Source: Acidihalobacter yilgarnensis
Lineage (GTDB): Bacteria; Pseudomonadota; Gammaproteobacteria; DSM-5130; Acidihalobacteraceae
Reading direction: 5' to 3'
DNA: 64,000 bases
Assembly: GCF_001753245.1 (NCBI RefSeq)
Contig: NZ_CP017415.1
Span: 1,950,501 to 2,014,500, forward strand
Shown here: in pieces, positions 1-64,000 of the stretch
Layout of the letters: every line of letters begins with the position of its first letter
Numbering within the stretch: the first letter of the stretch is position 1
Made by a program: the position numbers and the translations under genes
The notes under the pieces: model-generated
What the model saw: only the letters and a program-made list of their open reading frames with translations
The model's database searches: none
Told to the model about the DNA's origin: nothing

Positions 1-2
1 TG

Positions 3-86
3 ACCACGTCCGGCACGTCCGGCACGTCCGGCACGTCCGGCAAAGCACCGAACACCACCCAGAAACCCGATACCGCTATTCGCTGA
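3..86 (+). CDS. C-terminal tail of an upstream gene (partial)
   Basis: One open frame enters from the left edge and stops at TGA 84-86. It encodes 27 residues that begin with a Thr-Ser-Gly tandem repeat (four 9-bp units of ACGTCCGGC, about positions 6-41) followed by a polar tail. A repetitive low-complexity tail is plausible for the C-terminus of a larger protein, but the rest lies outside the window. No function can be assigned, and the frame could be fortuitous. Confidence 0.3.
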   Translation, partial: TTSGTSGTSGTSGKAPNTTQKPDTAIR

Positions 87-406
87 ACGGCAACCTGACG
101 ATCGCTAAAGCGGTCCATGACATCACTCGGCCACCCAACAACAGAACGGGACAGCCGGATACGCTCTAACGGCGACTCCCCTCAAACGAAAACATTTGCG
201 GTAGTGACCACGTCAGATTCAACTAGCGCCTTCAACAGAGACAAGGCTCCGGAAAAAATTGCCGTATAAATCACGCGATATTTCAACGGGACATGACAAC
301 ATCGGAGGAAGGTGATACGCGATCCCTGTTATCTTGTTCAGACGTTCTTTGCCTATATATTTCTTAATTCCCTATTTGCTCAATCAACATCCGCGGCAAG
401 GCACGG
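87..406. other. Intergenic stretch, no gene seen
   Basis: No coding frame, tRNA or strong hairpin could be supported here. It separates the partial frame at the left edge from the 3' end of the antiporter gene. Confidence 0.4.
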
Positions 407-1699
407 TTAAAGTCTAGATGAAGACTTAGCGTCCGCCGACGAGTCGCCGACCGCCCGAATTACCCGGCCCACCGTCATGCCTTGAACAAGGATCGAGAAC
501 ACCACCACGAAATATGTGAGGGTCAGCACTAGGCTGCGTGAGTCGCCAGCGGGCAATGACAAGGCCATTGCCACTGAGATGGCGCCACGCAGCCCACCCC
601 AGGTCAGGACCTGAATCGCGCCTTTTGATTGCGACGTCACCCAACTGAGCGGCAACATGATGCCCGTAACAGTCAACCAGCGCGCCGCCAGCACGATTGG
701 TATCGCGAGCGCTCCTGCCATCAGCCATTCATGCTGGATCGGCAATACGAGTAGCTCCAGGCCGATCAAGAGAAACAGAACGACGTTAATAACCTCGTCG
801 ATCAGCTCCCAGAACGTGTCGACGTGTTCACGCGTCTTCTCCGTCATCGCAAATGTCCGGCCCCGGTTGCCAATGAACAGCCCAGCAACCACGACAGCTA
901 TCGGTGCCGACAGATGCAAGGCATCGGCCAAGGCATAAAGTCCCATGGCCAAGGAAAGGGTCAGCAGCACTTCGACCTGATAGTTATCCACACGCTTCAA
1001 CATCTGGTAGGTGATGTATCCCGCCGCCATTGCCAAAACTAGGGCCCCCCCCACTTCCTTGACCAGCAGAATCCCCACTGAGCCAAGCTCAATCGACAGC
1101 GGTGTAGCGCCGCTCACTGCTGCACCGCCAGAACGGGCCAGTTCCAGGAGGATCAGGAACACAACGACGCCCAGCCCATCATTGAATAGCGACTCACCGG
1201 CCACCTGTACCTCGAGCTGCCGTGGCGCACCGGCAGATTTCAGTATCCCCAACACCGCGATGGGATCGGTCGGTGAAATCAGGGCACCGAACAACAGCGC
1301 ATGCAAAAATGGAATGCCTAGGCCCAGCCAGCCAAGAACCAACCACGTCACCCCGCCGACAATACAAGTGGAGATGAGCGTCCCAAATACAGCCAGCAAC
1401 GCAATCGGCAACCATTCACGGCCAATATCTTCGAGCTTCACGTGTATCGAACCGGCAAACAACAGGAATGCGAGCATGCCGTGCAGCACGACTTGATTGA
1501 AGTCGACCTGCGAGACCAGTGTCGCAGCCTGTTCGCGGAAACTTTCTGTGTAAGAACCGGCTAGCACCAACGCAAGTGACGCAACCAAGGCCACCAGCAT
1601 GACGCCGATAGTGGTTGGTAGCTTGATATAACGATAATTGATATAACTCGAAACACCTGCGAGTGTAATCAGGATGCTGACCAGGGGAAAGAAACTCAT
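407..1699 (-). CDS. CPA1-family Na+/H+ (cation/proton) antiporter, NhaP type
   Basis: Inner-membrane antiporter predicted to exchange protons for Na+ or K+ and so serve pH and salt homeostasis. The protein is about 430 residues, almost entirely hydrophobic with roughly 12 membrane segments. It carries the CPA1 hallmarks SPTDPIAV (the TD motif of the unwound helix) and GESLFNDG (the ND motif). An upstream ATG at 1720 is in frame. The ATG at 1699 is preferred because an AGAGGA ribosome-binding site lies about six bases before it and inside the longer reading. The gene stands alone with no partner subunits. Family assignment is firm; the ion preference cannot be read from sequence. Confidence 0.9.
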   Translation of the reverse strand: MSFFPLVSILITLAGVSSYINYRYIKLPTTIGVMLVALVASLALVLAGSYTESFREQAATLVSQVDFNQVVLHGMLAFLLFAGSIHVKLEDIGREWLPIALLAVFGTLISTCIVGGVTWLVLGWLGLGIPFLHALLFGALISPTDPIAVLGILKSAGAPRQLEVQVAGESLFNDGLGVVVFLILLELARSGGAAVSGATPLSIELGSVGILLVKEVGGALVLAMAAGYITYQMLKRVDNYQVEVLLTLSLAMGLYALADALHLSAPIAVVVAGLFIGNRGRTFAMTEKTREHVDTFWELIDEVINVVLFLLIGLELLVLPIQHEWLMAGALAIPIVLAARWLTVTGIMLPLSWVTSQSKGAIQVLTWGGLRGAISVAMALSLPAGDSRSLVLTLTYFVVVFSILVQGMTVGRVIRAVGDSSADAKSSSRL

Positions 1700-1915
1700 A
1701 CCGCATCCTCTTTTCAACATTTACCAGCGCTATGATGAGTGGTCAGCAGACTGACTCACTCACGGAAAAGACAACCCTGGGGCGATGGCCAAATTAACTG
1801 GATGCTTCAGGTCGGACATCATTTCGGCTTGATCGGATCGATGTTCGACATGACCAGCCAATCCCATGCAATTTTCTTAAAGCTCGCAAAGTGAATGCCA
1901 TGTGCCTAATCCATA

Positions 1916-1955
1916 ATTCACCGGTCTGCACAAAATATCACGCAGGCCGGTGAAT
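1916..1955. repeat. 14-bp inverted repeat (hairpin) between divergent genes
   Basis: The arms at 1916-1929 and 1942-1955 pair over 14 bases with one G-T wobble around a 12-nt loop. Neither strand has a T-tract after it, so it is not a classical terminator. It sits about 60 bp upstream of the 2012 start codon and could be an operator or a 5' leader structure. The function is unknown. Confidence 0.5.
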
Positions 1956-2011
1956 GCCGACATTAGCACGCATTTTCCGCGCCTCCCGGCATTTTGTGAC
2001 ATGATATCCCG

Positions 2012-2527
2012 ATGAAAATGCTGCAACTGCTATTTCGACTCGTCCATGGATTGATGGCATTTCTCTTTGCCTGCGCCGCACTCATGCTCATCACAATTGC
2101 CGCGCGCATGGGATGGGTGGCCTTCACCAGTGGCCTGAACGGCGCGACCGCGCAGGCGATCATCGAGGCCGTGGGCTTGCTAGCTGCCGCGGTTGTCGCG
2201 TTACAAATTGCCGAGACCATCTTCGAGGAAGAGGTCATTCGTGACGCCGATATCAGCGCACCTACTCGCGTACGGAGATTCTTGTCAAGATTTTTTGTAG
2301 TCGTCGTGGTCGCACTCGCCATCGAAGTCCTCGTTGCGACTTTCAAAGCCTTACACGAAAATCCGGCACAACTGACGTATGCGGCGAGCATCTTGGTTGC
2401 CGACGGCGTACTGCTTGCCGCCTGGGGCCTCTTCGTACACCTCAATCGTTCTGCCGAAGAATTGGAGCCTGAGGCGATGGCCGATGCGAAGCGGGAAGAC
2501 AAAAAATTCACATCCAATGCACGCTGA
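2012..2527 (+). CDS. Hypothetical four-helix membrane protein
   Basis: The protein is 171 residues with about four hydrophobic segments (roughly residues 8-32, 48-68, 90-112 and 122-145) and a charged cytoplasmic-looking tail rich in Glu, Lys and Asp. A conserved-looking acidic stretch (AETIFEEEVIRD) lies between helices 2 and 3. No family could be named with confidence. The start at 2012 has no good Shine-Dalgarno, and a second ATG lies two codons in. It is flanked by non-coding DNA on both sides, so it is probably monocistronic. Confidence 0.65.
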   Translation: MKMLQLLFRLVHGLMAFLFACAALMLITIAARMGWVAFTSGLNGATAQAIIEAVGLLAAAVVALQIAETIFEEEVIRDADISAPTRVRRFLSRFFVVVVVALAIEVLVATFKALHENPAQLTYAASILVADGVLLAAWGLFVHLNRSAEELEPEAMADAKREDKKFTSNAR

Positions 2528-2959
2528 CCCTTCCATCGGATAAACCGCTTGAGCCCTTCGTCGATGGCTCATGGCAAACGTGACAGACAGGGAAAACGGC
2601 TACCTCGCGCCCGGACACCTGCCGTTAAATCTGCGATGGCATGACTGGTTGCCAGGGCTCGAAAATACGCATCAATATGCCTTGCAATTAACATCGCATT
2701 AGCGATGGCAGGATACAGAAAGTGAAAATGCAGGCCAAATCGTCAGCGTACCAATCGGAATGCGCATGGAAACCAGCGATTCGTTCAAGTAAGTGAGCGT
2801 TTTGGCACCCCTCGCACCAGACTCACAAAGTTGAAAGGCATTCTTTTTTGAACGCCAACTTCACGCAAACGTTCATGTAATTCGGCAAGGGCGATAGGCG
2901 TATCTTCCACAATTTGGCGAAATGGCTTCCACGGGAGACGCGGAAGCTCACGATGATAT
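2528..2959. other. Intergenic stretch with a small hairpin
   Basis: No supported gene. A perfect 6-bp hairpin (CATCGC-ATTA-GCGATG, 2692-2707) has no T-tract. A short minus-strand TTG-initiated frame at 2785-2985 overlaps the end of the large signalling gene and is not convincing. Confidence 0.4.
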
Positions 2960-5900
2960 TCAACAGACCCGCACGGGCTTGCCAATCACATCGCCCTGGG
3001 CGTAATCCACACCCAGCTCCCGCAGCTTGGCCAGAATAGCCTCGTTCTCGGTAAATTTTGCAATCGTTTTCTTACCCATCACATGCCCTACTTCATTGAT
3101 GGACTTGACCATCGCCAAATCGATGGGGTCATCCATAATATTCGCCACGAATAAACCAGAGATCTTCAGGTACTCGACCGCCAGCGCCTTCAGATAACCG
3201 AATGAAGATAAGCCGGCCCCGAAATCATCGATGGCAAAACGGCAGCCCAATTCCTTGAGGGCGTGAATAAATTTATTGGTATTGGCAAGATTGCTGATTG
3301 CCGCCGTTTCCGTTATCTCAAAACAGATTTTATCAGGCGATACGCCATGCTTGCGTAGCTCCGCAAGCGTGAAGTTCAAGAAGCCGTCGTCGCCCAGCGC
3401 GGGCGCGGAAAGATTGATGGTGAACAGGGAGGCTTCTTTAAATTGCTTCGGGTTGTTATTGAGCCATGCAAGCGCCGTACTGAGAACCCACTGATCCAAC
3501 TGGATCGATAGGTTGTAACGCACGGCGGCTTTGAGAAATGTTTCTGGCAGGATGATCTCTCCGTCATCGTCTTCCAGGCGCAGCAGGAATTCAAAAATGG
3601 GTTTAACGTCATTTGTAGCGTCGATGGCAACGATCGGCTGACAATCGAGGTGAAAGCGGTTTTCTTCCAGGGCGCTATTGATCTTCATCACCCAGCGCAT
3701 TTCCCCGTGGCGGACCGACAGCGCAAGGTCTTGCTCGTGGTAAATATGAATGCGATTTCTTCCCGCTTCCTTTGCCGCATAACAGGCGGCATCCGCGGCC
3801 TTTAAGGCCACGGTCATGTCGCCGGTATCTTCGGTAATTAACGCGACCCCAATCGAGATCCCCACCGTATACGGTTTTCCTTCCCACATGAATCGGTACT
3901 CGGCAATCACTTTCAAGAGGGTATTGGCGACACGACCCGCCTCCTCAATATCGCAGTGCTCCATCAGCAAGCCGAATTCATCTCCACCCAAACGAGCGAT
4001 CGTATCCCGCTTCCTGACATGTTCCTTTAACAGTGCAGCGATCTGCTGTAGCAATTCATCACCAGCCAAATGTCCGCAGGTATCGTTGATCAGCTTGAAT
4101 TGATCGAGATCGAGAAAACACAAGGCATGTTGAATATTGCTTTCTTCGGTGCTCTCGATCACCCGCGCCAGGCGATGCTCGAATTCCCGCCGGTTGATAA
4201 GCCCGGTCAAGGAATCGTGCCGCGCGAGCTGTTCCAACTCGCGGGACATCTCATGGGCCTCGGTGATATCTCTTAACGCCACCACTGCCCCGGTCACGCC
4301 CTCATCTTCGATGAGAGGCGCTACTGTGAAAAAGGCAGGAAACGAGGTGCCATCCTTGCGCCATATCACCTCGTTATCCCCATGGTAGCTTTCACCTTGG
4401 GTGAGGCATTTGTATAGAACACTCTCCTGCCATGGATAAACCGTGCCATCGATATGTGTGTGATGGATCAGGTCGTGTACCCGCTTCCCGGACAGTTCTG
4501 CTTGCGTGTATCCGAGGAGTTCCGTGAATTTCGGGTTGATGAAGGTGCTGTGCCCTTGCTTGTCAACGCCATACATCGCCTCTCCCGTCGATGCCAGCAG
4601 AAGTTGCAGGTAATTCTTAGTCTTTTGCAGTACTTGTTGTGCCCGATTGCGCTCGGTGATATCGATGAAGGTCACGACCACCCCTTCGATCTTGTTGTCC
4701 TCCGTCCGATAAGGCAGCACACGCTGGAGATACCAGCGGTCATCTTCATGGCCGATCTGCTTTTCAATTGGCGTGAGTGTGCGCAATACGACATCGGCAT
4801 CAGCCTGTAAGGTCGAATTGTGAACCCGCTGCGCAATATCGCCTATCGGACGCCCGACATCCGATGCAATCAGATTGAAAATCTTACTGATCGCAGGCGT
4901 GAAGCGCTTGATGCGCAATTGCGTATCCAGAAACAGCGTGGCGATGTCCGTGCTGGTCAGCAGATTCGACTGATCATTATTCAGATCTCTCAGTTCGTCC
5001 AATTTGTCCTGCAGCTGGTTGTTGACGGTCGCCAATTCCTCATTGAGGGATTGCAGCTCTTCCTTGGAGGTCTCCAGCTCTTCATTCGCCGACTGGAGTT
5101 CCTCATTCATCGACAGAATTTCTTCGTTATAGCTTTTCAGTTCCTCATTCGAGGTTTCCAACTCTGAGATTGTGCCCTGCAGTTCCGCCCGAGTAGATTG
5201 TAATTCCGATTCCAGCTGGCCCAGAAATGCCTCATCGCCGATCCCCTCACCCTTAATCCACTCGTGCTCCAACCGGCTGGTTGCCTCGACATCGGCAAAG
5301 GTCGCCAGCAACAAGCCTTCGGCCTCCTGTGGCGCACTGACCGGCAACACCGTCAGCGCGATTGGGTAGTAGGTCCCATCGCGCTTGACACGCGCCTTGA
5401 GGGTAATTTGCTGTGCTTGCTGGAGTGCCATTTTTACGGCATTGCGCAATGCCCCGCGCAGCCCGTCGCGGATCATGCTCATCAGATCCTGCGTCATGTC
5501 ACCCGTGGTCAGTTCCAGGTAAGGGCCTGACGGTCCGTGCAAATAGAGTATTTCGAACTTGCGATTGAACAACACAGCAAACGGTGCGTAGTGTTGTAAC
5601 AACAGCGCTTGCGTCACGTTGCCGAAATTGACGGATTTGACCGATCTCGGCTGTATATTTTGCCGATCAACCGAGGTAGGTCTTGCCCTTCCGTTACTCA
5701 CCGGGAAATCGACCTTATCCCGCCGCGTCGGCCCGAGGCGCTGATACACCCGCAATTTTTTGGAAACAGGCTTGAACAGGTCTTCTTGTTGTCCGATCGT
5801 CTCGGAAGCACCCAGAAACAGGAACCCGCCTTCGTTGAGCACGTAATGGAACAATGAGATCACTTTCTTTTGGACTTCGGGCACAATATAGATCAACAAG

Positions 5901-7207
5901 TTTCGACAGCTGATCAAATCCAGTCTTGAGAACGGTGGATCGCTGATTAGGTCCTGTGCCGCGAACACCACACAATCGCGCACCTGTGTGGAAACTTCGT
6001 AGTTGTTTTGACCCACCTTTCTGAAAAACTGTCGCAAACGCTCGGGCGAGATGTCGGCGGCAATATTTTCGGGGTAGATCCCGGCGCGGGCCGTCGCCAA
6101 TGCTTCCTCATCAATGTCCGAGGCGAAAATTTGGATCGTGCGGGGTTTTTGCAGTGCCTGAGCTTGTTCTAGCAGCAGGATCGCTATCGAATAGGCCTCT
6201 TCACCCGATGAACAACCGGGCACCCAGACGCGTATGGGCGCTTCAGGCTTTTTCTCCTGTACCAACTTGCGGATGACCTCCTGCTCAAGCAGTTGGTTCG
6301 CCTCCGGTTCGCGGAAAAAACGCGTGACGCCAATCAAAAAATCCTTACGCAAGCGCTGGGGTTCGTGCTCATCCTCCCGTAGAAAGCGCAGATAATCCCC
6401 GACTTCCTCGATATGATTGAGCCCCATACGTCGTTTGATGCGACGGACCAACGTACCGGTCTTGTAATAGTGAAAATCATGTTTGGTACGCTCGCGCAGT
6501 GTCGCCAAAATCAATTCAAGTAGATCCGGCACGTTGTCGTTGAGCGTCTCCGGTCCGATGAGTCCGCGCGCGTGTTGCAAATAATCGATCAGAACAGCCG
6601 GCATTTCCGCCACGGGCAGAACATAATCGATCAGGCCTGTATCGATAGCGCTGCGCGGCATACCGTCGAACTGTGCCGTCTCCGGAGACTGGGCGATGGC
6701 CATGCCCCCATGACCCTTGATGGCCTTGAGCCCTAAAGTACCATCACGACCAGTGCCGGAGAGGATGATGCAAAGGGCCTTGGCCTCCTGATCTTCCGCC
6801 AGCGAACGGAAGAAGAAATCAATCGGTAGACGATGACCATGTGGCTGGGCCGGTGCGCTCAAGTACAACACGCCGCTGCGAATACTCAGGTTCGTATTCG
6901 GTGGGATCACATAGACATGATTGGGCTCGATCGCGATCTTGTCCTCGACCTGCGCCACCTTCATCGCTGTGTGCTTGGTCAGAATATCGGCCGTGAGACT
7001 TTCATGCTCCGGGGCGAGATGCTGTACCAGCACAAAAGCCATTCCCGAGTCGGCAGGCATTGCCGAGAAAAATCGCTTGAAGGCATCCAATCCGCCTGCA
7101 GAAGCACCCATCCCGACGACGGGAAACGGAAGCGGGTTGCTTACCTTGCGGGTGTTCGACGAGGGTTTATGGGCAATGGTTTTCTTGCGACTAGGCCTTG
7201 ATGGCAT
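2960..7207 (-). CDS. CheB-CheR-PAS-GGDEF-EAL hybrid signalling protein, EAL domain degraded
   Basis: A 1415-residue soluble sensor. Domains in order: CheB methylesterase (about 28-215; GASAGG Ser, QHLAPEHES His and GTGRDG Asp all present), CheR methyltransferase (about 225-490; SAM motif GCSSGEEAYS), a PAS-like domain (about 540-640), a coiled coil of repeating NEEL heptads (about 659-740), two PAS domains (about 750-985), GGDEF (motif near 1075, with RKRD forming an RxxD inhibitory site five residues upstream) and EAL (about 1180-1412). The cyclase half looks competent. In the EAL half the signature is EFL. The usual LKIDG is LKISG, TIAEFVEN is TIAKFTEN (the conserved Glu is Lys), and AQGYGIGKP is AQGDVIGKP just before an early stop. 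Phosphodiesterase activity is therefore doubtful. AGGGGG lies seven bases before the ATG. No chemotaxis genes are adjacent. Confidence 0.92.
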   Translation of the reverse strand: MPSRPSRKKTIAHKPSSNTRKVSNPLPFPVVGMGASAGGLDAFKRFFSAMPADSGMAFVLVQHLAPEHESLTADILTKHTAMKVAQVEDKIAIEPNHVYVIPPNTNLSIRSGVLYLSAPAQPHGHRLPIDFFFRSLAEDQEAKALCIILSGTGRDGTLGLKAIKGHGGMAIAQSPETAQFDGMPRSAIDTGLIDYVLPVAEMPAVLIDYLQHARGLIGPETLNDNVPDLLELILATLRERTKHDFHYYKTGTLVRRIKRRMGLNHIEEVGDYLRFLREDEHEPQRLRKDFLIGVTRFFREPEANQLLEQEVIRKLVQEKKPEAPIRVWVPGCSSGEEAYSIAILLLEQAQALQKPRTIQIFASDIDEEALATARAGIYPENIAADISPERLRQFFRKVGQNNYEVSTQVRDCVVFAAQDLISDPPFSRLDLISCRNLLIYIVPEVQKKVISLFHYVLNEGGFLFLGASETIGQQEDLFKPVSKKLRVYQRLGPTRRDKVDFPVSNGRARPTSVDRQNIQPRSVKSVNFGNVTQALLLQHYAPFAVLFNRKFEILYLHGPSGPYLELTTGDMTQDLMSMIRDGLRGALRNAVKMALQQAQQITLKARVKRDGTYYPIALTVLPVSAPQEAEGLLLATFADVEATSRLEHEWIKGEGIGDEAFLGQLESELQSTRAELQGTISELETSNEELKSYNEEILSMNEELQSANEELETSKEELQSLNEELATVNNQLQDKLDELRDLNNDQSNLLTSTDIATLFLDTQLRIKRFTPAISKIFNLIASDVGRPIGDIAQRVHNSTLQADADVVLRTLTPIEKQIGHEDDRWYLQRVLPYRTEDNKIEGVVVTFIDITERNRAQQVLQKTKNYLQLLLASTGEAMYGVDKQGHSTFINPKFTELLGYTQAELSGKRVHDLIHHTHIDGTVYPWQESVLYKCLTQGESYHGDNEVIWRKDGTSFPAFFTVAPLIEDEGVTGAVVALRDITEAHEMSRELEQLARHDSLTGLINRREFEHRLARVIESTEESNIQHALCFLDLDQFKLINDTCGHLAGDELLQQIAALLKEHVRKRDTIARLGGDEFGLLMEHCDIEEAGRVANTLLKVIAEYRFMWEGKPYTVGISIGVALITEDTGDMTVALKAADAACYAAKEAGRNRIHIYHEQDLALSVRHGEMRWVMKINSALEENRFHLDCQPIVAIDATNDVKPIFEFLLRLEDDDGEIILPETFLKAAVRYNLSIQLDQWVLSTALAWLNNNPKQFKEASLFTINLSAPALGDDGFLNFTLAELRKHGVSPDKICFEITETAAISNLANTNKFIHALKELGCRFAIDDFGAGLSSFGYLKALAVEYLKISGLFVANIMDDPIDLAMVKSINEVGHVMGKKTIAKFTENEAILAKLRELGVDYAQGDVIGKPVRVC

Positions 7208-7293
7208 GCAATAACCCCCTGTGCCCTATGGCGTAGGGCACTTCTACGATAAGTATAGGTTTACATACCAAGCGGTGGCATGCCCATTAACTT

Positions 7294-7317
7294 TGCCCAG
7301 ATGCCCAGATGCCCAGA
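7294..7317. repeat. Short tandem repeat, three 8-bp units
   Basis: TGCCCAGA occurs three times head to tail in the non-coding gap between the signalling gene and iscU. No function is evident; it is a possible slippage tract. Confidence 0.6.
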
Positions 7318-7448
7318 GGAAGAGTGTACCCCTTTGAACAGCCATCCCTGGTGACTGTTTTTAGTCGGCTATCGCGATTGAACCAACGCTGCATCGAACG
7401 GCCATTTGGGGAAGTCGACATCGCACGAACGAAACACAGGCAGAAAAA

Positions 7449-7466
7449 GGCCCGCATCTGCGGGCC
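7449..7466 (-). terminator. Rho-independent terminator after iscU
   Basis: Read on the minus strand, GGCCCG and CGGGCC pair around a 6-nt loop and are followed at once by TTTTT. It lies about 50 bp past the iscU stop codon and closes the isc cluster. No hscA, hscB or fdx follows. Confidence 0.8.
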
Positions 7467-7514
7467 AAACAATCGGCAAGCCGACCGGAGTGCGCATGAA
7501 AACGAACAATCAGT

Positions 7515-7922
7515 TCAAGCGGACTGTGCCTGCTGTGTGTTGACGTCCTGCTTGTTCTGGTAGTCCTCGATCGCGGCCTTGATCGCGTCCTCCGCCAACA
7601 CCGAACAGTGAATCTTCACCGGCGGCAACGCCAGCTCTTCGGCGATCTGCGTGTTCTTGATCGAGCCCGCTTCCGCCAGCGTCTTGCCCTTGACCCATTC
7701 CGTCAACAGGCTCGAACTCGCAATCGCAGAACCACACCCGTACGTCTTGAACTTGGCGTCCTCGATCACGCCCGATGCGTTCACCCGGATCTGTAGCTTC
7801 ATCACGTCGCCACACGCCGGGGCACCCACCATGCCGGTCCCCACGCTCGCGTCGCCCTTGTCCAGGGTGCCCACGTTACGCGGGTTCTCGTAGTGATCTA
7901 TTACCTTGTCGCTGTAGGCCAT
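7515..7922 (-). CDS. iscU: Iron-sulfur cluster assembly scaffold protein IscU
   Basis: Scaffold on which IscS-derived sulfur and iron are assembled into [2Fe-2S] clusters before transfer to apoproteins. The protein is 135 residues, normal for the family. It has the three cluster-ligand cysteines in PACGD, YGCGSA and IHCSVLAEDAI, and an LPPVK motif, the chaperone-recognition site known for this family. A GGAGG Shine-Dalgarno lies eight bases before the ATG. It is the last gene of iscR-iscS-iscU on the minus strand; a strong terminator follows, so the chaperone and ferredoxin genes of the full isc operon are not linked here. Confidence 0.97.
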   Translation of the reverse strand: MAYSDKVIDHYENPRNVGTLDKGDASVGTGMVGAPACGDVMKLQIRVNASGVIEDAKFKTYGCGSAIASSSLLTEWVKGKTLAEAGSIKNTQIAEELALPPVKIHCSVLAEDAIKAAIEDYQNKQDVNTQQAQSA

Positions 7923-7955
7923 CTTCAGGTCCTCCGTTCTATCCGTCTCGCTGCC

Positions 7956-9179
7956 TTAGTGCGCAGCCCATTGAATGCTTTTGATGTCCACGCCGTCCTG
8001 GTACATCTCCCACAACGGCGATAGCTCGCGCAGCTTGCTCACCGCGCTACGTACCTCGGTAATCGCGTAGTCAATCTCGGCGGCATTCGTGTAACGACCG
8101 ATCGAGAAGCGAATTGAGCTGTGCGCCAGTTCGTCGTCGCGGCCCAGGGCGCGCAGGACGTAGCTCGGCTCAAGACTCGCCGAGGTGCATGCGGAACCCG
8201 AGGAGACGGCCAAGTCCTTGAGCGCCATCAGCAGGCTCTCGCCTTCAACGTAGGCAAAGCTGACGTTGAGTATCCCGGCATAGCCGTGCGCCATGTCGCC
8301 GTTGAGATACACTTCTTCAAGGTCGTTGACGCCGTTCCACAGCCGGTCGCGCAGCCCGCGTATCCGTTCAAGGTCGGCGCCCATCTCTTCACGCGCTAGC
8401 CGCGCGGCTTCGCCCATGCCGACGATCTGGTGGGTCGCCAGGGTGCCAGATCGCATCCCGCGCTCGTGACCCCCGCCGTGCATCTGCGCTTCCAGTCGAA
8501 CACGCGGCTTGCGCCGGACGTATAGCGCACCAATCCCTTTGGGACCGTACATCTTGTGTCCCGATACGCTGACCAGGTCGACTTCCAGCGCCTGGACGTC
8601 GAGCGGAATCTTGCCTGCAGACTGGGCGGCGTCTACGTGTAGCAGTACGCCACGGGCCCGCGTCAATGCCCCGATCGCGGCCAGGTCCTGGATCACTCCG
8701 GTCTCGTTGTTCACGTGCATCAGCGAGACCAGTACGGTGTCTTCGCGCAGCGCGGCCTCAAGCTTGCCTTGGTCGATCAGACCACTCGGCTCGGGATCAA
8801 GATAGGTCACTTCGTAACCTTCTCGCTCCAGCTGCCGACAGCTGTCGAGCACGGCCTTGTGCTCGGTCTTGCACGTCACCAGGTGTCGCCCTTTGCGCTG
8901 GTAAAAATGCATCGCGCCCTTCAGCGCTAGGTTGTCAGACTCGGTCGCGCCGCTGGTCCATACGATCTCCTTCGGGTCGGCATTGAGCAATCGCGCCACT
9001 TCAGCCCGCGCATTCTCGACCGCCGCTTCCGACGACCAGCCAAAACTGTGGCTGCGCGACGCCGGATTACCGTATACACCTTCCCGCGTCAAATACCCGC
9101 ACATCAAATCCGCAACACGACCGTCCACCGGCGTCGTCGCCGAATAGTCCAAATATACCGGTACCTTTACTACGTCCAT
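7956..9179 (-). CDS. iscS: Cysteine desulfurase IscS
   Basis: PLP-dependent enzyme that converts cysteine to alanine and passes persulfide sulfur to IscU and to tRNA thiolation enzymes. The protein has about 407 residues. It begins near the family-typical [11 protein letters not shown], has the PLP-lysine motif [12 protein letters not shown], and carries the mobile-loop catalytic cysteine in [16 protein letters not shown]. The frame opens at 9197 (GTG) with further ATGs at 9194 and 9179. The last is chosen because GGAG lies about eight bases upstream and the protein then matches the usual N-terminus. The start is effectively coupled to the iscR stop. Confidence 0.97.
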
Positions 9180-9193
9180 CGGGATACTCCGCA

Positions 9194-9670
9194 TCACGCG
9201 GCGGAACGACGGTAGGACATAAACTGGCGACGTCCGGCCTTGTCCTGGCGCTCGGCGATGGCCTGCACGTCGGGGCGATTGGCGAATTGGGCCAGGGTAA
9301 TGCCGTCGAGGAAGCTGTAGAGGCGATGGCTGAGATCATCCCAAAGCTGATGGGTCAGGCAGCGTTCGCCATCCTGACAATCGCTCTGGCCGCTACAGCG
9401 AGTCACGTCGACGGATTCGTCCACGGCCGAAATGATCTGGGCCACCGTGATCTGATCGGCGGGTTTCGCCAGACGGTAACCGCCGCCAGGACCGCGCACG
9501 CCCTCAACGAGGTGTTCCTTGCGCAATTTGGCGAACAGCTGTTCGAGATACGAGAGTGAGATGCCCTGGCAGACGGAGATGTCCGCCAGTGTCACCGGCC
9601 CTACCTTGTCATGGATGGCGAGATCCATCATCGCAGTGACCGCATACCGGCCTTTCGTTGACAATTTCAT
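9194..9670 (-). CDS. iscR: Rrf2-family [2Fe-2S] transcriptional regulator IscR
   Basis: DNA-binding sensor of cellular Fe-S status that represses its own isc operon when its cluster is loaded. The protein is 158 residues. It has an N-terminal winged helix beginning [18 protein letters not shown], and the C-terminal half carries the ligand set Cys-x5-Cys-x5-Cys-x2-His (CSGQSDC...CLTH). It is first in iscR-iscS-iscU. A matching IscR-type operator overlaps its promoter, consistent with autoregulation. Confidence 0.96.
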
Positions 9671-9734
9671 GGTCAGCCGCCTTTGTCTGTGTGTGACGGG
9701 AACTCAGGATAAATCCCGAGTTAGCTAGTAGGTT

Positions 9735-9763
9735 ACTCTAGATTACCCGACTGCATCAGTCAA
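9735..9763 (-). promoter_or_regulatory. iscR promoter with type 1 IscR operator
   Basis: Minus-strand -35 TTGACT (9758-9763) and -10 TAGAGT (9735-9740) are 17 bp apart. The segment 9742-9763 matches the known IscR type 1 consensus: GACT, five bases, AGTC, then RRSTA (here GGGTA). Only one of the central W positions deviates. The operator covers the -35 element, as expected for feedback repression of the isc genes. The call rests on motif matching by eye. Confidence 0.7.
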
Positions 9764-9788
9764 CAATTAGCACGCGACGGTTGGCGCT

Positions 9789-10286
9789 TTACTCGGCGGC
9801 CGGAATGAGCGGTTCGGCAATCGCATTTCGTTCAGCCGAAAAGCTATGCCCTTGCCCCAGGCAATAGTGCAGCCAACGATTGAGAAAGCGATTCGCCGAC
9901 CAGCGCACGCGCAACTCGCCCGCACCACCCGCGCGGCTGAAGGCTTGATGGTCGACCGCCCCGTTTCGATGTGCCAGGAGCACCTCGGCCTGGCGAGCAT
10001 CGTGATAGATGCGCACGCTGAGCGATGGCGTGGTGGCCTCGCCATCGGATGCCACGTCGAATCGGTGCGTCAGCTCAAGGCTACTGGTGTAGCGTGTATG
10101 CTCGATCACGCTCAGATACAGGCGCGGCGCGCCATCTGGATACGACACCCGCAATTCGCCCTGCGCCGGCAGCTGTGGGCACAAGCGCCGGAGGGCGATG
10201 TAATTTTGCTCATAGAGCTCCATCAGCGATGCAAAACTACGCGGCGCGCTGAAGAGATGCCCAGGGTATCGTCGCTGGATGAACAT
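9789..10286 (-). CDS. DUF1249 family protein
   Basis: About 165 residues, resembling the DUF1249 family of small soluble gammaproteobacterial proteins of unknown function. The N-terminal segment SFASLMELYEQNYIALRRL is the characteristic part. The rest is predicted beta-rich with many Arg and Tyr. The frame opens upstream with a TTG, but the ATG at 10286 is the more natural start. It is transcribed away from pgm. No function is proposed. Confidence 0.7.
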   Translation of the reverse strand: MFIQRRYPGHLFSAPRSFASLMELYEQNYIALRRLCPQLPAQGELRVSYPDGAPRLYLSVIEHTRYTSSLELTHRFDVASDGEATTPSLSVRIYHDARQAEVLLAHRNGAVDHQAFSRAGGAGELRVRWSANRFLNRWLHYCLGQGHSFSAERNAIAEPLIPAAE

Positions 10287-10362
10287 GGGCCGAGAATAGC
10301 ACAGGGACAATCGCGCACGGATTTGCTAACGTCCTCATAGCCTCTCCCCACGGATCGGGTAA

Positions 10363-11997
<1,635 letters not shown>

Positions 11998-12005
11998 ACG
12001 GTGAC

Positions 12006-12022
12006 GGCCGGCGTGGCCGGCC
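12006..12022. terminator. Hairpin between convergent pgm and NifU-type gene
   Basis: GGCCGGC-GTG-GCCGGCC is a perfect 7-bp GC stem between two converging genes. There is no T-tract, so it is at best an imperfect or Rho-assisted terminator. Confidence 0.4.
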
Positions 12023-12043
12023 ACTGCGAGTTGGCGACCGAGG

Positions 12044-12478
12044 CTAGAAAAGATTGGATACGCGGGCCACACCGGGCACTCGACTTCTGACCAGCCGTTC
12101 GACGACGTTCTTCAGATCCAGAGTGGCTCGCGGACACCCCACACAGGCGCCCTTCAGGCGCACTCGCACCGTGCGATCCTGCAAGTCGACGAACTCGATG
12201 TCGCCACCGTCCTGCATCAGGATGCCGCGCGCGGCCTCGATCGCTTCGCGAACGGCATCGAGGTCAATCGGCCCGGTGGCCACAAGTCCATCGGCTTGTG
12301 CGCGTGCAGCCTGGGTTTGCACACGATCGATACGCAGTGCCAGCTCGGGATCGATTGCCTCGATGGCATCCAATTCATCTTCGCTGTAATGATGATCGGT
12401 GTCTTCGCTGAGCAGCTTGTCCAGCGCGCCCTGAGTCGACACCAGATCCATGCGCTTGAGGGAGAACTCAGTCGTCAT
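12044..12478 (-). CDS. NifU C-terminal domain protein (Fe-S carrier, NfuA-like)
   Basis: Probable Fe-S cluster carrier. The protein is 144 residues. The last 80 or so form a NifU C-terminal (Nfu) domain with the cluster-binding CxxC in KGACVGCPRA and the preceding MQDGGDIEFV segment. The N-terminal half is acidic and not recognisable, and it lacks the A-type domain of E. coli NfuA, so the name nfuA is not given. The frame is open to 12613, but the ATG at 12478 is chosen because it overlaps the ygfX stop in the compact way seen across this operon. Its place at the end of sdhCDAB-sdhE-ygfX suggests a role in supplying clusters to SdhB. Confidence 0.85.
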   Translation of the reverse strand: MTTEFSLKRMDLVSTQGALDKLLSEDTDHHYSEDELDAIEAIDPELALRIDRVQTQAARAQADGLVATGPIDLDAVREAIEAARGILMQDGGDIEFVDLQDRTVRVRLKGACVGCPRATLDLKNVVERLVRSRVPGVARVSNLF

Positions 12479-12935
12479 GCTTGTCGTTTTGTCCGAGATG
12501 TTCGGCGCGGAGACGCGCGCGCAAGCGTCTAAGGGCATCTTTTTCGAGGGAATCCTGCAGCAATACCACCGCTCGTCGTCCGCCGCCATCGAGTAGACGC
12601 AGACTGAGCACAACTACGCGAGCATGCACGTAGCAGTCAGGTGCCAGCCGCGCGCGATGCTCCTGCCCCAAGCCGTCCCACACGCGCCAACCGCCAGAGA
12701 CTTCCCACACCAGGCGTAGCAGGCTCCGCCGGGTGTTGAGCAGGACATACAGGCGTAGATTGCGGTACAAACTCCAAGCAAGCAGCAAGCCGAGAAAGAC
12801 CAGGCTCCAAGCGGGGAGATTCAGATAAGGCAACACGGCGGCGGCCGTGATGTGCAACAGGACAAAAAAACCCGCTAGCTGCCGCGAGGGCTTAGGTTGC
12901 AGATACAACGGCTCCACGGATCTGGGTGACGACAT
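12468..12935 (-). CDS. YgfX/CptA family membrane protein
   Basis: Small inner-membrane protein found beside sdhE in many gammaproteobacteria. It has about 155 residues, with two adjacent hydrophobic helices (about 20-60) followed by a soluble basic domain with conserved Trp residues. The frame opens with a TTG at 12941; the ATG at 12935 is preferred. The start overlaps the sdhE gene by about 44 bp, indicating tight translational linkage. E. coli YgfX has been described both as a partner of SdhE and as a cytoskeleton-targeting toxin. The sequence here cannot distinguish these. Confidence 0.75.
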   Translation of the reverse strand: MSSPRSVEPLYLQPKPSRQLAGFFVLLHITAAAVLPYLNLPAWSLVFLGLLLAWSLYRNLRLYVLLNTRRSLLRLVWEVSGGWRVWDGLGQEHRARLAPDCYVHARVVVLSLRLLDGGGRRAVVLLQDSLEKDALRRLRARLRAEHLGQNDKHDD

Positions 12936-13140
12936 GCGCAATTCCAGGGTCTGTAGGGGCCATCCGGCCCATCAGGATGTCCAACAATACCTGATCAGGA
13001 TACTCCAGTAAGTGCTCAAACGCTAAGCGCTCCGCAGCATCCAGACTGGCAAGCCGGTTGTCCACGAATGGCCCGAGGAGCAGGTCGAGCTCAAGCATGC
13101 CCCGCCGACAGTGCCAACGCAGGCGACCATCCGTGGTCAC
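12892..13140 (-). CDS. sdhE: SdhE, FAD assembly factor for succinate dehydrogenase
   Basis: Promotes covalent attachment of FAD to SdhA. The protein is 82 residues and contains the family signature RRGMLELDLLL (consensus RGxxE) near the N-terminus and the small all-helical body typical of the Sdh5/SdhE fold. It uses a GTG start at 13140, one base after the sdhB stop, so it is in the succinate dehydrogenase operon. Its target SdhA is encoded two genes upstream. Confidence 0.92.
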   Translation of the reverse strand: MTTDGRLRWHCRRGMLELDLLLGPFVDNRLASLDAAERLAFEHLLEYPDQVLLDILMGRMAPTDPGIAHVVTQIRGAVVSAT

Positions 13141-13141
13141 C

Positions 13142-13843
13142 TCAGATCGACCGTTTGAGCATGGCGTGCTTGATCTGTCCGATCGCGCGGGTGGGGTTGA
13201 GCCCCTTGGGGCAGACCTGTACGCAATTCATGATGCTATGGCAGCGATAAAGCTTGTAGGCATCGTCCAACTGAGTCAGTCGCTCGTCGGTGGCTTGGTC
13301 GCGGCTATCCAGCACGAAGCGCGCCGATTGCAGCAACGCGGCCGGGCCCAGGAATCGCTCCGGGTTCCACCAGTACGAGGGGCAAGCAGCGGAACAGCAA
13401 CCACAAAGCACGCACTCGTAAAGACCATCGAGCTTGGCTCTTTGCTCCGGCGTTTGCAGGAACTCGACCTCAGGCTCCGGATCGGTCAGCTTAAGATAAG
13501 GCTCGGTCGCGCGGTATTGATTGTAGAAATTGCCCATGTCCACAATCAGGTCTCGCACCACGGGCATGCCGGGCAGCGGTCGGATCTCGATCGGCTGTTT
13601 GAGGCCGGCGACCTGGGTGATGCAAGCCAGGCCGTTCGTACCGTTGATATTCATTCCGTCCGAACCACATACGCCTTCCTGACAGGAACGCCGGAAACTC
13701 AAAGTTTCGTCCTGCTCCTTGAGCTTAAGCAGGGCACCCAGCAGCATCATGCCCGGTTCGATGTGCTCATCCGCCAACTCAAAGGCCTGCATGTGCGGGG
13801 CGGCAGCCCCCTCCGGGTCGTAACGATAGATCGAAAACAACAT
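13142..13843 (-). CDS. sdhB: Succinate dehydrogenase iron-sulfur subunit
   Basis: Carries electrons from SdhA flavin to quinone through three Fe-S clusters at the inner face of the cytoplasmic membrane. The protein is 233 residues. The N-terminal ferredoxin domain has the [2Fe-2S] cysteines in RRSCQEGVCGSDG and the later LAC. The C-terminal domain has CVLCGCCSAACPSYWW and CHSIMNCVQVCPKGL for the [4Fe-4S] and [3Fe-4S] clusters. The quinone-site Trp is present in the WW. Its start codon shares a base with the sdhA stop region. Confidence 0.97.
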   Translation of the reverse strand: MLFSIYRYDPEGAAAPHMQAFELADEHIEPGMMLLGALLKLKEQDETLSFRRSCQEGVCGSDGMNINGTNGLACITQVAGLKQPIEIRPLPGMPVVRDLIVDMGNFYNQYRATEPYLKLTDPEPEVEFLQTPEQRAKLDGLYECVLCGCCSAACPSYWWNPERFLGPAALLQSARFVLDSRDQATDERLTQLDDAYKLYRCHSIMNCVQVCPKGLNPTRAIGQIKHAMLKRSI

Positions 13844-15606
13844 CAGTAGACCCTCTCCACCGGGGGAAACGATTCGACGGTCAGCGGCCGGGTACGTACC
13901 GGCTTGTAGTCCAGAGTGTCATTGCCGAGGAAATACAGGCTGTGGCGCATCCAGCGATTATCGTCACGCTTGGGATGATCCACCCGACTGTGTGCCCCAC
14001 GGCTTTCGGTGCGTGCCAGCGCCGAGCGAGCGACCGCCTGTGCGCAGGCGACGAGGTTTTCGGTCTCAAGCGCCTCGACGCGGGCAGTATTGAAGATACG
14101 GCTATGATCCCGCAGGCAGGCCGATTCAAGCCGTTCGGCGACCGCCTTGACCTGCTGCACCCCCTCGGCAAGCACGCCTTCCTCGCGGAACACGCCCACA
14201 TGATCTTCCATGACTTGCTTTAGGGCTTGGCGCACTTGTTCCGGCGTTTCGCCATCGCCACGGCGATCCCAACGCGTGAGCCGCGCCATGGCCGCTGCGA
14301 CGCTATCTTCGTCCATCGGACGGTGGTAACGGTTTTCGGCCAGATATTCAATGATGTGGTTCGCCGCCGCTCGCCCGAACACCAAGATATCCAGCAGCGA
14401 GTTACCACCCAGGCGATTGGCGCCGTGCACAGAGACACAGGCACACTCGCCTGCCGCGTACAGACCCGGCACCGGCTCTTCTGGGGTATCGCGCACCGGC
14501 GTCACCACCTGACCGAAGCGGTTCGTCGGAATGCCGCCCATTGTGTAATGTGCGGTGGGATAGACCGGAATGGCCTGCTCGGCCGGATCGAGATGCAGGA
14601 AGGTCAGGCACATATCGCGAATGCCCGGCAACCGGCTCTTGACCACGTCTGCACCGAGGTGATCCACCTTGAGCAAGCAATAATCCTTGCGCGGACCGCA
14701 ACCACGACCCTCCTTAACTTCGGTATAGATCGCCCGACTGACCACATCGCGCGACGCCAGATCTCTGGCATTCGGCGCATAGCGCTCCATGAAGCGTTCA
14801 CCCTCACTATTCACGAGATAGCCGCCCTCGCCACGCGCGGCCTCGGTGATGAGCATGCCGCGCCCGGCGATGCCGGTCGGGTGGAACTGGATGAATTCCA
14901 TATCTTGCAAGGGAACGCCTGCGCGTAACGCCATCGCCATACCGTCGCCGGTGTTGATCAACGCATTGGTGTTGGTCCGGTAAAGTTGAGCGACGCCGCC
15001 GGTGGCCAGCAGCGTGGTCTTGGCTTCAATCAGGATCGGCTCGCCAGTCTCGATGGAAAAGGCCAGCACACCCAACACGAAACCATCGGCATCCTTAATC
15101 AGGTCGACGGTGAAATATTCGTCGAAAAAATGCGTCTTGGCGCGGATATTCTGCTGATAGAGGCTATGCAGGATCGCATGGCCGGTACGATCAGCAGCGG
15201 CGCAAGTCCGCACCGCCTGTTCCTTGCCGAAATGGCGGCTCTGACCACCGAAGGCACGCTGATAGATAGTGCCGTCCTCAAGTCGGGAGAACGGCACGCC
15301 GTAGTGATCCAGTTCATAGACCACCTTGGGTGCCGCGCGGCACATGAATTCGATGGCATCCTGATCGCCCAGATAATCACTACCCTTGACGGTGTCGAAC
15401 ATGTGCCAATGCCAATCGTCAGACACGACATTGGCCAGTGCGGCGTTCACACCACCTTGCGCCGCCACGGTATGCGAGCGCGTGGGGAAGACCTTGGAAA
15501 CCACGGCGACATTCGCATCCGCCCTCGCAAGCTGGAGTGCGGCGCGCAAGCCAGCGCCACCCGCGCCCACGATCAGGGCATCAAATTTTCTTCTTGTCAG
15601 TTTCAT
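13843..15606 (-). CDS. sdhA: Succinate dehydrogenase flavoprotein subunit
   Basis: Oxidises succinate to fumarate in the TCA cycle. The protein is 587 residues, standard length. It begins with the dinucleotide-binding motif [13 protein letters not shown] and has [15 protein letters not shown], whose His carries the covalent FAD. FHPTGI and the Rxxxx[11 protein letters not shown] segments of the substrate and FAD sites are present, and the C-terminal helical domain ends in VERVY. Its start overlaps the sdhD stop by four bases (ATGA). The complex-II operon order C-D-A-B is conventional. Confidence 0.98.
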
Positions 15607-15944
15607 ATTCCACTCGCGCGTAGCAGGATGTGCGCGGCCCAGAGCCCGCAGGCCAGCAGGAACACGGCGACGGCCGCCATCAGCCCGACGCGCAGGCCGA
15701 GCGGATGGGCATAATCGACGATCACGTCACGCACGCCGACCCAGGCGTGCGCCAGCAGCATGACGATAAAAACTGCCAAGGCCAGTAAGAGCAGCGGCTG
15801 TGATAGCCAATCGTGCCATTGACCCGCATTCAGGTGCGGATGAGTTGCCAATGCGCCGATGCCAAAAATGAAGAAGCCGCCCAGATAGACGGCACTCACG
15901 CGCTGTATCAGCCAGGCCCTGAGCCCGCTCAGCCCCGATTTCAC
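15603..15944 (-). CDS. sdhD: Succinate dehydrogenase membrane anchor subunit
   Basis: One of the two membrane subunits that bind heme b and quinone. The protein is 113 residues with three hydrophobic helices. The N-terminal [13 protein letters not shown] is the conserved SdhD entry with the quinone-site Arg. [20 protein letters not shown] carries the His and the Asp-Tyr pair typical of this subunit. The frame is open further upstream, but the GTG at 15944 is chosen because it overlaps the sdhC stop (GTGA) and removes a non-homologous extension. Confidence 0.92.
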
Positions 15945-16315
15945 AGATAGAACTCCAGTAGCAATGCACCGGCGATCACCAGCGCGAGCCCACCTACCCA
16001 GGCCGCACTCAGGTGACTGCTCCGCTTGTCCACACCCACATCGATGTCCATAAACAAGAATCGAATGCCGGCCAGCAGGTGGTGGCACAAACTCCATACG
16101 GCCAATAGTAGAAACGGCGCCAGCCAAGGCGAGGCCAGCCAGTCATGTGCCTTTGAAAATCCCGCGTTGCCGGAAAGGGAAAGTTCAAGCACATCCAGGG
16201 CGAAGGGAATGCCAATGAACAGGACAATACCCGAAACCCGGTGAGCGAAAGAAATCACGCCGGGTAGCGGCAGGCGTATCCTGCGCAGATCGAGGTAGAC
16301 GGGACGTGCATTCAT
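15941..16315 (-). CDS. sdhC: Succinate dehydrogenase cytochrome b556 subunit
   Basis: Membrane subunit of complex II. The protein is 124 residues starting MNARPVYLDLRRIRLPLPG, the classic SdhC opening. It has SFAHRVSG (the Ser and Arg of the quinone site) and CHHLLAGIRFLFMD, whose His is the heme b ligand. There are three membrane helices. The open frame extends 54 codons upstream, but that part is unrelated; the ATG at 16315 fits the family. It is first in the operon and divergent from ygfZ. Confidence 0.94.
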   Translation of the reverse strand: MNARPVYLDLRRIRLPLPGVISFAHRVSGIVLFIGIPFALDVLELSLSGNAGFSKAHDWLASPWLAPFLLLAVWSLCHHLLAGIRFLFMDIDVGVDKRSSHLSAAWVGGLALVIAGALLLEFYL

Positions 16316-16487
16316 CGGCGACGGTCCTTGTGATCCGGTTGGGAGGCTTCGGTCGGCTTCCCGATTGGGCAATGAGTCTAGCAGAAGAGACCCGCGTGCA
16401 AGCAAGCGCCAGACCATGGCTGACAGCGCTTCCAGCCTTGTTCTACCATAACCCCATTGAGTCCAACCCCGAGACACGGAGAACCGA

Positions 16488-17549
16488 ATGAAACCCGAGT
16501 GGAAGGCCTATCTACAAAACGACGGGGCCGAATTCGCCGACGGCGATAGCGTCGCGAGCTTCGGCAATCCCGAACGCGAGCGCCGGGTGACTATCGCGGG
16601 CAACGTGATCTGCGATCTCTCACATTACGGCCTGATCGCGGCCTACGGCGAAGACGCCACCACCTTCCTGCAGGGGCAGTTCAGCAACGATGTCCAGCTC
16701 GTCGATGCCCGTCGTAGCCAGCTGAGCAGCTATTGCACACCCAAGGGCCGCATGCTGGCGAACTTCCGCATGATCCGGCGCGAGGACACCTACTACCTGC
16801 GGCTCCCGCAGGCGCTGATGGAGCCGATGCTCAAGCGGCTGCGCATGTACGTGTTACGCAGCCGCGTGACGCTAGAGGATGCCAGCGCCAGCCTGGTCAG
16901 AATGGGCCTCTCGGGTCCGGATGCCGCCAGCTTGCTCGGCGATGCCCTGGGCACTGCACCGCCGCGGGAAATCGACGAAACCCTCACCCATGATGGCATC
17001 ACCGTGGTGCGCATCATGGGCCACCACCCACGCTACGAAATCTATGGCCTGCTCGAACCGCTTCATCTCCTCTGGAACCGGCTCAATGTGCACAGCGCCC
17101 CGGTTGGTGCCGCCTGTTGGGGTCTGCTGAACATCCTGGCCGGAGTGCCCGTCATTCAGCCGGGCACCAGCGAGGCCTTCGTCCCGCAGATGGCGAACAT
17201 GGAATTGATCGACGGCGTGAGCTTCCACAAGGGCTGCTACCCCGGCCAAGAAATCGTCGCGCGTATGCAATACCTCGGGAATCTCAAGCGCCGCATGTAT
17301 CGCGTGCACATCGATGCCGAGTCAGCAGAGCCTGGCATGGATATCGTCGATGCCGACACGCCGGACGGCAACCCCGCCGGACGGCTGGTCGAGGCCTTCC
17401 GGCACCCTGACGGTGGCCTGGAAGGATTGGCGGTACTGCAGATCAGCAGCGTCGATAACCGTACCAAACTGCGCCTGGGCCAGGGCAAGCGCGCGCATGT
17501 GACCCTGCGCGAACTCCCCTATTCCCTGGAAGTTGCCGCAACCGGCTAA
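16488..17549 (+). CDS. ygfZ: YgfZ-family folate-binding protein
   Basis: Tetrahydrofolate-binding GcvT-like protein needed for the activity of certain Fe-S enzymes such as MiaB. The protein is 353 residues. The diagnostic motif KGCYPGQEIVARMQYLGN, with its conserved Cys, is present near residue 246. N-terminal residues 25-60 show the typical LSHYGLIAAYGEDATTFLQG opening. It is transcribed divergently from sdhCDAB-sdhE, a common gammaproteobacterial neighbourhood, and complements the isc, NifU and sdhB genes nearby as part of Fe-S maintenance. Confidence 0.93.
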   Translation: MKPEWKAYLQNDGAEFADGDSVASFGNPERERRVTIAGNVICDLSHYGLIAAYGEDATTFLQGQFSNDVQLVDARRSQLSSYCTPKGRMLANFRMIRREDTYYLRLPQALMEPMLKRLRMYVLRSRVTLEDASASLVRMGLSGPDAASLLGDALGTAPPREIDETLTHDGITVVRIMGHHPRYEIYGLLEPLHLLWNRLNVHSAPVGAACWGLLNILAGVPVIQPGTSEAFVPQMANMELIDGVSFHKGCYPGQEIVARMQYLGNLKRRMYRVHIDAESAEPGMDIVDADTPDGNPAGRLVEAFRHPDGGLEGLAVLQISSVDNRTKLRLGQGKRAHVTLRELPYSLEVAATG

Positions 17550-17562
17550 AGGGGGACCTGTA

Positions 17563-17611
17563 CCCGCCGTACTGTCGCTCGGCTATGACTACGAGCGGCT
17601 ATTACGGTGGG
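17563..17611. terminator. Long inverted repeat between convergent ygfZ and lysS
   Basis: CCCGCCGTA (17563-17571) pairs with TACGGTGGG (17603-17611), with an inner GCTCG/CGAGC stem. It lies exactly between two converging stop codons. No clear T-tract is present, so termination is inferred from position only. Confidence 0.4.
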
Positions 17612-17614
17612 TGG

Positions 17615-19105
17615 CTACTCCGGCCGCATGTGCGGGAAGAGCAGCACATCGCGGATTGACGGCGCGTCGGCGAACAGCATCACCAGACGATCGATACCGA
17701 TACCTTCGCCCGCAGTCGGCGGCATGCCGTGCTCCAGAGCGCGGATGTAGTCGGCGTCGAAGTGCATCGCCTCCTCGTCTCCCGCTTCCTTTTCCGCCAC
17801 TTGGCACCTGAACCGCTCGGCTTGGTCCTCGTAATCATTAAGCTCGGAAAATCCGTTGGCCAGCTCGCGCCCGCCGACAAAAAATTCAAAACGATCGGTC
17901 ACATCGGGATTCAGGGTATTGCGTCGCGCCAGTGGCGACACCTCGGTGGGATATTCGGTGATGAAGGTCGGGTCCGACAGGCGATGTTCCACCGTCTTCT
18001 CGAAGATTTCCGTCAATACCTTGCCCGGCCCGTAGCCAGGTTTGAGCGCGATGCCCAATCCCTGCGCCAAAGCGCGTAGGCGTTCCGGGTCGTCGAGTTG
18101 CTCGATTGTGATCTCTGGATTGTAGTGCAGCACGGATTCGCGCATCGTCAGGCGTGCGAACGACTTGCCAAAATCGTAGAGCTCGCCCTGATAAGGCACC
18201 TGAGTGGTGTCCAGCAGCGCGGCGGCCATCTCGCGCAACATCGTTTCAGTCAGATCGATCAAATCCTCGTAGGTCGCATAGGCCTGATAGAACTCCAACA
18301 TGGTGAATTCGGGGTTGTGCCGAGTCGACACGCCCTCATTGCGGAAGTTTCGATTGATCTCGAACACCCGCTCGAAACCGCCCACCACCAGGCGCTTGAG
18401 ATACAGCTCGGGCGCCACGCGCAGAAACAAGGGCATGTCCAGCGCATTGTGATGCGTTACGAACGGCCGCGCGGTGGCCCCGCCAGGGATGACCTGCATC
18501 ATCGGCGTCTCGACCTCCAGGAAATCGCGCGCACTCATGAAGTCGCGAATGAACTGCACGATTCTGGAACGCAAGCGAAAGGTCGCGCGCGACGGTTCGT
18601 TCATGATCAGATCTAGGTAGCGCTGGCGATAGCGCGCTTCCTGATCGGTCAGGCCGTGAAACTTCTCGGGCAGAGGCCGCAAGGCCTTGGTCAATAGCCG
18701 AATACCGTCAACGCGTACGCTGAGCTCACCGGTCTTGGTTTTGACCAGTTGTCCCTCGACACCGAGGATGTCGCCGATATCCCAGCCCTTGAAGTCCTGA
18801 TAGACATCGCCCAGCACGTCGCGCTGCAGATACAGTTGGATGCGGCCCGACATATCGAGCAGTTGCGCGAAGCTCGCCTTGCCCATCACGCGCTTGAGCA
18901 TCATGCGACCCGCTACGCGAACGCGTAGGTTACGGGCCTCCAGCGCCTCGGCCTCGATCTCGTCGTATTCCGCATGCAGCTCGCCGGCCAAGTCATCCCG
19001 GCGGAAATCGTTGGGGAAGGCCTCCCCCGTCTCGCGCAGCCTGTCGAGTTTCTCGCGACGCTGGGCAATCAGTTTATTTTCATCGAGTTGAGAGTCATTG
19101 TTCAT
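17615..19105 (-). CDS. lysS: Lysyl-tRNA synthetase (class II)
   Basis: Charges tRNA-Lys with lysine. The protein is 496 residues. It has an N-terminal OB-fold anticodon-binding domain (about 60-150, [17 protein letters not shown]) and a class II catalytic core with motif 1 around FLEVETPMM, motif 2 [18 protein letters not shown] and motif 3 [13 protein letters not shown]. The ATG at 19105 is followed by a typical polar N-terminal helix. It lies 70 bp downstream of prfB on the same strand. The prfB-lysS pairing is common in gammaproteobacteria. A GC hairpin at 19126-19153 lies in the gap. Confidence 0.97.
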
Positions 19106-19174
19106 GTCATTGATGATCTAGTTGTCGCGCCGATCACGGCTGGCGTCGGCGCGCGATGATTGGGGTGCATTCGG

Positions 19175-20270
19175 TCACAGCCCGCTCTTGAGGGCCGCTT
19201 CGATGAAAATATCGATGCCGCCATCGAGCACCGATTGCGTATTGCCGATTTCGATATTCGTGCGTAGATCCTTGATCCGCGACTGATCCAGCACATAGGA
19301 ACGTATCTGATTACCCCAGCCGATATCCGACTTGGTATCTTCGATCGCCTGCTGCTCGGACTGCCGTTTTTGTATCTCCAGCTCATAGAGCTTGGCCTTA
19401 AGCTGCTTCATCGCGGTTGCGCGGTTTTTATGCTGCGAGCGATCGTTCTGACACTGCACCACGACGCCAGAAGGCATGTGCGTGATGCGAATCGCCGACT
19501 CTGTACGGTTGACGTGCTGTCCGCCCGCACCGCTCGCGCGGTAAGTATCAACCTTCAAATCGGCCGGATTGATCTCGATGTCGAAATCGTCGTCCACCTC
19601 GGGCGACACGAACACCGCCGCAAACGAGGTATGGCGCCGATTACCGGAATCGAAGGGTGATTTACGCACCAGACGGTGCACGCCGGTCTCGGTACGCAGC
19701 CAACCATAAGCATACTCACCCTCGAAGCGCACGGTCGCACTCTTGATGCCCGCCACTTCGCCCGGAGATACCTCGATCAGCTCCGTGGTAAACCCGCGAC
19801 GCTCGCCCCAGCGCAGATACATGCGCAGCAGCATATCCGCCCAGTCCTGCGCCTCGGTGCCGCCAGAACCCGCCTGAACGTCGAGGAAGGCATAGGCGCC
19901 ATCCATCTCGCCAGAAAACATGCGCCGAAATTCGAGCGTGCCGACGCGCGCCTCGTAGGCGTCGAGGTCCTGTTCAACCGAGGCGACCGCCTCCGTGTCC
20001 GTCTCGGCCTCGGCCAGCTCGAGCAACTCTTCCCCGTCGACAAGCCCCGCACTCAGCTCATCAATCGTTTCGACGACGGTTTCAAGCTGTGCCCGTTCCT
20101 TGCCTAAGCTTTGCGCCCGCTCCGGATTGGCCCAAACTGCTGCATCCTCGAGTTCACGACGCACTTCTTCCAGACGCTCACGCTTGACATCGACGTCAAA
20201 GATACCCCCTGAGGGCATCCAGACGCCCCCGCAGGTCACGAATCCGCTGATAGACGGGGTTGAGTTCCAT
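19175..20270 (-). CDS. prfB: Peptide chain release factor 2 (programmed +1 frameshift)
   Basis: Recognises UGA and UAA and releases the finished polypeptide. Translation begins at ATG 20270 ([13 protein letters not shown]...) and runs 24 codons to an in-frame TGA at 20196-20198. A +1 shift then continues for 340 codons to 19175, giving about 364 residues. The catalytic GGQ is in [13 protein letters not shown]. The stop-codon recognition motif expected as SPF is visible as KSPFDSG. Autoregulation is built in: low RF2 lets ribosomes shift instead of terminating. A gene caller without the shift would start at 20239 and lose the true N-terminus. Confidence 0.96.
20195..20210 (-). promoter_or_regulatory. 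RF2 programmed +1 frameshift site
   Basis: The minus strand reads AGGGGGTATCTTTGAC: an internal Shine-Dalgarno (AGGGGG), the slippery CTT codon, then TGA C. This is the classical prfB autoregulatory signal. The frames on either side join to a continuous RF2. Confidence 0.95.
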
Positions 20271-20426
20271 ACGGCATTCCCTTGAGCGAAAAACTGCGGA
20301 TTCTACAGCAACGCGCTAGGCAAGGGGATCTCGCACACCACCGGCTGGCGAGGCTTCACCGCCATGAACTTGCGCGTGTCCTGCGTGGTCTGATCGGTTC
20401 AGATACCACATCGGCCTACCACCAGC

Positions 20427-20687
20427 ATGCCCGAACCATCACCCACAGCCACCAAACAGTCAGCTCATGCCCGCTTGTGGGCGCTGCGCCACCGCTTTAT
20501 CCGCACTGCACGCATCCGCGACAGCCTGCTGGGCGGACTGGTACTCGGCAATTGGATCTTGTTGTTCGACATGCACCAGCACCTACTGCGCGCATCCTCA
20601 CCTCTGCTGGTCTGGCTGGTCTGGGCGCTCGATTACATTGTCCCGACACTATTTGCTTATCTTGGGCTGTTGGCCTTTTCCGATTAA
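20427..20687 (+). CDS. Small hypothetical membrane protein
   Basis: An 86-residue frame with a basic N-terminus and two likely membrane helices (about residues 36-50 and 58-84). It lies in an otherwise empty 480-bp gap between prfB and recJ. No good ribosome-binding site precedes the ATG and no family was recognised. Codon pattern and hydrophobicity make it plausible but unproven. Confidence 0.35.
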   Translation: MPEPSPTATKQSAHARLWALRHRFIRTARIRDSLLGGLVLGNWILLFDMHQHLLRASSPLLVWLVWALDYIVPTLFAYLGLLAFSD

Positions 20688-20753
20688 TCGAAGAAGACCG
20701 GCGAGTGTTCTGCAAGTGGCAAAGTGCGAGACGCTAGCGCCTAGGCCATATAC

Positions 20754-22526
20754 CTATGAATTGACACTCGTCTCGTCGCGTTCATCCACGGCAAGGTCGT
20801 AACCTTCGATCACCAATTGTGGCTTACACACACCACGGTAGTCGTTGATACCCAGTCTGAAGGCGAAACGTACCGTGCCTGCGCCACCATCAAACGGCAT
20901 GCCATGGTCCGCATAATTGAAGGCAATTGCCTCGTGCAGCTGACCGTCGCGCGGATCGCGCAACTGTAGTCTCAGATGCCGCTGCCCAACCTCGCGGGCG
21001 GACGCCACCGCAAACAGGCCGTCGAACAAGGGCTCTGGAAACCCCTGCCCCCAGGGACCCCCCGCCCGTAACGCCTCAGCCGCTCTCAAATCGAATTCTC
21101 CCGGCATCAGCTCGCCATCGCTCCACAAGACGGGCTGCAATGCCTCGGCATCGGCATGCCGCGTCACTGTCGCCGCGAAGCGCTCGGTAAATTCATCCAG
21201 TCGCGTAGCATCGAGCGTCAGCCCCGCCGCCATCGCATGTCCGCCGAAACGCACCAACAGACCAGGCTGCTCGGCATCCATCGTGGCCAGCACATCGCGC
21301 ACATGCACACCCGGCACCGAGCGCGCAGAGCCCTTGAGAAAACCATCACTCCCCGGCGCCAACACCACGGTCGGTCGATGGAAACGGTCCTTGACGCGTC
21401 CCGCCACGAGACCCAAAACGCCCTCATGCCAATCGGCTTCGTAAAGACAAATCCCGGCCGGCAAGTTGCGCCCATCCCAGCGCGCGATCGCAGATTCGAC
21501 TGCCGCGACGGCTTCCTCGCGGACACCTTGTTCGATCGCGCGACGGTCGCGATTGAGCGCATCGAGCTGGGCGGCGAGAGCATTGGCGCGCTCGGGATCA
21601 TTCGTCAGCAGGCATTCGATGCCGATCGACATATCATCCATACGACCCGCAGCGTTAAGCCTCGGACCGACGAAAAACCCCATATCCATTGCCGCGACCT
21701 GCGTCGCTTCACGACCTGCGACCCGCAATAATGCAAGAATGCCCGGACATGCTCGGCCGGCACGAATACGGCGCAGGCCTTGTTCGACAAGAATGCGATT
21801 ATTGCGATCAAGCGTCGCCACATCGGCCACCGTGCCGAGCGCGACCAGATCAAGCAAATCGCCCAGACGCGGCTCAGGAAGGGCATCGCCGAACCAGCTG
21901 ACATCGCGCAAGCGCGCACGCAGTGCACTCATCAGGTAGAAAATCACGCCGACGCCGGCCAATGCCTTACTCGGAAATGGATCGCCGACCTGATTTGGAT
22001 TAATGATGGCCTCCGCCGGCGGCAGCGAATCACCCTGCAGGTGGTGATCCGTCACCAACACCTTGATCCCGGCGGCCTGCGCCGCGCGTACGCCATCGTG
22101 CGCCGCAACGCCGTTGTCAACGGTAACAATCAGTTGCGGTTGCAAGGGCAGCGCGGACGCCACCAACGCTGGTGTCAGGCCATAACCTTGCTCAAAGCGA
22201 TTGGGCACAAGATAGTCCAGATGCCGCGCACCCATCGCGCCGAGCGCACGAATCGCCACGGCCGTGCTGGTCGCACCGTCGGCATCGTAATCGCCAACAA
22301 TCAATATGCGCCACTGCTCCGTCAGCGCCGTTTCCAGCAAGTTCACTGCCCGCTCGATGTCTTTGAAGAGACGATAATCGGCGATCCCCGCAAGCCCCAG
22401 TTCAAGCGTGTCGGATCGCACCACGCCTCGGTTGGCGTAAATGCGTCGCAAAATCGAATGCAGATCTCCGGGCAGATCCTCTATGCGCGCTGGTTGCCGC
22501 CGCCGCAGGGTCGGTGGCGTCCTCAT
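20754..22526 (-). CDS. recJ: Single-stranded-DNA-specific exonuclease RecJ
   Basis: A 5'-3' ssDNA exonuclease of RecF-pathway recombination and mismatch repair. The protein has about 590 residues. The DHH phosphoesterase core shows GDYDADGATSTA, VTVDNGV and VTDHHL, the Mn2+-binding motifs, followed by the DHHA1 domain with FGGHAMAAGLT. The C-terminal OB-fold is present. The frame opens at 22607, but the ATG at 22526 is taken because it overlaps the stop of the upstream RpfE-like gene by four bases, implying translational coupling. Confidence 0.95.
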   Translation of the reverse strand: MRTPPTLRRRQPARIEDLPGDLHSILRRIYANRGVVRSDTLELGLAGIADYRLFKDIERAVNLLETALTEQWRILIVGDYDADGATSTAVAIRALGAMGARHLDYLVPNRFEQGYGLTPALVASALPLQPQLIVTVDNGVAAHDGVRAAQAAGIKVLVTDHHLQGDSLPPAEAIINPNQVGDPFPSKALAGVGVIFYLMSALRARLRDVSWFGDALPEPRLGDLLDLVALGTVADVATLDRNNRILVEQGLRRIRAGRACPGILALLRVAGREATQVAAMDMGFFVGPRLNAAGRMDDMSIGIECLLTNDPERANALAAQLDALNRDRRAIEQGVREEAVAAVESAIARWDGRNLPAGICLYEADWHEGVLGLVAGRVKDRFHRPTVVLAPGSDGFLKGSARSVPGVHVRDVLATMDAEQPGLLVRFGGHAMAAGLTLDATRLDEFTERFAATVTRHADAEALQPVLWSDGELMPGEFDLRAAEALRAGGPWGQGFPEPLFDGLFAVASAREVGQRHLRLQLRDPRDGQLHEAIAFNYADHGMPFDGGAGTVRFAFRLGINDYRGVCKPQLVIEGYDLAVDERDETSVNS

Positions 22527-23539
22527 GTCGCCCCCAGTGACTCGGCCAGCGGCCGTGGGCGACGCCAACGCGAAAATAATCTCCGCCGGCGCTGTATCTG
22601 CCAACACCGTCCATCCGCGTGCAAAACCATCGAGGTGATCTCGCCCGAAACAACGCCCTCATGCAACCGGGCAAACCAATCCGCATCCAGGTTCAATAAT
22701 GCCTGCTCCCAGGCCGGTAGATCGTCATAAGCGGCCGATTCGGCCAAAGCATCCAGCACGAGCAACAAACGCCCCTCCCTGGTCGGGTCAAGGGCGGTCA
22801 GCGAAGGCGGCTCCAATTCGATGCCTGCTGCCTTGGCAAAACCTGCGAGCAATGCGCCTTGCCCCATCACTCGCGTCATGCCTCCGCCATCCAAGCCTGC
22901 CTCCCGCCCTTGCCCCCAACACCATAAACTGTTGATTGGCGGCTCGCCCCGCGCCTCCCGCGCCTGATTGACCGGGTGTTGGTATAAAAGCATCTCGATT
23001 TCGGTCAGGCGCCTACGCCAACCCTCCGTGCTGTTATTCGGCATCCATTCGCGGTGCAAATCCCGCCCGATCACGGCTTCCAGCATCGGCACGTCTGGCG
23101 CCTCGCCCACTGGCACCTGCAGATACCAAGCATTCGCCGCGCCCAGATGAAAATGCCAACCCTCCCCGCCCAAGGTGCTTTCCAGGTTGCTCACCAGCTC
23201 CTGGGCTTCATCAAGTCGTAGGGCGAAACGCCCGCTGTCATGTATCACCGCGCCATTGGCATCGGCCTGTAGATGCACTGGGTCGGCACAAACCCAGTCT
23301 CCTTCTGGTGGCAGGTTCAGACCTTGCGCCAAGGCCCGGTAGCCCGCAGCCGGCAATTTCGCGCCCCGCCAACCCAACAAGGCAGCAGCGGAAAGAGCGG
23401 ACAGTTCGTATTCATCCTGCTCGAAGGGTGTGCCATTGAGCAAAACCCTCAGTTCTGCGGCCTCGGGATGCCAGTTGTAGTCCCGTTGCCATATCGGCAA
23501 TCGGCGCAGCAACCCGGGAATGATCAAATGCAGATGCAT
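22523..23539 (-). CDS. RpfE-like regulatory protein / phosphoglycerate mutase-related protein
   Basis: About 338 residues, starting MHLHLIIPGLL. It resembles the RpfE-type protein family commonly encoded directly before recJ in gammaproteobacteria, related in sequence to cofactor-independent phosphoglycerate mutase-like proteins. Characteristic stretches are VCADPVHLQAD, the His-rich GWHFHLGAANAWYL and the INSLWCWGQG motif. The frame is open upstream to 23656; the ATG at 23539 gives the family-typical N-terminus, though its Shine-Dalgarno is weak. No metal-site set was identified that would prove mutase activity, so the biochemical role remains open. Confidence 0.75.
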   Translation of the reverse strand: MHLHLIIPGLLRRLPIWQRDYNWHPEAAELRVLLNGTPFEQDEYELSALSAAALLGWRGAKLPAAGYRALAQGLNLPPEGDWVCADPVHLQADANGAVIHDSGRFALRLDEAQELVSNLESTLGGEGWHFHLGAANAWYLQVPVGEAPDVPMLEAVIGRDLHREWMPNNSTEGWRRRLTEIEMLLYQHPVNQAREARGEPPINSLWCWGQGREAGLDGGGMTRVMGQGALLAGFAKAAGIELEPPSLTALDPTREGRLLLVLDALAESAAYDDLPAWEQALLNLDADWFARLHEGVVSGEITSMVLHADGRCWQIQRRRRLFSRWRRPRPLAESLGAT

Positions 23540-23830
23540 GGAGTTTGGGGTATCGCATATATTGGCGGTGGCATAGTCTATCGCCTTGAGATCAATGGGA
23601 GGCAAAGACCACGGCATTTGAAGACCACACGGGGACGACGACCCATCAAACAACACCTCCCAAGATATAAATGTGGCACTCCCGGGGCGATTGGCATATA
23701 GTCAACGACAGCGGCAGATATTGATATTGGCAGTTTCAGCAAGTTCCTTCCCGGTTACCTCCTGAACCACCTCTCCTCTACCTGTACGCGAACCAATCCA
23801 TTTGTTTCATTTTTCAAAGGTATATCAAGC

Positions 23831-24034
23831 ATGGCGACAGGCACTGTGAAGTGGTTTAACGAATCCAAGGGCTTTGGCTTCATCTCCCAGGACAATGGCG
23901 GCGCGGATGTGTTTGTGCATTTCAGCGCGATCCAGGGCTCTGGCTTCAAGACCCTGACCGAAGGTCAGCCAGTCAGCTTTGACGTGGAGAACGGCCCCAA
24001 GGGTCCGCAGGCGAGCAACGTCTCCGCGCAGTAA
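23831..24034 (+). CDS. Cold-shock domain protein (CspA family)
   Basis: A 67-residue single cold-shock domain that binds single-stranded RNA or DNA and melts RNA structure. RNP1 is KGFGFI and RNP2 is VFVHF. It opens with [16 protein letters not shown], typical of the family. A long untranslated region of over 100 bp precedes it, as in many csp genes, but no cold box was verified. It is followed 180 bp later by an RRM protein on the same strand. Which csp paralogue it is cannot be told. Confidence 0.95.
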
Positions 24035-24047
24035 ACGCCTCGTGAAG

Positions 24048-24075
24048 CCGTGCCGGTGTTCATGCACCGGGACGG
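24048..24075 (+). terminator. Hairpin after the cold-shock gene
   Basis: CCGTGCCGGTG and CACCGGGACGG pair over ten positions with one mismatch around a 6-nt loop, 14 bp past the stop codon. There is no T-tract, so it may be an mRNA-stabilising stem-loop rather than a terminator. Confidence 0.45.
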
Positions 24076-24215
24076 TTGCGTATCGGGCCGGTGCCGTCCC
24101 TTCCGATAACGAAGGGCCTATGCATCCGGCCCGATTCGCATTTCCAGCCGCTAAAGCCACCACGCCTGGTGCAGCTCGGCGGCATCGTTCACATTCATCA
24201 TTCGGGGGCTCACCG

Positions 24216-24479
24216 ATGAAAACACTCTTCGTCGGCAACCTTGCGCCGCAAACCACGGAAAACGACGTCAAGGAACTTTTCTCGGAATACGGGACCGTTC
24301 GCAAGCTCGAACTACCGCGCGATGTCTTCTCGGGCAAGTGCAAGGGTTTCGCCTTTGTAGACATGGAAGGACATGAAGCGCGTGCCGCGATGGCAACCCT
24401 CGACGGCAAAACTTTTTTGGGCAACAGCCTCAAGGTTCGGGACGAAAAACCCAAAACCAAGGGACGCGGCCGGCGCTGA
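24216..24479 (+). CDS. RRM-type RNA-binding protein
   Basis: An 87-residue single RNA-recognition-motif protein. RNP2 is LFVGNL at the N-terminus, RNP1 is KGFAFVDM (about 43-50), and the tail is basic (KTKGRGRR). The frame is open far upstream through the cold-shock gene, but the ATG at 24216 starts the canonical RRM and follows a GGGGGC stretch. Bacterial single-RRM proteins of this kind are RNA chaperones often linked to cold or stress. The neighbouring cold-shock gene supports an RNA-folding role. Confidence 0.88.
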   Translation: MKTLFVGNLAPQTTENDVKELFSEYGTVRKLELPRDVFSGKCKGFAFVDMEGHEARAAMATLDGKTFLGNSLKVRDEKPKTKGRGRR

Positions 24480-24499
24480 CGCTGCGACGATAATTACAA

Positions 24500-24534
24500 G
24501 CTCGGCCCCGGACAAATCTCCCCTCGGGCCGGGC
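24500..24534 (+). terminator. Hairpin after the RRM gene
   Basis: GCTCGGCCC and GGGCCGGGC pair over nine bases (one G-T) around a 17-nt loop, about 20 bp past the stop. No T-run follows. Confidence 0.35.
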
Positions 24535-24651
24535 GACCGTCAAAACAGAGCATTACCTAAGCGAACGCAACAACCTACGCAACACCCCTATTTCCATCCT
24601 CGCAAATGCCGGAACGGCACGACCCACCCCACACTCGACATAGGGCCACGA

Positions 24652-25974
24652 CTACCCTCCGCCCCCCTCCCAACGAATGCAATTACGGCCCGCCTGTTTT
24701 GCCTGATAAAGCGCGCGATCTGCCCGCTCGAATAGCGCCTCTATCCGCACATCCTCTGCCTGGCAGGCTGTCGCGCCGATACTGACTGTCATACGCAACT
24801 GCTCGCCTTCACGCGGGGTCAGCCGAAGATTCTCTATGCAGACACGTATGCGTTCACCCACCGTCTGCGCCTCGGATACCGGACAATCCTCCAACACGAT
24901 GCCGAACTCTTCACCGCCGAGCCGACCGAATAGATCGACATCGCGCAGTTCCGATCCAACCGCCTTCGCAAAGGCGCGTAAAGCACCATCACCGCCCAGA
25001 TGGCCGAATCGGTCATTGATTTTCTTGAACCAATCGATGTCTAAAATCATCAGCCCCATCGGCCGCCGCTGCCGCTGCGTGCGCTGCAACGCCGCCGTGG
25101 CGCGCTCGAAAAACACCCGACGATTGCAAATGCCAGTCAGTTCATCGGCGGTTGCCAGTACACGTAAGCGGCGTTCCAGCTGCTTACGCTCGGTCAGATC
25201 CCGAATAACGCCCTCGACCGCGATGTAATTGCCTTCGTCGTCAAACAGGGCATGCGAGCTGATCGAGACATCTACCAATTGCCCTTGCTTGCCGCGTAGT
25301 CGAACCTCGTAATCGGCGATACGCTTATCTCGCAGAAGCACCTCGATCAACGCGTCACGGTCTTTCGGGTCGGCATAGAATATGCTCGAATCCCGTCCCA
25401 GCAATTCGTCGCAGTGGTACCCTAGAATGCGCTCCACGGCTGGACTCGCCATCAGCAGCTTGCCCTGTGCATCGATACGGTAGTAGATATCCGTGGTGTT
25501 CTCGAATAGCCGAACAACGTTGCGTTCAGTTTCGCGTAGATAGGTCTTCATCCGACGGCGCGTAATATCCACCGCCACAGCAACTACCCCGTCCTCCGGC
25601 AACGAGGCCGCAGTAGCTGAAATGCTCACGCCACGCAACTCGCCACGACAGGTTCGGATCAACATTTCAACACCGCGGTAACGCCGCGCCTTGTCCTCAA
25701 GGCGACTCAGGCGCTTGGCGATGCGTACGCGGTCCAGCGGGTGTACAAAATCAAGAATCGATCGTCCTAGTACGGCGTCAGGTGAATCTGCCTCCAGCAT
25801 TTCCAGAGCGGCAGGATTCACATACCTCAATACCGCGCCCCGCACACGTACAACCGGCACAGGAAGGCCATCAAAGGCCAAATTTTCCGCATCCCCTACC
25901 GTCATGCTATCGCCCATCTGGCCACTTCCTCTATCGTCCTTTGGCCTTGGCAACATCTCATCTGGATGCGACAC
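24652..25974 (-). CDS. PAS-PAS-GGDEF diguanylate cyclase
   Basis: Predicted to make cyclic di-GMP in response to a signal sensed by PAS domains. The protein is 440 residues with no membrane segment. PAS 1 spans about 28-140, PAS 2 about 150-270, and GGDEF about 275-437. The active-site motif is GGEEF, and RDVD five residues upstream forms the RxxD product-inhibition site, so catalysis with feedback control is expected. The open frame begins with a GTG at 25974. In-frame ATGs a few codons downstream are alternatives, and no ribosome-binding site decides between them. Confidence 0.9.
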   Translation of the reverse strand: MSHPDEMLPRPKDDRGSGQMGDSMTVGDAENLAFDGLPVPVVRVRGAVLRYVNPAALEMLEADSPDAVLGRSILDFVHPLDRVRIAKRLSRLEDKARRYRGVEMLIRTCRGELRGVSISATAASLPEDGVVAVAVDITRRRMKTYLRETERNVVRLFENTTDIYYRIDAQGKLLMASPAVERILGYHCDELLGRDSSIFYADPKDRDALIEVLLRDKRIADYEVRLRGKQGQLVDVSISSHALFDDEGNYIAVEGVIRDLTERKQLERRLRVLATADELTGICNRRVFFERATAALQRTQRQRRPMGLMILDIDWFKKINDRFGHLGGDGALRAFAKAVGSELRDVDLFGRLGGEEFGIVLEDCPVSEAQTVGERIRVCIENLRLTPREGEQLRMTVSIGATACQAEDVRIEALFERADRALYQAKQAGRNCIRWEGGGG

Positions 25975-26171
25975 ACGCCCCGCCCACGCGACAGTTTAAC
26001 GTCCACCGGGCGCCATGCCCAAAACTCTGATCGAATGGAAGATGCTTGCTAAGCCGTGACTCAGAAAATCTGGGCAATCGGATAAGTCAAATCGCAGCAT
26101 GATCGCGAGCGATGCCTTTCCCGAAGATGGATGTAATGACGAGTCCAAAAGCCCGTTGGCACCATATGCCG

Positions 26172-29100
26172 TTAATTCAATTCCACCTCGACGAAATGAT
26201 CTCGGCGGTCATCCACCAGGGGAATCATGCCTTGCAATTTCTCACGCCCCTCGATACTGGAGTCATTGATCACGACACCGTCCAGTGTCACGTGAATCAC
26301 ATGTTCCGGCTTCGCCCGAATGCGCTTGATTGTGATGTGGTAGAAGGTGTCGTGAAAGCGATATTGGATTTTGTACGAGGCCCAATCGGCTGGGATACAC
26401 GGCGCAATGCGCAGATGATCCCCTTCCAAATGCAAGCCCAGCAAGGTTTCAACGGCCAGCCTGTACATCCACCCTGCCGCCCCGGTATACCAAGTCCAAC
26501 CTCCCCGGCTGGTGTGAGGCGATGCGCCATAAATATCAGCGCACATGACGTACGGCTCAACTTTGTAGCGTTCAATATCTTGAGGCTGACTACCGTGATG
26601 GATAGGGTTGAGCATGGTGAATAATTCCCACGCACGCTCATTTTCGCCCAGCATGGCAAATGCCGTCGTGGCCCATATCGCGGCATGGGTATATTGCCCA
26701 CCGTTTTCGCGCACGCCGGGCACGTAGCCCTTGATATAACCCGGTTCAAGGTCTGATGTGTCGAAGGGCGGATCAAGCAGCTGAATCAACTGTGCATCCC
26801 GCCGCACCAGGTGTTTGTCTACCGCCTCCATCGCCTGAATCGATCGCGCCGGATCACCGCCGCCTGAAATGATGGCCCAACTCTGACTGATCGAATCGAT
26901 TCTGCACTCGTCATTTTCGACCGAACCCAGGGGTGTGCCATCATCGAAATAGGCTCGTCGATACCATTCACCATCCCAGGCATGGGCCTCGATGTGGGTG
27001 CGCAGTTGCGAGGCCTGATCTGTGCAAAGAATGGCAAAAGCTGCGTCGTCCCGACTATGCGCCAAGCTGGCAAACTGCTGCAGGTTGTCATACAGAAACC
27101 ACGCCAGCCAAACGCTTTCACCCTTACCATCGCGACCGACGAGATTCATGCCATCGTTCCAGTCGCCGCAGCCCATCAGCGGCAATTGGTGCTCGCCGAA
27201 ACGCAAACCGTGTTTGAGTGCGCGTACGCAATGTTCATAAAGGCTTGCCCCTTCGGCCGAACGTTGCGGATGATCGTAGTAAGCCTCCTCTTCCGGATTC
27301 AATTCGCGGCCCTCGATAAAATGCACGCACTCGTCGAGTACGCCCGTATCGCCGGTCGTGAGCACATATCGGCAGGTTGCATACGGTAGCCACAAATAAT
27401 CATCGGAAAAATGGGTACGCACACCCTGTCCACCGGGCGGGTGCCACCAGTGTTGCACGTCACCCTGGAGAAACTGGCGCTCAGCGCACCGGATTAACTG
27501 TTCGCGGGCAAGCCAGGGTGTCGCATGGATCAGCGCCATGGTGTCCTGCAATTGGTCACGGAACCCGTAGGCACCACCAGATTGGTAGTAGCCACTGCGG
27601 CCCCAGAGTCGACATGAAAGTGTCTGATAAAGCAGCCAGCCATTCGCCATGACATCCAGTGCCGGGTCCGGTGTTTCCACGCGCACCGCGCCCAGGGTGT
27701 GGTTCCAATATTCCCACACCGATTCCAATGCCTGCCTTGCACCGGCTTCGCCACCGAATCGCTCGATGAAATACTGTGCTTCGTTGCTATCCTGCGCTGC
27801 CCCGAAAACGAACACGATCTCGCGTTCTTGCCCATCGGCGAGTTCGATTTGAGCCTGGATCGCAGCACACGGATCAAGTCCTGCACCGGTCTTGCCCGAC
27901 AAACGCTTGCGTCGCATGGCTGCCGGGCGGCTCAAAGAGCCGTTACGACCGATGAATTCGGTCCTGTTTCCGGTCACAGAGCGTGATCGCTCGCTGAGAT
28001 GCCCCCCGCCGACATGGGCAAAGACAACCCGATTGGCGCATTCGCGGCCATACGCATTGCGGGCAAACATCGCCCCGCTGCGCAGATCCGTTTCGGTCAC
28101 GATGTGCATGAGATTGGCATGTCGCCATTCGCCCAGCACCAATTCCCAATAACCGGTCAATGACAACTTGCGCGCCCGCCCAGAATGGTTGCGCAACTTG
28201 ACCACCATGAACTTCACCGGGGCATCCATGGCGACGTAGGTAAACATTTCAGAGGCAATGCCGGCTTCATAATGCTCGAAGGCGCTATAGCCAAATCCGT
28301 GCCGACATACATACCCGGATTGGCCACGGGCAGGCATCGGCGTCGGCGACCAGAACGTACCGGTTTCCTCATCACGGATGTAGAGTGCTTCTCCGCTACT
28401 GTCAGATATCGGATCGTTATGCCAGGGCGTCAGTCGGAATTCGTGCGCGTTTCCCACCCAGGTATACGCGCTCCCACCCTCGCTCACCACGGTGCCAATG
28501 TACGGGCTGGCAATAACGTTAACCCACGGTGCCGGCGTGGTCTGACCCGGCTCAAGCGTGATGACATATTCATGCCCGTCGGGTGTAAATCCCCCCAGGC
28601 CGTTACAGAAAATACGCTCGCGCGGCGACAGCGGATTGACCGGTTCGGCAACCGGAGGCAGCCAGGGCTCAAGAAGATCCGATACCCGCTCTGGCGATAC
28701 CCGGCGATCTAATGTCTCGACCAATATTTCAGCCGCATCGGTGAGTACAACGCGAGCGACTGTCTGCAGCAAGACCCGCTCATCCTCTGAAAGATCTTCT
28801 GCGCGGCGAACGAAGACGCCACCCGGTTTATCGATGATTTGCGCATCAGGGCCCGCGTTGATCAGTCCCATGATTTGGTCGTGTAGCACTGCCCTGTAGC
28901 CTGAGAAATTTTCGTTCACGATGATCAGATCTGAAGCCAAGCCCTTCATCCGCCAATAAGCATGAGCTTGCAATATCTGCTTGACCAACTCGATTCGATT
29001 CAGATCACCGATGTGCAGCAGGATGATCGGCAGATCACCGGAGATAGCAAAGCGCCACAGCCCGGACTGCCTCAACTGGTTGCGGGCAATGACGCTGGGC

Positions 29101-32100
29101 GCAGCGCGGCGCAATGCATTGCCGTGAATGACGGAGCTGGCCAGGCGACCATAGACCTGGGCATCGGCCTCGCTTGCGTTGAGATGACGCAACACTTCCT
29201 GGCTCTGGAACCAGGCCATTTCAAATGCACGCTCAACGAAGTGGCGATCGCAATATTTCTCAAGCAAAATCAAGGCCCCTTCGCGCGTATCTGCAACACC
29301 GGAAATGATCTGCACGGTCGCCGATTCATCGGGAGACAGCGTAAGCGTGCGACGGATCGATACGATGGGATCGAGCACCGAGCCATCGGTGTTCGACAAT
29401 TGCTTCCGACTACCGGCGTTATCCAGCATCACCGGGTTGCTCGCCGTTCGGCCACGCCCGATGAATTGAGCCCGGTCAGTTTCAAAAGACGGCTCGTCTA
29501 TCGTCGCGCCGGGCGCCGCAAACAAGTGAAACATCCACGGCACCTGCTCCCCTGGGGTGCGGCGTCGCCGCGTGCAGAGGATCGCCTGCCGGTCTGACAA
29601 AATTTCAGTTTGCACGAACAGGTTACTGAAGGCGCGGTGGGCAAGGTCGGCATGCAATGGCGCCAACACAACTTCCGCGTAACTCGTCACCTCAATATAA
29701 CGAATCCTGGATGAATGATTGGTGAGCGTAACCCGGCGGATTTCGACGTCGTCTTCCGGCGAAACGCTGATCTCGGTGTGTGTTTCGATCCTGCGATCAC
29801 GCCGCCGGTATTCGGCCCGCGCCTGCACGAAGATGGCCTCGTAGTGATCGGCTTTCTGCAAGGTGGGCTGATACGCATTTGACCAATAACGTCCCGTATC
29901 GAGGTCGCGCAGGTAAATGAAAGTCCCCCTGTCATCCGAGGTGGCGTCCTCGCGCCAACGGGTGACGGCCAGGTCGCGCCAGCGACTGTAACCGCCACCG
30001 GCATGGGTCGCCATGACGTGATAACTGCCGTTGGACAACAAATGGACTTCAGGTATCAGCGTGTTCGGGTCGGTGAACACACGTATGTTCGCGCCTGTTT
30101 CTTCTGCAGGGCGCGCAGCGGCACTGACCTCAGCCGCATGCGGATGCAAAGTCGCGCCCTTCTTCGGCACACGCTCCTGCAGTAATAATTGCGTCGCCTG
30201 TACGAACGGATCGGACAAAAATCGGCGCTGCATCGGCTGATCGAGCAGCACATGCGCAAAGGCCAGTAAGCTCATGCCTTGGTGGTGCGCCATGAATGAC
30301 CGCACGATGGCATATTGCCTACCCCTCGGGACTCGGGATGGGGTGTAGTCGACCGCTTCGTAGAAGCCATAGCCGCCGAGGAAATCCTGGGCGGCCATGG
30401 CCTGCAGGTTGATACACGCTTTCCGCGGCATCACCGTCAGCGCCAGCGCGCTGGCGTAGGGCGCGATGACCAGATCGTCTCCCAGACCGCGCTTAAATCC
30501 CAGCCCAGGCACACCGAACGCCCGATATTGGTAGACCTGATGCATATCGGTGGCGTTATAGCAGGACTCGGAAATGCCCCAAGGCACTGCGCGTTGGCGA
30601 CCGTATTCGATCTGGCGAGACACGGCCGCCTTACAAGTCTGTTCCAGCAAGGTGTTCGCGTAACTCGGCATGATCAACTGCGGCATCAGGTACTCGAACA
30701 TCGAGCCGCTCCACGAAATCAGACTCACGGCCCCACCATGACTGGTCAGCAAACGACCAAGCGAGAACCAGTGTTTTTGTGGGATTTGACCCTGCGCGAT
30801 GAGCAAAAAACTGGTCAGGCGCGCCTCGGATGCCAGCAGATCGTAGCAAGCGGGATCGCGGCGCCGCTCGCCTACGTCATAGCCGATAGCCAGCAAACCG
30901 CACGACGTATCGTAAAGAAATTCAAAGTCCATCATCGCCAGTGCGTGGCAACGATCCACCAAATCATCAATAGTTTTAAGCCGTTCCTCCGCACGCTTAT
31001 AACGGGATATAGGTGTCCCCACTTTGTGGCCGGCAACGCTTTCTCTGCCTAATTCCGCCAGGGTCGGCACCCTCTTGAAGTGCTCTGTCTCGGGCGTCAA
31101 AAATCCCAGCTCATCTCGAAGTGCGCGGGATTGCTGATCGAATGCCTGCGCCCAGTAATAGAGCTCGCCATCGATATCACACTCAGTGGGCAACCAGGCA
31201 ACCAGTCCACCGGCAGTCCGGTGGATCTCTTCCAGCAGATCTTCGACGACAGAAAGCGCCTGGGGTGGCCCATTTACCGTGAACGGATGGAGTATGTCCT
31301 GCAGAAGCTTGATTTGGTTCGCAAGATCCGGAAGGGGAATCGCGGGCAGATGTTCGGCCAGTACTTGCAATGTATCGTGCAGTCCCTGAAACGCATTAGC
31401 GGACAGGATGGGCCGATCTTTCAGCTCGATCAGGCCTGCCTGCAAGGTGAGCAGGCTACCCGCCAGATTGCCACTATCCACCGAAGAGACATATTGCGGG
31501 TGCATCGCTTGCAGCGTGTGCGTGTCATACCAGTTATAGAAATGGCCTCGGTAGCGCTCCAGTTTTTCCATCGTAGCCAGCGTGTTTTCAACACGGCGTA
31601 GACAGTCTCCGGCGGACAGATATCCGAAGTCATACGCGGCCAAATCAGACAGCAGCGCCATGCCCATGTTGGTGGGCGAGGTGCGCGACGCGATGACCGG
31701 CGCCGGATATTCCTGGAAGTTGTCTGGTGGCAACCAGTTGTCCTCCTCGCCGACGAAATCCGCGAAGAAGCGCCAGGTTCGCCGAGCCGATGTTCGCAAG
31801 AATGCCCGTTGATCACCGGTCAAATCCGGCGCTGGAATCACGAGTGGCAAACTGATCCACCAGCCTACGACCGGCGATATCAGCCAGAGCATCAAGACTG
31901 GAGCCCAGAAAATCCATTCCGCCGACCGGATCTGCCCAAAAGGCCATGCGCCGATCAGAATCGCGGCCAGCACGAGCGCCATCGCCGGTGCGATCCACAT
32001 TTCCTTGGAAAAATCAGCCAGTGACCGGCTAGCGTTGCGAATTGAGTAGGATCGCAGTTGCCAGAGCAACAATCCGCGTCGCGTGACCAACATTCGCATG

Positions 32101-32339
32101 CCCGAACGCATGATCGCATCCAGGCAAATCAGCGCCTCATAAGGCAAAAACACCACCGTCAGCAAGGCGAGCGCGAGGGGCCGCCCTGCGGACTTACTGG
32201 TCAAGATCAGATGCACCAGCCAGTCCCGTTCTGCAGGTTTCCGGATGAGGTCGATCAAGATTCCCAGCAAGATGGGCGCAAACAACACACCCGTGACCAG
32301 CAGCGTCCAGAACCATGCTGACCCTGCCCCCAAAGCCAA
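26172..32339 (-). CDS. Cyclic glucan synthase fragment 3: membrane, glycoamylase-like and GH94 domains
   Basis: 2055 residues. The first 170 or so hold four to five membrane helices. A glycoamylase-like domain follows (DSGNLAGSLLTLQAGL, FNWYDTHTLQ-type motifs). Two GH94-related halves make up the rest, with the catalytic region visible as GFRDQLQDTMAL, HWWHPPGG and GDWNDGMNLVG. In intact enzymes this region trims the linear chain so it can be cyclised. The frame is open and free of stops over 6 kb, so any loss is recent. Confidence 0.8.
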   Translation of the reverse strand: MALGAGSAWFWTLLVTGVLFAPILLGILIDLIRKPAERDWLVHLILTSKSAGRPLALALLTVVFLPYEALICLDAIMRSGMRMLVTRRGLLLWQLRSYSIRNASRSLADFSKEMWIAPAMALVLAAILIGAWPFGQIRSAEWIFWAPVLMLWLISPVVGWWISLPLVIPAPDLTGDQRAFLRTSARRTWRFFADFVGEEDNWLPPDNFQEYPAPVIASRTSPTNMGMALLSDLAAYDFGYLSAGDCLRRVENTLATMEKLERYRGHFYNWYDTHTLQAMHPQYVSSVDSGNLAGSLLTLQAGLIELKDRPILSANAFQGLHDTLQVLAEHLPAIPLPDLANQIKLLQDILHPFTVNGPPQALSVVEDLLEEIHRTAGGLVAWLPTECDIDGELYYWAQAFDQQSRALRDELGFLTPETEHFKRVPTLAELGRESVAGHKVGTPISRYKRAEERLKTIDDLVDRCHALAMMDFEFLYDTSCGLLAIGYDVGERRRDPACYDLLASEARLTSFLLIAQGQIPQKHWFSLGRLLTSHGGAVSLISWSGSMFEYLMPQLIMPSYANTLLEQTCKAAVSRQIEYGRQRAVPWGISESCYNATDMHQVYQYRAFGVPGLGFKRGLGDDLVIAPYASALALTVMPRKACINLQAMAAQDFLGGYGFYEAVDYTPSRVPRGRQYAIVRSFMAHHQGMSLLAFAHVLLDQPMQRRFLSDPFVQATQLLLQERVPKKGATLHPHAAEVSAAARPAEETGANIRVFTDPNTLIPEVHLLSNGSYHVMATHAGGGYSRWRDLAVTRWREDATSDDRGTFIYLRDLDTGRYWSNAYQPTLQKADHYEAIFVQARAEYRRRDRRIETHTEISVSPEDDVEIRRVTLTNHSSRIRYIEVTSYAEVVLAPLHADLAHRAFSNLFVQTEILSDRQAILCTRRRRTPGEQVPWMFHLFAAPGATIDEPSFETDRAQFIGRGRTASNPVMLDNAGSRKQLSNTDGSVLDPIVSIRRTLTLSPDESATVQIISGVADTREGALILLEKYCDRHFVERAFEMAWFQSQEVLRHLNASEADAQVYGRLASSVIHGNALRRAAPSVIARNQLRQSGLWRFAISGDLPIILLHIGDLNRIELVKQILQAHAYWRMKGLASDLIIVNENFSGYRAVLHDQIMGLINAGPDAQIIDKPGGVFVRRAEDLSEDERVLLQTVARVVLTDAAEILVETLDRRVSPERVSDLLEPWLPPVAEPVNPLSPRERIFCNGLGGFTPDGHEYVITLEPGQTTPAPWVNVIASPYIGTVVSEGGSAYTWVGNAHEFRLTPWHNDPISDSSGEALYIRDEETGTFWSPTPMPARGQSGYVCRHGFGYSAFEHYEAGIASEMFTYVAMDAPVKFMVVKLRNHSGRARKLSLTGYWELVLGEWRHANLMHIVTETDLRSGAMFARNAYGRECANRVVFAHVGGGHLSERSRSVTGNRTEFIGRNGSLSRPAAMRRKRLSGKTGAGLDPCAAIQAQIELADGQEREIVFVFGAAQDSNEAQYFIERFGGEAGARQALESVWEYWNHTLGAVRVETPDPALDVMANGWLLYQTLSCRLWGRSGYYQSGGAYGFRDQLQDTMALIHATPWLAREQLIRCAERQFLQGDVQHWWHPPGGQGVRTHFSDDYLWLPYATCRYVLTTGDTGVLDECVHFIEGRELNPEEEAYYDHPQRSAEGASLYEHCVRALKHGLRFGEHQLPLMGCGDWNDGMNLVGRDGKGESVWLAWFLYDNLQQFASLAHSRDDAAFAILCTDQASQLRTHIEAHAWDGEWYRRAYFDDGTPLGSVENDECRIDSISQSWAIISGGGDPARSIQAMEAVDKHLVRRDAQLIQLLDPPFDTSDLEPGYIKGYVPGVRENGGQYTHAAIWATTAFAMLGENERAWELFTMLNPIHHGSQPQDIERYKVEPYVMCADIYGASPHTSRGGWTWYTGAAGWMYRLAVETLLGLHLEGDHLRIAPCIPADWASYKIQYRFHDTFYHITIKRIRAKPEHVIHVTLDGVVINDSSIEGREKLQGMIPLVDDRRDHFVEVELN

Positions 32340-33445
32340 CCACCTGCCAGCAAAGCAAGCAGCGCCGGCGATACCAGGCTGCGCCTAAGGTTGTCGAACA
32401 GTTTCCACAGCGACAAAGCGCTAAGTGGATTGGGTTGCCGCTTCGGCTTCGCACCATTGGGTCCGGGTACGCGCGGGAGCAGCCAGCCAGCCAGCTGCCA
32501 GTCGCCGCGTATCCAGCGGTGCCGACGGCTGATCTCGATGGCATAACTGGCCGGATGGTCTTCAATGAGATCGACATCGGTCACCAGTGCCGAACGCGCA
32601 TACCCGCTTTCGAGCAAGTCGTGACTGAGGATGAGATTCTCCGGAAAGCGACCATCAACGGCCTGACGAAAAGCATCCACATCGTAGATACCCTTGCCGA
32701 TGAATGCCCCCTCCCCGAAAAGATCCTGGTAGACATCAGAAACTTCGCGCGTGTAGGGATCGATGCCTGACTCGCCGGAAAACAGCTTCGTAAAGCGTGA
32801 CTGACCGGCGCTGGTCAGGCTGATCGAGGCGCGCGGCTGCAGGATTGCGTAACCTTCGACAATGCGCCCCTTGTCTGCGTCATACACCGGTCGATTGAGC
32901 GGATGGGCGAGATTGCCTATCAAGGTGCGTGCGGAGTCGCGGGGTAGTTGCGTGTCCGTATCCAAGGTAATGACATATTGGACCGAACCGAGAATGGATT
33001 GATCGCCGACGATGTCCGCGAAGGCAGTTCGCGCGCCACCTCGCAGCAAGGCGTTGAACTGCTCTAACTTGCCGCGCTTGCGCTCATAACCCATCCACAC
33101 CCGCTCGATTGGATTCCACATTCGCGGACGATGAAACAAATAGAAAATGCCTGGACGATCTTCCTGGTAACTTTCATTGAGCGCCTGGATCGCTGCGCGT
33201 GCGTGGGCGAGCAAAGGCGCATCCTCATCCTCTGGCAGCGATTGCTCAGGCGCATCACCGAAATCTGTCAGTAGAGCGAAGAACAGATTGGGATCGCGAT
33301 TGCCGAGATATCGAATCTCTAAGGCTTCAATAAGGCTATCAACATCTTGCGATCGGCTCAGCAAAGTGGGAACGACCACCATGGTGCGGTGATCATCCGG
33401 AATGCCCTTCGAGAAATCCAGCCGGGGCAACGCACGTGGCGGCAA
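32255..33445 (-). CDS. Cyclic glucan synthase fragment 2: GT84 catalytic domain
   Basis: 396 residues with the family 84 glycosyltransferase core: TMVVVPTLLSR opening, YVITLDTDTQLPRDSA (DxD-like) and the RHRWIRGDWQ motif (Q/RxxRW-like). These parts would polymerise glucose from UDP-glucose at the membrane. The last 30 or so residues (WGQGQHGSGRCW...) are out of frame. Separated from the flanking membrane segments, this piece is unlikely to work alone. Confidence 0.75.
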   Translation of the reverse strand: MPPRALPRLDFSKGIPDDHRTMVVVPTLLSRSQDVDSLIEALEIRYLGNRDPNLFFALLTDFGDAPEQSLPEDEDAPLLAHARAAIQALNESYQEDRPGIFYLFHRPRMWNPIERVWMGYERKRGKLEQFNALLRGGARTAFADIVGDQSILGSVQYVITLDTDTQLPRDSARTLIGNLAHPLNRPVYDADKGRIVEGYAILQPRASISLTSAGQSRFTKLFSGESGIDPYTREVSDVYQDLFGEGAFIGKGIYDVDAFRQAVDGRFPENLILSHDLLESGYARSALVTDVDLIEDHPASYAIEISRRHRWIRGDWQLAGWLLPRVPGPNGAKPKRQPNPLSALSLWKLFDNLRRSLVSPALLALLAGGWLWGQGQHGSGRCWSRVCCLRPSCWES

Positions 33446-34940
33446 GATTAAGTGTGACCAACTGATTCACCAGCTGGATAGCGAGCGCCGAGCTTCCGAT
33501 CAGGGTGGCAATTGCAAAAAACCCGATGCGCCAATCTCCCAGCCCGGATGCATTGAAGGAAATAAGCGCCCACGCGGTTGCCAGTGAGGTGAACAGGAAG
33601 ATCGGGCTGAGGTAAAAAAACAGGCCGAAACGTCGACTCGCCCGACTGGCCTGCAATGTCCACGGCAGACGGAAACCGACCGCTCGCTCCAGATCAGGAC
33701 GTCCGTTATCTATCAGGTAATAACCGACATGTGCGCTGCGGTCCTGGGTACTTAATTGCTCTACCGCGGTTTGCGCGAGAACAATGGCCTCGCGCGCCAC
33801 CGCCCATTCACTACGGGCGCTGCGCCTCGACAGATCTTCAATGACATGCCGGTAACGGTCGCGCGTGGCGAAATCCTGACTGGCGTACAGATCCATCGGG
33901 TCTTCGCGCAAGATCTGTTCGACGACACTGAGAGACTCGACGTAAATCCTCCAGTCCATTGCGCCGATGAAACGCAAACTCCCGATGCTGTTTGCGATGG
34001 ATATTTGGTTGGTTGCGGCCGCGCGACCGGCAGCTTCTGACAACTGCGTCGCCGTCACCCCCTGTTCGTGCAATTTCTGCTCGACCCAGATTTGAACGAA
34101 CGCCATGGCCGATCCCTGTGCCTGGAGTCGCGCGTAGAATTCCTCCACAAACGGGGCAGTCAACGGCACATCGGCACTGGCAAACTCAGCCAGCAACTGG
34201 ATAAGCTGTTTGGGTTCGCTTTCAGCCGTCGCGAGCATACGGTCGGCCCAGGATATCGCCGCGTCGATATCCTCGCGCCGACGCACGATACGTAGTCCAA
34301 CGCGGCGCAGATTTTCCAGTAACGCCAACTGCAGCATGATTGGAAATGCCCACAACTCACCCAGTTTCAAGGGTTCAGCGGTCTGGTAGGCAGTGATGAA
34401 TTGGGTGGCATTGTCACTGTCGACTCGGCCATCCATGTGCGAAATCAGCTCCAGTGCCAGGTCATAGATACGAGGGAAGCCCGCTGACGGGCCACTGGCC
34501 AGTCGTGGCAACTGTCGACTATAGCCGCGCGGCAAATGGCGACGCGCCAAGGCAATTTGCTGTTCGATGAGATAAAAATTGTCGAGCAACCAAGCCTCTG
34601 CCGCGACAATTCGCTGTCCTGGCGAGACTGCAGCTGTCACGACGTCATACGCAGCCAGCAGAACACGTTCATTGTCCACCAGCCGCGGTAGCAAGCTATC
34701 CGGCCCCGGATGTGGGTCGATTTTATGTTGTCCGGCCAGTGTGACCGCGTGACGCTTCAGTTGTTCGATGCTGAACAGCTCTGAGCGCAACAGCTCAGTA
34801 TCATGATCGTCACGCAGCACATGGCGCGCACGCGCCATCAACCCGAATTCCTTGATTGTTATGACATTCTCCTTACCCGAGCGTTGGGTGTCAGCAATGA
34901 GGTGATTCCAGCCAGATCCTTGGGAACTTAAAACCGCCAA
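33393..34940 (-). CDS. Cyclic glucan synthase fragment 1: N-terminal region
   Basis: 515 residues covering the N-terminal helical domain of NdvB-type synthases and two membrane helices near the end (about 445-500). The final 15 or so residues (from about NLAATCVAP on) are out-of-frame sequence after the +1 shift. Homologous sequence continues in the next frame at PPRALPRLDFSKG. The ATG at 34940 is the first plausible start. Confidence 0.75.
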   Translation of the reverse strand: MAVLSSQGSGWNHLIADTQRSGKENVITIKEFGLMARARHVLRDDHDTELLRSELFSIEQLKRHAVTLAGQHKIDPHPGPDSLLPRLVDNERVLLAAYDVVTAAVSPGQRIVAAEAWLLDNFYLIEQQIALARRHLPRGYSRQLPRLASGPSAGFPRIYDLALELISHMDGRVDSDNATQFITAYQTAEPLKLGELWAFPIMLQLALLENLRRVGLRIVRRREDIDAAISWADRMLATAESEPKQLIQLLAEFASADVPLTAPFVEEFYARLQAQGSAMAFVQIWVEQKLHEQGVTATQLSEAAGRAAATNQISIANSIGSLRFIGAMDWRIYVESLSVVEQILREDPMDLYASQDFATRDRYRHVIEDLSRRSARSEWAVAREAIVLAQTAVEQLSTQDRSAHVGYYLIDNGRPDLERAVGFRLPWTLQASRASRRFGLFFYLSPIFLFTSLATAWALISFNASGLGDWRIGFFAIATLIGSSALAIQLVNQLVTLNLAATCVAPAGFLEGHSG

Positions 34941-35063
34941 CGATTCGATAACTGTTCAATAGACGTTTCTCAACGGTGTAGCTTTGAAACGACGTTTTGT
35001 CCGCAAGACATGACAGACTATTCCTGATCGGTAACGTCAGCTCATTTATTTCTTAAGGCAGGG

Positions 35064-35345
35064 ATGGGTCAAGCGCACGGAGATCGATGCTGGTATGCGC
35101 CCGGTGTGACGAGCATCGAAATCAATGCATCAAGGAGTTGGAGCGAGCGGACAAGGAGCTGCCACCGTGCCAACGAGATTCTGCGCACGGCCAGCGTTTT
35201 TTACGCAGGCGGAACTCGACTGCAAACTCAAGTCGTAACGACCTATATTGATCGACATCGCGAGACCTACGGGGTCGAGCCGATCTGCCGCGTGTTGCAG
35301 GTCGCCCCGTCGGATATCGTCGCCGTGTCGCACGACTGCGATACC
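35064..35345 (+). pseudogene. IS3-family transposase remnant
   Basis: Broken pieces in several frames match the nested IS3 element at 51127-52444. The orfA tail reads WVKRTEIDAG and RANEILRTASVFYA. The orfB head reads VVTTYIDRHRETYGVEPICR followed by VLQVAPS. Premature stops and missing ends show it cannot encode a transposase. It lies just beyond the 3' end of the ABC importer operon. Confidence 0.7.
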
Positions 35346-35428
35346 CGAGTTGTACAGTGCTTGTGCCCACAGCGCGATGCGGTGCTGTTGCCCGCTAGTA
35401 TGGACGGCCCTTGGCTCAGCGCGGCCAA

Positions 35429-36424
35429 CTACACTAACGGAAAATGGCACGCTACCGATCTCCCGTCTCCGAAAGCTTTCAACTGTGGCCTCTCCTGCCG
35501 ACACAACGCTTGCGCCTGTGGACATCGTGTCTGGAACCGGCACCCCGAAGGCGGGTTCATCGGGCTCGGCAGATCGCCCTTGAGCAGGATGCGTCGTTTA
35601 CGGCGCTCGCTGTCCAGTTCGGGTACCGGGACGGCCGAAATCAGTGCTTGCGTGTAGGGATGGGCCGGTTCGCGATACACCGCCTTGGTCGGTCCGATCT
35701 CGGCGATAGCGCCGAGGTACATGACGGCGGTGCGCGTTGAGACTTGGCGTACCACGCTGAGATCGTGGGCAATGAAGACGTAGGTCAGGCCGAACTGCTC
35801 CTGCAGGTCTGCGAAAAGGTTGACGATCTGGGCCTGGATCGAAACATCCAGTGCCGATACCGGTTCGTCGGCCACCACCAGGCGCGGATTGAGCGCGAGG
35901 GCACGAGCAATGCCGATACGCTGGCGCTGGCCGCCGGAAAACTCATGCGGGAAACGATGGAAGTGCTCCGGTTGAAGGCCGACCACCTGCAACAACTCTC
36001 CCACTCGTTCGGTGATTTCCGCGCGGCTCTGCCTAGTGTGCACACGCAATGGTTCGGCGATCAGGTCGCCGATTCGCCGGCGCGGATTCAACGAGGTGGA
36101 AGGATCCTGGAACACCATCTGTAGGCGCGGGCGCAGCGGCCGCAGCTCACGCATGCTTTGGTGCGAGATTTTATTGCCCTCGAACCACAATTCGCCTTCG
36201 CTGGGCTCTTGCAGACGCACCAAGCAACGCCCAAGCGTCGATTTGCCGCACCCAGACTCACCGACCAGGCCGAGCGTCTCGCCCGGATAGACTTGCAGCC
36301 AAACACCGTCGACTGCTATCACGCGCCGCCGAGTTTGCCCTAGCAGCCCGCTGCGTCCACCGTCGAAAAACTTACTCAGCCCCCGCGCCTCGAGCAGCGG
36401 CGCCTCTACGATGGCAGTGCTCAT
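35429..36424 (-). CDS. Peptide-type ABC importer, ATPase subunit (DppF/OppF-like)
   Basis: 331 residues. Walker A is GESGCGKSTLGR, the signature is FSGGQRQRIGIARAL, and Walker B is RLVVADEPVSALD. The C-terminal oligopeptide-transporter extension carries the Cys-rich stretch CRFQTRCPQAQALC. It pairs with the second ATPase upstream to power a peptide- or nickel-type importer. Its start overlaps that gene's stop by four bases. It is last in the five-gene minus-strand operon. Confidence 0.92.
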   Translation of the reverse strand: MSTAIVEAPLLEARGLSKFFDGGRSGLLGQTRRRVIAVDGVWLQVYPGETLGLVGESGCGKSTLGRCLVRLQEPSEGELWFEGNKISHQSMRELRPLRPRLQMVFQDPSTSLNPRRRIGDLIAEPLRVHTRQSRAEITERVGELLQVVGLQPEHFHRFPHEFSGGQRQRIGIARALALNPRLVVADEPVSALDVSIQAQIVNLFADLQEQFGLTYVFIAHDLSVVRQVSTRTAVMYLGAIAEIGPTKAVYREPAHPYTQALISAVPVPELDSERRKRRILLKGDLPSPMNPPSGCRFQTRCPQAQALCRQERPQLKAFGDGRSVACHFPLV

Positions 36425-37443
36425 GTGGAAGCCTCCTGATCTGGATGCCGATCAACAGCACGGCGCCGGCCGGGCGGCAAGAAACAGGCGGCCAAATGTT
36501 CGCGCGTGCCACTCAGCGGTGGCAGCTGGTCGCAGGTCTCGAAACGGTAGGCGCAGCGCGGCGCGAATGCGCAGCCATCAGGTCTTTCGCTCAACGCAGG
36601 AGGACTGCCGGAGATAGATGACAGGCGCGTCGGTCGGCGACCTTCCAGCGGTGGGATTGAGTCGTACAGCCCCCATGTGTAAGGGTGGAGCGGCTCGCTG
36701 AACAGCTCGCGCGTAGTGCCGTATTCGGCGACGCGGCCGGCGTACATGACAAGCACCCGGTCAGCCGTCTCGGCGACCACGCCCATGTCGTGGGTGATGA
36801 GAATCACGGAGGAGCCGAACTCGTCCTTGAGTCGGTGAATGAGTTCCAATATTTGCGCCTGCACCGTCACGTCCAGCGCGGTAGTCGGTTCGTCGGCGAT
36901 CAGCAGGGCGGGCTGGCAGGACAGCGCCATGGCAATCATGGCGCGCTGGCGCATGCCGCCGGAGAGCTGGTGCGGATAGCGGTCCACCGCCGTATAGGGC
37001 TGGGGGATGCCGACCGCATCCAGCAGTTCGACGGCACGCCGGCGTGCCGTCCGGCGCGAGAGCTTCTCGTGCGCGCGCACCTGTTCGACGATCTGCCAAC
37101 CGACTGTGTAGACCGGCGTCAGCGCCGTCATCGGATCCTGGAAGATGACCGCGATCTCGCTGCCGCGCAGCGGACGCAATGCCGACTGAGACAGACCGAT
37201 CAGCTCGCGGCCCTTGTAGCGTACAGAGCCCTCGATCACCACGTTGGGATCGCTGATCAGCCCCACGATGCTCATCACCGACAGTGACTTGCCAGAGCCA
37301 GACTCGCCGACTATGCCGACGATCTCGTGGGCACCAACCTGGAAAGAAACACCGTCGACGGGGCGGATCAGCCCATCTTCGGTGCGAAAGGACACACGCA
37401 GGTCGCGTACGTCCAGCAACGGCTCGGCGGCTTCAATCGTCAC
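36421..37443 (-). CDS. Peptide-type ABC importer, ATPase subunit (DppD/OppD-like)
   Basis: About 340 residues. Walker A is [11 protein letters not shown], the signature is [15 protein letters not shown], and Walker B is [12 protein letters not shown]. The terminal Cys-rich extension ([14 protein letters not shown]) is as expected for OppD/DppD. The frame opens at 37491, but the GTG at 37443, overlapping the permease stop and preceded by a GAGGG, gives the normal N-terminus ([13 protein letters not shown]). Confidence 0.91.
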
Positions 37444-38407
37444 GTCGCACCCTCGGGTCCAGCACCACGTAGAGCAGGTCGACTGCGGCATTAGCCATCA
37501 CCACGAAGAACGAGCCGTAGATCACGGTGGCCATGATCACGGGCAGATCGAGATTCTGCAATGCGTCGTAGGTCAGCTTACCAATCCCCGGTAGCCCGAA
37601 CACGACTTCGGTCAGCACGGCCGCGCCGCCGACCAGCGCACCGAAATCCAGCCCGAACAATGTGACCAGGGTGATCAGCGAGGTGCGCAGCGCGTGGTGC
37701 AGCAGGATGCGTGTCTCGCTCAGGCCCTTGGCGCGAGCCGTGCGGATGTAGTCCTCCTGCATGGCCTCAATTAGATTCGCCCGCAGTACGCGACCGTAGA
37801 GTCCAATGTACATCACGGCCAGGGTGACCCACGGAATGACGAGTCCTTGGAACCAGGTCAGTGGGTTGCTGGCGAAGGAGTGGTAGCCAAGTGCTGGCAC
37901 CCAGGAGAACAGCACCGTGTCGTGCAGGCGGCTCTGTGAGAGCAGGTTCAAGATCTCGCCCACCCAGTACACCGGCATCGAAATGCCGATCAACCCCAAG
38001 GCCATCAATACGCGGTCGAGCACACTACCGCGGGTGGCGGCCGAGAGCAGACCGATGCCCACGCCGAGCACCATCCATATCACCGCCGCGCCGGTGACAA
38101 GCGAAAGCGTGACCGGTGCAGCCTGCAGCACTTCTGGGATCACCTCCTGGCCCCGGTTGACGAAGGAGGTCAGATCGCGAGTGACGAACAATTTCTTCAT
38201 CAAGATCGCGTATTGCACGGGTAGTGGCTTGTCCAGGCCGAAACTCGTCCTGACGGCGATCAGGGTTTCTGGCGAGGCGTTGCGCCCAGCGATGCGCGCA
38301 GCTGGATCGGAGCCCGGAGTAGCGAAAAAAATCAGGAATACGATGATGCTGATGCCCAGCATCACAAAGAACATGTGGCCGAGCCTGCCCAGAACGATTC
38401 CCAGCAT
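37433..38407 (-). CDS. Peptide-type ABC importer, permease (DppB-like)
   Basis: 324 residues, six membrane helices. The N-terminal first helix and long periplasmic loop (TSFGLDKPLPVQY) are typical of DppB/OppB. The cytoplasmic EAA loop is visible as RTARAKGLSETRILLHHALR. It forms the transmembrane channel with the other permease. Confidence 0.92.
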   Translation of the reverse strand: MLGIVLGRLGHMFFVMLGISIIVFLIFFATPGSDPAARIAGRNASPETLIAVRTSFGLDKPLPVQYAILMKKLFVTRDLTSFVNRGQEVIPEVLQAAPVTLSLVTGAAVIWMVLGVGIGLLSAATRGSVLDRVLMALGLIGISMPVYWVGEILNLLSQSRLHDTVLFSWVPALGYHSFASNPLTWFQGLVIPWVTLAVMYIGLYGRVLRANLIEAMQEDYIRTARAKGLSETRILLHHALRTSLITLVTLFGLDFGALVGGAAVLTEVVFGLPGIGKLTYDALQNLDLPVIMATVIYGSFFVVMANAAVDLLYVVLDPRVRRDD

Positions 38408-38408
38408 C

Positions 38409-39455
38409 TCAGCCCACCCGGATGCGTACTTTGGAACGCGGATCGAGCGCGTCGCGTACGCCGTCGCCCAGGACGTTGAGCGCCAGCACGGTCAGCGCGA
38501 TGGCCACACCCGGCGCGACCGCCACCAGCGGGCGTGTATACAGCAGGTTCTGCCCGTCCTGGATGATGGTGCCCCAACTGGCCGCAGGCGGCTGCACGCC
38601 GATGGACAGGAAGGACAGCGCCGATTCGGTGAGGATGCACAACGCCATCATCAACGGCACGAAGACGATAATCGTGGTGCTGACGTTGGGCAGGATGTCA
38701 CGCAGCAGAATGCGGTGCGCGGGCACACCCAAACCGATGGAGGCGAGGACAAACTCGCTCTGCTTGAGTGACAGCACTTGGCCACGGATCGGCCGTGCGA
38801 CATAAGGCACGTAGACGATGCCAACGATGAGTATCGGCAGCCACAGACTGCCAGAATTGATCGTGATCGGGCCGAAACTGATGCTTTTGTTGATCAGCAC
38901 GATGGACAGAGAAATCGCCAGAAAGAAGATCGGAAAAGCCCACAACACATCGAGCAGACGGGAGACGACGGTGTCGACCACGCCGCCGAAAAAACCTGAA
39001 AAAGTGCCCAGCAGCGCGGCCAGAAACAGGCAGATCAGGGTCGACATGGTGCCGATCAGCAACGAGTTGAGCCCGCCGTAAAGCAGCCTGGCGGCGACGT
39101 CGCGACCCTGGTCATCGGCACCCAGCATATATGGGCCCAACTGCCAAGTCGGGCCGAGCGGCGTGACGCCCAGACCGAGGCCTGTGGTCGATGGCTGCAT
39201 TACCGCCACCATCTTGCCATCGAGTATGAAACTGCCACTCAGGTTGGACTGGAACGGATTGCTCTTGGCGACGTAGGTGGCATACAGCGGTGCAGACAAA
39301 CATAGGACGACGATGATGGCGAGCAACGCAATCGCCATCATCGCGGCGCGGTCGCGGCGCAGCTTGCGCCACGCCGTTGCCCACGGCCCGCGGCTCATGC
39401 GCCGCGGGCGGGCTGCGGGGACGCCGCCGTCCCCGTAGAACTTGTCCTCACCCAT
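38409..39455 (-). CDS. Peptide-type ABC importer, permease (DppC-like)
   Basis: About 348 residues. There is a long cytoplasmic N-terminus, a first membrane helix near residues 40-60, a large periplasmic loop, then five helices. The LGADDQGRDVAARLLYGG motif and an EAA loop ending in GVPAHRILLRDILPN are hallmarks of DppC/OppC. The frame opens at 39491. The ATG at 39455 is preferred because it follows an AGGCGG and avoids overlap with the binding-protein gene. Confidence 0.92.
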   Translation of the reverse strand: MGEDKFYGDGGVPAARPRRMSRGPWATAWRKLRRDRAAMMAIALLAIIVVLCLSAPLYATYVAKSNPFQSNLSGSFILDGKMVAVMQPSTTGLGLGVTPLGPTWQLGPYMLGADDQGRDVAARLLYGGLNSLLIGTMSTLICLFLAALLGTFSGFFGGVVDTVVSRLLDVLWAFPIFFLAISLSIVLINKSISFGPITINSGSLWLPILIVGIVYVPYVARPIRGQVLSLKQSEFVLASIGLGVPAHRILLRDILPNVSTTIIVFVPLMMALCILTESALSFLSIGVQPPAASWGTIIQDGQNLLYTRPLVAVAPGVAIALTVLALNVLGDGVRDALDPRSKVRIRVG

Positions 39456-39460
39456 ACCGC

Positions 39461-41164
39461 CTATTTCACCCAAGCCTGCGACATGACCCAATGGCGTTGG
39501 CTGCTATACATATAGTTACCGACGCGCGAGGAAACAAAGTCGATGTGCTTGGGATTGAACAGAATCGCGGCTGGTGCTTGTTCCGTAACTTGTTTATCGA
39601 TCTTCGCCCACAGCTTATTCGCCGTTGCCAAATCGGTGATGGCCACCTTCATGGCATGCTGCATCTGCACATCGATCTTGGGATCGCAGAAGCCCGAGAT
39701 GTTGACCGACGAATCCGAACCCGGATGGAAAGCATCGCAGGAGAACAACACGTTGAGGAAGTCCGAAGCCGCGGGATAGTCTTGGTACCACTGAGTCAGA
39801 CTAATCTGCACCTTGTTCTTGGTGTTCTGGATATAGGTGAACTCGATGTTCGGCGAAATCGCCTTCACGCTGGCCTGGTAGCCGAGTTCGTTTAGCACGC
39901 TCTGTAAGTAGGTGCCGATGGCACGCGAGACAGCGGTATCCTCGACGATCAACGTAACCTTCTCGCCCGCTGTGCCGGACTCCTGCACCAGCTGCTTGGC
40001 TTTAGCCATATTCGGCGCGCTCCACGTCGCGCCTGGATTCTTGGTGTAGGGGCAATAGGGCTCATAGCCAGGGAAACCGGGGGGCAGAATCTGGCAAGAT
40101 GGCTCGCCCAGACGCGGGCCACCGAACAGGTTGACTACCGCTTTCCGATTGATCGCGTAGCTAAGCGCCTGTCTGGCTTTCACGTTGTTGAACGGCGCGA
40201 GGCGCGTGTTCATGGGCGCATACCAAATCGCCTCCAGCGGACTCACATGCACCTGTTTCGCATAGCGGGTGCCAATTTCACCCAGGCGATCGGTCGGCGG
40301 CTGGTCGAACATCCAATCAGCCTGACCGTTTTCCACCTCGGTGACTTCCGCCTCGTCGGTCAGACCAAAGTGGTAGACCATCGCGTCCACATAACCGATC
40401 GGCTGCGCATCCACACTCCACTGCTTGAAGTAAGGGTTGCGCACAATCTTCATTTCCGTGTTTGGGTTGTAGTTAGCGATCATATACGGCCCGGTACCCG
40501 GAATCGGCGTGGTACCGGCATCCTTGTCAGGCGTCGACGCCGGCAAAATAGCGGCATGCGGCAGCGCCAATTTGTCGAAGAACTCTGAATCCGGCTGGGT
40601 CAGATGGAAGGTGATGGTCCCTGCCGTGGCGTCGGCGACAACGCCGCCAGCGAGGGTACAGGTGGCAGGCGTCTTCAGGCACTTATCCGCGCCGACGATA
40701 TTGTTGTAGAACGTTCCCGAAGTCGGGCTAGACACCTTAAAAATACGTTGGAACGAGGCCACCACGTCGCTGACCGTGACCGGCTGACCGTTGGAGAATT
40801 TGATCCCCTTGCGCAGTTTGAAAACGTAGGTCTTACCGCTGCTCTTGGCCATGGGCAGAGCTACGGCCAGATCGGGCACAAGCTCAGAGCCGGCGTTTCC
40901 AGGACCCTTCTTGAACGCGACCAAGCCATCGTAGACGAACTGGTAGATCTGCCAAAACTCGGATGTGTAATTGATCTGCGGATCGATCGTTCCTGCCGCT
41001 GATCGCGCCACCAGCTGCAAGGTGCCGCCCTTATGTTTTTCCATTAGAGCAGGCGTCCAGAACTCCGACGCGTGCGTAACCGAGGAAACGAACAACAGGG
41101 TTATTGCCGAACCGCGAACCAGGGCGGTCATGAAACGCTTGTTCAATTTAATGATGTTTCGCAC
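39461..41164 (-). CDS. Peptide-type ABC importer, periplasmic binding protein (DppA-like)
   Basis: 567 residues in the family 5 solute-binding protein fold. There is a signal peptide of about 32 residues (basic MRNIIKLNKR, hydrophobic core, cleavage near THASEF) and no lipobox Cys. It has ELVPDLAVALP and the KLRKGIKFSNGQPVTVSDVVASFQ core signature. A GTG start at 41164 follows GAGGA at good spacing. Whether the substrate is a dipeptide, longer peptide or metal complex cannot be read from sequence. Confidence 0.92.
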   Translation of the reverse strand: MRNIIKLNKRFMTALVRGSAITLLFVSSVTHASEFWTPALMEKHKGGTLQLVARSAAGTIDPQINYTSEFWQIYQFVYDGLVAFKKGPGNAGSELVPDLAVALPMAKSSGKTYVFKLRKGIKFSNGQPVTVSDVVASFQRIFKVSSPTSGTFYNNIVGADKCLKTPATCTLAGGVVADATAGTITFHLTQPDSEFFDKLALPHAAILPASTPDKDAGTTPIPGTGPYMIANYNPNTEMKIVRNPYFKQWSVDAQPIGYVDAMVYHFGLTDEAEVTEVENGQADWMFDQPPTDRLGEIGTRYAKQVHVSPLEAIWYAPMNTRLAPFNNVKARQALSYAINRKAVVNLFGGPRLGEPSCQILPPGFPGYEPYCPYTKNPGATWSAPNMAKAKQLVQESGTAGEKVTLIVEDTAVSRAIGTYLQSVLNELGYQASVKAISPNIEFTYIQNTKNKVQISLTQWYQDYPAASDFLNVLFSCDAFHPGSDSSVNISGFCDPKIDVQMQHAMKVAITDLATANKLWAKIDKQVTEQAPAAILFNPKHIDFVSSRVGNYMYSSQRHWVMSQAWVK

Positions 41165-41394
41165 ACGAAATTCCTCGCTATAACTCTAACGATAGCGCTT
41201 ATCGAAAACATTCGAATTAGAGCCCCGTACAGACTTGATGACCTGCACGATCCACCCCCATGAAGCCATGGAAACGGTAGCAATCTACATGCCAGAATCC
41301 CCAGGCGCGTGATTGATAGATGGAATCGGTTTTTGTTCCGCTCGCGCTGTTCATCTGGGCGATCGAGCGCACCAATTACATGCGGCAAGCCCCC
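41165..41394. other. Upstream region of the ABC importer operon
   Basis: Non-coding. It contains an imperfect inverted repeat (CTCTAA ... TTAGAG, about 41184-41222) that could be an operator for the importer, but no promoter pair was clear. Confidence 0.3.
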
Positions 41395-42190
41395 TCACCG
41401 CCCAAACTTGAGCCTGCATTCGTGCCTGCAAGACTAGGCTTGCAGACCAGGATTTCCTTTTCGCATGACCCAATCACGACAAAATCGACACTGCAATACG
41501 ATCCAGACGGGCGATGGCACTCCAATTCATCATGGCCTGCTCACTTGGAATTCGCTCTGCCCGTTCATCGCGTGATAAACGGGTTGGCCGAGGCCAGAAT
41601 GGCCCCAAATGTTCGAGCGACTCACCCGGTCTCGGCTAAATCCGAAAACGTGGCGGTCGTAGGACACTCGTGAAACTTTGTGATACTCGACGGGATCGGA
41701 TGTGCGTCAAACTCTTCGTTTCATTCCGTGTTAAGGCTTCCCACTCTTCCTGCGACAAGGCTGTGCGCAAACGCTGAACCTCTCTCGACCAGAGCACCAT
41801 CGAGGGGTGGTAAATTGGCGATAATGAGCGCGAGCAGACCACCTTGGACGACGGACTGCATGTTCAGCCACGAACATGCCTCCCCAGGATTACCCTAGCA
41901 GCGCAAAACTCCCGTCAATACCCCGTGTTTGTGGAAAGTTGTACAGTTCGACGCGGAAGAAATCGACGGTCCGGAACAGCCCAGAATGTCGGCTCAGCAC
42001 CTGGCAGATACGTCGATCTGCCATTTTGCCGATCTGATCGCAGCCCCGCCCACTGACGGCCAGATCCTTGGCGCTGCTGACGTAGTCGCATGTCGCCGGC
42101 TACGCCGTGGAGGACCATCAAAGGCGTTTTGCCCTTTCCAAGCTCCCTGGTAATTCGATACCAGGTTTGGTAGCCGCAGAAATTCCGCAA
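41395..42190 (-). pseudogene. Decayed proline iminopeptidase (alpha/beta hydrolase)
   Basis: Reading the minus strand across several frames recovers the family in order: GYQTWYRITRELGKGKTPL and MVLHG; DYVSSAKDLAVSGR; GRSTYLPGAEPTFWAV; RTVDFFRVEL; LLG-stop-SWGGMFVAEHAVRRP; MVLWSREVQRLRTALSQ; DPVEYHKVSRVSYDRHVF; PVYHAMNGQSEFQV; and RLDRIAVSIL. At least three frame changes are needed. A TAA replaces the Gln of the nucleophile elbow GQSWGG. It once encoded a cytoplasmic enzyme that removes N-terminal proline from peptides. It lies between the peptide importer and the tRNA-Pro island. The ends are approximate. Confidence 0.7.
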
Positions 42191-42597
42191 ACACTTCTTC
42201 TCTAGGTCAGGATTTCTCCCGATCCCAGACAGCAGTTACCGCACGCGTAACTAGAAAAGTGTATGGTTTTTTATGTCGAGTTCCGGAACTGGCGAGGAAC
42301 AAATACAGGTCGAGCAACTGGCATTTGATGGCTTTGACCACCACCCGATTGCTGGCCCCGGATTTGAGCACCGCGGAATTGAGATGCAGGTGATTGTCGC
42401 GGTCAAACGATTCAATCTAGCGGTTATACGGTCGCATCGGTCAGGAAAACATGCGCCGTAGCCTGAAAGGGTCACGCCGTAACTTGTCAGAACCTTGTAT
42501 GGTGAAGTTTCTGTGGCTCATAAAAAAGCGCACAATTCGGCCAAGATTCTGGCCAACGGTAACCTAAGGTGTAACCTAGATGCGCCGGAAATAAAAA
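42191..42597. other. Non-coding or fully decayed stretch left of the island
   Basis: Short open frames exist on both strands (for example 42251-42475 and 42273-42461), but none resembles a known protein and they overlap each other. It is probably decayed sequence continuous with the pseudogene beside it. Confidence 0.35.
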
Positions 42598-42622
42598 GGG
42601 GCTAGCTAAAAAAGCTAACCCC
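42598..42622 (-). terminator. Displaced tRNA-Pro terminator at the left island end
   Basis: On the minus strand GGGGTTAGCT and AGCTAGCCCC pair around a T-rich loop (one mismatch) and are followed by TTTTTAT. It lies directly after the displaced tRNA 3' end, so it was probably the original terminator of tRNA-Pro before the island inserted. Confidence 0.65.
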
Positions 42623-42682
42623 TTGATTTTATTGGTCGGGGCGAGAGGATTTGAACCTCCTATCACCTGAACCCCATTCAGG
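42617..42682. repeat. Left attachment site: tRNA-Pro 3' fragment
   Basis: The first 44 bp are identical to 50731-50774. The next 22 bp match the anticodon arm region with two mismatches. The homology ends at the anticodon stem, leaving a 3' tRNA fragment (42633-42682) that cannot fold into a full tRNA. Confidence 0.85.
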
Positions 42683-42797
42683 CGAAATGCCCTTTCAATG
42701 GGAATCATGCCGTTCCAGGAAAATATATAACCCATTGGTTTTAATGCATTAGCTGTTTCATGTCGATTCAGCTAGAATCACTCAAAAGCACGCCACT

Positions 42798-42876
42798 GGT
42801 AAACGTGGCGGTAAACGTGAGAATCTACGTTTACCGTAATCAGAGGTGGTATGGTCGCTGCAGCGCCACGTTTACC
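42798..42876. promoter_or_regulatory. Candidate integrase arm-binding sites, left cluster
   Basis: GGTAAACGTG occurs at 42798-42807 and 42810-42819. Inverted versions are at 42827-42835 and 42867-42876, just upstream of the integrase gene. The same direct pair with the same spacing is at 50670-50691 near the other island end. This arrangement is what arm-type sites for a P4-like integrase would look like; binding is inferred. Confidence 0.5.
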
Positions 42877-42903
42877 ACCGGGACTCCAGAACGAGGTCCG
42901 TAG

Positions 42904-44187
42904 ATGGGCAAACTGACGGTCAAGCAAATCGAGAACGCTAAGCCTGGCGCCAAGGACGTCTACCTGCGCGACGGCGACGGGCTGGAGCTGCGCCTCTACC
43001 CGAGCGGCATCTGTGCGTGGCAGTTCCGGTACCGCGCCGGCGAGCAACGCCGCGTCATGGCACTGGGGCGCTACGAACACAATACGCTCAAGGAGGCCCG
43101 CACCGCGGCGCAGGCGGCACGTAAGCTGCTTGACCAAGGCATCGACCCCATCGAAGAACAGAAGCGTCAACAGGAAACCAGGGAGGCCGAGCGCAAGGCT
43201 CGTGAGAGCCGCCGCACATTCGGGCAGGCCTTGAACCGCTGGGCCGAGCTGGAACTTGCGGGAACCAAGGATGGGGGTTCCGAACGCATGCGCGCCATGC
43301 GCAAGGACGTACTGCCCATCCTGGGTGATCGCGACCTCGAAAGCGTCTGCCGTGGCGATCTGGTGGACATACTCGACGGCATCACCGCCCGAGGCGCCCG
43401 CATCCTTGCAAACAGAGTGCTAGGCGACCTTAAGCAGTTCCTGGGTTGGTGCGAAACCCGCGATTGGATCGAGTCCAATCCCATGCGCAGCGTGATCAAG
43501 GAACGAATCGGCGGCCGGGAAACAGAGCGCGACCGCATCCTGAGCCCTGATGAGATGGTAGAGCTTCGTGACAAGCTGCCGGTCGCCAACTTCGAGCAGC
43601 AAACGATCGCCGCCATATGGATCATGCTTTCGACGTTGTGCCGGGTGGGCGAACTGATTCAGGCGCGCTGGGAGGATATCGACCTCGAGGGCGGCACCTG
43701 GCGCATCCCGGCCGGAAATTCGAAGAACGCCAAGGAACACATCGTCTACCTATCGACCTACTCCCGGTACTGGTTCACGGTGCTGCACGCGCGCACCAAC
43801 TGGAGCGGCTGGTGCCTACCCTCGAGTTTGAAGGACAACGCGCATGTGTGTTCGAAATCCATTACCAAGCAGTTACGTGACCGGATGCGCGACGTGGCCA
43901 TGTCCAATCGCACCAAGGCCACAGGTGCTCTGATCCTATCGAGTGGCCCCTGGACGGCCCACGACCTGCGCCGCACCGGCGCGACACTCATGGGCGAGCT
44001 CGGCGTGCTGTCTGAAATCATTGAGCGCTGCCTCAACCATGTGGAGCCTAGCAAGATCAAACGCACGTACCAACGGCACGAATACACCGCAGAGAAGCGC
44101 GACGCCTGGCGACGGCTCGGGGATTACCTGGATGAGCTGCTGAATGGCAACGCGCGAAAGGTGGTGAGTATCGCCGAGGCAAAATGA
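42904..44187 (+). CDS. Tyrosine-recombinase integrase (P4/DUF4102 type)
   Basis: Site-specific recombinase that would insert and excise the island at tRNA-Pro. The protein is 427 residues. The N-terminal DUF4102 arm-binding domain (about 1-95) has YLRDGDGLELRLYPSG. The SAM-like core-binding domain spans about 105-200, and the catalytic domain about 215-400. Catalytic residues visible are Arg in LCRVGEL, HxxR in HDLRRTGAT, a later His in CLNHVEP and Tyr in RTYQRHEY. It lies 220 bp inside the left att site and appears intact. Confidence 0.95.
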   Translation: MGKLTVKQIENAKPGAKDVYLRDGDGLELRLYPSGICAWQFRYRAGEQRRVMALGRYEHNTLKEARTAAQAARKLLDQGIDPIEEQKRQQETREAERKARESRRTFGQALNRWAELELAGTKDGGSERMRAMRKDVLPILGDRDLESVCRGDLVDILDGITARGARILANRVLGDLKQFLGWCETRDWIESNPMRSVIKERIGGRETERDRILSPDEMVELRDKLPVANFEQQTIAAIWIMLSTLCRVGELIQARWEDIDLEGGTWRIPAGNSKNAKEHIVYLSTYSRYWFTVLHARTNWSGWCLPSSLKDNAHVCSKSITKQLRDRMRDVAMSNRTKATGALILSSGPWTAHDLRRTGATLMGELGVLSEIIERCLNHVEPSKIKRTYQRHEYTAEKRDAWRRLGDYLDELLNGNARKVVSIAEAK

Positions 44188-44282
44188 AGAAACCGGCCCG
44201 GCGGATCCGGGAAAGCGGCGTACCAGGTGAAGCAACACCTGGCACGCCTGACCACAAACCGCCTACATAGGAGGCGAGAGTC

Positions 44283-44750
44283 ATGGCTACCGAGAATCCT
44301 ACAACCGCTGCAGGCGCTGTCAACATGGAAAGCGTCCAGCGACGACCTACTATTCAGTTCCCTCTATCGGGCAGCGAACTTGTCCTGAGTACATACGGAG
44401 CCCTCGAAAATGTTGTCGAACTACTAGGCGCTGCTGCGCCCATCGGGTACTCCAAGAAGCTTATGTGCCACGTTTATGGACCGGACCGAAGAGGAGCTAA
44501 AACCGCGGCCGGATGGCTCGCCGATGCCGGAGATCAGGCCCTGAATGGGCTTAAGGCAATAGGCTTTGTCCTCTCGGCGCTCGGCAGCGATAGCATCGAA
44601 AGCCATGGCGATCAGCTCATGGGGATCGGCAACGCAATCACCGCTCTCTCCGTGATCGCACAGAAGTCGCGCGAAGGCGCCTCTGAATTGGAGCACTACG
44701 CCGAACAACTCAAGAGCGCAGGAGTCGATTTCGTAGAGCCCGACGCCTGA
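44283..44750 (+). CDS. Hypothetical island protein
   Basis: 155 residues, no membrane segment, not recognised. The central part is rich in Gly, Ala and Leu with a helical look (DQALNGLKAIGFVLSALG), and the tail is acidic. An AGGAGG Shine-Dalgarno precedes the ATG at good spacing. It is the first gene after the integrase, in the same orientation. Possible regulatory or interference cargo, but nothing in the sequence proves it. Confidence 0.65.
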   Translation: MATENPTTAAGAVNMESVQRRPTIQFPLSGSELVLSTYGALENVVELLGAAAPIGYSKKLMCHVYGPDRRGAKTAAGWLADAGDQALNGLKAIGFVLSALGSDSIESHGDQLMGIGNAITALSVIAQKSREGASELEHYAEQLKSAGVDFVEPDA

Positions 44751-44770
44751 CAATCTCCGGGAGGAACCAT

Positions 44771-45334
44771 ATGAGAACGTTTCCAGAAAGACGCCGGCTC
44801 GAGGCCACTCAAATCGGAGAAACTGAAACAATGACCCAAAAACACACTGCAAACCCCTTACTTGACCCACCTTCTGGGGGGGCAATGTGTATCGGGGCAT
44901 TCAATAGTGCCAACAGTGCCGCATCTCTGCCCGTACAAAATAGCGCGGCAGGAATGGCGGGTTTGGCAGAAATGGACTATGGCGCGGGTTACAGAGGTGG
45001 TTCCGTGGGTAGTTCTGCCATTCCTGCCAACACTGCCAAACCCAGCAAGTCGGGCATAGATGAGGACGACACCATGAGCATTCAACAGTCCGCCATTGGC
45101 GACCAAGTCATTCGAACTGAGTTCTTCGTAACCACCGACATTCCGTGTGACAAGAGATCAGGAAAGCTATTCCTGCATGGCGAGTTTCCGGCTGACGGTG
45201 GTGTCGTACGCATGCACCCCTTGGCCGGTCCCTTCGATACGGAACAGGAAGCGCGCGATGCGTTAGCGCATGTCCAGTTACCCGAAAATGCGCTGTGCGA
45301 GAAAGGGATAATTAAAAGCCAGCAGCTCCGATAA
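44771..45334 (+). CDS. Hypothetical island protein containing the 173-bp repeat
   Basis: 187 residues from the ATG at 44771, which follows GGGAGG at ideal spacing. Residues about 43-100 are encoded by a DNA repeat that also encodes the tail of the replication ATPase in the same frame (NSANSAASLPVQNSAAGMAG and following). An internal ATG at 45074, preceded by TGAGGA, would give an 86-residue protein made only of the non-repeat part (MSIQQSAIGDQVIRTEFF...). Either start may be used. The function is unknown. Confidence 0.55.
   Translation: MRTFPERRRLEATQIGETETMTQKHTANPLLDPPSGGAMCIGAFNSANSAASLPVQNSAAGMAGLAEMDYGAGYRGGSVGSSAIPANTAKPSKSGIDEDDTMSIQQSAIGDQVIRTEFFVTTDIPCDKRSGKLFLHGEFPADGGVVRMHPLAGPFDTEQEARDALAHVQLPENALCEKGIIKSQQLR
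44898..45070. repeat. 173-bp dispersed direct repeat, copy 1
   Basis: Nearly identical to 47851-48023 (about three mismatches in the first 160 bp, more at the right edge). It contains a perfect 12-bp inverted repeat, GGCAGGAATGGC (44947-44958) and GCCATTCCTGCC (45017-45028), plus TGCCAACAGTGCC and TGCCAACACTGCC units. It ends just before the 45074 ATG. Iteron-like content suggests a protein-binding or origin element embedded in coding sequence. Confidence 0.85.
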
Positions 45335-45426
45335 TCTGTTGCGCCGCGTCTAGGCCGACGGGCCGAAAACCTGCTCCCTGGCAGGCTGGCGCGGCCCCCC
45401 CCTTACAGGGGCGTGAAAGGGGCGCC

Positions 45427-45957
45427 ATGACAAACTCAAAGCTGCCGCTGCAGTTCATTCAGTCCCGCGTTTCTCAACTCGCCGTCGAACTGAAAGACGT
45501 GTTCGGAGATCGCGTCCTCAATGCCGATCCCTATGAGCCTTGGCGAGCCTTCCTATTGCCTGATAGACGCAAGCAGGTATCCCCTCGCTTCTGGTGCGAA
45601 TATCGATTCCCCCCACCCGAGCTCCCCAGAAAAAGTAGCGCATACGCCTTGGACGACTTGAGAGAGGCGATTTGGGCGTACTGCGCAGGCCTCGAGTGCT
45701 TGCGGGAGTTTCAACCAGAAATTTACGAGGTATTCCTAGATTCGTTATCCGAGTGGAACAGGTGGAAACGAAGACTCGCGGATCATTGCGCTGCCAACGC
45801 ATCTCGTAGCGGCCTGCGCCGATCCGACAACGAACTAAAAACTCGCATAAAACAGCTCTTTGAAGAAGGGCGCACCAGCAAAGAAATCGCAAGCGACGTG
45901 GGGCTAGGGATTAGAGCGATTCAAAAGCGCCTAAAAAAATACAGCGAACCTTCATAG
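45427..45957 (+). CDS. Hypothetical protein with C-terminal helix-turn-helix
   Basis: 176 residues. The N-terminal 130 are not recognised (aromatic and Arg-rich). The last 45 (DNELKTRIKQLFEEGRTSKE and following) read as a homeodomain-like or resolvase-type HTH with a recognition helix near IRAIQKRLKKY. It lies just before the AlpA-like gene, so it is a candidate second DNA-binding regulator or recruitment factor of the island. Confidence 0.6.
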   Translation: MTNSKLPLQFIQSRVSQLAVELKDVFGDRVLNADPYEPWRAFLLPDRRKQVSPRFWCEYRFPPPELPRKSSAYALDDLREAIWAYCAGLECLREFQPEIYEVFLDSLSEWNRWKRRLADHCAANASRSGLRRSDNELKTRIKQLFEEGRTSKEIASDVGLGIRAIQKRLKKYSEPS

Positions 45958-45979
45958 CAGGTTCGCGCTCATCTTTCAG

Positions 45980-46023
45980 ATGATGCCCCGGCATTACCAA
46001 TCGCTATCAGCCGGGGGCATCAT
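45980..46023 (+). promoter_or_regulatory. Hairpin covering the alpA-like ribosome-binding site
   Basis: ATGATGCCCCGGC (45980-45992) pairs with GCCGGGGGCATCAT (46010-46023) over 13 bp with one bulged G and a 17-nt loop. The 3' arm contains the only purine-rich Shine-Dalgarno candidate (GGGGG) and ends on the base before the ATG. Translation would be blocked unless the stem is opened. No T-tract follows, so it is not a terminator. Confidence 0.65.
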
Positions 46024-46230
46024 ATGACAACCAACAGTAGTCAAACAGCGAGCCGTGATCGGCTCGTGCGCAACAAAGCGTCCGCCGATTTTCTAGGCAT
46101 CAGTTACGCGACATATTGGCGCCTTGTGAGACGAGGAGAATTGCCACAGCCGGTTCGAATTACGGCGCAGATTGGTGGGCAACCCGAGCATGTGCTCGTT
46201 GATTTTCTTCGGTCGAAGGGCGCCGCATGA
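46024..46230 (+). CDS. AlpA-like excisionase/transcriptional regulator
   Basis: 68 residues, a small MerR/AlpA-type helix-turn-helix protein: NKASADFLGISYATYWRLVR forms the HTH, followed by a short wing and tail. In P4-like islands such proteins activate integrase expression or act as excision factors. Its stop overlaps the start of the replication ATPase by four bases, so the two are translated together, and its own start lies directly behind a strong hairpin. Confidence 0.8.
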   Translation: MTTNSSQTASRDRLVRNKASADFLGISYATYWRLVRRGELPQPVRITAQIGGQPEHVLVDFLRSKGAA

Positions 46231-48038
46231 AAAATGCCCGCCGGGGGAACGGCGGGCATTTGGCCTCTCAGCCCGTAGATTTGTCGGCGAAGTCGACCGA
46301 GGCCAATTATCCGCGCTCAAAAAACTCTAATCAACCCGCGCCAGTGCGCGTTACACCTCACTCTATCGAGGCCGAGCAAGCAGTGCTCGGAGGCCTCATG
46401 CTGGACAATTCGACCTGGCACCAGGTCGCAGAGCGGATATATGAGGAAGATTTCTACCGCTTCGATCACCGTCTGATCTTCCGGGTGGCCAAACGCCTGG
46501 CTTCGCAGAATCAACCCCTTGATGTAATCACACTGTCAGAAGCTCTAGAGCGCACGGGCGATCTCGAACAGACGGGTGGACTAGCCTATCTAGGCGTTCT
46601 GGCACGTGACACGCCCAGTGCGGCCAATATTCAAGCCTATGCGGAGATTGTGCGGGACCGCGCGCGGTTGCGAAGCCTTATCGCCGCAGCCACCCATATC
46701 GCCGATAGCGCGTTCAATCCTAACGGCCGTGACTCGACCGAGATCCTCGACGAAGCACAGCGTGCCGTGACGGCCGTGGCTATTCGGTACGCCAACACAT
46801 CTTCTGCGGTCATTCTTCTGCGCGGTGACCAATTAGAAATATCCGCAATTCAATGGTTATGGGTGGGATGGATCGCTCGCGGCAAACTTCACCTTCTTGT
46901 CGGTGCACCCAGCACTGGGAAAACCACCTTACTGATGGCATTGGCCGCGATTGTAAGCCACGCCGGCATGTGGCCTGACGGCACGACTGCCCCCGGTGGT
47001 CATGTAGTAATTCTGAGTTTCGAGGATGACCCACACGACACCCTCGTGCCAAGGCTGAAGGCCGCTGGCGCAGATATGAGCAAGATAGTCATCGTCGGTG
47101 ATGTGCGTGAGGAAGATGGCGATCGCTGTTTCGACGCCGCGCGCGATATTCCGATTTTGGCAGCGGCTCTGGCCAGCATGCCGGAGCCGCCTGCGATGCT
47201 CATCATTGATCCGATCGTGAATCTAGTTGCCCGCGACTCAAATGCGAGCTCGGACGTACGACGCTCCTTGGCGCCATTGGTCGACCTCGGGCATCGAATC
47301 GGTTGTGCGGTGATCGGCATCTCGCACTTCACCAAAGGCACAACCGGCCGTGATCCTGTTGAGCGCGTCACTGGTTCAATTGCGTTTGGTGCCCTAGCCC
47401 GGGTGGTTCTAACCACGGTCCGCCGGCCAGATGACCATCCGGAAGGCCCCGCACGCGTGGTGGTACGCGCGAAATCAAACATAGGACCGGATGGCGGCGG
47501 GTGGAGCTATGAGATTGAACCCATCGAACTTGATGACCACCCTGGCCTGTTCGCGACTCGAGCCAAGCTAGGCGACGCGATTGAGGGAACAGCTCGGACA
47601 CTCCTCACTGAGGCAGAAACCGTAGCCGAGGAAGATATGTCGCGCTCCTCGGCACTCGATGCGGCCGCCGATTGGCTAAAGAGGTTCCTGGCAGGTGGTG
47701 GTGAGTCCGCAGGAAAATGCCTTACCGAAGCGGCCAAAGAGAATATTAGCGAGCGCACACTCCATCGCGCGCGTCGCGAACTCGGCATCGAGAGCACCGT
47801 CTCCGGATTCGGGCGCGAGAAGACCTCGGTATGGTCGCTGCCCGCCGGGACATTCAATAGTGCCAACAGTGCTGCATCTCTGCCCGTACAAAATAGCGCG
47901 GCAGGAATGGCGGGTTTGGCAGAAATGGACTATGGCGCGGGTTACAGAGGTGGTTCCGTGGGTAGTTCTGCCATTCCTGCCAACACTGCAAAACCCAGCA
48001 ACTCGGGCATAAATGACGACGGCGAGGTGGCCATATGA
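46227..48038 (+). CDS. Replication ATPase: DnaB N-terminal domain fused to RepA-like helicase core
   Basis: 603 residues. After a basic linker, residues about 40-150 match the N-terminal domain of DnaB helicases (SIEAEQAVLGGLMLDN, LEQTGGLAYLGVLARDTP). Residues about 210-420 are a RecA-fold RepA/AAA_25 ATPase: Walker A GAPSTGKTTLL, Walker B MLIIDPIVNL and the sensor-like ISHFTKG. A small winged-helix region (about 495-545) is followed by a 50-residue tail encoded by the 173-bp repeat. It probably drives island replication after excision. No primase motif was seen. Confidence 0.85.
   Translation: MKNARRGNGGHLASQPVDLSAKSTEANYPRSKNSNQPAPVRVTPHSIEAEQAVLGGLMLDNSTWHQVAERIYEEDFYRFDHRLIFRVAKRLASQNQPLDVITLSEALERTGDLEQTGGLAYLGVLARDTPSAANIQAYAEIVRDRARLRSLIAAATHIADSAFNPNGRDSTEILDEAQRAVTAVAIRYANTSSAVILLRGDQLEISAIQWLWVGWIARGKLHLLVGAPSTGKTTLLMALAAIVSHAGMWPDGTTAPGGHVVILSFEDDPHDTLVPRLKAAGADMSKIVIVGDVREEDGDRCFDAARDIPILAAALASMPEPPAMLIIDPIVNLVARDSNASSDVRRSLAPLVDLGHRIGCAVIGISHFTKGTTGRDPVERVTGSIAFGALARVVLTTVRRPDDHPEGPARVVVRAKSNIGPDGGGWSYEIEPIELDDHPGLFATRAKLGDAIEGTARTLLTEAETVAEEDMSRSSALDAAADWLKRFLAGGGESAGKCLTEAAKENISERTLHRARRELGIESTVSGFGREKTSVWSLPAGTFNSANSAASLPVQNSAAGMAGLAEMDYGAGYRGGSVGSSAIPANTAKPSNSGINDDGEVAI
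47851..48023. repeat. 173-bp dispersed direct repeat, copy 2
   Basis: Second copy of the element at 44898-45070, in the same reading frame, forming the C-terminal tail of the replication ATPase. Its 12-bp inverted repeat is at 47900-47911 and 47970-47981. It ends about a dozen bases before the next start codon (48035), the same relative placement as copy 1. Confidence 0.85.
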
Positions 48039-48397
48039 CGCCCGACACCATCCGCCGAGCCTGCGCTGCAGAAGGACTTGTGCTCCAACTGCGCGAACCC
48101 GACACCATCGTCCTCAGCGGCCCGCAGGATGCCCGTGAGCGCTGGGCGCCAATAGTCCGCGAACACAAAACGGAATGCCTCCGGCGGCTGCGCCAAGAAG
48201 TCACCCACGGAGCCATGGGGCGTCGCCAGTTGGAAGTCCTGGCGCGCGAATTCCACGTCGACGCGCTCGACCTAGTCGACTGGTACCTGGATGACCTGGA
48301 AGAAATCGCGGCCATGCCACTGGCAAAGCTGCGATCCACTGTTCGCGATTACATCAAACACCGACCATTCTATCGCGGCGGATGCCGCCTTTCATGA
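48035..48397 (+). CDS. Hypothetical island protein (intact donor of the duplication-junction tail)
   Basis: 120 residues, overlapping the ATPase stop by four bases. The N-terminal 50 residues (IRRACAAEGLVLQLREPDTI and following) resemble a small docking-type domain; the remainder is helical and charged. Not recognised. The left edge of the tandem duplication (48301) falls inside this gene; the gene itself is complete, while its last 31 codons are repeated at the internal junction. Confidence 0.6.
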   Translation: MTPDTIRRACAAEGLVLQLREPDTIVLSGPQDARERWAPIVREHKTECLRRLRQEVTHGAMGRRQLEVLAREFHVDALDLVDWYLDDLEEIAAMPLAKLRSTVRDYIKHRPFYRGGCRLS

Positions 48398-48407
48398 GGA
48401 GCAAGCC

Positions 48408-49145
48408 ATGCACGAGATCAAGCAAGCAGCAGAAACTGTCAATCAGAAACGAGAGGAACTCCAGATCGCGCAGGAGAAACTAGCCGACGTTAAGACAGCC
48501 GCCCAGCTACCACAGGCTGCACGTACACGCGTAGAGCAGATGCTGGCCGACCCTCGAAACGACCCGGCAAACCTTGTGCGGATTTACCGGGGTCCAACGG
48601 GTGGCGCGCAAACGTATGAACTCCATGAGCGCATCGAACAGCCGGCCGAAGATGACATCCTCGAACGCCTGCGCCAACAGCTGCAGGCAGAAGTCGGAAA
48701 CGCTCACCTCGAAGATCGGACACCTGATGTCGCTGAGATAAATGCCGAGATCCGTGAGATCGAGGGCGCGCGCGCAGCCATGGCAGTGCAACAGGCGCGG
48801 GTGGCCAGCCTGTCGAATGAATTGGCGCAGCTGGAGAAAATTCTCGCAGATGCTGTCATAGAGTTTGCCCGTAGTCACTTTGACGCCGGTCGAACCGCAT
48901 ACAGGAAATCCCTGGATGCGACGTTGAATGCACTCACGATGATGGCGGCCGCCAATGCTCTGGGTTCCCAATGGTCCGCCCGAGGCGCGCGTGCATGGCC
49001 AGATCAGATCGAGCCATACCTTAATCAGCCCAACCGCCCGCAGCATCAGCCGGTCGACTTCCGCGCCGCGGTAACAGGAGATGCCTTCCAACGTGCTCGC
49101 GGCTTCTTGATAAACAAGCTCACGCAGTTGGGCGTCGAGATTTGA
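48408..49145 (+). CDS. Hypothetical coiled-coil island protein, copy 1
   Basis: 245 residues with a long Glu/Lys/Gln-rich amphipathic N-terminus (about 1-50) and a second helical stretch (about 125-165) suggesting coiled coils. The C-terminal 60 residues are less charged. GAGGA lies about ten bases before the ATG. No family recognised. Its position before two phage-like genes would allow a scaffolding or structural role, but this is only inference. Confidence 0.55.
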   Translation: MHEIKQAAETVNQKREELQIAQEKLADVKTAAQLPQAARTRVEQMLADPRNDPANLVRIYRGPTGGAQTYELHERIEQPAEDDILERLRQQLQAEVGNAHLEDRTPDVAEINAEIREIEGARAAMAVQQARVASLSNELAQLEKILADAVIEFARSHFDAGRTAYRKSLDATLNALTMMAAANALGSQWSARGARAWPDQIEPYLNQPNRPQHQPVDFRAAVTGDAFQRARGFLINKLTQLGVEI

Positions 49146-49183
49146 TCAACGTGGCCCCGGCGACGGGGCCGCATAAACTCTAG

Positions 49184-49711
49184 GTGACGAACATGAAAAT
49201 AAATTTTCCGATTCGGACAAGTGGCCTACGCGATCAACCCGGGCATGCGGTGGTTGCCAAGAGGCCGCGCACGCCGCTTCAGAGAGCAAAAGGAGCATCC
49301 GTGATGCCCAATGGCCATTCGGCCAAGAAATCGCCCCAGAGAAAGCCTGACGCGTCGCCAAGACCATGGATTGCCAGCGCGTCCAAAATCAAAAGCGCAA
49401 TTATCAATGAGCGCACACGGTGCAAACGGATTTTTTCCGCCGGTATCGAACACGATTCCCTTGCGACAGCCTGCACGTTGGCCTTCAACACCAGCCTGTC
49501 GGCATACAAAGCGAAGCTTGTTCTCGCAGGAACAGCAGCCGATCGCCAGCGCCGCCAGCCACTGCGAAGCTCATATCGGCATGAGCCCATACCTTCGATG
49601 ATCATCCCACACGTTGTACCGGATGGCGGCGAGAATCCAGATGGGAGGGTGCATATACAAGCGAAAGCGATCCATGCTGCAGCTGCTAAGGCGCGAGGTG
49701 CGGCGGCATGA
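49184..49711 (+). CDS. Hypothetical island protein with a phage-protease-like tail, copy 1
   Basis: 175 residues, very basic, Pro/Arg/Ser-rich N-terminal half. The segment IINERTRCKRIFSAGIEHDS and the following LATACTLAFNTSLSAYKAKLVL resembles the tail often found at the C-terminus of phage S49/ClpP-type head-maturation proteases (ERxR.xxIL...A..LA.xTxLxxxqA). No protease domain is present. It overlaps the next gene by four bases. It could be a scaffold-like remnant; the function is not established. Confidence 0.5.
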   Translation: MTNMKINFPIRTSGLRDQPGHAVVAKRPRTPLQRAKGASVMPNGHSAKKSPQRKPDASPRPWIASASKIKSAIINERTRCKRIFSAGIEHDSLATACTLAFNTSLSAYKAKLVLAGTAADRQRRQPLRSSYRHEPIPSMIIPHVVPDGGENPDGRVHIQAKAIHAAAAKARGAAA

Positions 49712-50382
49712 TCGAAATTTCCGTAAGGTCAAATCTCAAAGAGATCGAGAGGTCGCTGGAAGCATTCGTGCGCAAGCAGATTCCATTTGCAACTGGCCGC
49801 GCATTGACTGAATTGGCGGTTGAAGTGAAAAAAGCCGAGGTCAAGAACTTGCTGACCAAAATGCCTACGGCAACACCATTTACCCAGAAATCCATCGGAT
49901 CGACCAAGGCCAACAAGCTGTCTCGTAGTGCGACGGTTTATGTGCGCGATGTCGCAGCTTCATATCTCTATCCGTACGAGTTCGGTGGATTGAACAAGCT
50001 CAACGGTTCAGCTCTATTGAAGCCTGAGAATGTTCGCCTCAACAAGTACGGCAACTTGCCGCGCAAGAGACTCGCTCAACTATTGTCTAAACCCGATGTG
50101 TTTGTGGGCAAGATCAAATTCAAGTCAGGCGATGTGGTGGATGGCATTTGGCAACGCGGCCTATATGGCAGTCGTCGCAAAGGCGGCTACATGGGTACCA
50201 AAGGAAAGCATCATATGATCGCAGGCAATCGATCAACATTGACGCTGCTCGTCCGTTTCGCTGATGCACATCCTGCCAAACCTAGACTTGGCTATCGTGT
50301 CACTGCTGAGTCTTTGATTGCTCGACGGTTCAACAAAATATTCGGGCGCGAACTGGCGCGCGCCATGGCCACGGCCCGATGA
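49708..50382 (+). CDS. Phage minor-tail/neck morphogenesis-like protein, copy 1
   Basis: 224 residues, basic. The opening IEISVRSNLKEIERSLEAFV followed by PFATGRALTELAVEVKKAEV resembles minor tail protein Z or HK97 gp10-like tail-completion proteins, which start with a helix and several VKK/VRK turns. KHHMIAGNRSTLTLLVRFAD is a distinctive mid-C-terminal stretch. It is the last gene of the island operon and is followed by a bidirectional terminator. The family call is by eye and not certain. Confidence 0.5.
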   Translation: MIEISVRSNLKEIERSLEAFVRKQIPFATGRALTELAVEVKKAEVKNLLTKMPTATPFTQKSIGSTKANKLSRSATVYVRDVAASYLYPYEFGGLNKLNGSALLKPENVRLNKYGNLPRKRLAQLLSKPDVFVGKIKFKSGDVVDGIWQRGLYGSRRKGGYMGTKGKHHMIAGNRSTLTLLVRFADAHPAKPRLGYRVTAESLIARRFNKIFGRELARAMATAR

Positions 50383-50462
50383 ATGGGGTGGTCCTGGGTC
50401 CCTCCTGGCGACTTTGCATCAGGGGCATTTGCGAGCTGCGTTGTTTCCCCAGCTATGGGGGC

Positions 50463-50502
50463 AAAAAGCCGGTTAACACAATAAGTTAACTCTAGGCTTT
50501 TT
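50463..50502. terminator. Bidirectional terminator ending the island operon, copy 1
   Basis: AAAAAGCC (50463-50470) pairs with GGCTTTTT (50495-50502), with an inner GTTAAC/GTTAAC palindrome. Both strands end in T-runs, so it serves the island genes and shields against transcription from the tRNA side. Confidence 0.8.
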
Positions 50503-50669
50503 CGTTAACCCAGCAAGAGTGAGGGTTTCAGCCAGAAGAATCGTAGTCGCCGTCTGCATCAAACTACTATCGAGCGATGCGTTTTCCGAGCTCGTATCAT
50601 CGCTGCCCGCGCTACCAATTCTACCGAGTGCGCCGATAATTGGAGCACCTGCGCCTATCCACCGCCGCT

Positions 50670-50691
50670 GGTAAACGTGACGGTAAACGTG
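50670..50691. promoter_or_regulatory. Candidate integrase arm-binding sites, right cluster, copy 1
   Basis: GGTAAACGTG at 50670-50679 and 50682-50691, a direct pair with the same 2-bp gap as the pair at 42798-42819. It lies about 40 bp from the right att repeat. Confidence 0.5.
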
Positions 50692-50702
50692 GAGCGCCAG
50701 AA

Positions 50703-50730
50703 ACAAAAAAGGGCCGGCGCGAAAAACGCC

Positions 50731-50736
<6 letters not shown>
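50703..50736 (-). terminator. Island-supplied terminator for tRNA-Pro, copy 1
   Basis: On the minus strand GGGTTGGCG pairs with CGCCGGCCC (two G-T wobbles) around a 7-nt loop, followed by TTTTTTG. It lies directly downstream of the tRNA and straddles the island boundary, replacing the terminator displaced to 42598-42622. Confidence 0.7.
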
Positions 50737-50823
<87 letters not shown>

Positions 50824-50835
50824 CAAAGAGGCGAG

Positions 50836-50864
50836 AGATTACCCGAACGGACAGACCAAGGCAA
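50836..50864 (-). promoter_or_regulatory. tRNA-Pro promoter, copy 1
   Basis: Minus-strand -35 TTGCCT (50859-50864) and -10 TAATCT (50836-50841), with a 17-bp spacer, end 12 bp before the tRNA 5' end. This is a good sigma-70-type match. Confidence 0.65.
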
Positions 50865-51165
50865 ACCTTCCTAACGTACATGCGGTCGATGTCACCAAGC
50901 GTCGACCATTTGGATGAAGGTTTAGGATAGATAGGCCCTCAGTGCCCAATCGGTCATCGCGACCCATAAGAACGCGAAGATGCTGACGTGCAACAGGCTT
51001 TTGCACGTATCGAGCGTAGTCGCCGCGCTTGGGTAATCCCCCCTCAAAGTAGTAGCGTTCAGAAGTGGAATTTTCCGATACTCACCGGTAAGGAGATTCC
51101 GCATGAAGAAATCGCGATACACGGACTGAATCGCCCCGGGTATCGCGGAGGCTGTTTGGTTTAAG

Positions 51166-52017
51166 TTAAGCAGCTACCGCTGTTTGACGGTTGAGTTGCT
51201 CGTAATAGTTTGCCTCAGCTTCTGCGGGAGGTATATGACCCAGTGGTCCCATCAATCTTTGATGGTTAAACCACGAGACCCATTCCAAGGTCGCCAGTTC
51301 CACAGATTCCCGCGTCTTCCAAGGCCCTCGACGATGGATAAGTTCGGCCTTATACAGTCCGTTGATGGTCTCGGCCAGGGCGTTGTCGTAGCTGTCGCCC
51401 TTGCTGCCAACCGACGGCGCGATGTCTGCCTCGGCAAGCCGCTCACTGTAGCGGATGGAGACATACTGCGAGCCCCGGACGCTGTGGTGGATCAGGGTAT
51501 CCTCCGAGCTGGGCTGTCGGTCGTACAGCGCCTGCTCCAGGGCGTCGAGTACGAAGTCCGTGGTCATGCTGGTGCTGACACGCCAGCCCACAATGCGTCG
51601 GGCGAACACATCAACGACGAAGGCCACGTAGAGCCAGCCCTGCCAGGTTGAGACATACGTGAAGTCCGACACCCAGAGCTGGTTGGGGCGATCCGCCTGG
51701 AACTGACGATTGACCCTGTCCAGCGGGCAAGGTACCGATGTGTCAGGCGTCGTGGTGCGAACGATCTTGCCCCGACGTACGCCCTCCAGGCCCAGGCGAC
51801 GCATGAGCCGCTCCACGGTACAGCGCGCTACGACAATGTCCTCGCGGTTCATCTGCTTCCAGACCTTCTCGGCACCGTAGACCTGCATATTGGCCTGCCA
51901 GACACGCTCAATATGCGGCATCAGCCATTCATCGCGCTTGGCCCTGGCGCTGCGCAGTTCCGGATTGCGCTGCCGTGCCGCATGACGCCGGTAAGCCGAT
52001 GGGGCGACCTGCAACAC
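51166..52017 (-). CDS. Nested IS orfB transposase (DDE with D to V substitution), copy 1
   Basis: 283 residues from the first start; homologous sequence ([19 protein letters not shown]) extends upstream in frame to about 52086, so the natural product is an OrfAB fusion made by frameshifting from orfA. The rve integrase core has WVSDFTYV (first Asp) and ALAETING (Glu). The second motif reads HHSVRGSQYVS where the family has HHSDRGSQY, so the second catalytic Asp is Val. Transposition by this copy is therefore unlikely. Confidence 0.88.
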   Translation of the reverse strand: MLQVAPSAYRRHAARQRNPELRSARAKRDEWLMPHIERVWQANMQVYGAEKVWKQMNREDIVVARCTVERLMRRLGLEGVRRGKIVRTTTPDTSVPCPLDRVNRQFQADRPNQLWVSDFTYVSTWQGWLYVAFVVDVFARRIVGWRVSTSMTTDFVLDALEQALYDRQPSSEDTLIHHSVRGSQYVSIRYSERLAEADIAPSVGSKGDSYDNALAETINGLYKAELIHRRGPWKTRESVELATLEWVSWFNHQRLMGPLGHIPPAEAEANYYEQLNRQTAVAA

Positions 52018-52070
52018 GCGGCAGATCGGCTCGACCCCATAGGCATCCCGATGCTCGTCGATGTAGGCGT

Positions 52071-52394
52071 TCAGGACTTCAGCTTGCGGTCGAGCTCCGC
52101 TTGGGCGAAAAAAGCGCTGGCCGTGCGCAGGATGTCATTGGCACGCCGCAACTCCTTGATCTCGCGCTCCAGCTCCTTGATGTGCTGTGCCTCGGCTGTG
52201 GTCGTACCCGCGCGCGACCCGGCATCGATCTCTACACGCTTGACCCATTCATGCAGGGTGTTGGCCGAACAGCCGATCTTCGGGGCGATCGACTCCACCG
52301 CGGCCCACAGCGAGGGATACTCCCCGCGATGCTCCTGGACCATTCGCACCGCACGCTCACGGACCTCAGGGGAAAATTTGTTCAACTTGTTCAT
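52071..52394 (-). CDS. Nested IS orfA, copy 1
   Basis: 107 residues: an HTH domain ([38 protein letters not shown]) and a leucine-zipper-like tail ([19 protein letters not shown]). It is the regulatory and DNA-binding half of the IS3-type transposase. The same tail is recognisable in the decayed fragment at about 35064-35345. Confidence 0.88.
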
Positions 52395-52683
52395 GGCTTC
52401 ATTCTCTCAAGAGTTGAAGCCTCCTCAAAACCCGGGGCGATTCAGACAGCCAGATCATCAGCATTCTCAAGCAGGCCGAGGCCGGCACGCCCGTGCCTGA
52501 GCTGTGCCGCGAGCACGACATGAGCAGCGCCACGTTCTACAAGTGGCGGGCCAAGTACGGCGGCATGGACGCTTCGCTGATGGCCCGCCTGAAGGAGCTG
52601 GAGGACGAGAACCGGCGGCTGAAGAAGATGTACGCCGAGGAGCGTCTGGTTTCGGAGATTCGCAAGGAAGCCCTTGAGGGAAA

Positions 52684-53511
52684 ATGGTAAGGCCCTCTTC
52701 GCGCCGGGAGAGGGCCCAAGACTGTGTGGCGCAACGGGGTATCAGCATCGGCCTGGCCTGCCGTGCGTTTGGGATCAGTCAGACATGCTATCGGTATCAA
52801 GCGAATCCGTCGGAAGAGAACGCGCGCATCGCCGACTGGCTGGTTCGGCTGACGCACAAGCAGCGCAACTGGGGCTTTGGGCTGTGCTTTCTGCACCTGC
52901 GCAACGTCAAGGGCTTTGGCTGGAATCACAAGCGCGTGTACCGCATCTACCGGGCGCTGGAACTGAACCTGCGGATCAAGCCCAAGCGACGGATCGTGCG
53001 CGACAAGCCCGAGCCATTGGCCGTGCCCGAGGCGCTCAACCAGAGCTGGTCGATGGATTTTATGCACGACAGCTTACAGGATGGGCGCCCGTATCGGCTG
53101 TTCAACGTCATTGACGACTACAACCGCGAAGGATTGTGCATCGAGGCCGACTTCTCGCTACCGGCCGAACGGGTTGTGCGCGCACTGGATCGGGTCATCG
53201 AATGGCGCGGCAAGCCGCAGGCGATCCGCTGCGACAACGGGCCAGAATACGTCAGCACGACCCTGGCCGCCTGGGCAGCCAAGCACGGCATTGCGCTCAA
53301 CTTCATCCAACCCGGCAAACCTCAGCAGAACGCCTATATCGAGCGCTACAATCGCACCGTGCGCTACGACTGGCTGAACCAATACCTGTTCGAGTCGATC
53401 CACGAGGTCCAAAACTTCGCCACCCGCTGGCTCTGGACCTACAACCACGAACGGCCAAACATGGCCCTCGGAGGCATCACCCCAAAACAGAAGCTCGCCC
53501 TGGTGGCTTAA
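52684..53511 (+). CDS. IS407-like orfB transposase, copy 1
   Basis: 275 residues, overlapping the orfA stop. The DDE triad looks intact: SMDFMHD (Asp), [10 protein letters not shown] (Asp) and [10 protein letters not shown] (Glu), 35 residues after the second Asp as usual in IS3. OrfA is interrupted upstream, so an OrfAB fusion cannot be made from this copy. Confidence 0.92.
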
Positions 53512-53555
53512 CCCTTCCATTTCTGAACATCGCTAAAAATGGGGGATTACCCTTG

Positions 53556-53937
53556 TTGCGATCGTTTCAGGATCGATTCACCCTGGATACAGGCGAGATC
53601 ACGGCAACGGTCGGTGACAGGCGAGTGGCCTTTCCTCAACGGTTACTGTCTCACAAGCAAGACCGATAGCGAAAATACCGGGTATGTTGGCAACATTCAT
53701 CGATTGACACTGGAATGCATACCCAGCTCGCGACACGTGGGCTGATCAAGGCGCGGTGAGGACGATTGCGGTTCGTACGTCCTCTACCGGTGTTGGCAAT
53801 AACGGATCAGCAACGAGATTATCACTCCGACCTCGCGCTGAAGATCTGGTGCGCCACATTCGTGCATCCGATTCATCATCAGTGCGCTCTGTCACATGGC
53901 GGCGTAATGCCTTAGAATACGGCGGCAAACCTCCAGC
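53556..53937. other. Intergenic stretch before the AurF-like gene, copy 1
   Basis: No gene, hairpin or firm promoter could be supported. It was contiguous with 50865-51027 before the IS insertion. Confidence 0.4.
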
Positions 53938-54810
53938 ATGCACTCACTCATGGTTGCGCAAGCCAGCGCTCTTACAGAACAGCTCAATCGCAGCAGCAAC
54001 CCCTATCGGGATCCGCTGAGTCGCATCGACTGGCAATCCCTGGACCTCGATCACTGGTGGTTGCCAGAAGCCGCCGTTAGCCTTCATGGCATCCCAGCCT
54101 ACGATCACCTGCCTGAAGCACAGCGTAAACGTCTCTCGCAGTATGAATTCATCAACTTCATCGAGAAGGCCCTTTGGCTGGAGGGCATCTTCATGGAGAG
54201 GATCAGCCGCGCATTGGCAGATTCACTCGGCCAGCCATCAGAAACCCTTTACCGCCTGCATGAGTTACGCGAGGAAGCGGGCCACAGCCTCATGTTTATG
54301 GAGTTGATCCAACGCAGTGGATTGCCCATTGATCCGGCCGCCTTCAAGCGGCCACGACTGGCAACCTGGGTTGGCCGCCACGCGCCCTACCGTTCGGCCG
54401 CCTTCTGGATCGCGGTGCTGATCGGAGAACAGGTTCCAGATCACATGAACCGTATGATCCGCAAGCACCGCGCCCAGATTTCAGACACCATCTACGAAAT
54501 CATCACCCTCCATGCAATCGATGAAGCACGCCACATCGTGCATGCCAGAGCAACCCTGGAGTATTGCCTGCCCATAGCCGGCCGCTTGGCCCCGATTTAT
54601 CTGCCTCTTCTGAATCACGTTTTTCGCCAATTTGTCGAGGCCTTCTACTTCCCCGCTCCCGCGCTGTATCAACTTGCAGGCTTGGATCAGCCGGCACGCT
54701 GGGCACAGCGTGCCCACGCTAACACCGCGCGCATCACCTTTGTTGACGAATGCGTGGCCAGCACGCTACGTCAGCTGGCCGGCAAAAATTTGCCCATCAG
54801 CTGGCGCTAG
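53938..54810 (+). CDS. AurF-like diiron oxygenase, copy 1
   Basis: 290 residues, all-helical ferritin-like fold resembling the p-aminobenzoate N-oxygenase AurF family (PF11583). Iron-ligand motifs visible: EFINFIEKALWLEGIFME, REEAGHSLMFMEL (ExxH), IGEQVPDHMNR and HAIDEARHIVHAR (ExxH plus His). Family members oxidise amines or other small substrates; the substrate here is unknown. ATG 53938 is used, with another Met four codons in. It is monocistronic, between the IS and the DUF2282 gene. Confidence 0.82.
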   Translation: MHSLMVAQASALTEQLNRSSNPYRDPLSRIDWQSLDLDHWWLPEAAVSLHGIPAYDHLPEAQRKRLSQYEFINFIEKALWLEGIFMERISRALADSLGQPSETLYRLHELREEAGHSLMFMELIQRSGLPIDPAAFKRPRLATWVGRHAPYRSAAFWIAVLIGEQVPDHMNRMIRKHRAQISDTIYEIITLHAIDEARHIVHARATLEYCLPIAGRLAPIYLPLLNHVFRQFVEAFYFPAPALYQLAGLDQPARWAQRAHANTARITFVDECVASTLRQLAGKNLPISWR

Positions 54811-55414
54811 CCGCTCTTCTCCACCGCAAATCGCATCCCAGACACGCCTCGTCATAACAACGAAGCAGCCTTGGCACTCCCAAACAACCGACTTGGGACT
54901 CGGGACCCAACACATAACTCTCAATTTATTGATCAGCAGGTTGGATCGCATATCCAGCTGATACATTCGATGGCGCTATCGGCCATTTCATACATGAAGA
55001 AATCAAAGTCGCCCTCTTCCAGCTGGATGAGCATTCAACATGTAGTGTGGATTGCACTCCTGCCAAAAAAATCATATACGCTACCCATGTGCATGTCCGC
55101 AAAGCCTATATAGCCGGTTTTTTTATGCTCATCTCACCTACCCCGTCGACTCTACGCTTCTGATGCTTTCTTTGGAGCATGCCTATGGTATGGCCAATAT
55201 AAATAAAATATGAACGCTCAACAGAAAACAACCATTGAACAGCGGTGATGAATATATAGATACACGCCTAATCATCGTCACTTCCATGGAAATAAAAGAC
55301 TCGATCAATAAAAAAACAATTTCACGCTGCGCAAGCGCCAATTTGGCGCGCACTTGGGTTCGAACCAACTCTTTACGCGCACACTTTAATTCTCAGTCTT
55401 CCAATTAAGTCGAG
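54811..55414. other. AT-rich intergenic stretch, copy 1
   Basis: About 600 bp noticeably richer in A and T than the surroundings. Short frames on both strands show no family resemblance. A tRNA-like GGTTCGAACC at about 55360 was checked and does not belong to a foldable tRNA. Confidence 0.4.
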
Positions 55415-55452
55415 ATAAAAATATCCGATGCCGCACAAATACGGCATCGGAT
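55415..55452 (-). terminator. Terminator of the DUF2282 gene, copy 1
   Basis: On the minus strand ATCCGATGCCG and CGGCATCGGAT pair perfectly over 11 bp around an 8-nt loop and are followed by ATTTTTAT. It begins 17 bp after the stop codon, making the gene monocistronic. Confidence 0.85.
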
Positions 55453-55468
55453 GAATTAACACGCGTGG

Positions 55469-55729
55469 CTATGGCTTATCCAAATTCCCGCCAGAAATTT
55501 TCTGGCACACACCTACCGGCACAGCAATAAAGGCATGCGGGTCCCGGTCAACCGTGGTAGTGCCGGCACATGAATTCGTTGCTGTAGCGCAATCGTTGTG
55601 ATGCGCCTTGCTAATGCCGTAGCATTTTTCCATCGCGGGTGCCGCGTATACGGTTGTAGTCATGCCGCCGACACCCAGTGTCAGCATCGCAGCCAGTGCA
55701 TAGGTCAATTTGCGTTTACTCTTGTTCAT
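55469..55729 (-). CDS. DUF2282 (bufferin-type) secreted precursor protein, copy 1
   Basis: 86 residues. A Sec signal peptide (KSKRKLTYALAAMLTLGVGG, cleavage near YAAPA) precedes a short mature part with four cysteines in the family pattern KCYG, NDCAT, SCAG and VCQK. DUF2282 proteins are known as metal-binding (copper) peptide precursors, modified when a DUF692/MNIO enzyme and a DUF2063 partner are present. Neither partner is adjacent; a terminator follows. The frame starts at 55735, but the ATG at 55729 has AAGGGG at proper spacing. It is divergent from an ECF sigma gene, the usual type of controller for this family. Confidence 0.85.
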   Translation of the reverse strand: MNKSKRKLTYALAAMLTLGVGGMTTTVYAAPAMEKCYGISKAHHNDCATATNSCAGTTTVDRDPHAFIAVPVGVCQKISGGNLDKP

Positions 55730-55885
55730 TCCCATCCCCTTTTCGATTATTGTAGAACCAGCTCTTGAGGACTTTGCCTCAATTGCACTGTCGTTTCAGC
55801 CAATATTTTTCTTACAGGATGGAGCTACACGGGAATCCCAATACGATGTGCTAAGCTCAAAGTCGGGCAACGTGGTAATCGCATT

Positions 55886-56101
55886 TTGACAATCCTCACA
55901 CACGAAACGACCACCCAACCGGATCTCTGGTTGGAACGCTATGGCAGCTCTCTGTACCGCCACGCATTGATTCGCACGGGCGACCCTGCCGTCGCTGAAG
56001 ACAGAGAAATCGCGGCCATGCCACTGGCAAAGCTGCGATCCACTGTTCGCGATTACATCAAACACCGACCATTCTATCGCGGCGGATGCCGCCTTTCATG
56101 A
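55886..56101 (+). pseudogene. Chimeric ORF: sigma-factor N-terminus fused to island protein C-terminus
   Basis: 71 residues in one frame across the duplication junction. The first 39 (TTG start; LTHETTTQPDLWLERYG and on, ending VAED) are the start of the ECF sigma factor seen intact at 63590. The last 31 (EIAAMPLAKLRSTVRDYIKH and on) are the C-terminus of the 48035 protein. The extra G at 56004 makes an Arg codon and keeps the frame. The sigma -10 recognition helix is lost, so sigma activity is not expected. Confidence 0.9.
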
Positions 56102-56111
56102 GGAGCAAGCC

Positions 56112-56849
56112 ATGCACGAGATCAAGCAAGCAGCAGAAACTGTCAATCAGAAACGAGAGGAACTCCAGATCGCGCAGGAGAAACTAGCCGACGTTAAGAC
56201 AGCCGCCCAGCTACCACAGGCTGCACGTACACGCGTAGAGCAGATGCTGGCCGACCCTCGAAACGACCCGGCAAACCTTGTGCGGATTTACCGGGGTCCA
56301 ACGGGTGGCGCGCAAACGTATGAACTCCATGAGCGCATCGAACAGCCGGCCGAAGATGACATCCTCGAACGCCTGCGCCAACAGCTGCAGGCAGAAGTCG
56401 GAAACGCTCACCTCGAAGATCGGACACCTGATGTCGCTGAGATAAATGCCGAGATCCGTGAGATCGAGGGCGCGCGCGCAGCCATGGCAGTGCAACAGGC
56501 GCGGGTGGCCAGCCTGTCGAATGAATTGGCGCAGCTGGAGAAAATTCTCGCAGATGCTGTCATAGAGTTTGCCCGTAGTCACTTTGACGCCGGTCGAACC
56601 GCATACAGGAAATCCCTGGATGCGACGTTGAATGCACTCACGATGATGGCGGCCGCCAATGCTCTGGGTTCCCAATGGTCCGCCCGAGGCGCGCGTGCAT
56701 GGCCAGATCAGATCGAGCCATACCTTAATCAGCCCAACCGCCCGCAGCATCAGCCGGTCGACTTCCGCGCCGCGGTAACAGGAGATGCCTTCCAACGTGC
56801 TCGCGGCTTCTTGATAAACAAGCTCACGCAGTTGGGCGTCGAGATTTGA
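56112..56849 (+). CDS. Hypothetical coiled-coil island protein, copy 2
   Basis: Identical to the protein at 48408-49145 (245 residues). Here it lies just downstream of the chimeric sigma ORF rather than the replication ATPase, so its transcription may now come from the sigma-gene promoter. Confidence 0.55.
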   Translation: MHEIKQAAETVNQKREELQIAQEKLADVKTAAQLPQAARTRVEQMLADPRNDPANLVRIYRGPTGGAQTYELHERIEQPAEDDILERLRQQLQAEVGNAHLEDRTPDVAEINAEIREIEGARAAMAVQQARVASLSNELAQLEKILADAVIEFARSHFDAGRTAYRKSLDATLNALTMMAAANALGSQWSARGARAWPDQIEPYLNQPNRPQHQPVDFRAAVTGDAFQRARGFLINKLTQLGVEI

Positions 56850-56887
56850 TCAACGTGGCCCCGGCGACGGGGCCGCATAAACTCTAG

Positions 56888-57415
56888 GTGACGAACATGA
56901 AAATAAATTTTCCGATTCGGACAAGTGGCCTACGCGATCAACCCGGGCATGCGGTGGTTGCCAAGAGGCCGCGCACGCCGCTTCAGAGAGCAAAAGGAGC
57001 ATCCGTGATGCCCAATGGCCATTCGGCCAAGAAATCGCCCCAGAGAAAGCCTGACGCGTCGCCAAGACCATGGATTGCCAGCGCGTCCAAAATCAAAAGC
57101 GCAATTATCAATGAGCGCACACGGTGCAAACGGATTTTTTCCGCCGGTATCGAACACGATTCCCTTGCGACAGCCTGCACGTTGGCCTTCAACACCAGCC
57201 TGTCGGCATACAAAGCGAAGCTTGTTCTCGCAGGAACAGCAGCCGATCGCCAGCGCCGCCAGCCACTGCGAAGCTCATATCGGCATGAGCCCATACCTTC
57301 GATGATCATCCCACACGTTGTACCGGATGGCGGCGAGAATCCAGATGGGAGGGTGCATATACAAGCGAAAGCGATCCATGCTGCAGCTGCTAAGGCGCGA
57401 GGTGCGGCGGCATGA
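56888..57415 (+). CDS. Hypothetical island protein with phage-protease-like tail, copy 2
   Basis: Identical to 49184-49711. Confidence 0.5.
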   Translation: MTNMKINFPIRTSGLRDQPGHAVVAKRPRTPLQRAKGASVMPNGHSAKKSPQRKPDASPRPWIASASKIKSAIINERTRCKRIFSAGIEHDSLATACTLAFNTSLSAYKAKLVLAGTAADRQRRQPLRSSYRHEPIPSMIIPHVVPDGGENPDGRVHIQAKAIHAAAAKARGAAA

Positions 57416-58086
57416 TCGAAATTTCCGTAAGGTCAAATCTCAAAGAGATCGAGAGGTCGCTGGAAGCATTCGTGCGCAAGCAGATTCCATTTGCAACTGG
57501 CCGCGCATTGACTGAATTGGCGGTTGAAGTGAAAAAAGCCGAGGTCAAGAACTTGCTGACCAAAATGCCTACGGCAACACCATTTACCCAGAAATCCATC
57601 GGATCGACCAAGGCCAACAAGCTGTCTCGTAGTGCGACGGTTTATGTGCGCGATGTCGCAGCTTCATATCTCTATCCGTACGAGTTCGGTGGATTGAACA
57701 AGCTCAACGGTTCAGCTCTATTGAAGCCTGAGAATGTTCGCCTCAACAAGTACGGCAACTTGCCGCGCAAGAGACTCGCTCAACTATTGTCTAAACCCGA
57801 TGTGTTTGTGGGCAAGATCAAATTCAAGTCAGGCGATGTGGTGGATGGCATTTGGCAACGCGGCCTATATGGCAGTCGTCGCAAAGGCGGCTACATGGGT
57901 ACCAAAGGAAAGCATCATATGATCGCAGGCAATCGATCAACATTGACGCTGCTCGTCCGTTTCGCTGATGCACATCCTGCCAAACCTAGACTTGGCTATC
58001 GTGTCACTGCTGAGTCTTTGATTGCTCGACGGTTCAACAAAATATTCGGGCGCGAACTGGCGCGCGCCATGGCCACGGCCCGATGA
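57412..58086 (+). CDS. Phage minor-tail/neck morphogenesis-like protein, copy 2
   Basis: Identical to 49708-50382. Confidence 0.5.
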   Translation: MIEISVRSNLKEIERSLEAFVRKQIPFATGRALTELAVEVKKAEVKNLLTKMPTATPFTQKSIGSTKANKLSRSATVYVRDVAASYLYPYEFGGLNKLNGSALLKPENVRLNKYGNLPRKRLAQLLSKPDVFVGKIKFKSGDVVDGIWQRGLYGSRRKGGYMGTKGKHHMIAGNRSTLTLLVRFADAHPAKPRLGYRVTAESLIARRFNKIFGRELARAMATAR

Positions 58087-58166
58087 ATGGGGTGGTCCTG
58101 GGTCCCTCCTGGCGACTTTGCATCAGGGGCATTTGCGAGCTGCGTTGTTTCCCCAGCTATGGGGGC

Positions 58167-58206
58167 AAAAAGCCGGTTAACACAATAAGTTAACTCTAGG
58201 CTTTTT
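58167..58206. terminator. Bidirectional terminator, copy 2
   Basis: Same AAAAAGCC/GGCTTTTT structure as at 50463-50502. Confidence 0.8.
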
Positions 58207-58373
58207 CGTTAACCCAGCAAGAGTGAGGGTTTCAGCCAGAAGAATCGTAGTCGCCGTCTGCATCAAACTACTATCGAGCGATGCGTTTTCCGAGCTCGTA
58301 TCATCGCTGCCCGCGCTACCAATTCTACCGAGTGCGCCGATAATTGGAGCACCTGCGCCTATCCACCGCCGCT

Positions 58374-58395
58374 GGTAAACGTGACGGTAAACGTG
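58374..58395. promoter_or_regulatory. Candidate integrase arm-binding sites, right cluster, copy 2
   Basis: Direct GGTAAACGTG pair, as at 50670-50691. Confidence 0.45.
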
Positions 58396-58406
58396 GAGCG
58401 CCAGAA

Positions 58407-58434
58407 ACAAAAAAGGGCCGGCGCGAAAAACGCC

Positions 58435-58440
<6 letters not shown>
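58407..58440 (-). terminator. tRNA-Pro terminator, copy 2
   Basis: Same stem and T-run as at 50703-50736. Confidence 0.7.
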
Positions 58441-58527
<87 letters not shown>

Positions 58528-58539
58528 CAAAGAGGCGAG

Positions 58540-58568
58540 AGATTACCCGAACGGACAGACCAAGGCAA
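58540..58568 (-). promoter_or_regulatory. tRNA-Pro promoter, copy 2
   Basis: TTGCCT and TAATCT with a 17-bp spacer, as in copy 1. Confidence 0.6.
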
Positions 58569-58869
58569 ACCTTCCTAACGTACATGCGGTCGATGTCACC
58601 AAGCGTCGACCATTTGGATGAAGGTTTAGGATAGATAGGCCCTCAGTGCCCAATCGGTCATCGCGACCCATAAGAACGCGAAGATGCTGACGTGCAACAG
58701 GCTTTTGCACGTATCGAGCGTAGTCGCCGCGCTTGGGTAATCCCCCCTCAAAGTAGTAGCGTTCAGAAGTGGAATTTTCCGATACTCACCGGTAAGGAGA
58801 TTCCGCATGAAGAAATCGCGATACACGGACTGAATCGCCCCGGGTATCGCGGAGGCTGTTTGGTTTAAG

Positions 58870-59721
58870 TTAAGCAGCTACCGCTGTTTGACGGTTGAGT
58901 TGCTCGTAATAGTTTGCCTCAGCTTCTGCGGGAGGTATATGACCCAGTGGTCCCATCAATCTTTGATGGTTAAACCACGAGACCCATTCCAAGGTCGCCA
59001 GTTCCACAGATTCCCGCGTCTTCCAAGGCCCTCGACGATGGATAAGTTCGGCCTTATACAGTCCGTTGATGGTCTCGGCCAGGGCGTTGTCGTAGCTGTC
59101 GCCCTTGCTGCCAACCGACGGCGCGATGTCTGCCTCGGCAAGCCGCTCACTGTAGCGGATGGAGACATACTGCGAGCCCCGGACGCTGTGGTGGATCAGG
59201 GTATCCTCCGAGCTGGGCTGTCGGTCGTACAGCGCCTGCTCCAGGGCGTCGAGTACGAAGTCCGTGGTCATGCTGGTGCTGACACGCCAGCCCACAATGC
59301 GTCGGGCGAACACATCAACGACGAAGGCCACGTAGAGCCAGCCCTGCCAGGTTGAGACATACGTGAAGTCCGACACCCAGAGCTGGTTGGGGCGATCCGC
59401 CTGGAACTGACGATTGACCCTGTCCAGCGGGCAAGGTACCGATGTGTCAGGCGTCGTGGTGCGAACGATCTTGCCCCGACGTACGCCCTCCAGGCCCAGG
59501 CGACGCATGAGCCGCTCCACGGTACAGCGCGCTACGACAATGTCCTCGCGGTTCATCTGCTTCCAGACCTTCTCGGCACCGTAGACCTGCATATTGGCCT
59601 GCCAGACACGCTCAATATGCGGCATCAGCCATTCATCGCGCTTGGCCCTGGCGCTGCGCAGTTCCGGATTGCGCTGCCGTGCCGCATGACGCCGGTAAGC
59701 CGATGGGGCGACCTGCAACAC
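58870..59721 (-). CDS. Nested IS orfB transposase (D to V), copy 2
   Basis: Identical to 51166-52017, including the HHSVRGSQY substitution. Confidence 0.87.
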   Translation of the reverse strand: MLQVAPSAYRRHAARQRNPELRSARAKRDEWLMPHIERVWQANMQVYGAEKVWKQMNREDIVVARCTVERLMRRLGLEGVRRGKIVRTTTPDTSVPCPLDRVNRQFQADRPNQLWVSDFTYVSTWQGWLYVAFVVDVFARRIVGWRVSTSMTTDFVLDALEQALYDRQPSSEDTLIHHSVRGSQYVSIRYSERLAEADIAPSVGSKGDSYDNALAETINGLYKAELIHRRGPWKTRESVELATLEWVSWFNHQRLMGPLGHIPPAEAEANYYEQLNRQTAVAA

Positions 59722-59774
59722 GCGGCAGATCGGCTCGACCCCATAGGCATCCCGATGCTCGTCGATGTAGGCGT

Positions 59775-60098
59775 TCAGGACTTCAGCTTGCGGTCGAGCT
59801 CCGCTTGGGCGAAAAAAGCGCTGGCCGTGCGCAGGATGTCATTGGCACGCCGCAACTCCTTGATCTCGCGCTCCAGCTCCTTGATGTGCTGTGCCTCGGC
59901 TGTGGTCGTACCCGCGCGCGACCCGGCATCGATCTCTACACGCTTGACCCATTCATGCAGGGTGTTGGCCGAACAGCCGATCTTCGGGGCGATCGACTCC
60001 ACCGCGGCCCACAGCGAGGGATACTCCCCGCGATGCTCCTGGACCATTCGCACCGCACGCTCACGGACCTCAGGGGAAAATTTGTTCAACTTGTTCAT
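59775..60098 (-). CDS. Nested IS orfA, copy 2
   Basis: Identical to 52071-52394. Confidence 0.87.
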
Positions 60099-60387
60099 GG
60101 CTTCATTCTCTCAAGAGTTGAAGCCTCCTCAAAACCCGGGGCGATTCAGACAGCCAGATCATCAGCATTCTCAAGCAGGCCGAGGCCGGCACGCCCGTGC
60201 CTGAGCTGTGCCGCGAGCACGACATGAGCAGCGCCACGTTCTACAAGTGGCGGGCCAAGTACGGCGGCATGGACGCTTCGCTGATGGCCCGCCTGAAGGA
60301 GCTGGAGGACGAGAACCGGCGGCTGAAGAAGATGTACGCCGAGGAGCGTCTGGTTTCGGAGATTCGCAAGGAAGCCCTTGAGGGAAA

Positions 60388-61215
60388 ATGGTAAGGCCCT
60401 CTTCGCGCCGGGAGAGGGCCCAAGACTGTGTGGCGCAACGGGGTATCAGCATCGGCCTGGCCTGCCGTGCGTTTGGGATCAGTCAGACATGCTATCGGTA
60501 TCAAGCGAATCCGTCGGAAGAGAACGCGCGCATCGCCGACTGGCTGGTTCGGCTGACGCACAAGCAGCGCAACTGGGGCTTTGGGCTGTGCTTTCTGCAC
60601 CTGCGCAACGTCAAGGGCTTTGGCTGGAATCACAAGCGCGTGTACCGCATCTACCGGGCGCTGGAACTGAACCTGCGGATCAAGCCCAAGCGACGGATCG
60701 TGCGCGACAAGCCCGAGCCATTGGCCGTGCCCGAGGCGCTCAACCAGAGCTGGTCGATGGATTTTATGCACGACAGCTTACAGGATGGGCGCCCGTATCG
60801 GCTGTTCAACGTCATTGACGACTACAACCGCGAAGGATTGTGCATCGAGGCCGACTTCTCGCTACCGGCCGAACGGGTTGTGCGCGCACTGGATCGGGTC
60901 ATCGAATGGCGCGGCAAGCCGCAGGCGATCCGCTGCGACAACGGGCCAGAATACGTCAGCACGACCCTGGCCGCCTGGGCAGCCAAGCACGGCATTGCGC
61001 TCAACTTCATCCAACCCGGCAAACCTCAGCAGAACGCCTATATCGAGCGCTACAATCGCACCGTGCGCTACGACTGGCTGAACCAATACCTGTTCGAGTC
61101 GATCCACGAGGTCCAAAACTTCGCCACCCGCTGGCTCTGGACCTACAACCACGAACGGCCAAACATGGCCCTCGGAGGCATCACCCCAAAACAGAAGCTC
61201 GCCCTGGTGGCTTAA
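60388..61215 (+). CDS. IS407-like orfB transposase, copy 2
   Basis: Identical to 52684-53511, with an intact DDE triad. Confidence 0.91.
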
Positions 61216-61259
61216 CCCTTCCATTTCTGAACATCGCTAAAAATGGGGGATTACCCTTG

Positions 61260-61641
61260 TTGCGATCGTTTCAGGATCGATTCACCCTGGATACAGGCGA
61301 GATCACGGCAACGGTCGGTGACAGGCGAGTGGCCTTTCCTCAACGGTTACTGTCTCACAAGCAAGACCGATAGCGAAAATACCGGGTATGTTGGCAACAT
61401 TCATCGATTGACACTGGAATGCATACCCAGCTCGCGACACGTGGGCTGATCAAGGCGCGGTGAGGACGATTGCGGTTCGTACGTCCTCTACCGGTGTTGG
61501 CAATAACGGATCAGCAACGAGATTATCACTCCGACCTCGCGCTGAAGATCTGGTGCGCCACATTCGTGCATCCGATTCATCATCAGTGCGCTCTGTCACA
61601 TGGCGGCGTAATGCCTTAGAATACGGCGGCAAACCTCCAGC
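61260..61641. other. Intergenic stretch before the AurF-like gene, copy 2
   Basis: Same as 53556-53937; nothing supported. Confidence 0.4.
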
Positions 61642-62514
61642 ATGCACTCACTCATGGTTGCGCAAGCCAGCGCTCTTACAGAACAGCTCAATCGCAGCAG
61701 CAACCCCTATCGGGATCCGCTGAGTCGCATCGACTGGCAATCCCTGGACCTCGATCACTGGTGGTTGCCAGAAGCCGCCGTTAGCCTTCATGGCATCCCA
61801 GCCTACGATCACCTGCCTGAAGCACAGCGTAAACGTCTCTCGCAGTATGAATTCATCAACTTCATCGAGAAGGCCCTTTGGCTGGAGGGCATCTTCATGG
61901 AGAGGATCAGCCGCGCATTGGCAGATTCACTCGGCCAGCCATCAGAAACCCTTTACCGCCTGCATGAGTTACGCGAGGAAGCGGGCCACAGCCTCATGTT
62001 TATGGAGTTGATCCAACGCAGTGGATTGCCCATTGATCCGGCCGCCTTCAAGCGGCCACGACTGGCAACCTGGGTTGGCCGCCACGCGCCCTACCGTTCG
62101 GCCGCCTTCTGGATCGCGGTGCTGATCGGAGAACAGGTTCCAGATCACATGAACCGTATGATCCGCAAGCACCGCGCCCAGATTTCAGACACCATCTACG
62201 AAATCATCACCCTCCATGCAATCGATGAAGCACGCCACATCGTGCATGCCAGAGCAACCCTGGAGTATTGCCTGCCCATAGCCGGCCGCTTGGCCCCGAT
62301 TTATCTGCCTCTTCTGAATCACGTTTTTCGCCAATTTGTCGAGGCCTTCTACTTCCCCGCTCCCGCGCTGTATCAACTTGCAGGCTTGGATCAGCCGGCA
62401 CGCTGGGCACAGCGTGCCCACGCTAACACCGCGCGCATCACCTTTGTTGACGAATGCGTGGCCAGCACGCTACGTCAGCTGGCCGGCAAAAATTTGCCCA
62501 TCAGCTGGCGCTAG
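61642..62514 (+). CDS. AurF-like diiron oxygenase, copy 2
   Basis: Identical to 53938-54810, so gene dosage is doubled. Confidence 0.82.
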   Translation: MHSLMVAQASALTEQLNRSSNPYRDPLSRIDWQSLDLDHWWLPEAAVSLHGIPAYDHLPEAQRKRLSQYEFINFIEKALWLEGIFMERISRALADSLGQPSETLYRLHELREEAGHSLMFMELIQRSGLPIDPAAFKRPRLATWVGRHAPYRSAAFWIAVLIGEQVPDHMNRMIRKHRAQISDTIYEIITLHAIDEARHIVHARATLEYCLPIAGRLAPIYLPLLNHVFRQFVEAFYFPAPALYQLAGLDQPARWAQRAHANTARITFVDECVASTLRQLAGKNLPISWR

Positions 62515-63118
62515 CCGCTCTTCTCCACCGCAAATCGCATCCCAGACACGCCTCGTCATAACAACGAAGCAGCCTTGGCACTCCCAAACAACCGACTTGG
62601 GACTCGGGACCCAACACATAACTCTCAATTTATTGATCAGCAGGTTGGATCGCATATCCAGCTGATACATTCGATGGCGCTATCGGCCATTTCATACATG
62701 AAGAAATCAAAGTCGCCCTCTTCCAGCTGGATGAGCATTCAACATGTAGTGTGGATTGCACTCCTGCCAAAAAAATCATATACGCTACCCATGTGCATGT
62801 CCGCAAAGCCTATATAGCCGGTTTTTTTATGCTCATCTCACCTACCCCGTCGACTCTACGCTTCTGATGCTTTCTTTGGAGCATGCCTATGGTATGGCCA
62901 ATATAAATAAAATATGAACGCTCAACAGAAAACAACCATTGAACAGCGGTGATGAATATATAGATACACGCCTAATCATCGTCACTTCCATGGAAATAAA
63001 AGACTCGATCAATAAAAAAACAATTTCACGCTGCGCAAGCGCCAATTTGGCGCGCACTTGGGTTCGAACCAACTCTTTACGCGCACACTTTAATTCTCAG
63101 TCTTCCAATTAAGTCGAG
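62515..63118. other. AT-rich intergenic stretch, copy 2
   Basis: Same as 54811-55414; no gene seen. Confidence 0.4.
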
Positions 63119-63156
63119 ATAAAAATATCCGATGCCGCACAAATACGGCATCGGAT
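63119..63156 (-). terminator. Terminator of the DUF2282 gene, copy 2
   Basis: Same 11-bp stem with T-tract as at 55415-55452. Confidence 0.85.
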
Positions 63157-63172
63157 GAATTAACACGCGTGG

Positions 63173-63433
63173 CTATGGCTTATCCAAATTCCCGCCAGAA
63201 ATTTTCTGGCACACACCTACCGGCACAGCAATAAAGGCATGCGGGTCCCGGTCAACCGTGGTAGTGCCGGCACATGAATTCGTTGCTGTAGCGCAATCGT
63301 TGTGATGCGCCTTGCTAATGCCGTAGCATTTTTCCATCGCGGGTGCCGCGTATACGGTTGTAGTCATGCCGCCGACACCCAGTGTCAGCATCGCAGCCAG
63401 TGCATAGGTCAATTTGCGTTTACTCTTGTTCAT
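63173..63433 (-). CDS. DUF2282 (bufferin-type) secreted precursor protein, copy 2
   Basis: Identical to 55469-55729. This copy faces the intact ECF sigma gene across a shared 156-bp divergent region, so it keeps the ancestral arrangement. Confidence 0.85.
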   Translation of the reverse strand: MNKSKRKLTYALAAMLTLGVGGMTTTVYAAPAMEKCYGISKAHHNDCATATNSCAGTTTVDRDPHAFIAVPVGVCQKISGGNLDKP

Positions 63434-63589
63434 TCCCATCCCCTTTTCGATTATTGTAGAACCAGCTCTTGAGGACTTTGCCTCAATTGCACTGTCGTTT
63501 CAGCCAATATTTTTCTTACAGGATGGAGCTACACGGGAATCCCAATACGATGTGCTAAGCTCAAAGTCGGGCAACGTGGTAATCGCATT

Positions 63590-64000
63590 TTGACAATCCT
63601 CACACACGAAACGACCACCCAACCGGATCTCTGGTTGGAACGCTATGGCAGCTCTCTGTACCGCCACGCATTGATTCGCACGGGCGACCCTGCCGTCGCT
63701 GAAGACATCGTTCAAGAAACGCTGTTATCGGCATGGCAACATCGTGAACAATTCGCGATGCGCTCCAGCGAGAAAACCTGGTTGATCGGCATACTTCGGC
63801 ATAAAATCGCGGATCACTACCGCCAACACAGCCGCTCAAGGGAAACCAGTGTCGATTTTGATGCGCTCGAACAAGATGGATCGAACCTTGAGCGACGCGT
63901 CTTCGATGAAAATGGACATTGGCGCCAGGATCTAAGCAAATGGGGGCGTGATCCCCTCAAGGAAACCGAGGCCGATGCCTTGTGGGATGTGCTGGCGGTT
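63590..64000 (+). CDS. ECF-type RNA polymerase sigma factor (partial, runs off the window)
   Basis: 137 codons visible, open at the right edge. Sigma region 2 is recognisable: YRHALIRTGDPAVAEDIVQE (the conserved DA-EDIVQET helix), LLSAWQHREQF and SEKTWLIGILRHKIADHYRQ. The region 2-4 linker follows; region 4 would lie beyond 64000. It starts with TTG at 63590. It is divergent from the DUF2282 precursor and probably controls it, as sigma factors commonly do in bufferin loci. Genes for the modifying enzymes or an anti-sigma factor may follow outside the window. Confidence 0.9.
   Translation, partial: MTILTHETTTQPDLWLERYGSSLYRHALIRTGDPAVAEDIVQETLLSAWQHREQFAMRSSEKTWLIGILRHKIADHYRQHSRSRETSVDFDALEQDGSNLERRVFDENGHWRQDLSKWGRDPLKETEADALWDVLAV

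Follow-up and report, generated by a model that had tools for sequence, protein, structure and literature searches.

Why does the same segment of about 176 bp occur twice within a small island of Acidihalobacter yilgarnensis, once inside a helicase gene and once 3 kb upstream of that, ahead of a set of replication genes? The island lies in the window, by which we mean the whole stretch of 64,000 nucleotides analysed, and its features are collected in Table 1. As argued below, it is most probably at this segment that a small, satellite-like mobile island starts its replication.

Results

Two copies of one element in a tRNA-bounded island

The copies are 97% identical over 176 bp, and a whole-genome search of the 3.57-Mb genome returned these two only. 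Each stands just before a start codon, as the preliminary description had stated, with 6 nt between copy 1 and the ATG at 45074 and 13 nt between copy 2 and the ATG at 48035. Seven positions differ between the copies (44897-45069), all of them nearer the element ends, and the central 116 bp (44921-45036) show no difference. The near-identity even at synonymous positions that had been described holds for this core; outside it, five of the seven differences are non-synonymous and two synonymous when scored in the helicase frame, and we saw no sign of constraint at the peptide level. The element had also been described as lying in frame in two unrelated proteins. Both copies are indeed open, in one and the same frame, but it is uncertain whether the 187-aa ORF 44771-45334, which spans copy 1, is a real gene. 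A good Shine-Dalgarno sequence (GGGAGGAA) precedes 44771, and an alternative start at 45074, directly past copy 1, has one of its own (GAGGA).

The island possesses both the site-specific integrase and the att repeats by which a PICI is recognised. For packaging or interference genes, the only candidates were a minor-tail-like gene (phrog_1924, 1.8e-42) and a weak head-protease match.

Table 1. Features of the island and of the repeated element (positions in the window)
Feature	Position	Strand	Basis or remark
attL-like direct repeat of the 3' part of tRNA-Pro(GGG), island boundary	42605..42682		repeat comparison
Tyrosine integrase of the island	42904..44187	+	Pfam Phage_integrase 4.3e-19
Copy 1, derived duplicate upstream of the replication operon, between genes 44283-44750 and 45074-45334	44893..45068	+	relatives without second array
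Copy 1 iteron cluster a: TGCCAACAG TGCCGCATC TC TGCC	44908..44931	+	copy 2 equivalent 47861-47884, with TGCT
Copy 1 iteron cluster b (inverted): GGCAGGAAT GGCGGGTTT GGCAGAAAT	44947..44973	-	three 9-bp units, three codons each; copy 2: 47900-47926
Copy 1 iteron cluster c: TGCCATTCC TGCCAACAC TGCCAAACC	45016..45042	+	copy 2: 47969-47995, third unit TGCA
Small ORF starting 6 nt past copy 1, or 3' part of ORF 44771-45334	45074..45334	+	ORF list
HTH DNA-binding protein (weak)	45427..45957	+	phrog_686 0.0021
Small HTH protein, AlpA/excisionase-like (weak match)	46024..46230	+	HTH_17 0.00096 and AlpA 0.0041, both below curated cut-off; phrog_66 2.8e-4
Replicative helicase: DnaB N-terminal domain, AAA_25 (RepA-like RecA fold), C-terminal winged HTH, iteron-encoded tail	46227..48038	+	Pfam DnaB 1.4e-34, AAA_25 1.2e-31
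Helicase C-terminal winged HTH, candidate iteron reader; recognition helix ISERTLHRARRELGI, wing GFGREKTSVWSLP	47661..47845	+	model secondary structure; covariation
Copy 2, putative iteron origin, in-frame C-terminal tail of the helicase gene	47846..48021	+	position shared with arrays of relatives
Small gene starting 13 nt past copy 2	48035..48397	+	ORF list
attR-like direct repeat, island boundary, overlapping the intact tRNA-Pro gene 50747-50823 (-)	50719..50796		repeat comparison

Anatomy of the element and its place in the helicase gene

Both copies are built from 9-bp iterons (TGCCANNNC / GNNNTGGCA), which form three clusters of alternating orientation, the TGCC words being mostly spaced 9 bp apart. 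The reported 12-bp inverted repeat with arms 58 bp apart proved exact (GGCAGGAATGGC at 44947-44958, GCCATTCCTGCC at 45017-45028). A second inverted pair of 11 bp (GGGTTTGGCAG / CTGCCAAACCC) crosses it; therefore, the arms are inverted iteron clusters and not one plain hairpin. Each copy also contains two of the reported TGCCAACA(G/C)TGCC units, which in copy 2 carry one mismatch apiece. All six TGCC units are intact in copy 1, whereas in copy 2 two of the six read TGCT and TGCA. This pattern would fit copy 1 as the better-kept site, yet two changes are too few to decide. A 9-bp unit corresponds to three codons, which explains how translation can continue through the array.

An iteron origin is expected to consist of short repeats of regular period, direct and/or inverted, next to or inside the gene of its cognate initiator or replicase, and to include an AT-rich region for unwinding. 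The 9-bp units in three clusters are such repeats, and they have such a location. Neither copy contains an AT-rich stretch, although one nearby, around 44820, reaches 60% AT over 40 bp. As an array of short repeats the element is modest, ranking in the top 4% of its own locus.

Copy 2 starts directly past the winged HTH of the helicase and forms its C-terminal tail. An AlphaFold2 model of 46830-47860 (mean pLDDT 93.5, input of 83 sequences) ends in what reads as a winged helix-turn-helix, with three predicted helices and two predicted wing strands. A profile match (E 5.6e-10) related the helicase to PDB 1g8y/1nlf, 'REGULATORY PROTEIN REPA'. In a Foldseek search with this model, the core matched RecA folds, and the winged HTH gave nothing informative.

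Arrays at the same position in related helicase loci

Relatives of the helicase were gathered from Gammaproteobacteria, Pseudomonadota and IMG/VR and thinned to 88 below 85% identity, 87 of which could be scored. About a dozen of these make up the set where the pattern was first noticed, and the others were gathered later. Scanning IMG/VR with a single sequence gave no relatives but scanning it with an alignment found them, and a scan of the genome collection with the full protein returned mainly relatives of the DnaB N-terminal domain, not of the AAA_25 family. Repeated 8-mers (direct and inverted) in the 300 bp directly past the HTH were scored against all other scoring windows of the same locus. 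These 300 bp ranked in the top 5% of their own locus in 53 of the 87 non-redundant relatives (KS p 7e-28), and outscored every other scoring window of the locus in 36. The positional profile gave 44/87 (51%) at offset 0 and 9/86 (10.5%) at +300, as compared to 0-6% at eleven other offsets. Pairs of 7-mers at 9-bp spacing were present in 36% of the post-HTH scoring windows and in 5% of those from the background. Both repeat orientations occurred in 40 of 42 clear arrays, and the largest internal gap was AT-richer than the locus in 31 of 37 relatives. By eye, several relatives have short ORFs after the array with an N-terminal pattern like that of 48035-48397.

The sequences of these arrays differ while their position is constant. 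Eighteen of the 42 clear arrays lie in the helicase frame, 19 past the stop and 5 straddle it; as the coding status is thus free, it is the DNA that matters and not the peptide. Around 40% of the relatives lacked an array at the post-HTH position, two of them having repeat clusters elsewhere. The preliminary description had suggested searching genomes for the element relative to replicase genes, and had regarded an element unique to one genome with no conserved location as counting against its proposals. The sequence is indeed unique, yet the location is kept, with arrays directly past the helicase HTH in most relatives; the same layout appears, on sequence comparison, with other repeats in dozens of related mobile elements.

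A relative from the same genus (L035), 57% identical in the aligned domain, has an array that could be aligned with the element (score 66-69, shuffle maximum 55) and that contains an in-frame TAG. The unusual part of the island is its second copy: in no array-bearing relative did the search for a further cluster of that relative's unit give a convincing result, several of the searched loci being short. Since the usual place of the array is after the HTH and array-bearing relatives showed no convincing second one, copy 1 is taken as the derived copy.

Correspondence between HTH type and iteron type

Sharing of iteron 8-mers tracked HTH identity when AAA identity was controlled (partial Mantel r 0.24, p 0.0005); with the roles exchanged (AAA given HTH), the partial correlation was 0.04. 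Among pairs with AAA identity below 40%, iterons were shared in 30 of 132 pairs with similar recognition helices, as compared to 42 of 1127. Iteron groups differ between elements, for example the AAGGTGCTCA group and the GACCGCCA group. Grouping by eye placed AAGGTGCT with mostly SWAT-RRA helices, AGACCGCC with RT(I/L)ERAK, AATCTTCG with (K/A)KQ(I/V)W-A-KKL and AAGATGCC with KKQ(I/L)RTAREK. The window's CATTCCTGCC is one base off the CATTCGTGCC of three relatives (L079, L082 and L151), the wings of which have GFGxxxxSxWSL in common with the window's wing. In L079, GGCACGAAT 9-mers lie in frame in the style seen in the window, and the element continues into capsid, prohead protease and portal genes, a gene order that resembles the layout of a capsid-forming satellite or capsid-forming PICI. 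Since the array directly adjoins the HTH on the DNA, joint inheritance or recombination could yield covariation without binding, and the correspondence has to be read with such linked inheritance as a contributor.

Discussion

A probable origin read by the helicase, and its alternatives

A replication origin or a binding site for the adjacent replicase had been among the first proposals for this element, and comparison supports it well, through the post-HTH arrays of most relatives and an iteron type that follows the HTH type. We put at about 0.78 the probability that the element is the iteron origin of an integrated satellite- or PICI-like island, bound by the winged HTH of the helicase, with copy 2 ancestral and copy 1 a recent duplicate. 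The repeat, its iterons, the shared array position and the HTH-iteron covariation are observed; that the helicase binds, that the element acts as an origin and that copy 1 has a role are inferences. The winged HTH would bind the 9-bp repeats, and the helicase would load or assemble there, whereupon replication of the excised circle could start. The 3' end of the helicase gene would be the ancestral position of the array, whose translation (AGMAGLAEM...SAIPANTAKP) would give the protein a tail that does no harm. Copy 1, duplicated recently to a place ahead of the replication operon, may provide an extra binding site that serves as a further part of the origin, in control or as a decoy. Counting against this reading are the lack of AT-rich DNA between the iteron sets, the modest rank of the window's array, the two altered units of copy 2 and the relatives with no array after the HTH.

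The alternatives mostly concern copy 1. It is quite conceivable, though short of probable, that copy 1 arose recently from copy 2 as a passive duplicate, or by gene conversion between the two, and has no function of its own. The open frame would then come from the copied coding sequence: both copies share a frame because the duplicated sequence was already open in it, insertion in the same frame having a chance of about 1/3. The presence of two copies only, the clustering of differences near the ends and the relatives without a second array agree with such an event, but the copies do not differ in their iteron core, copy 1 has kept both outer units, and the insertion point lies exactly ahead of the replication operon. 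Somewhat more doubtful is an operator at copy 1, through which the helicase or the HTH protein of 45427 or 46024 would autoregulate the replication operon, leaving copy 2 alone as origin. Copy 1 does sit just upstream of 45074 and of an operon ending in the helicase, its six TGCC units are all intact, and L035 backs the copy-1 base at 44920, its alignment at 45037 being ambiguous. Against an operator, none of the array-bearing relatives has an equivalent site, and no sigma-70-like promoter was found on the + strand between 44200 and 48400. The earlier proposal of an origin plus a second regulatory copy agrees with the anatomy, but no promoter was found on the + strand beside the second copy to back its putative regulatory role.

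A structured RNA, acting as riboregulator or attenuator just before each start codon, is very improbable. RNA of copy 1 does fold (z-score -4.5), as the suggested test for RNA structure asked, but the fold follows from the inverted iterons and the DNA folds alike (z -2.3); moreover, some relatives have tandem arrays in one orientation, e.g. L059, and array sequence changes with HTH type. The least credible of the proposals was a mobile cassette grafting peptide tails onto unrelated proteins. Occurrence in frame in two ORFs had favoured it, but the arrays of relatives are unrelated in sequence, fixed in position and in about half of the cases outside a coding frame. We rejected it as no further copies were found in the genome itself, the family, 369 genomes of the class, phages, plasmids or IMG/VR. 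Short matches in five class genomes (L162-L166) were close to what chance predicts for a set of this size, and none lay beside a helicase.

If the element is an origin, the island brings together known parts in a new way: a winged HTH is fused to an AAA_25 helicase, an origin-like array lies within the reading frame of that helicase, and a second copy of the array precedes the operon. In the open-licence literature we found no report of a general position rule for AAA_25 helicases or of an HTH-iteron correspondence. With such a rule, placing the origin directly past the helicase winged HTH, origins of many unannotated satellites and phages could be found from sequence alone, and the HTH-iteron pairs form a dataset on the joint evolution of initiator specificity and origin. 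The results also suggest that where such helicases end in a repetitive C-terminal tail, this can be translated origin DNA and not functional protein sequence. With its duplicated copy, the island is a natural test case for the control of a satellite by two origins or by a decoy. A broader proposal, speculative and less likely than not, is that satellites and phages include a large class in which the AAA_25 helicase itself recognises the origin, its fused winged HTH reading an iteron private to that element by a recognition code that can be deciphered. In this proposal, the present island would have doubled its origin around the replication operon, giving the second copy control over initiation as a decoy or through paired origins.

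Comparison with known systems

The island's helicase shares its RepA-like RecA-fold core with RepA of RSF1010 (the protein of PDB 1g8y/1nlf). In RSF1010 the iterons are bound by a separate protein, RepC, whereas the island's helicase has the winged HTH fused to it. Satellite P4, like the island, has two cis regions in one element, ori and crr, which are separate and served by one replicase with helicase activity. That replicase, alpha, is a primase-helicase of another family, and the repeats differ; the two regions of the island, in contrast, are 97% identical. The origin of phage lambda resembles copy 2 in having iterons within the coding sequence of the very initiator to which they bind, a likeness of arrangement for which no homology is claimed, but it is a single origin, with four 19-bp repeats within O and an AT-rich side. 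The lambda initiator O is not a helicase. Ectopic copies of the lambda origin, whose iterons lie inside O, block replication in trans (PMC4488673). RepA of the PLE satellite binds iterons in a non-coding region (PMC7145576).

The origin of PICIs directly follows the initiator gene on its 3' side and has two iteron sets with AT-rich DNA between them, and that of EcCICFT073 was shown to function (PMC6092414, which also mentions the P4 alpha protein and its cognate site). SaPIs, the Gram-positive PICIs, likewise have iteron sets on the 3' side of the initiator gene (PMC6092414), but their gene order and host group are other, and the likeness is one of layout, not of initiator sequence. The rep-ori region of the Gram-negative PICI EcCICFT073 resembles the island in its co-directional order of integrase, AlpA-like gene (a weak match in the island), initiator and, immediately 3', an origin (a putative one in the island) of two iteron sets (PMC6092414). 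The island differs from it in having no AT-rich stretch between iteron sets and no clearly recognised packaging or interference module, in the composition of its helicase (DnaB N-terminal domain, AAA_25 and winged HTH), in an array that lies inside the coding frame, and in an origin-like segment that is duplicated upstream.

Domain fusion of the helicase and clusters in its relatives

In the island helicase, a DnaB N-terminal domain is fused to the AAA_25-wHTH part (wHTH, winged HTH). Since this domain was matched by tblastn in none of the loci of the non-redundant relatives, the fusion looks unusual. Two of the relatives, L039 and L041, have no repeat array directly after the helicase, yet possess iteron-like clusters elsewhere, about 400 bp beyond the helicase domain in L039 and about 2.5 kb upstream in L041. 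In L039, inverted CTTAAGGTG units border an AT-rich stretch.

Ends of the island and the tRNA-Pro site

The window contains a tandem repeat of a 7703-bp segment with 100% identity, which begins within the island, shortly past the helicase C-terminal tail (copy 2 of the putative origin element), and contains both attR and the tRNA-Pro gene. It is either a recent duplication or an assembly artefact. The ORF ahead of the minor-tail-like gene gave a weak head-protease match. TGGTAAACGTGGCGGTAAACGTG-type short repeats, both direct and inverted, lie close to each island end and are probably integrase arm-type sites.

Features of the island and its right side
Feature	Position	Match
TGGTAAACGTGGCGGTAAACGTG-type repeats	42797-42877
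TGGTAAACGTGGCGGTAAACGTG-type repeats	50665-50691
Helicase	46227-48038
Tandem segment, first unit	48301-56003
Tandem segment, second unit	56005-63707
Phage minor-tail-like protein, near island right end	49708-50382	phrog_1924, E 1.8e-42

The same-genus genome G001 lacks this helicase, and its tRNA-Pro half-site matches are about 10.7 kb apart (L169/L172, contig C1, about 1628949-1639747), which suggests that a different island occupies the equivalent tRNA there.
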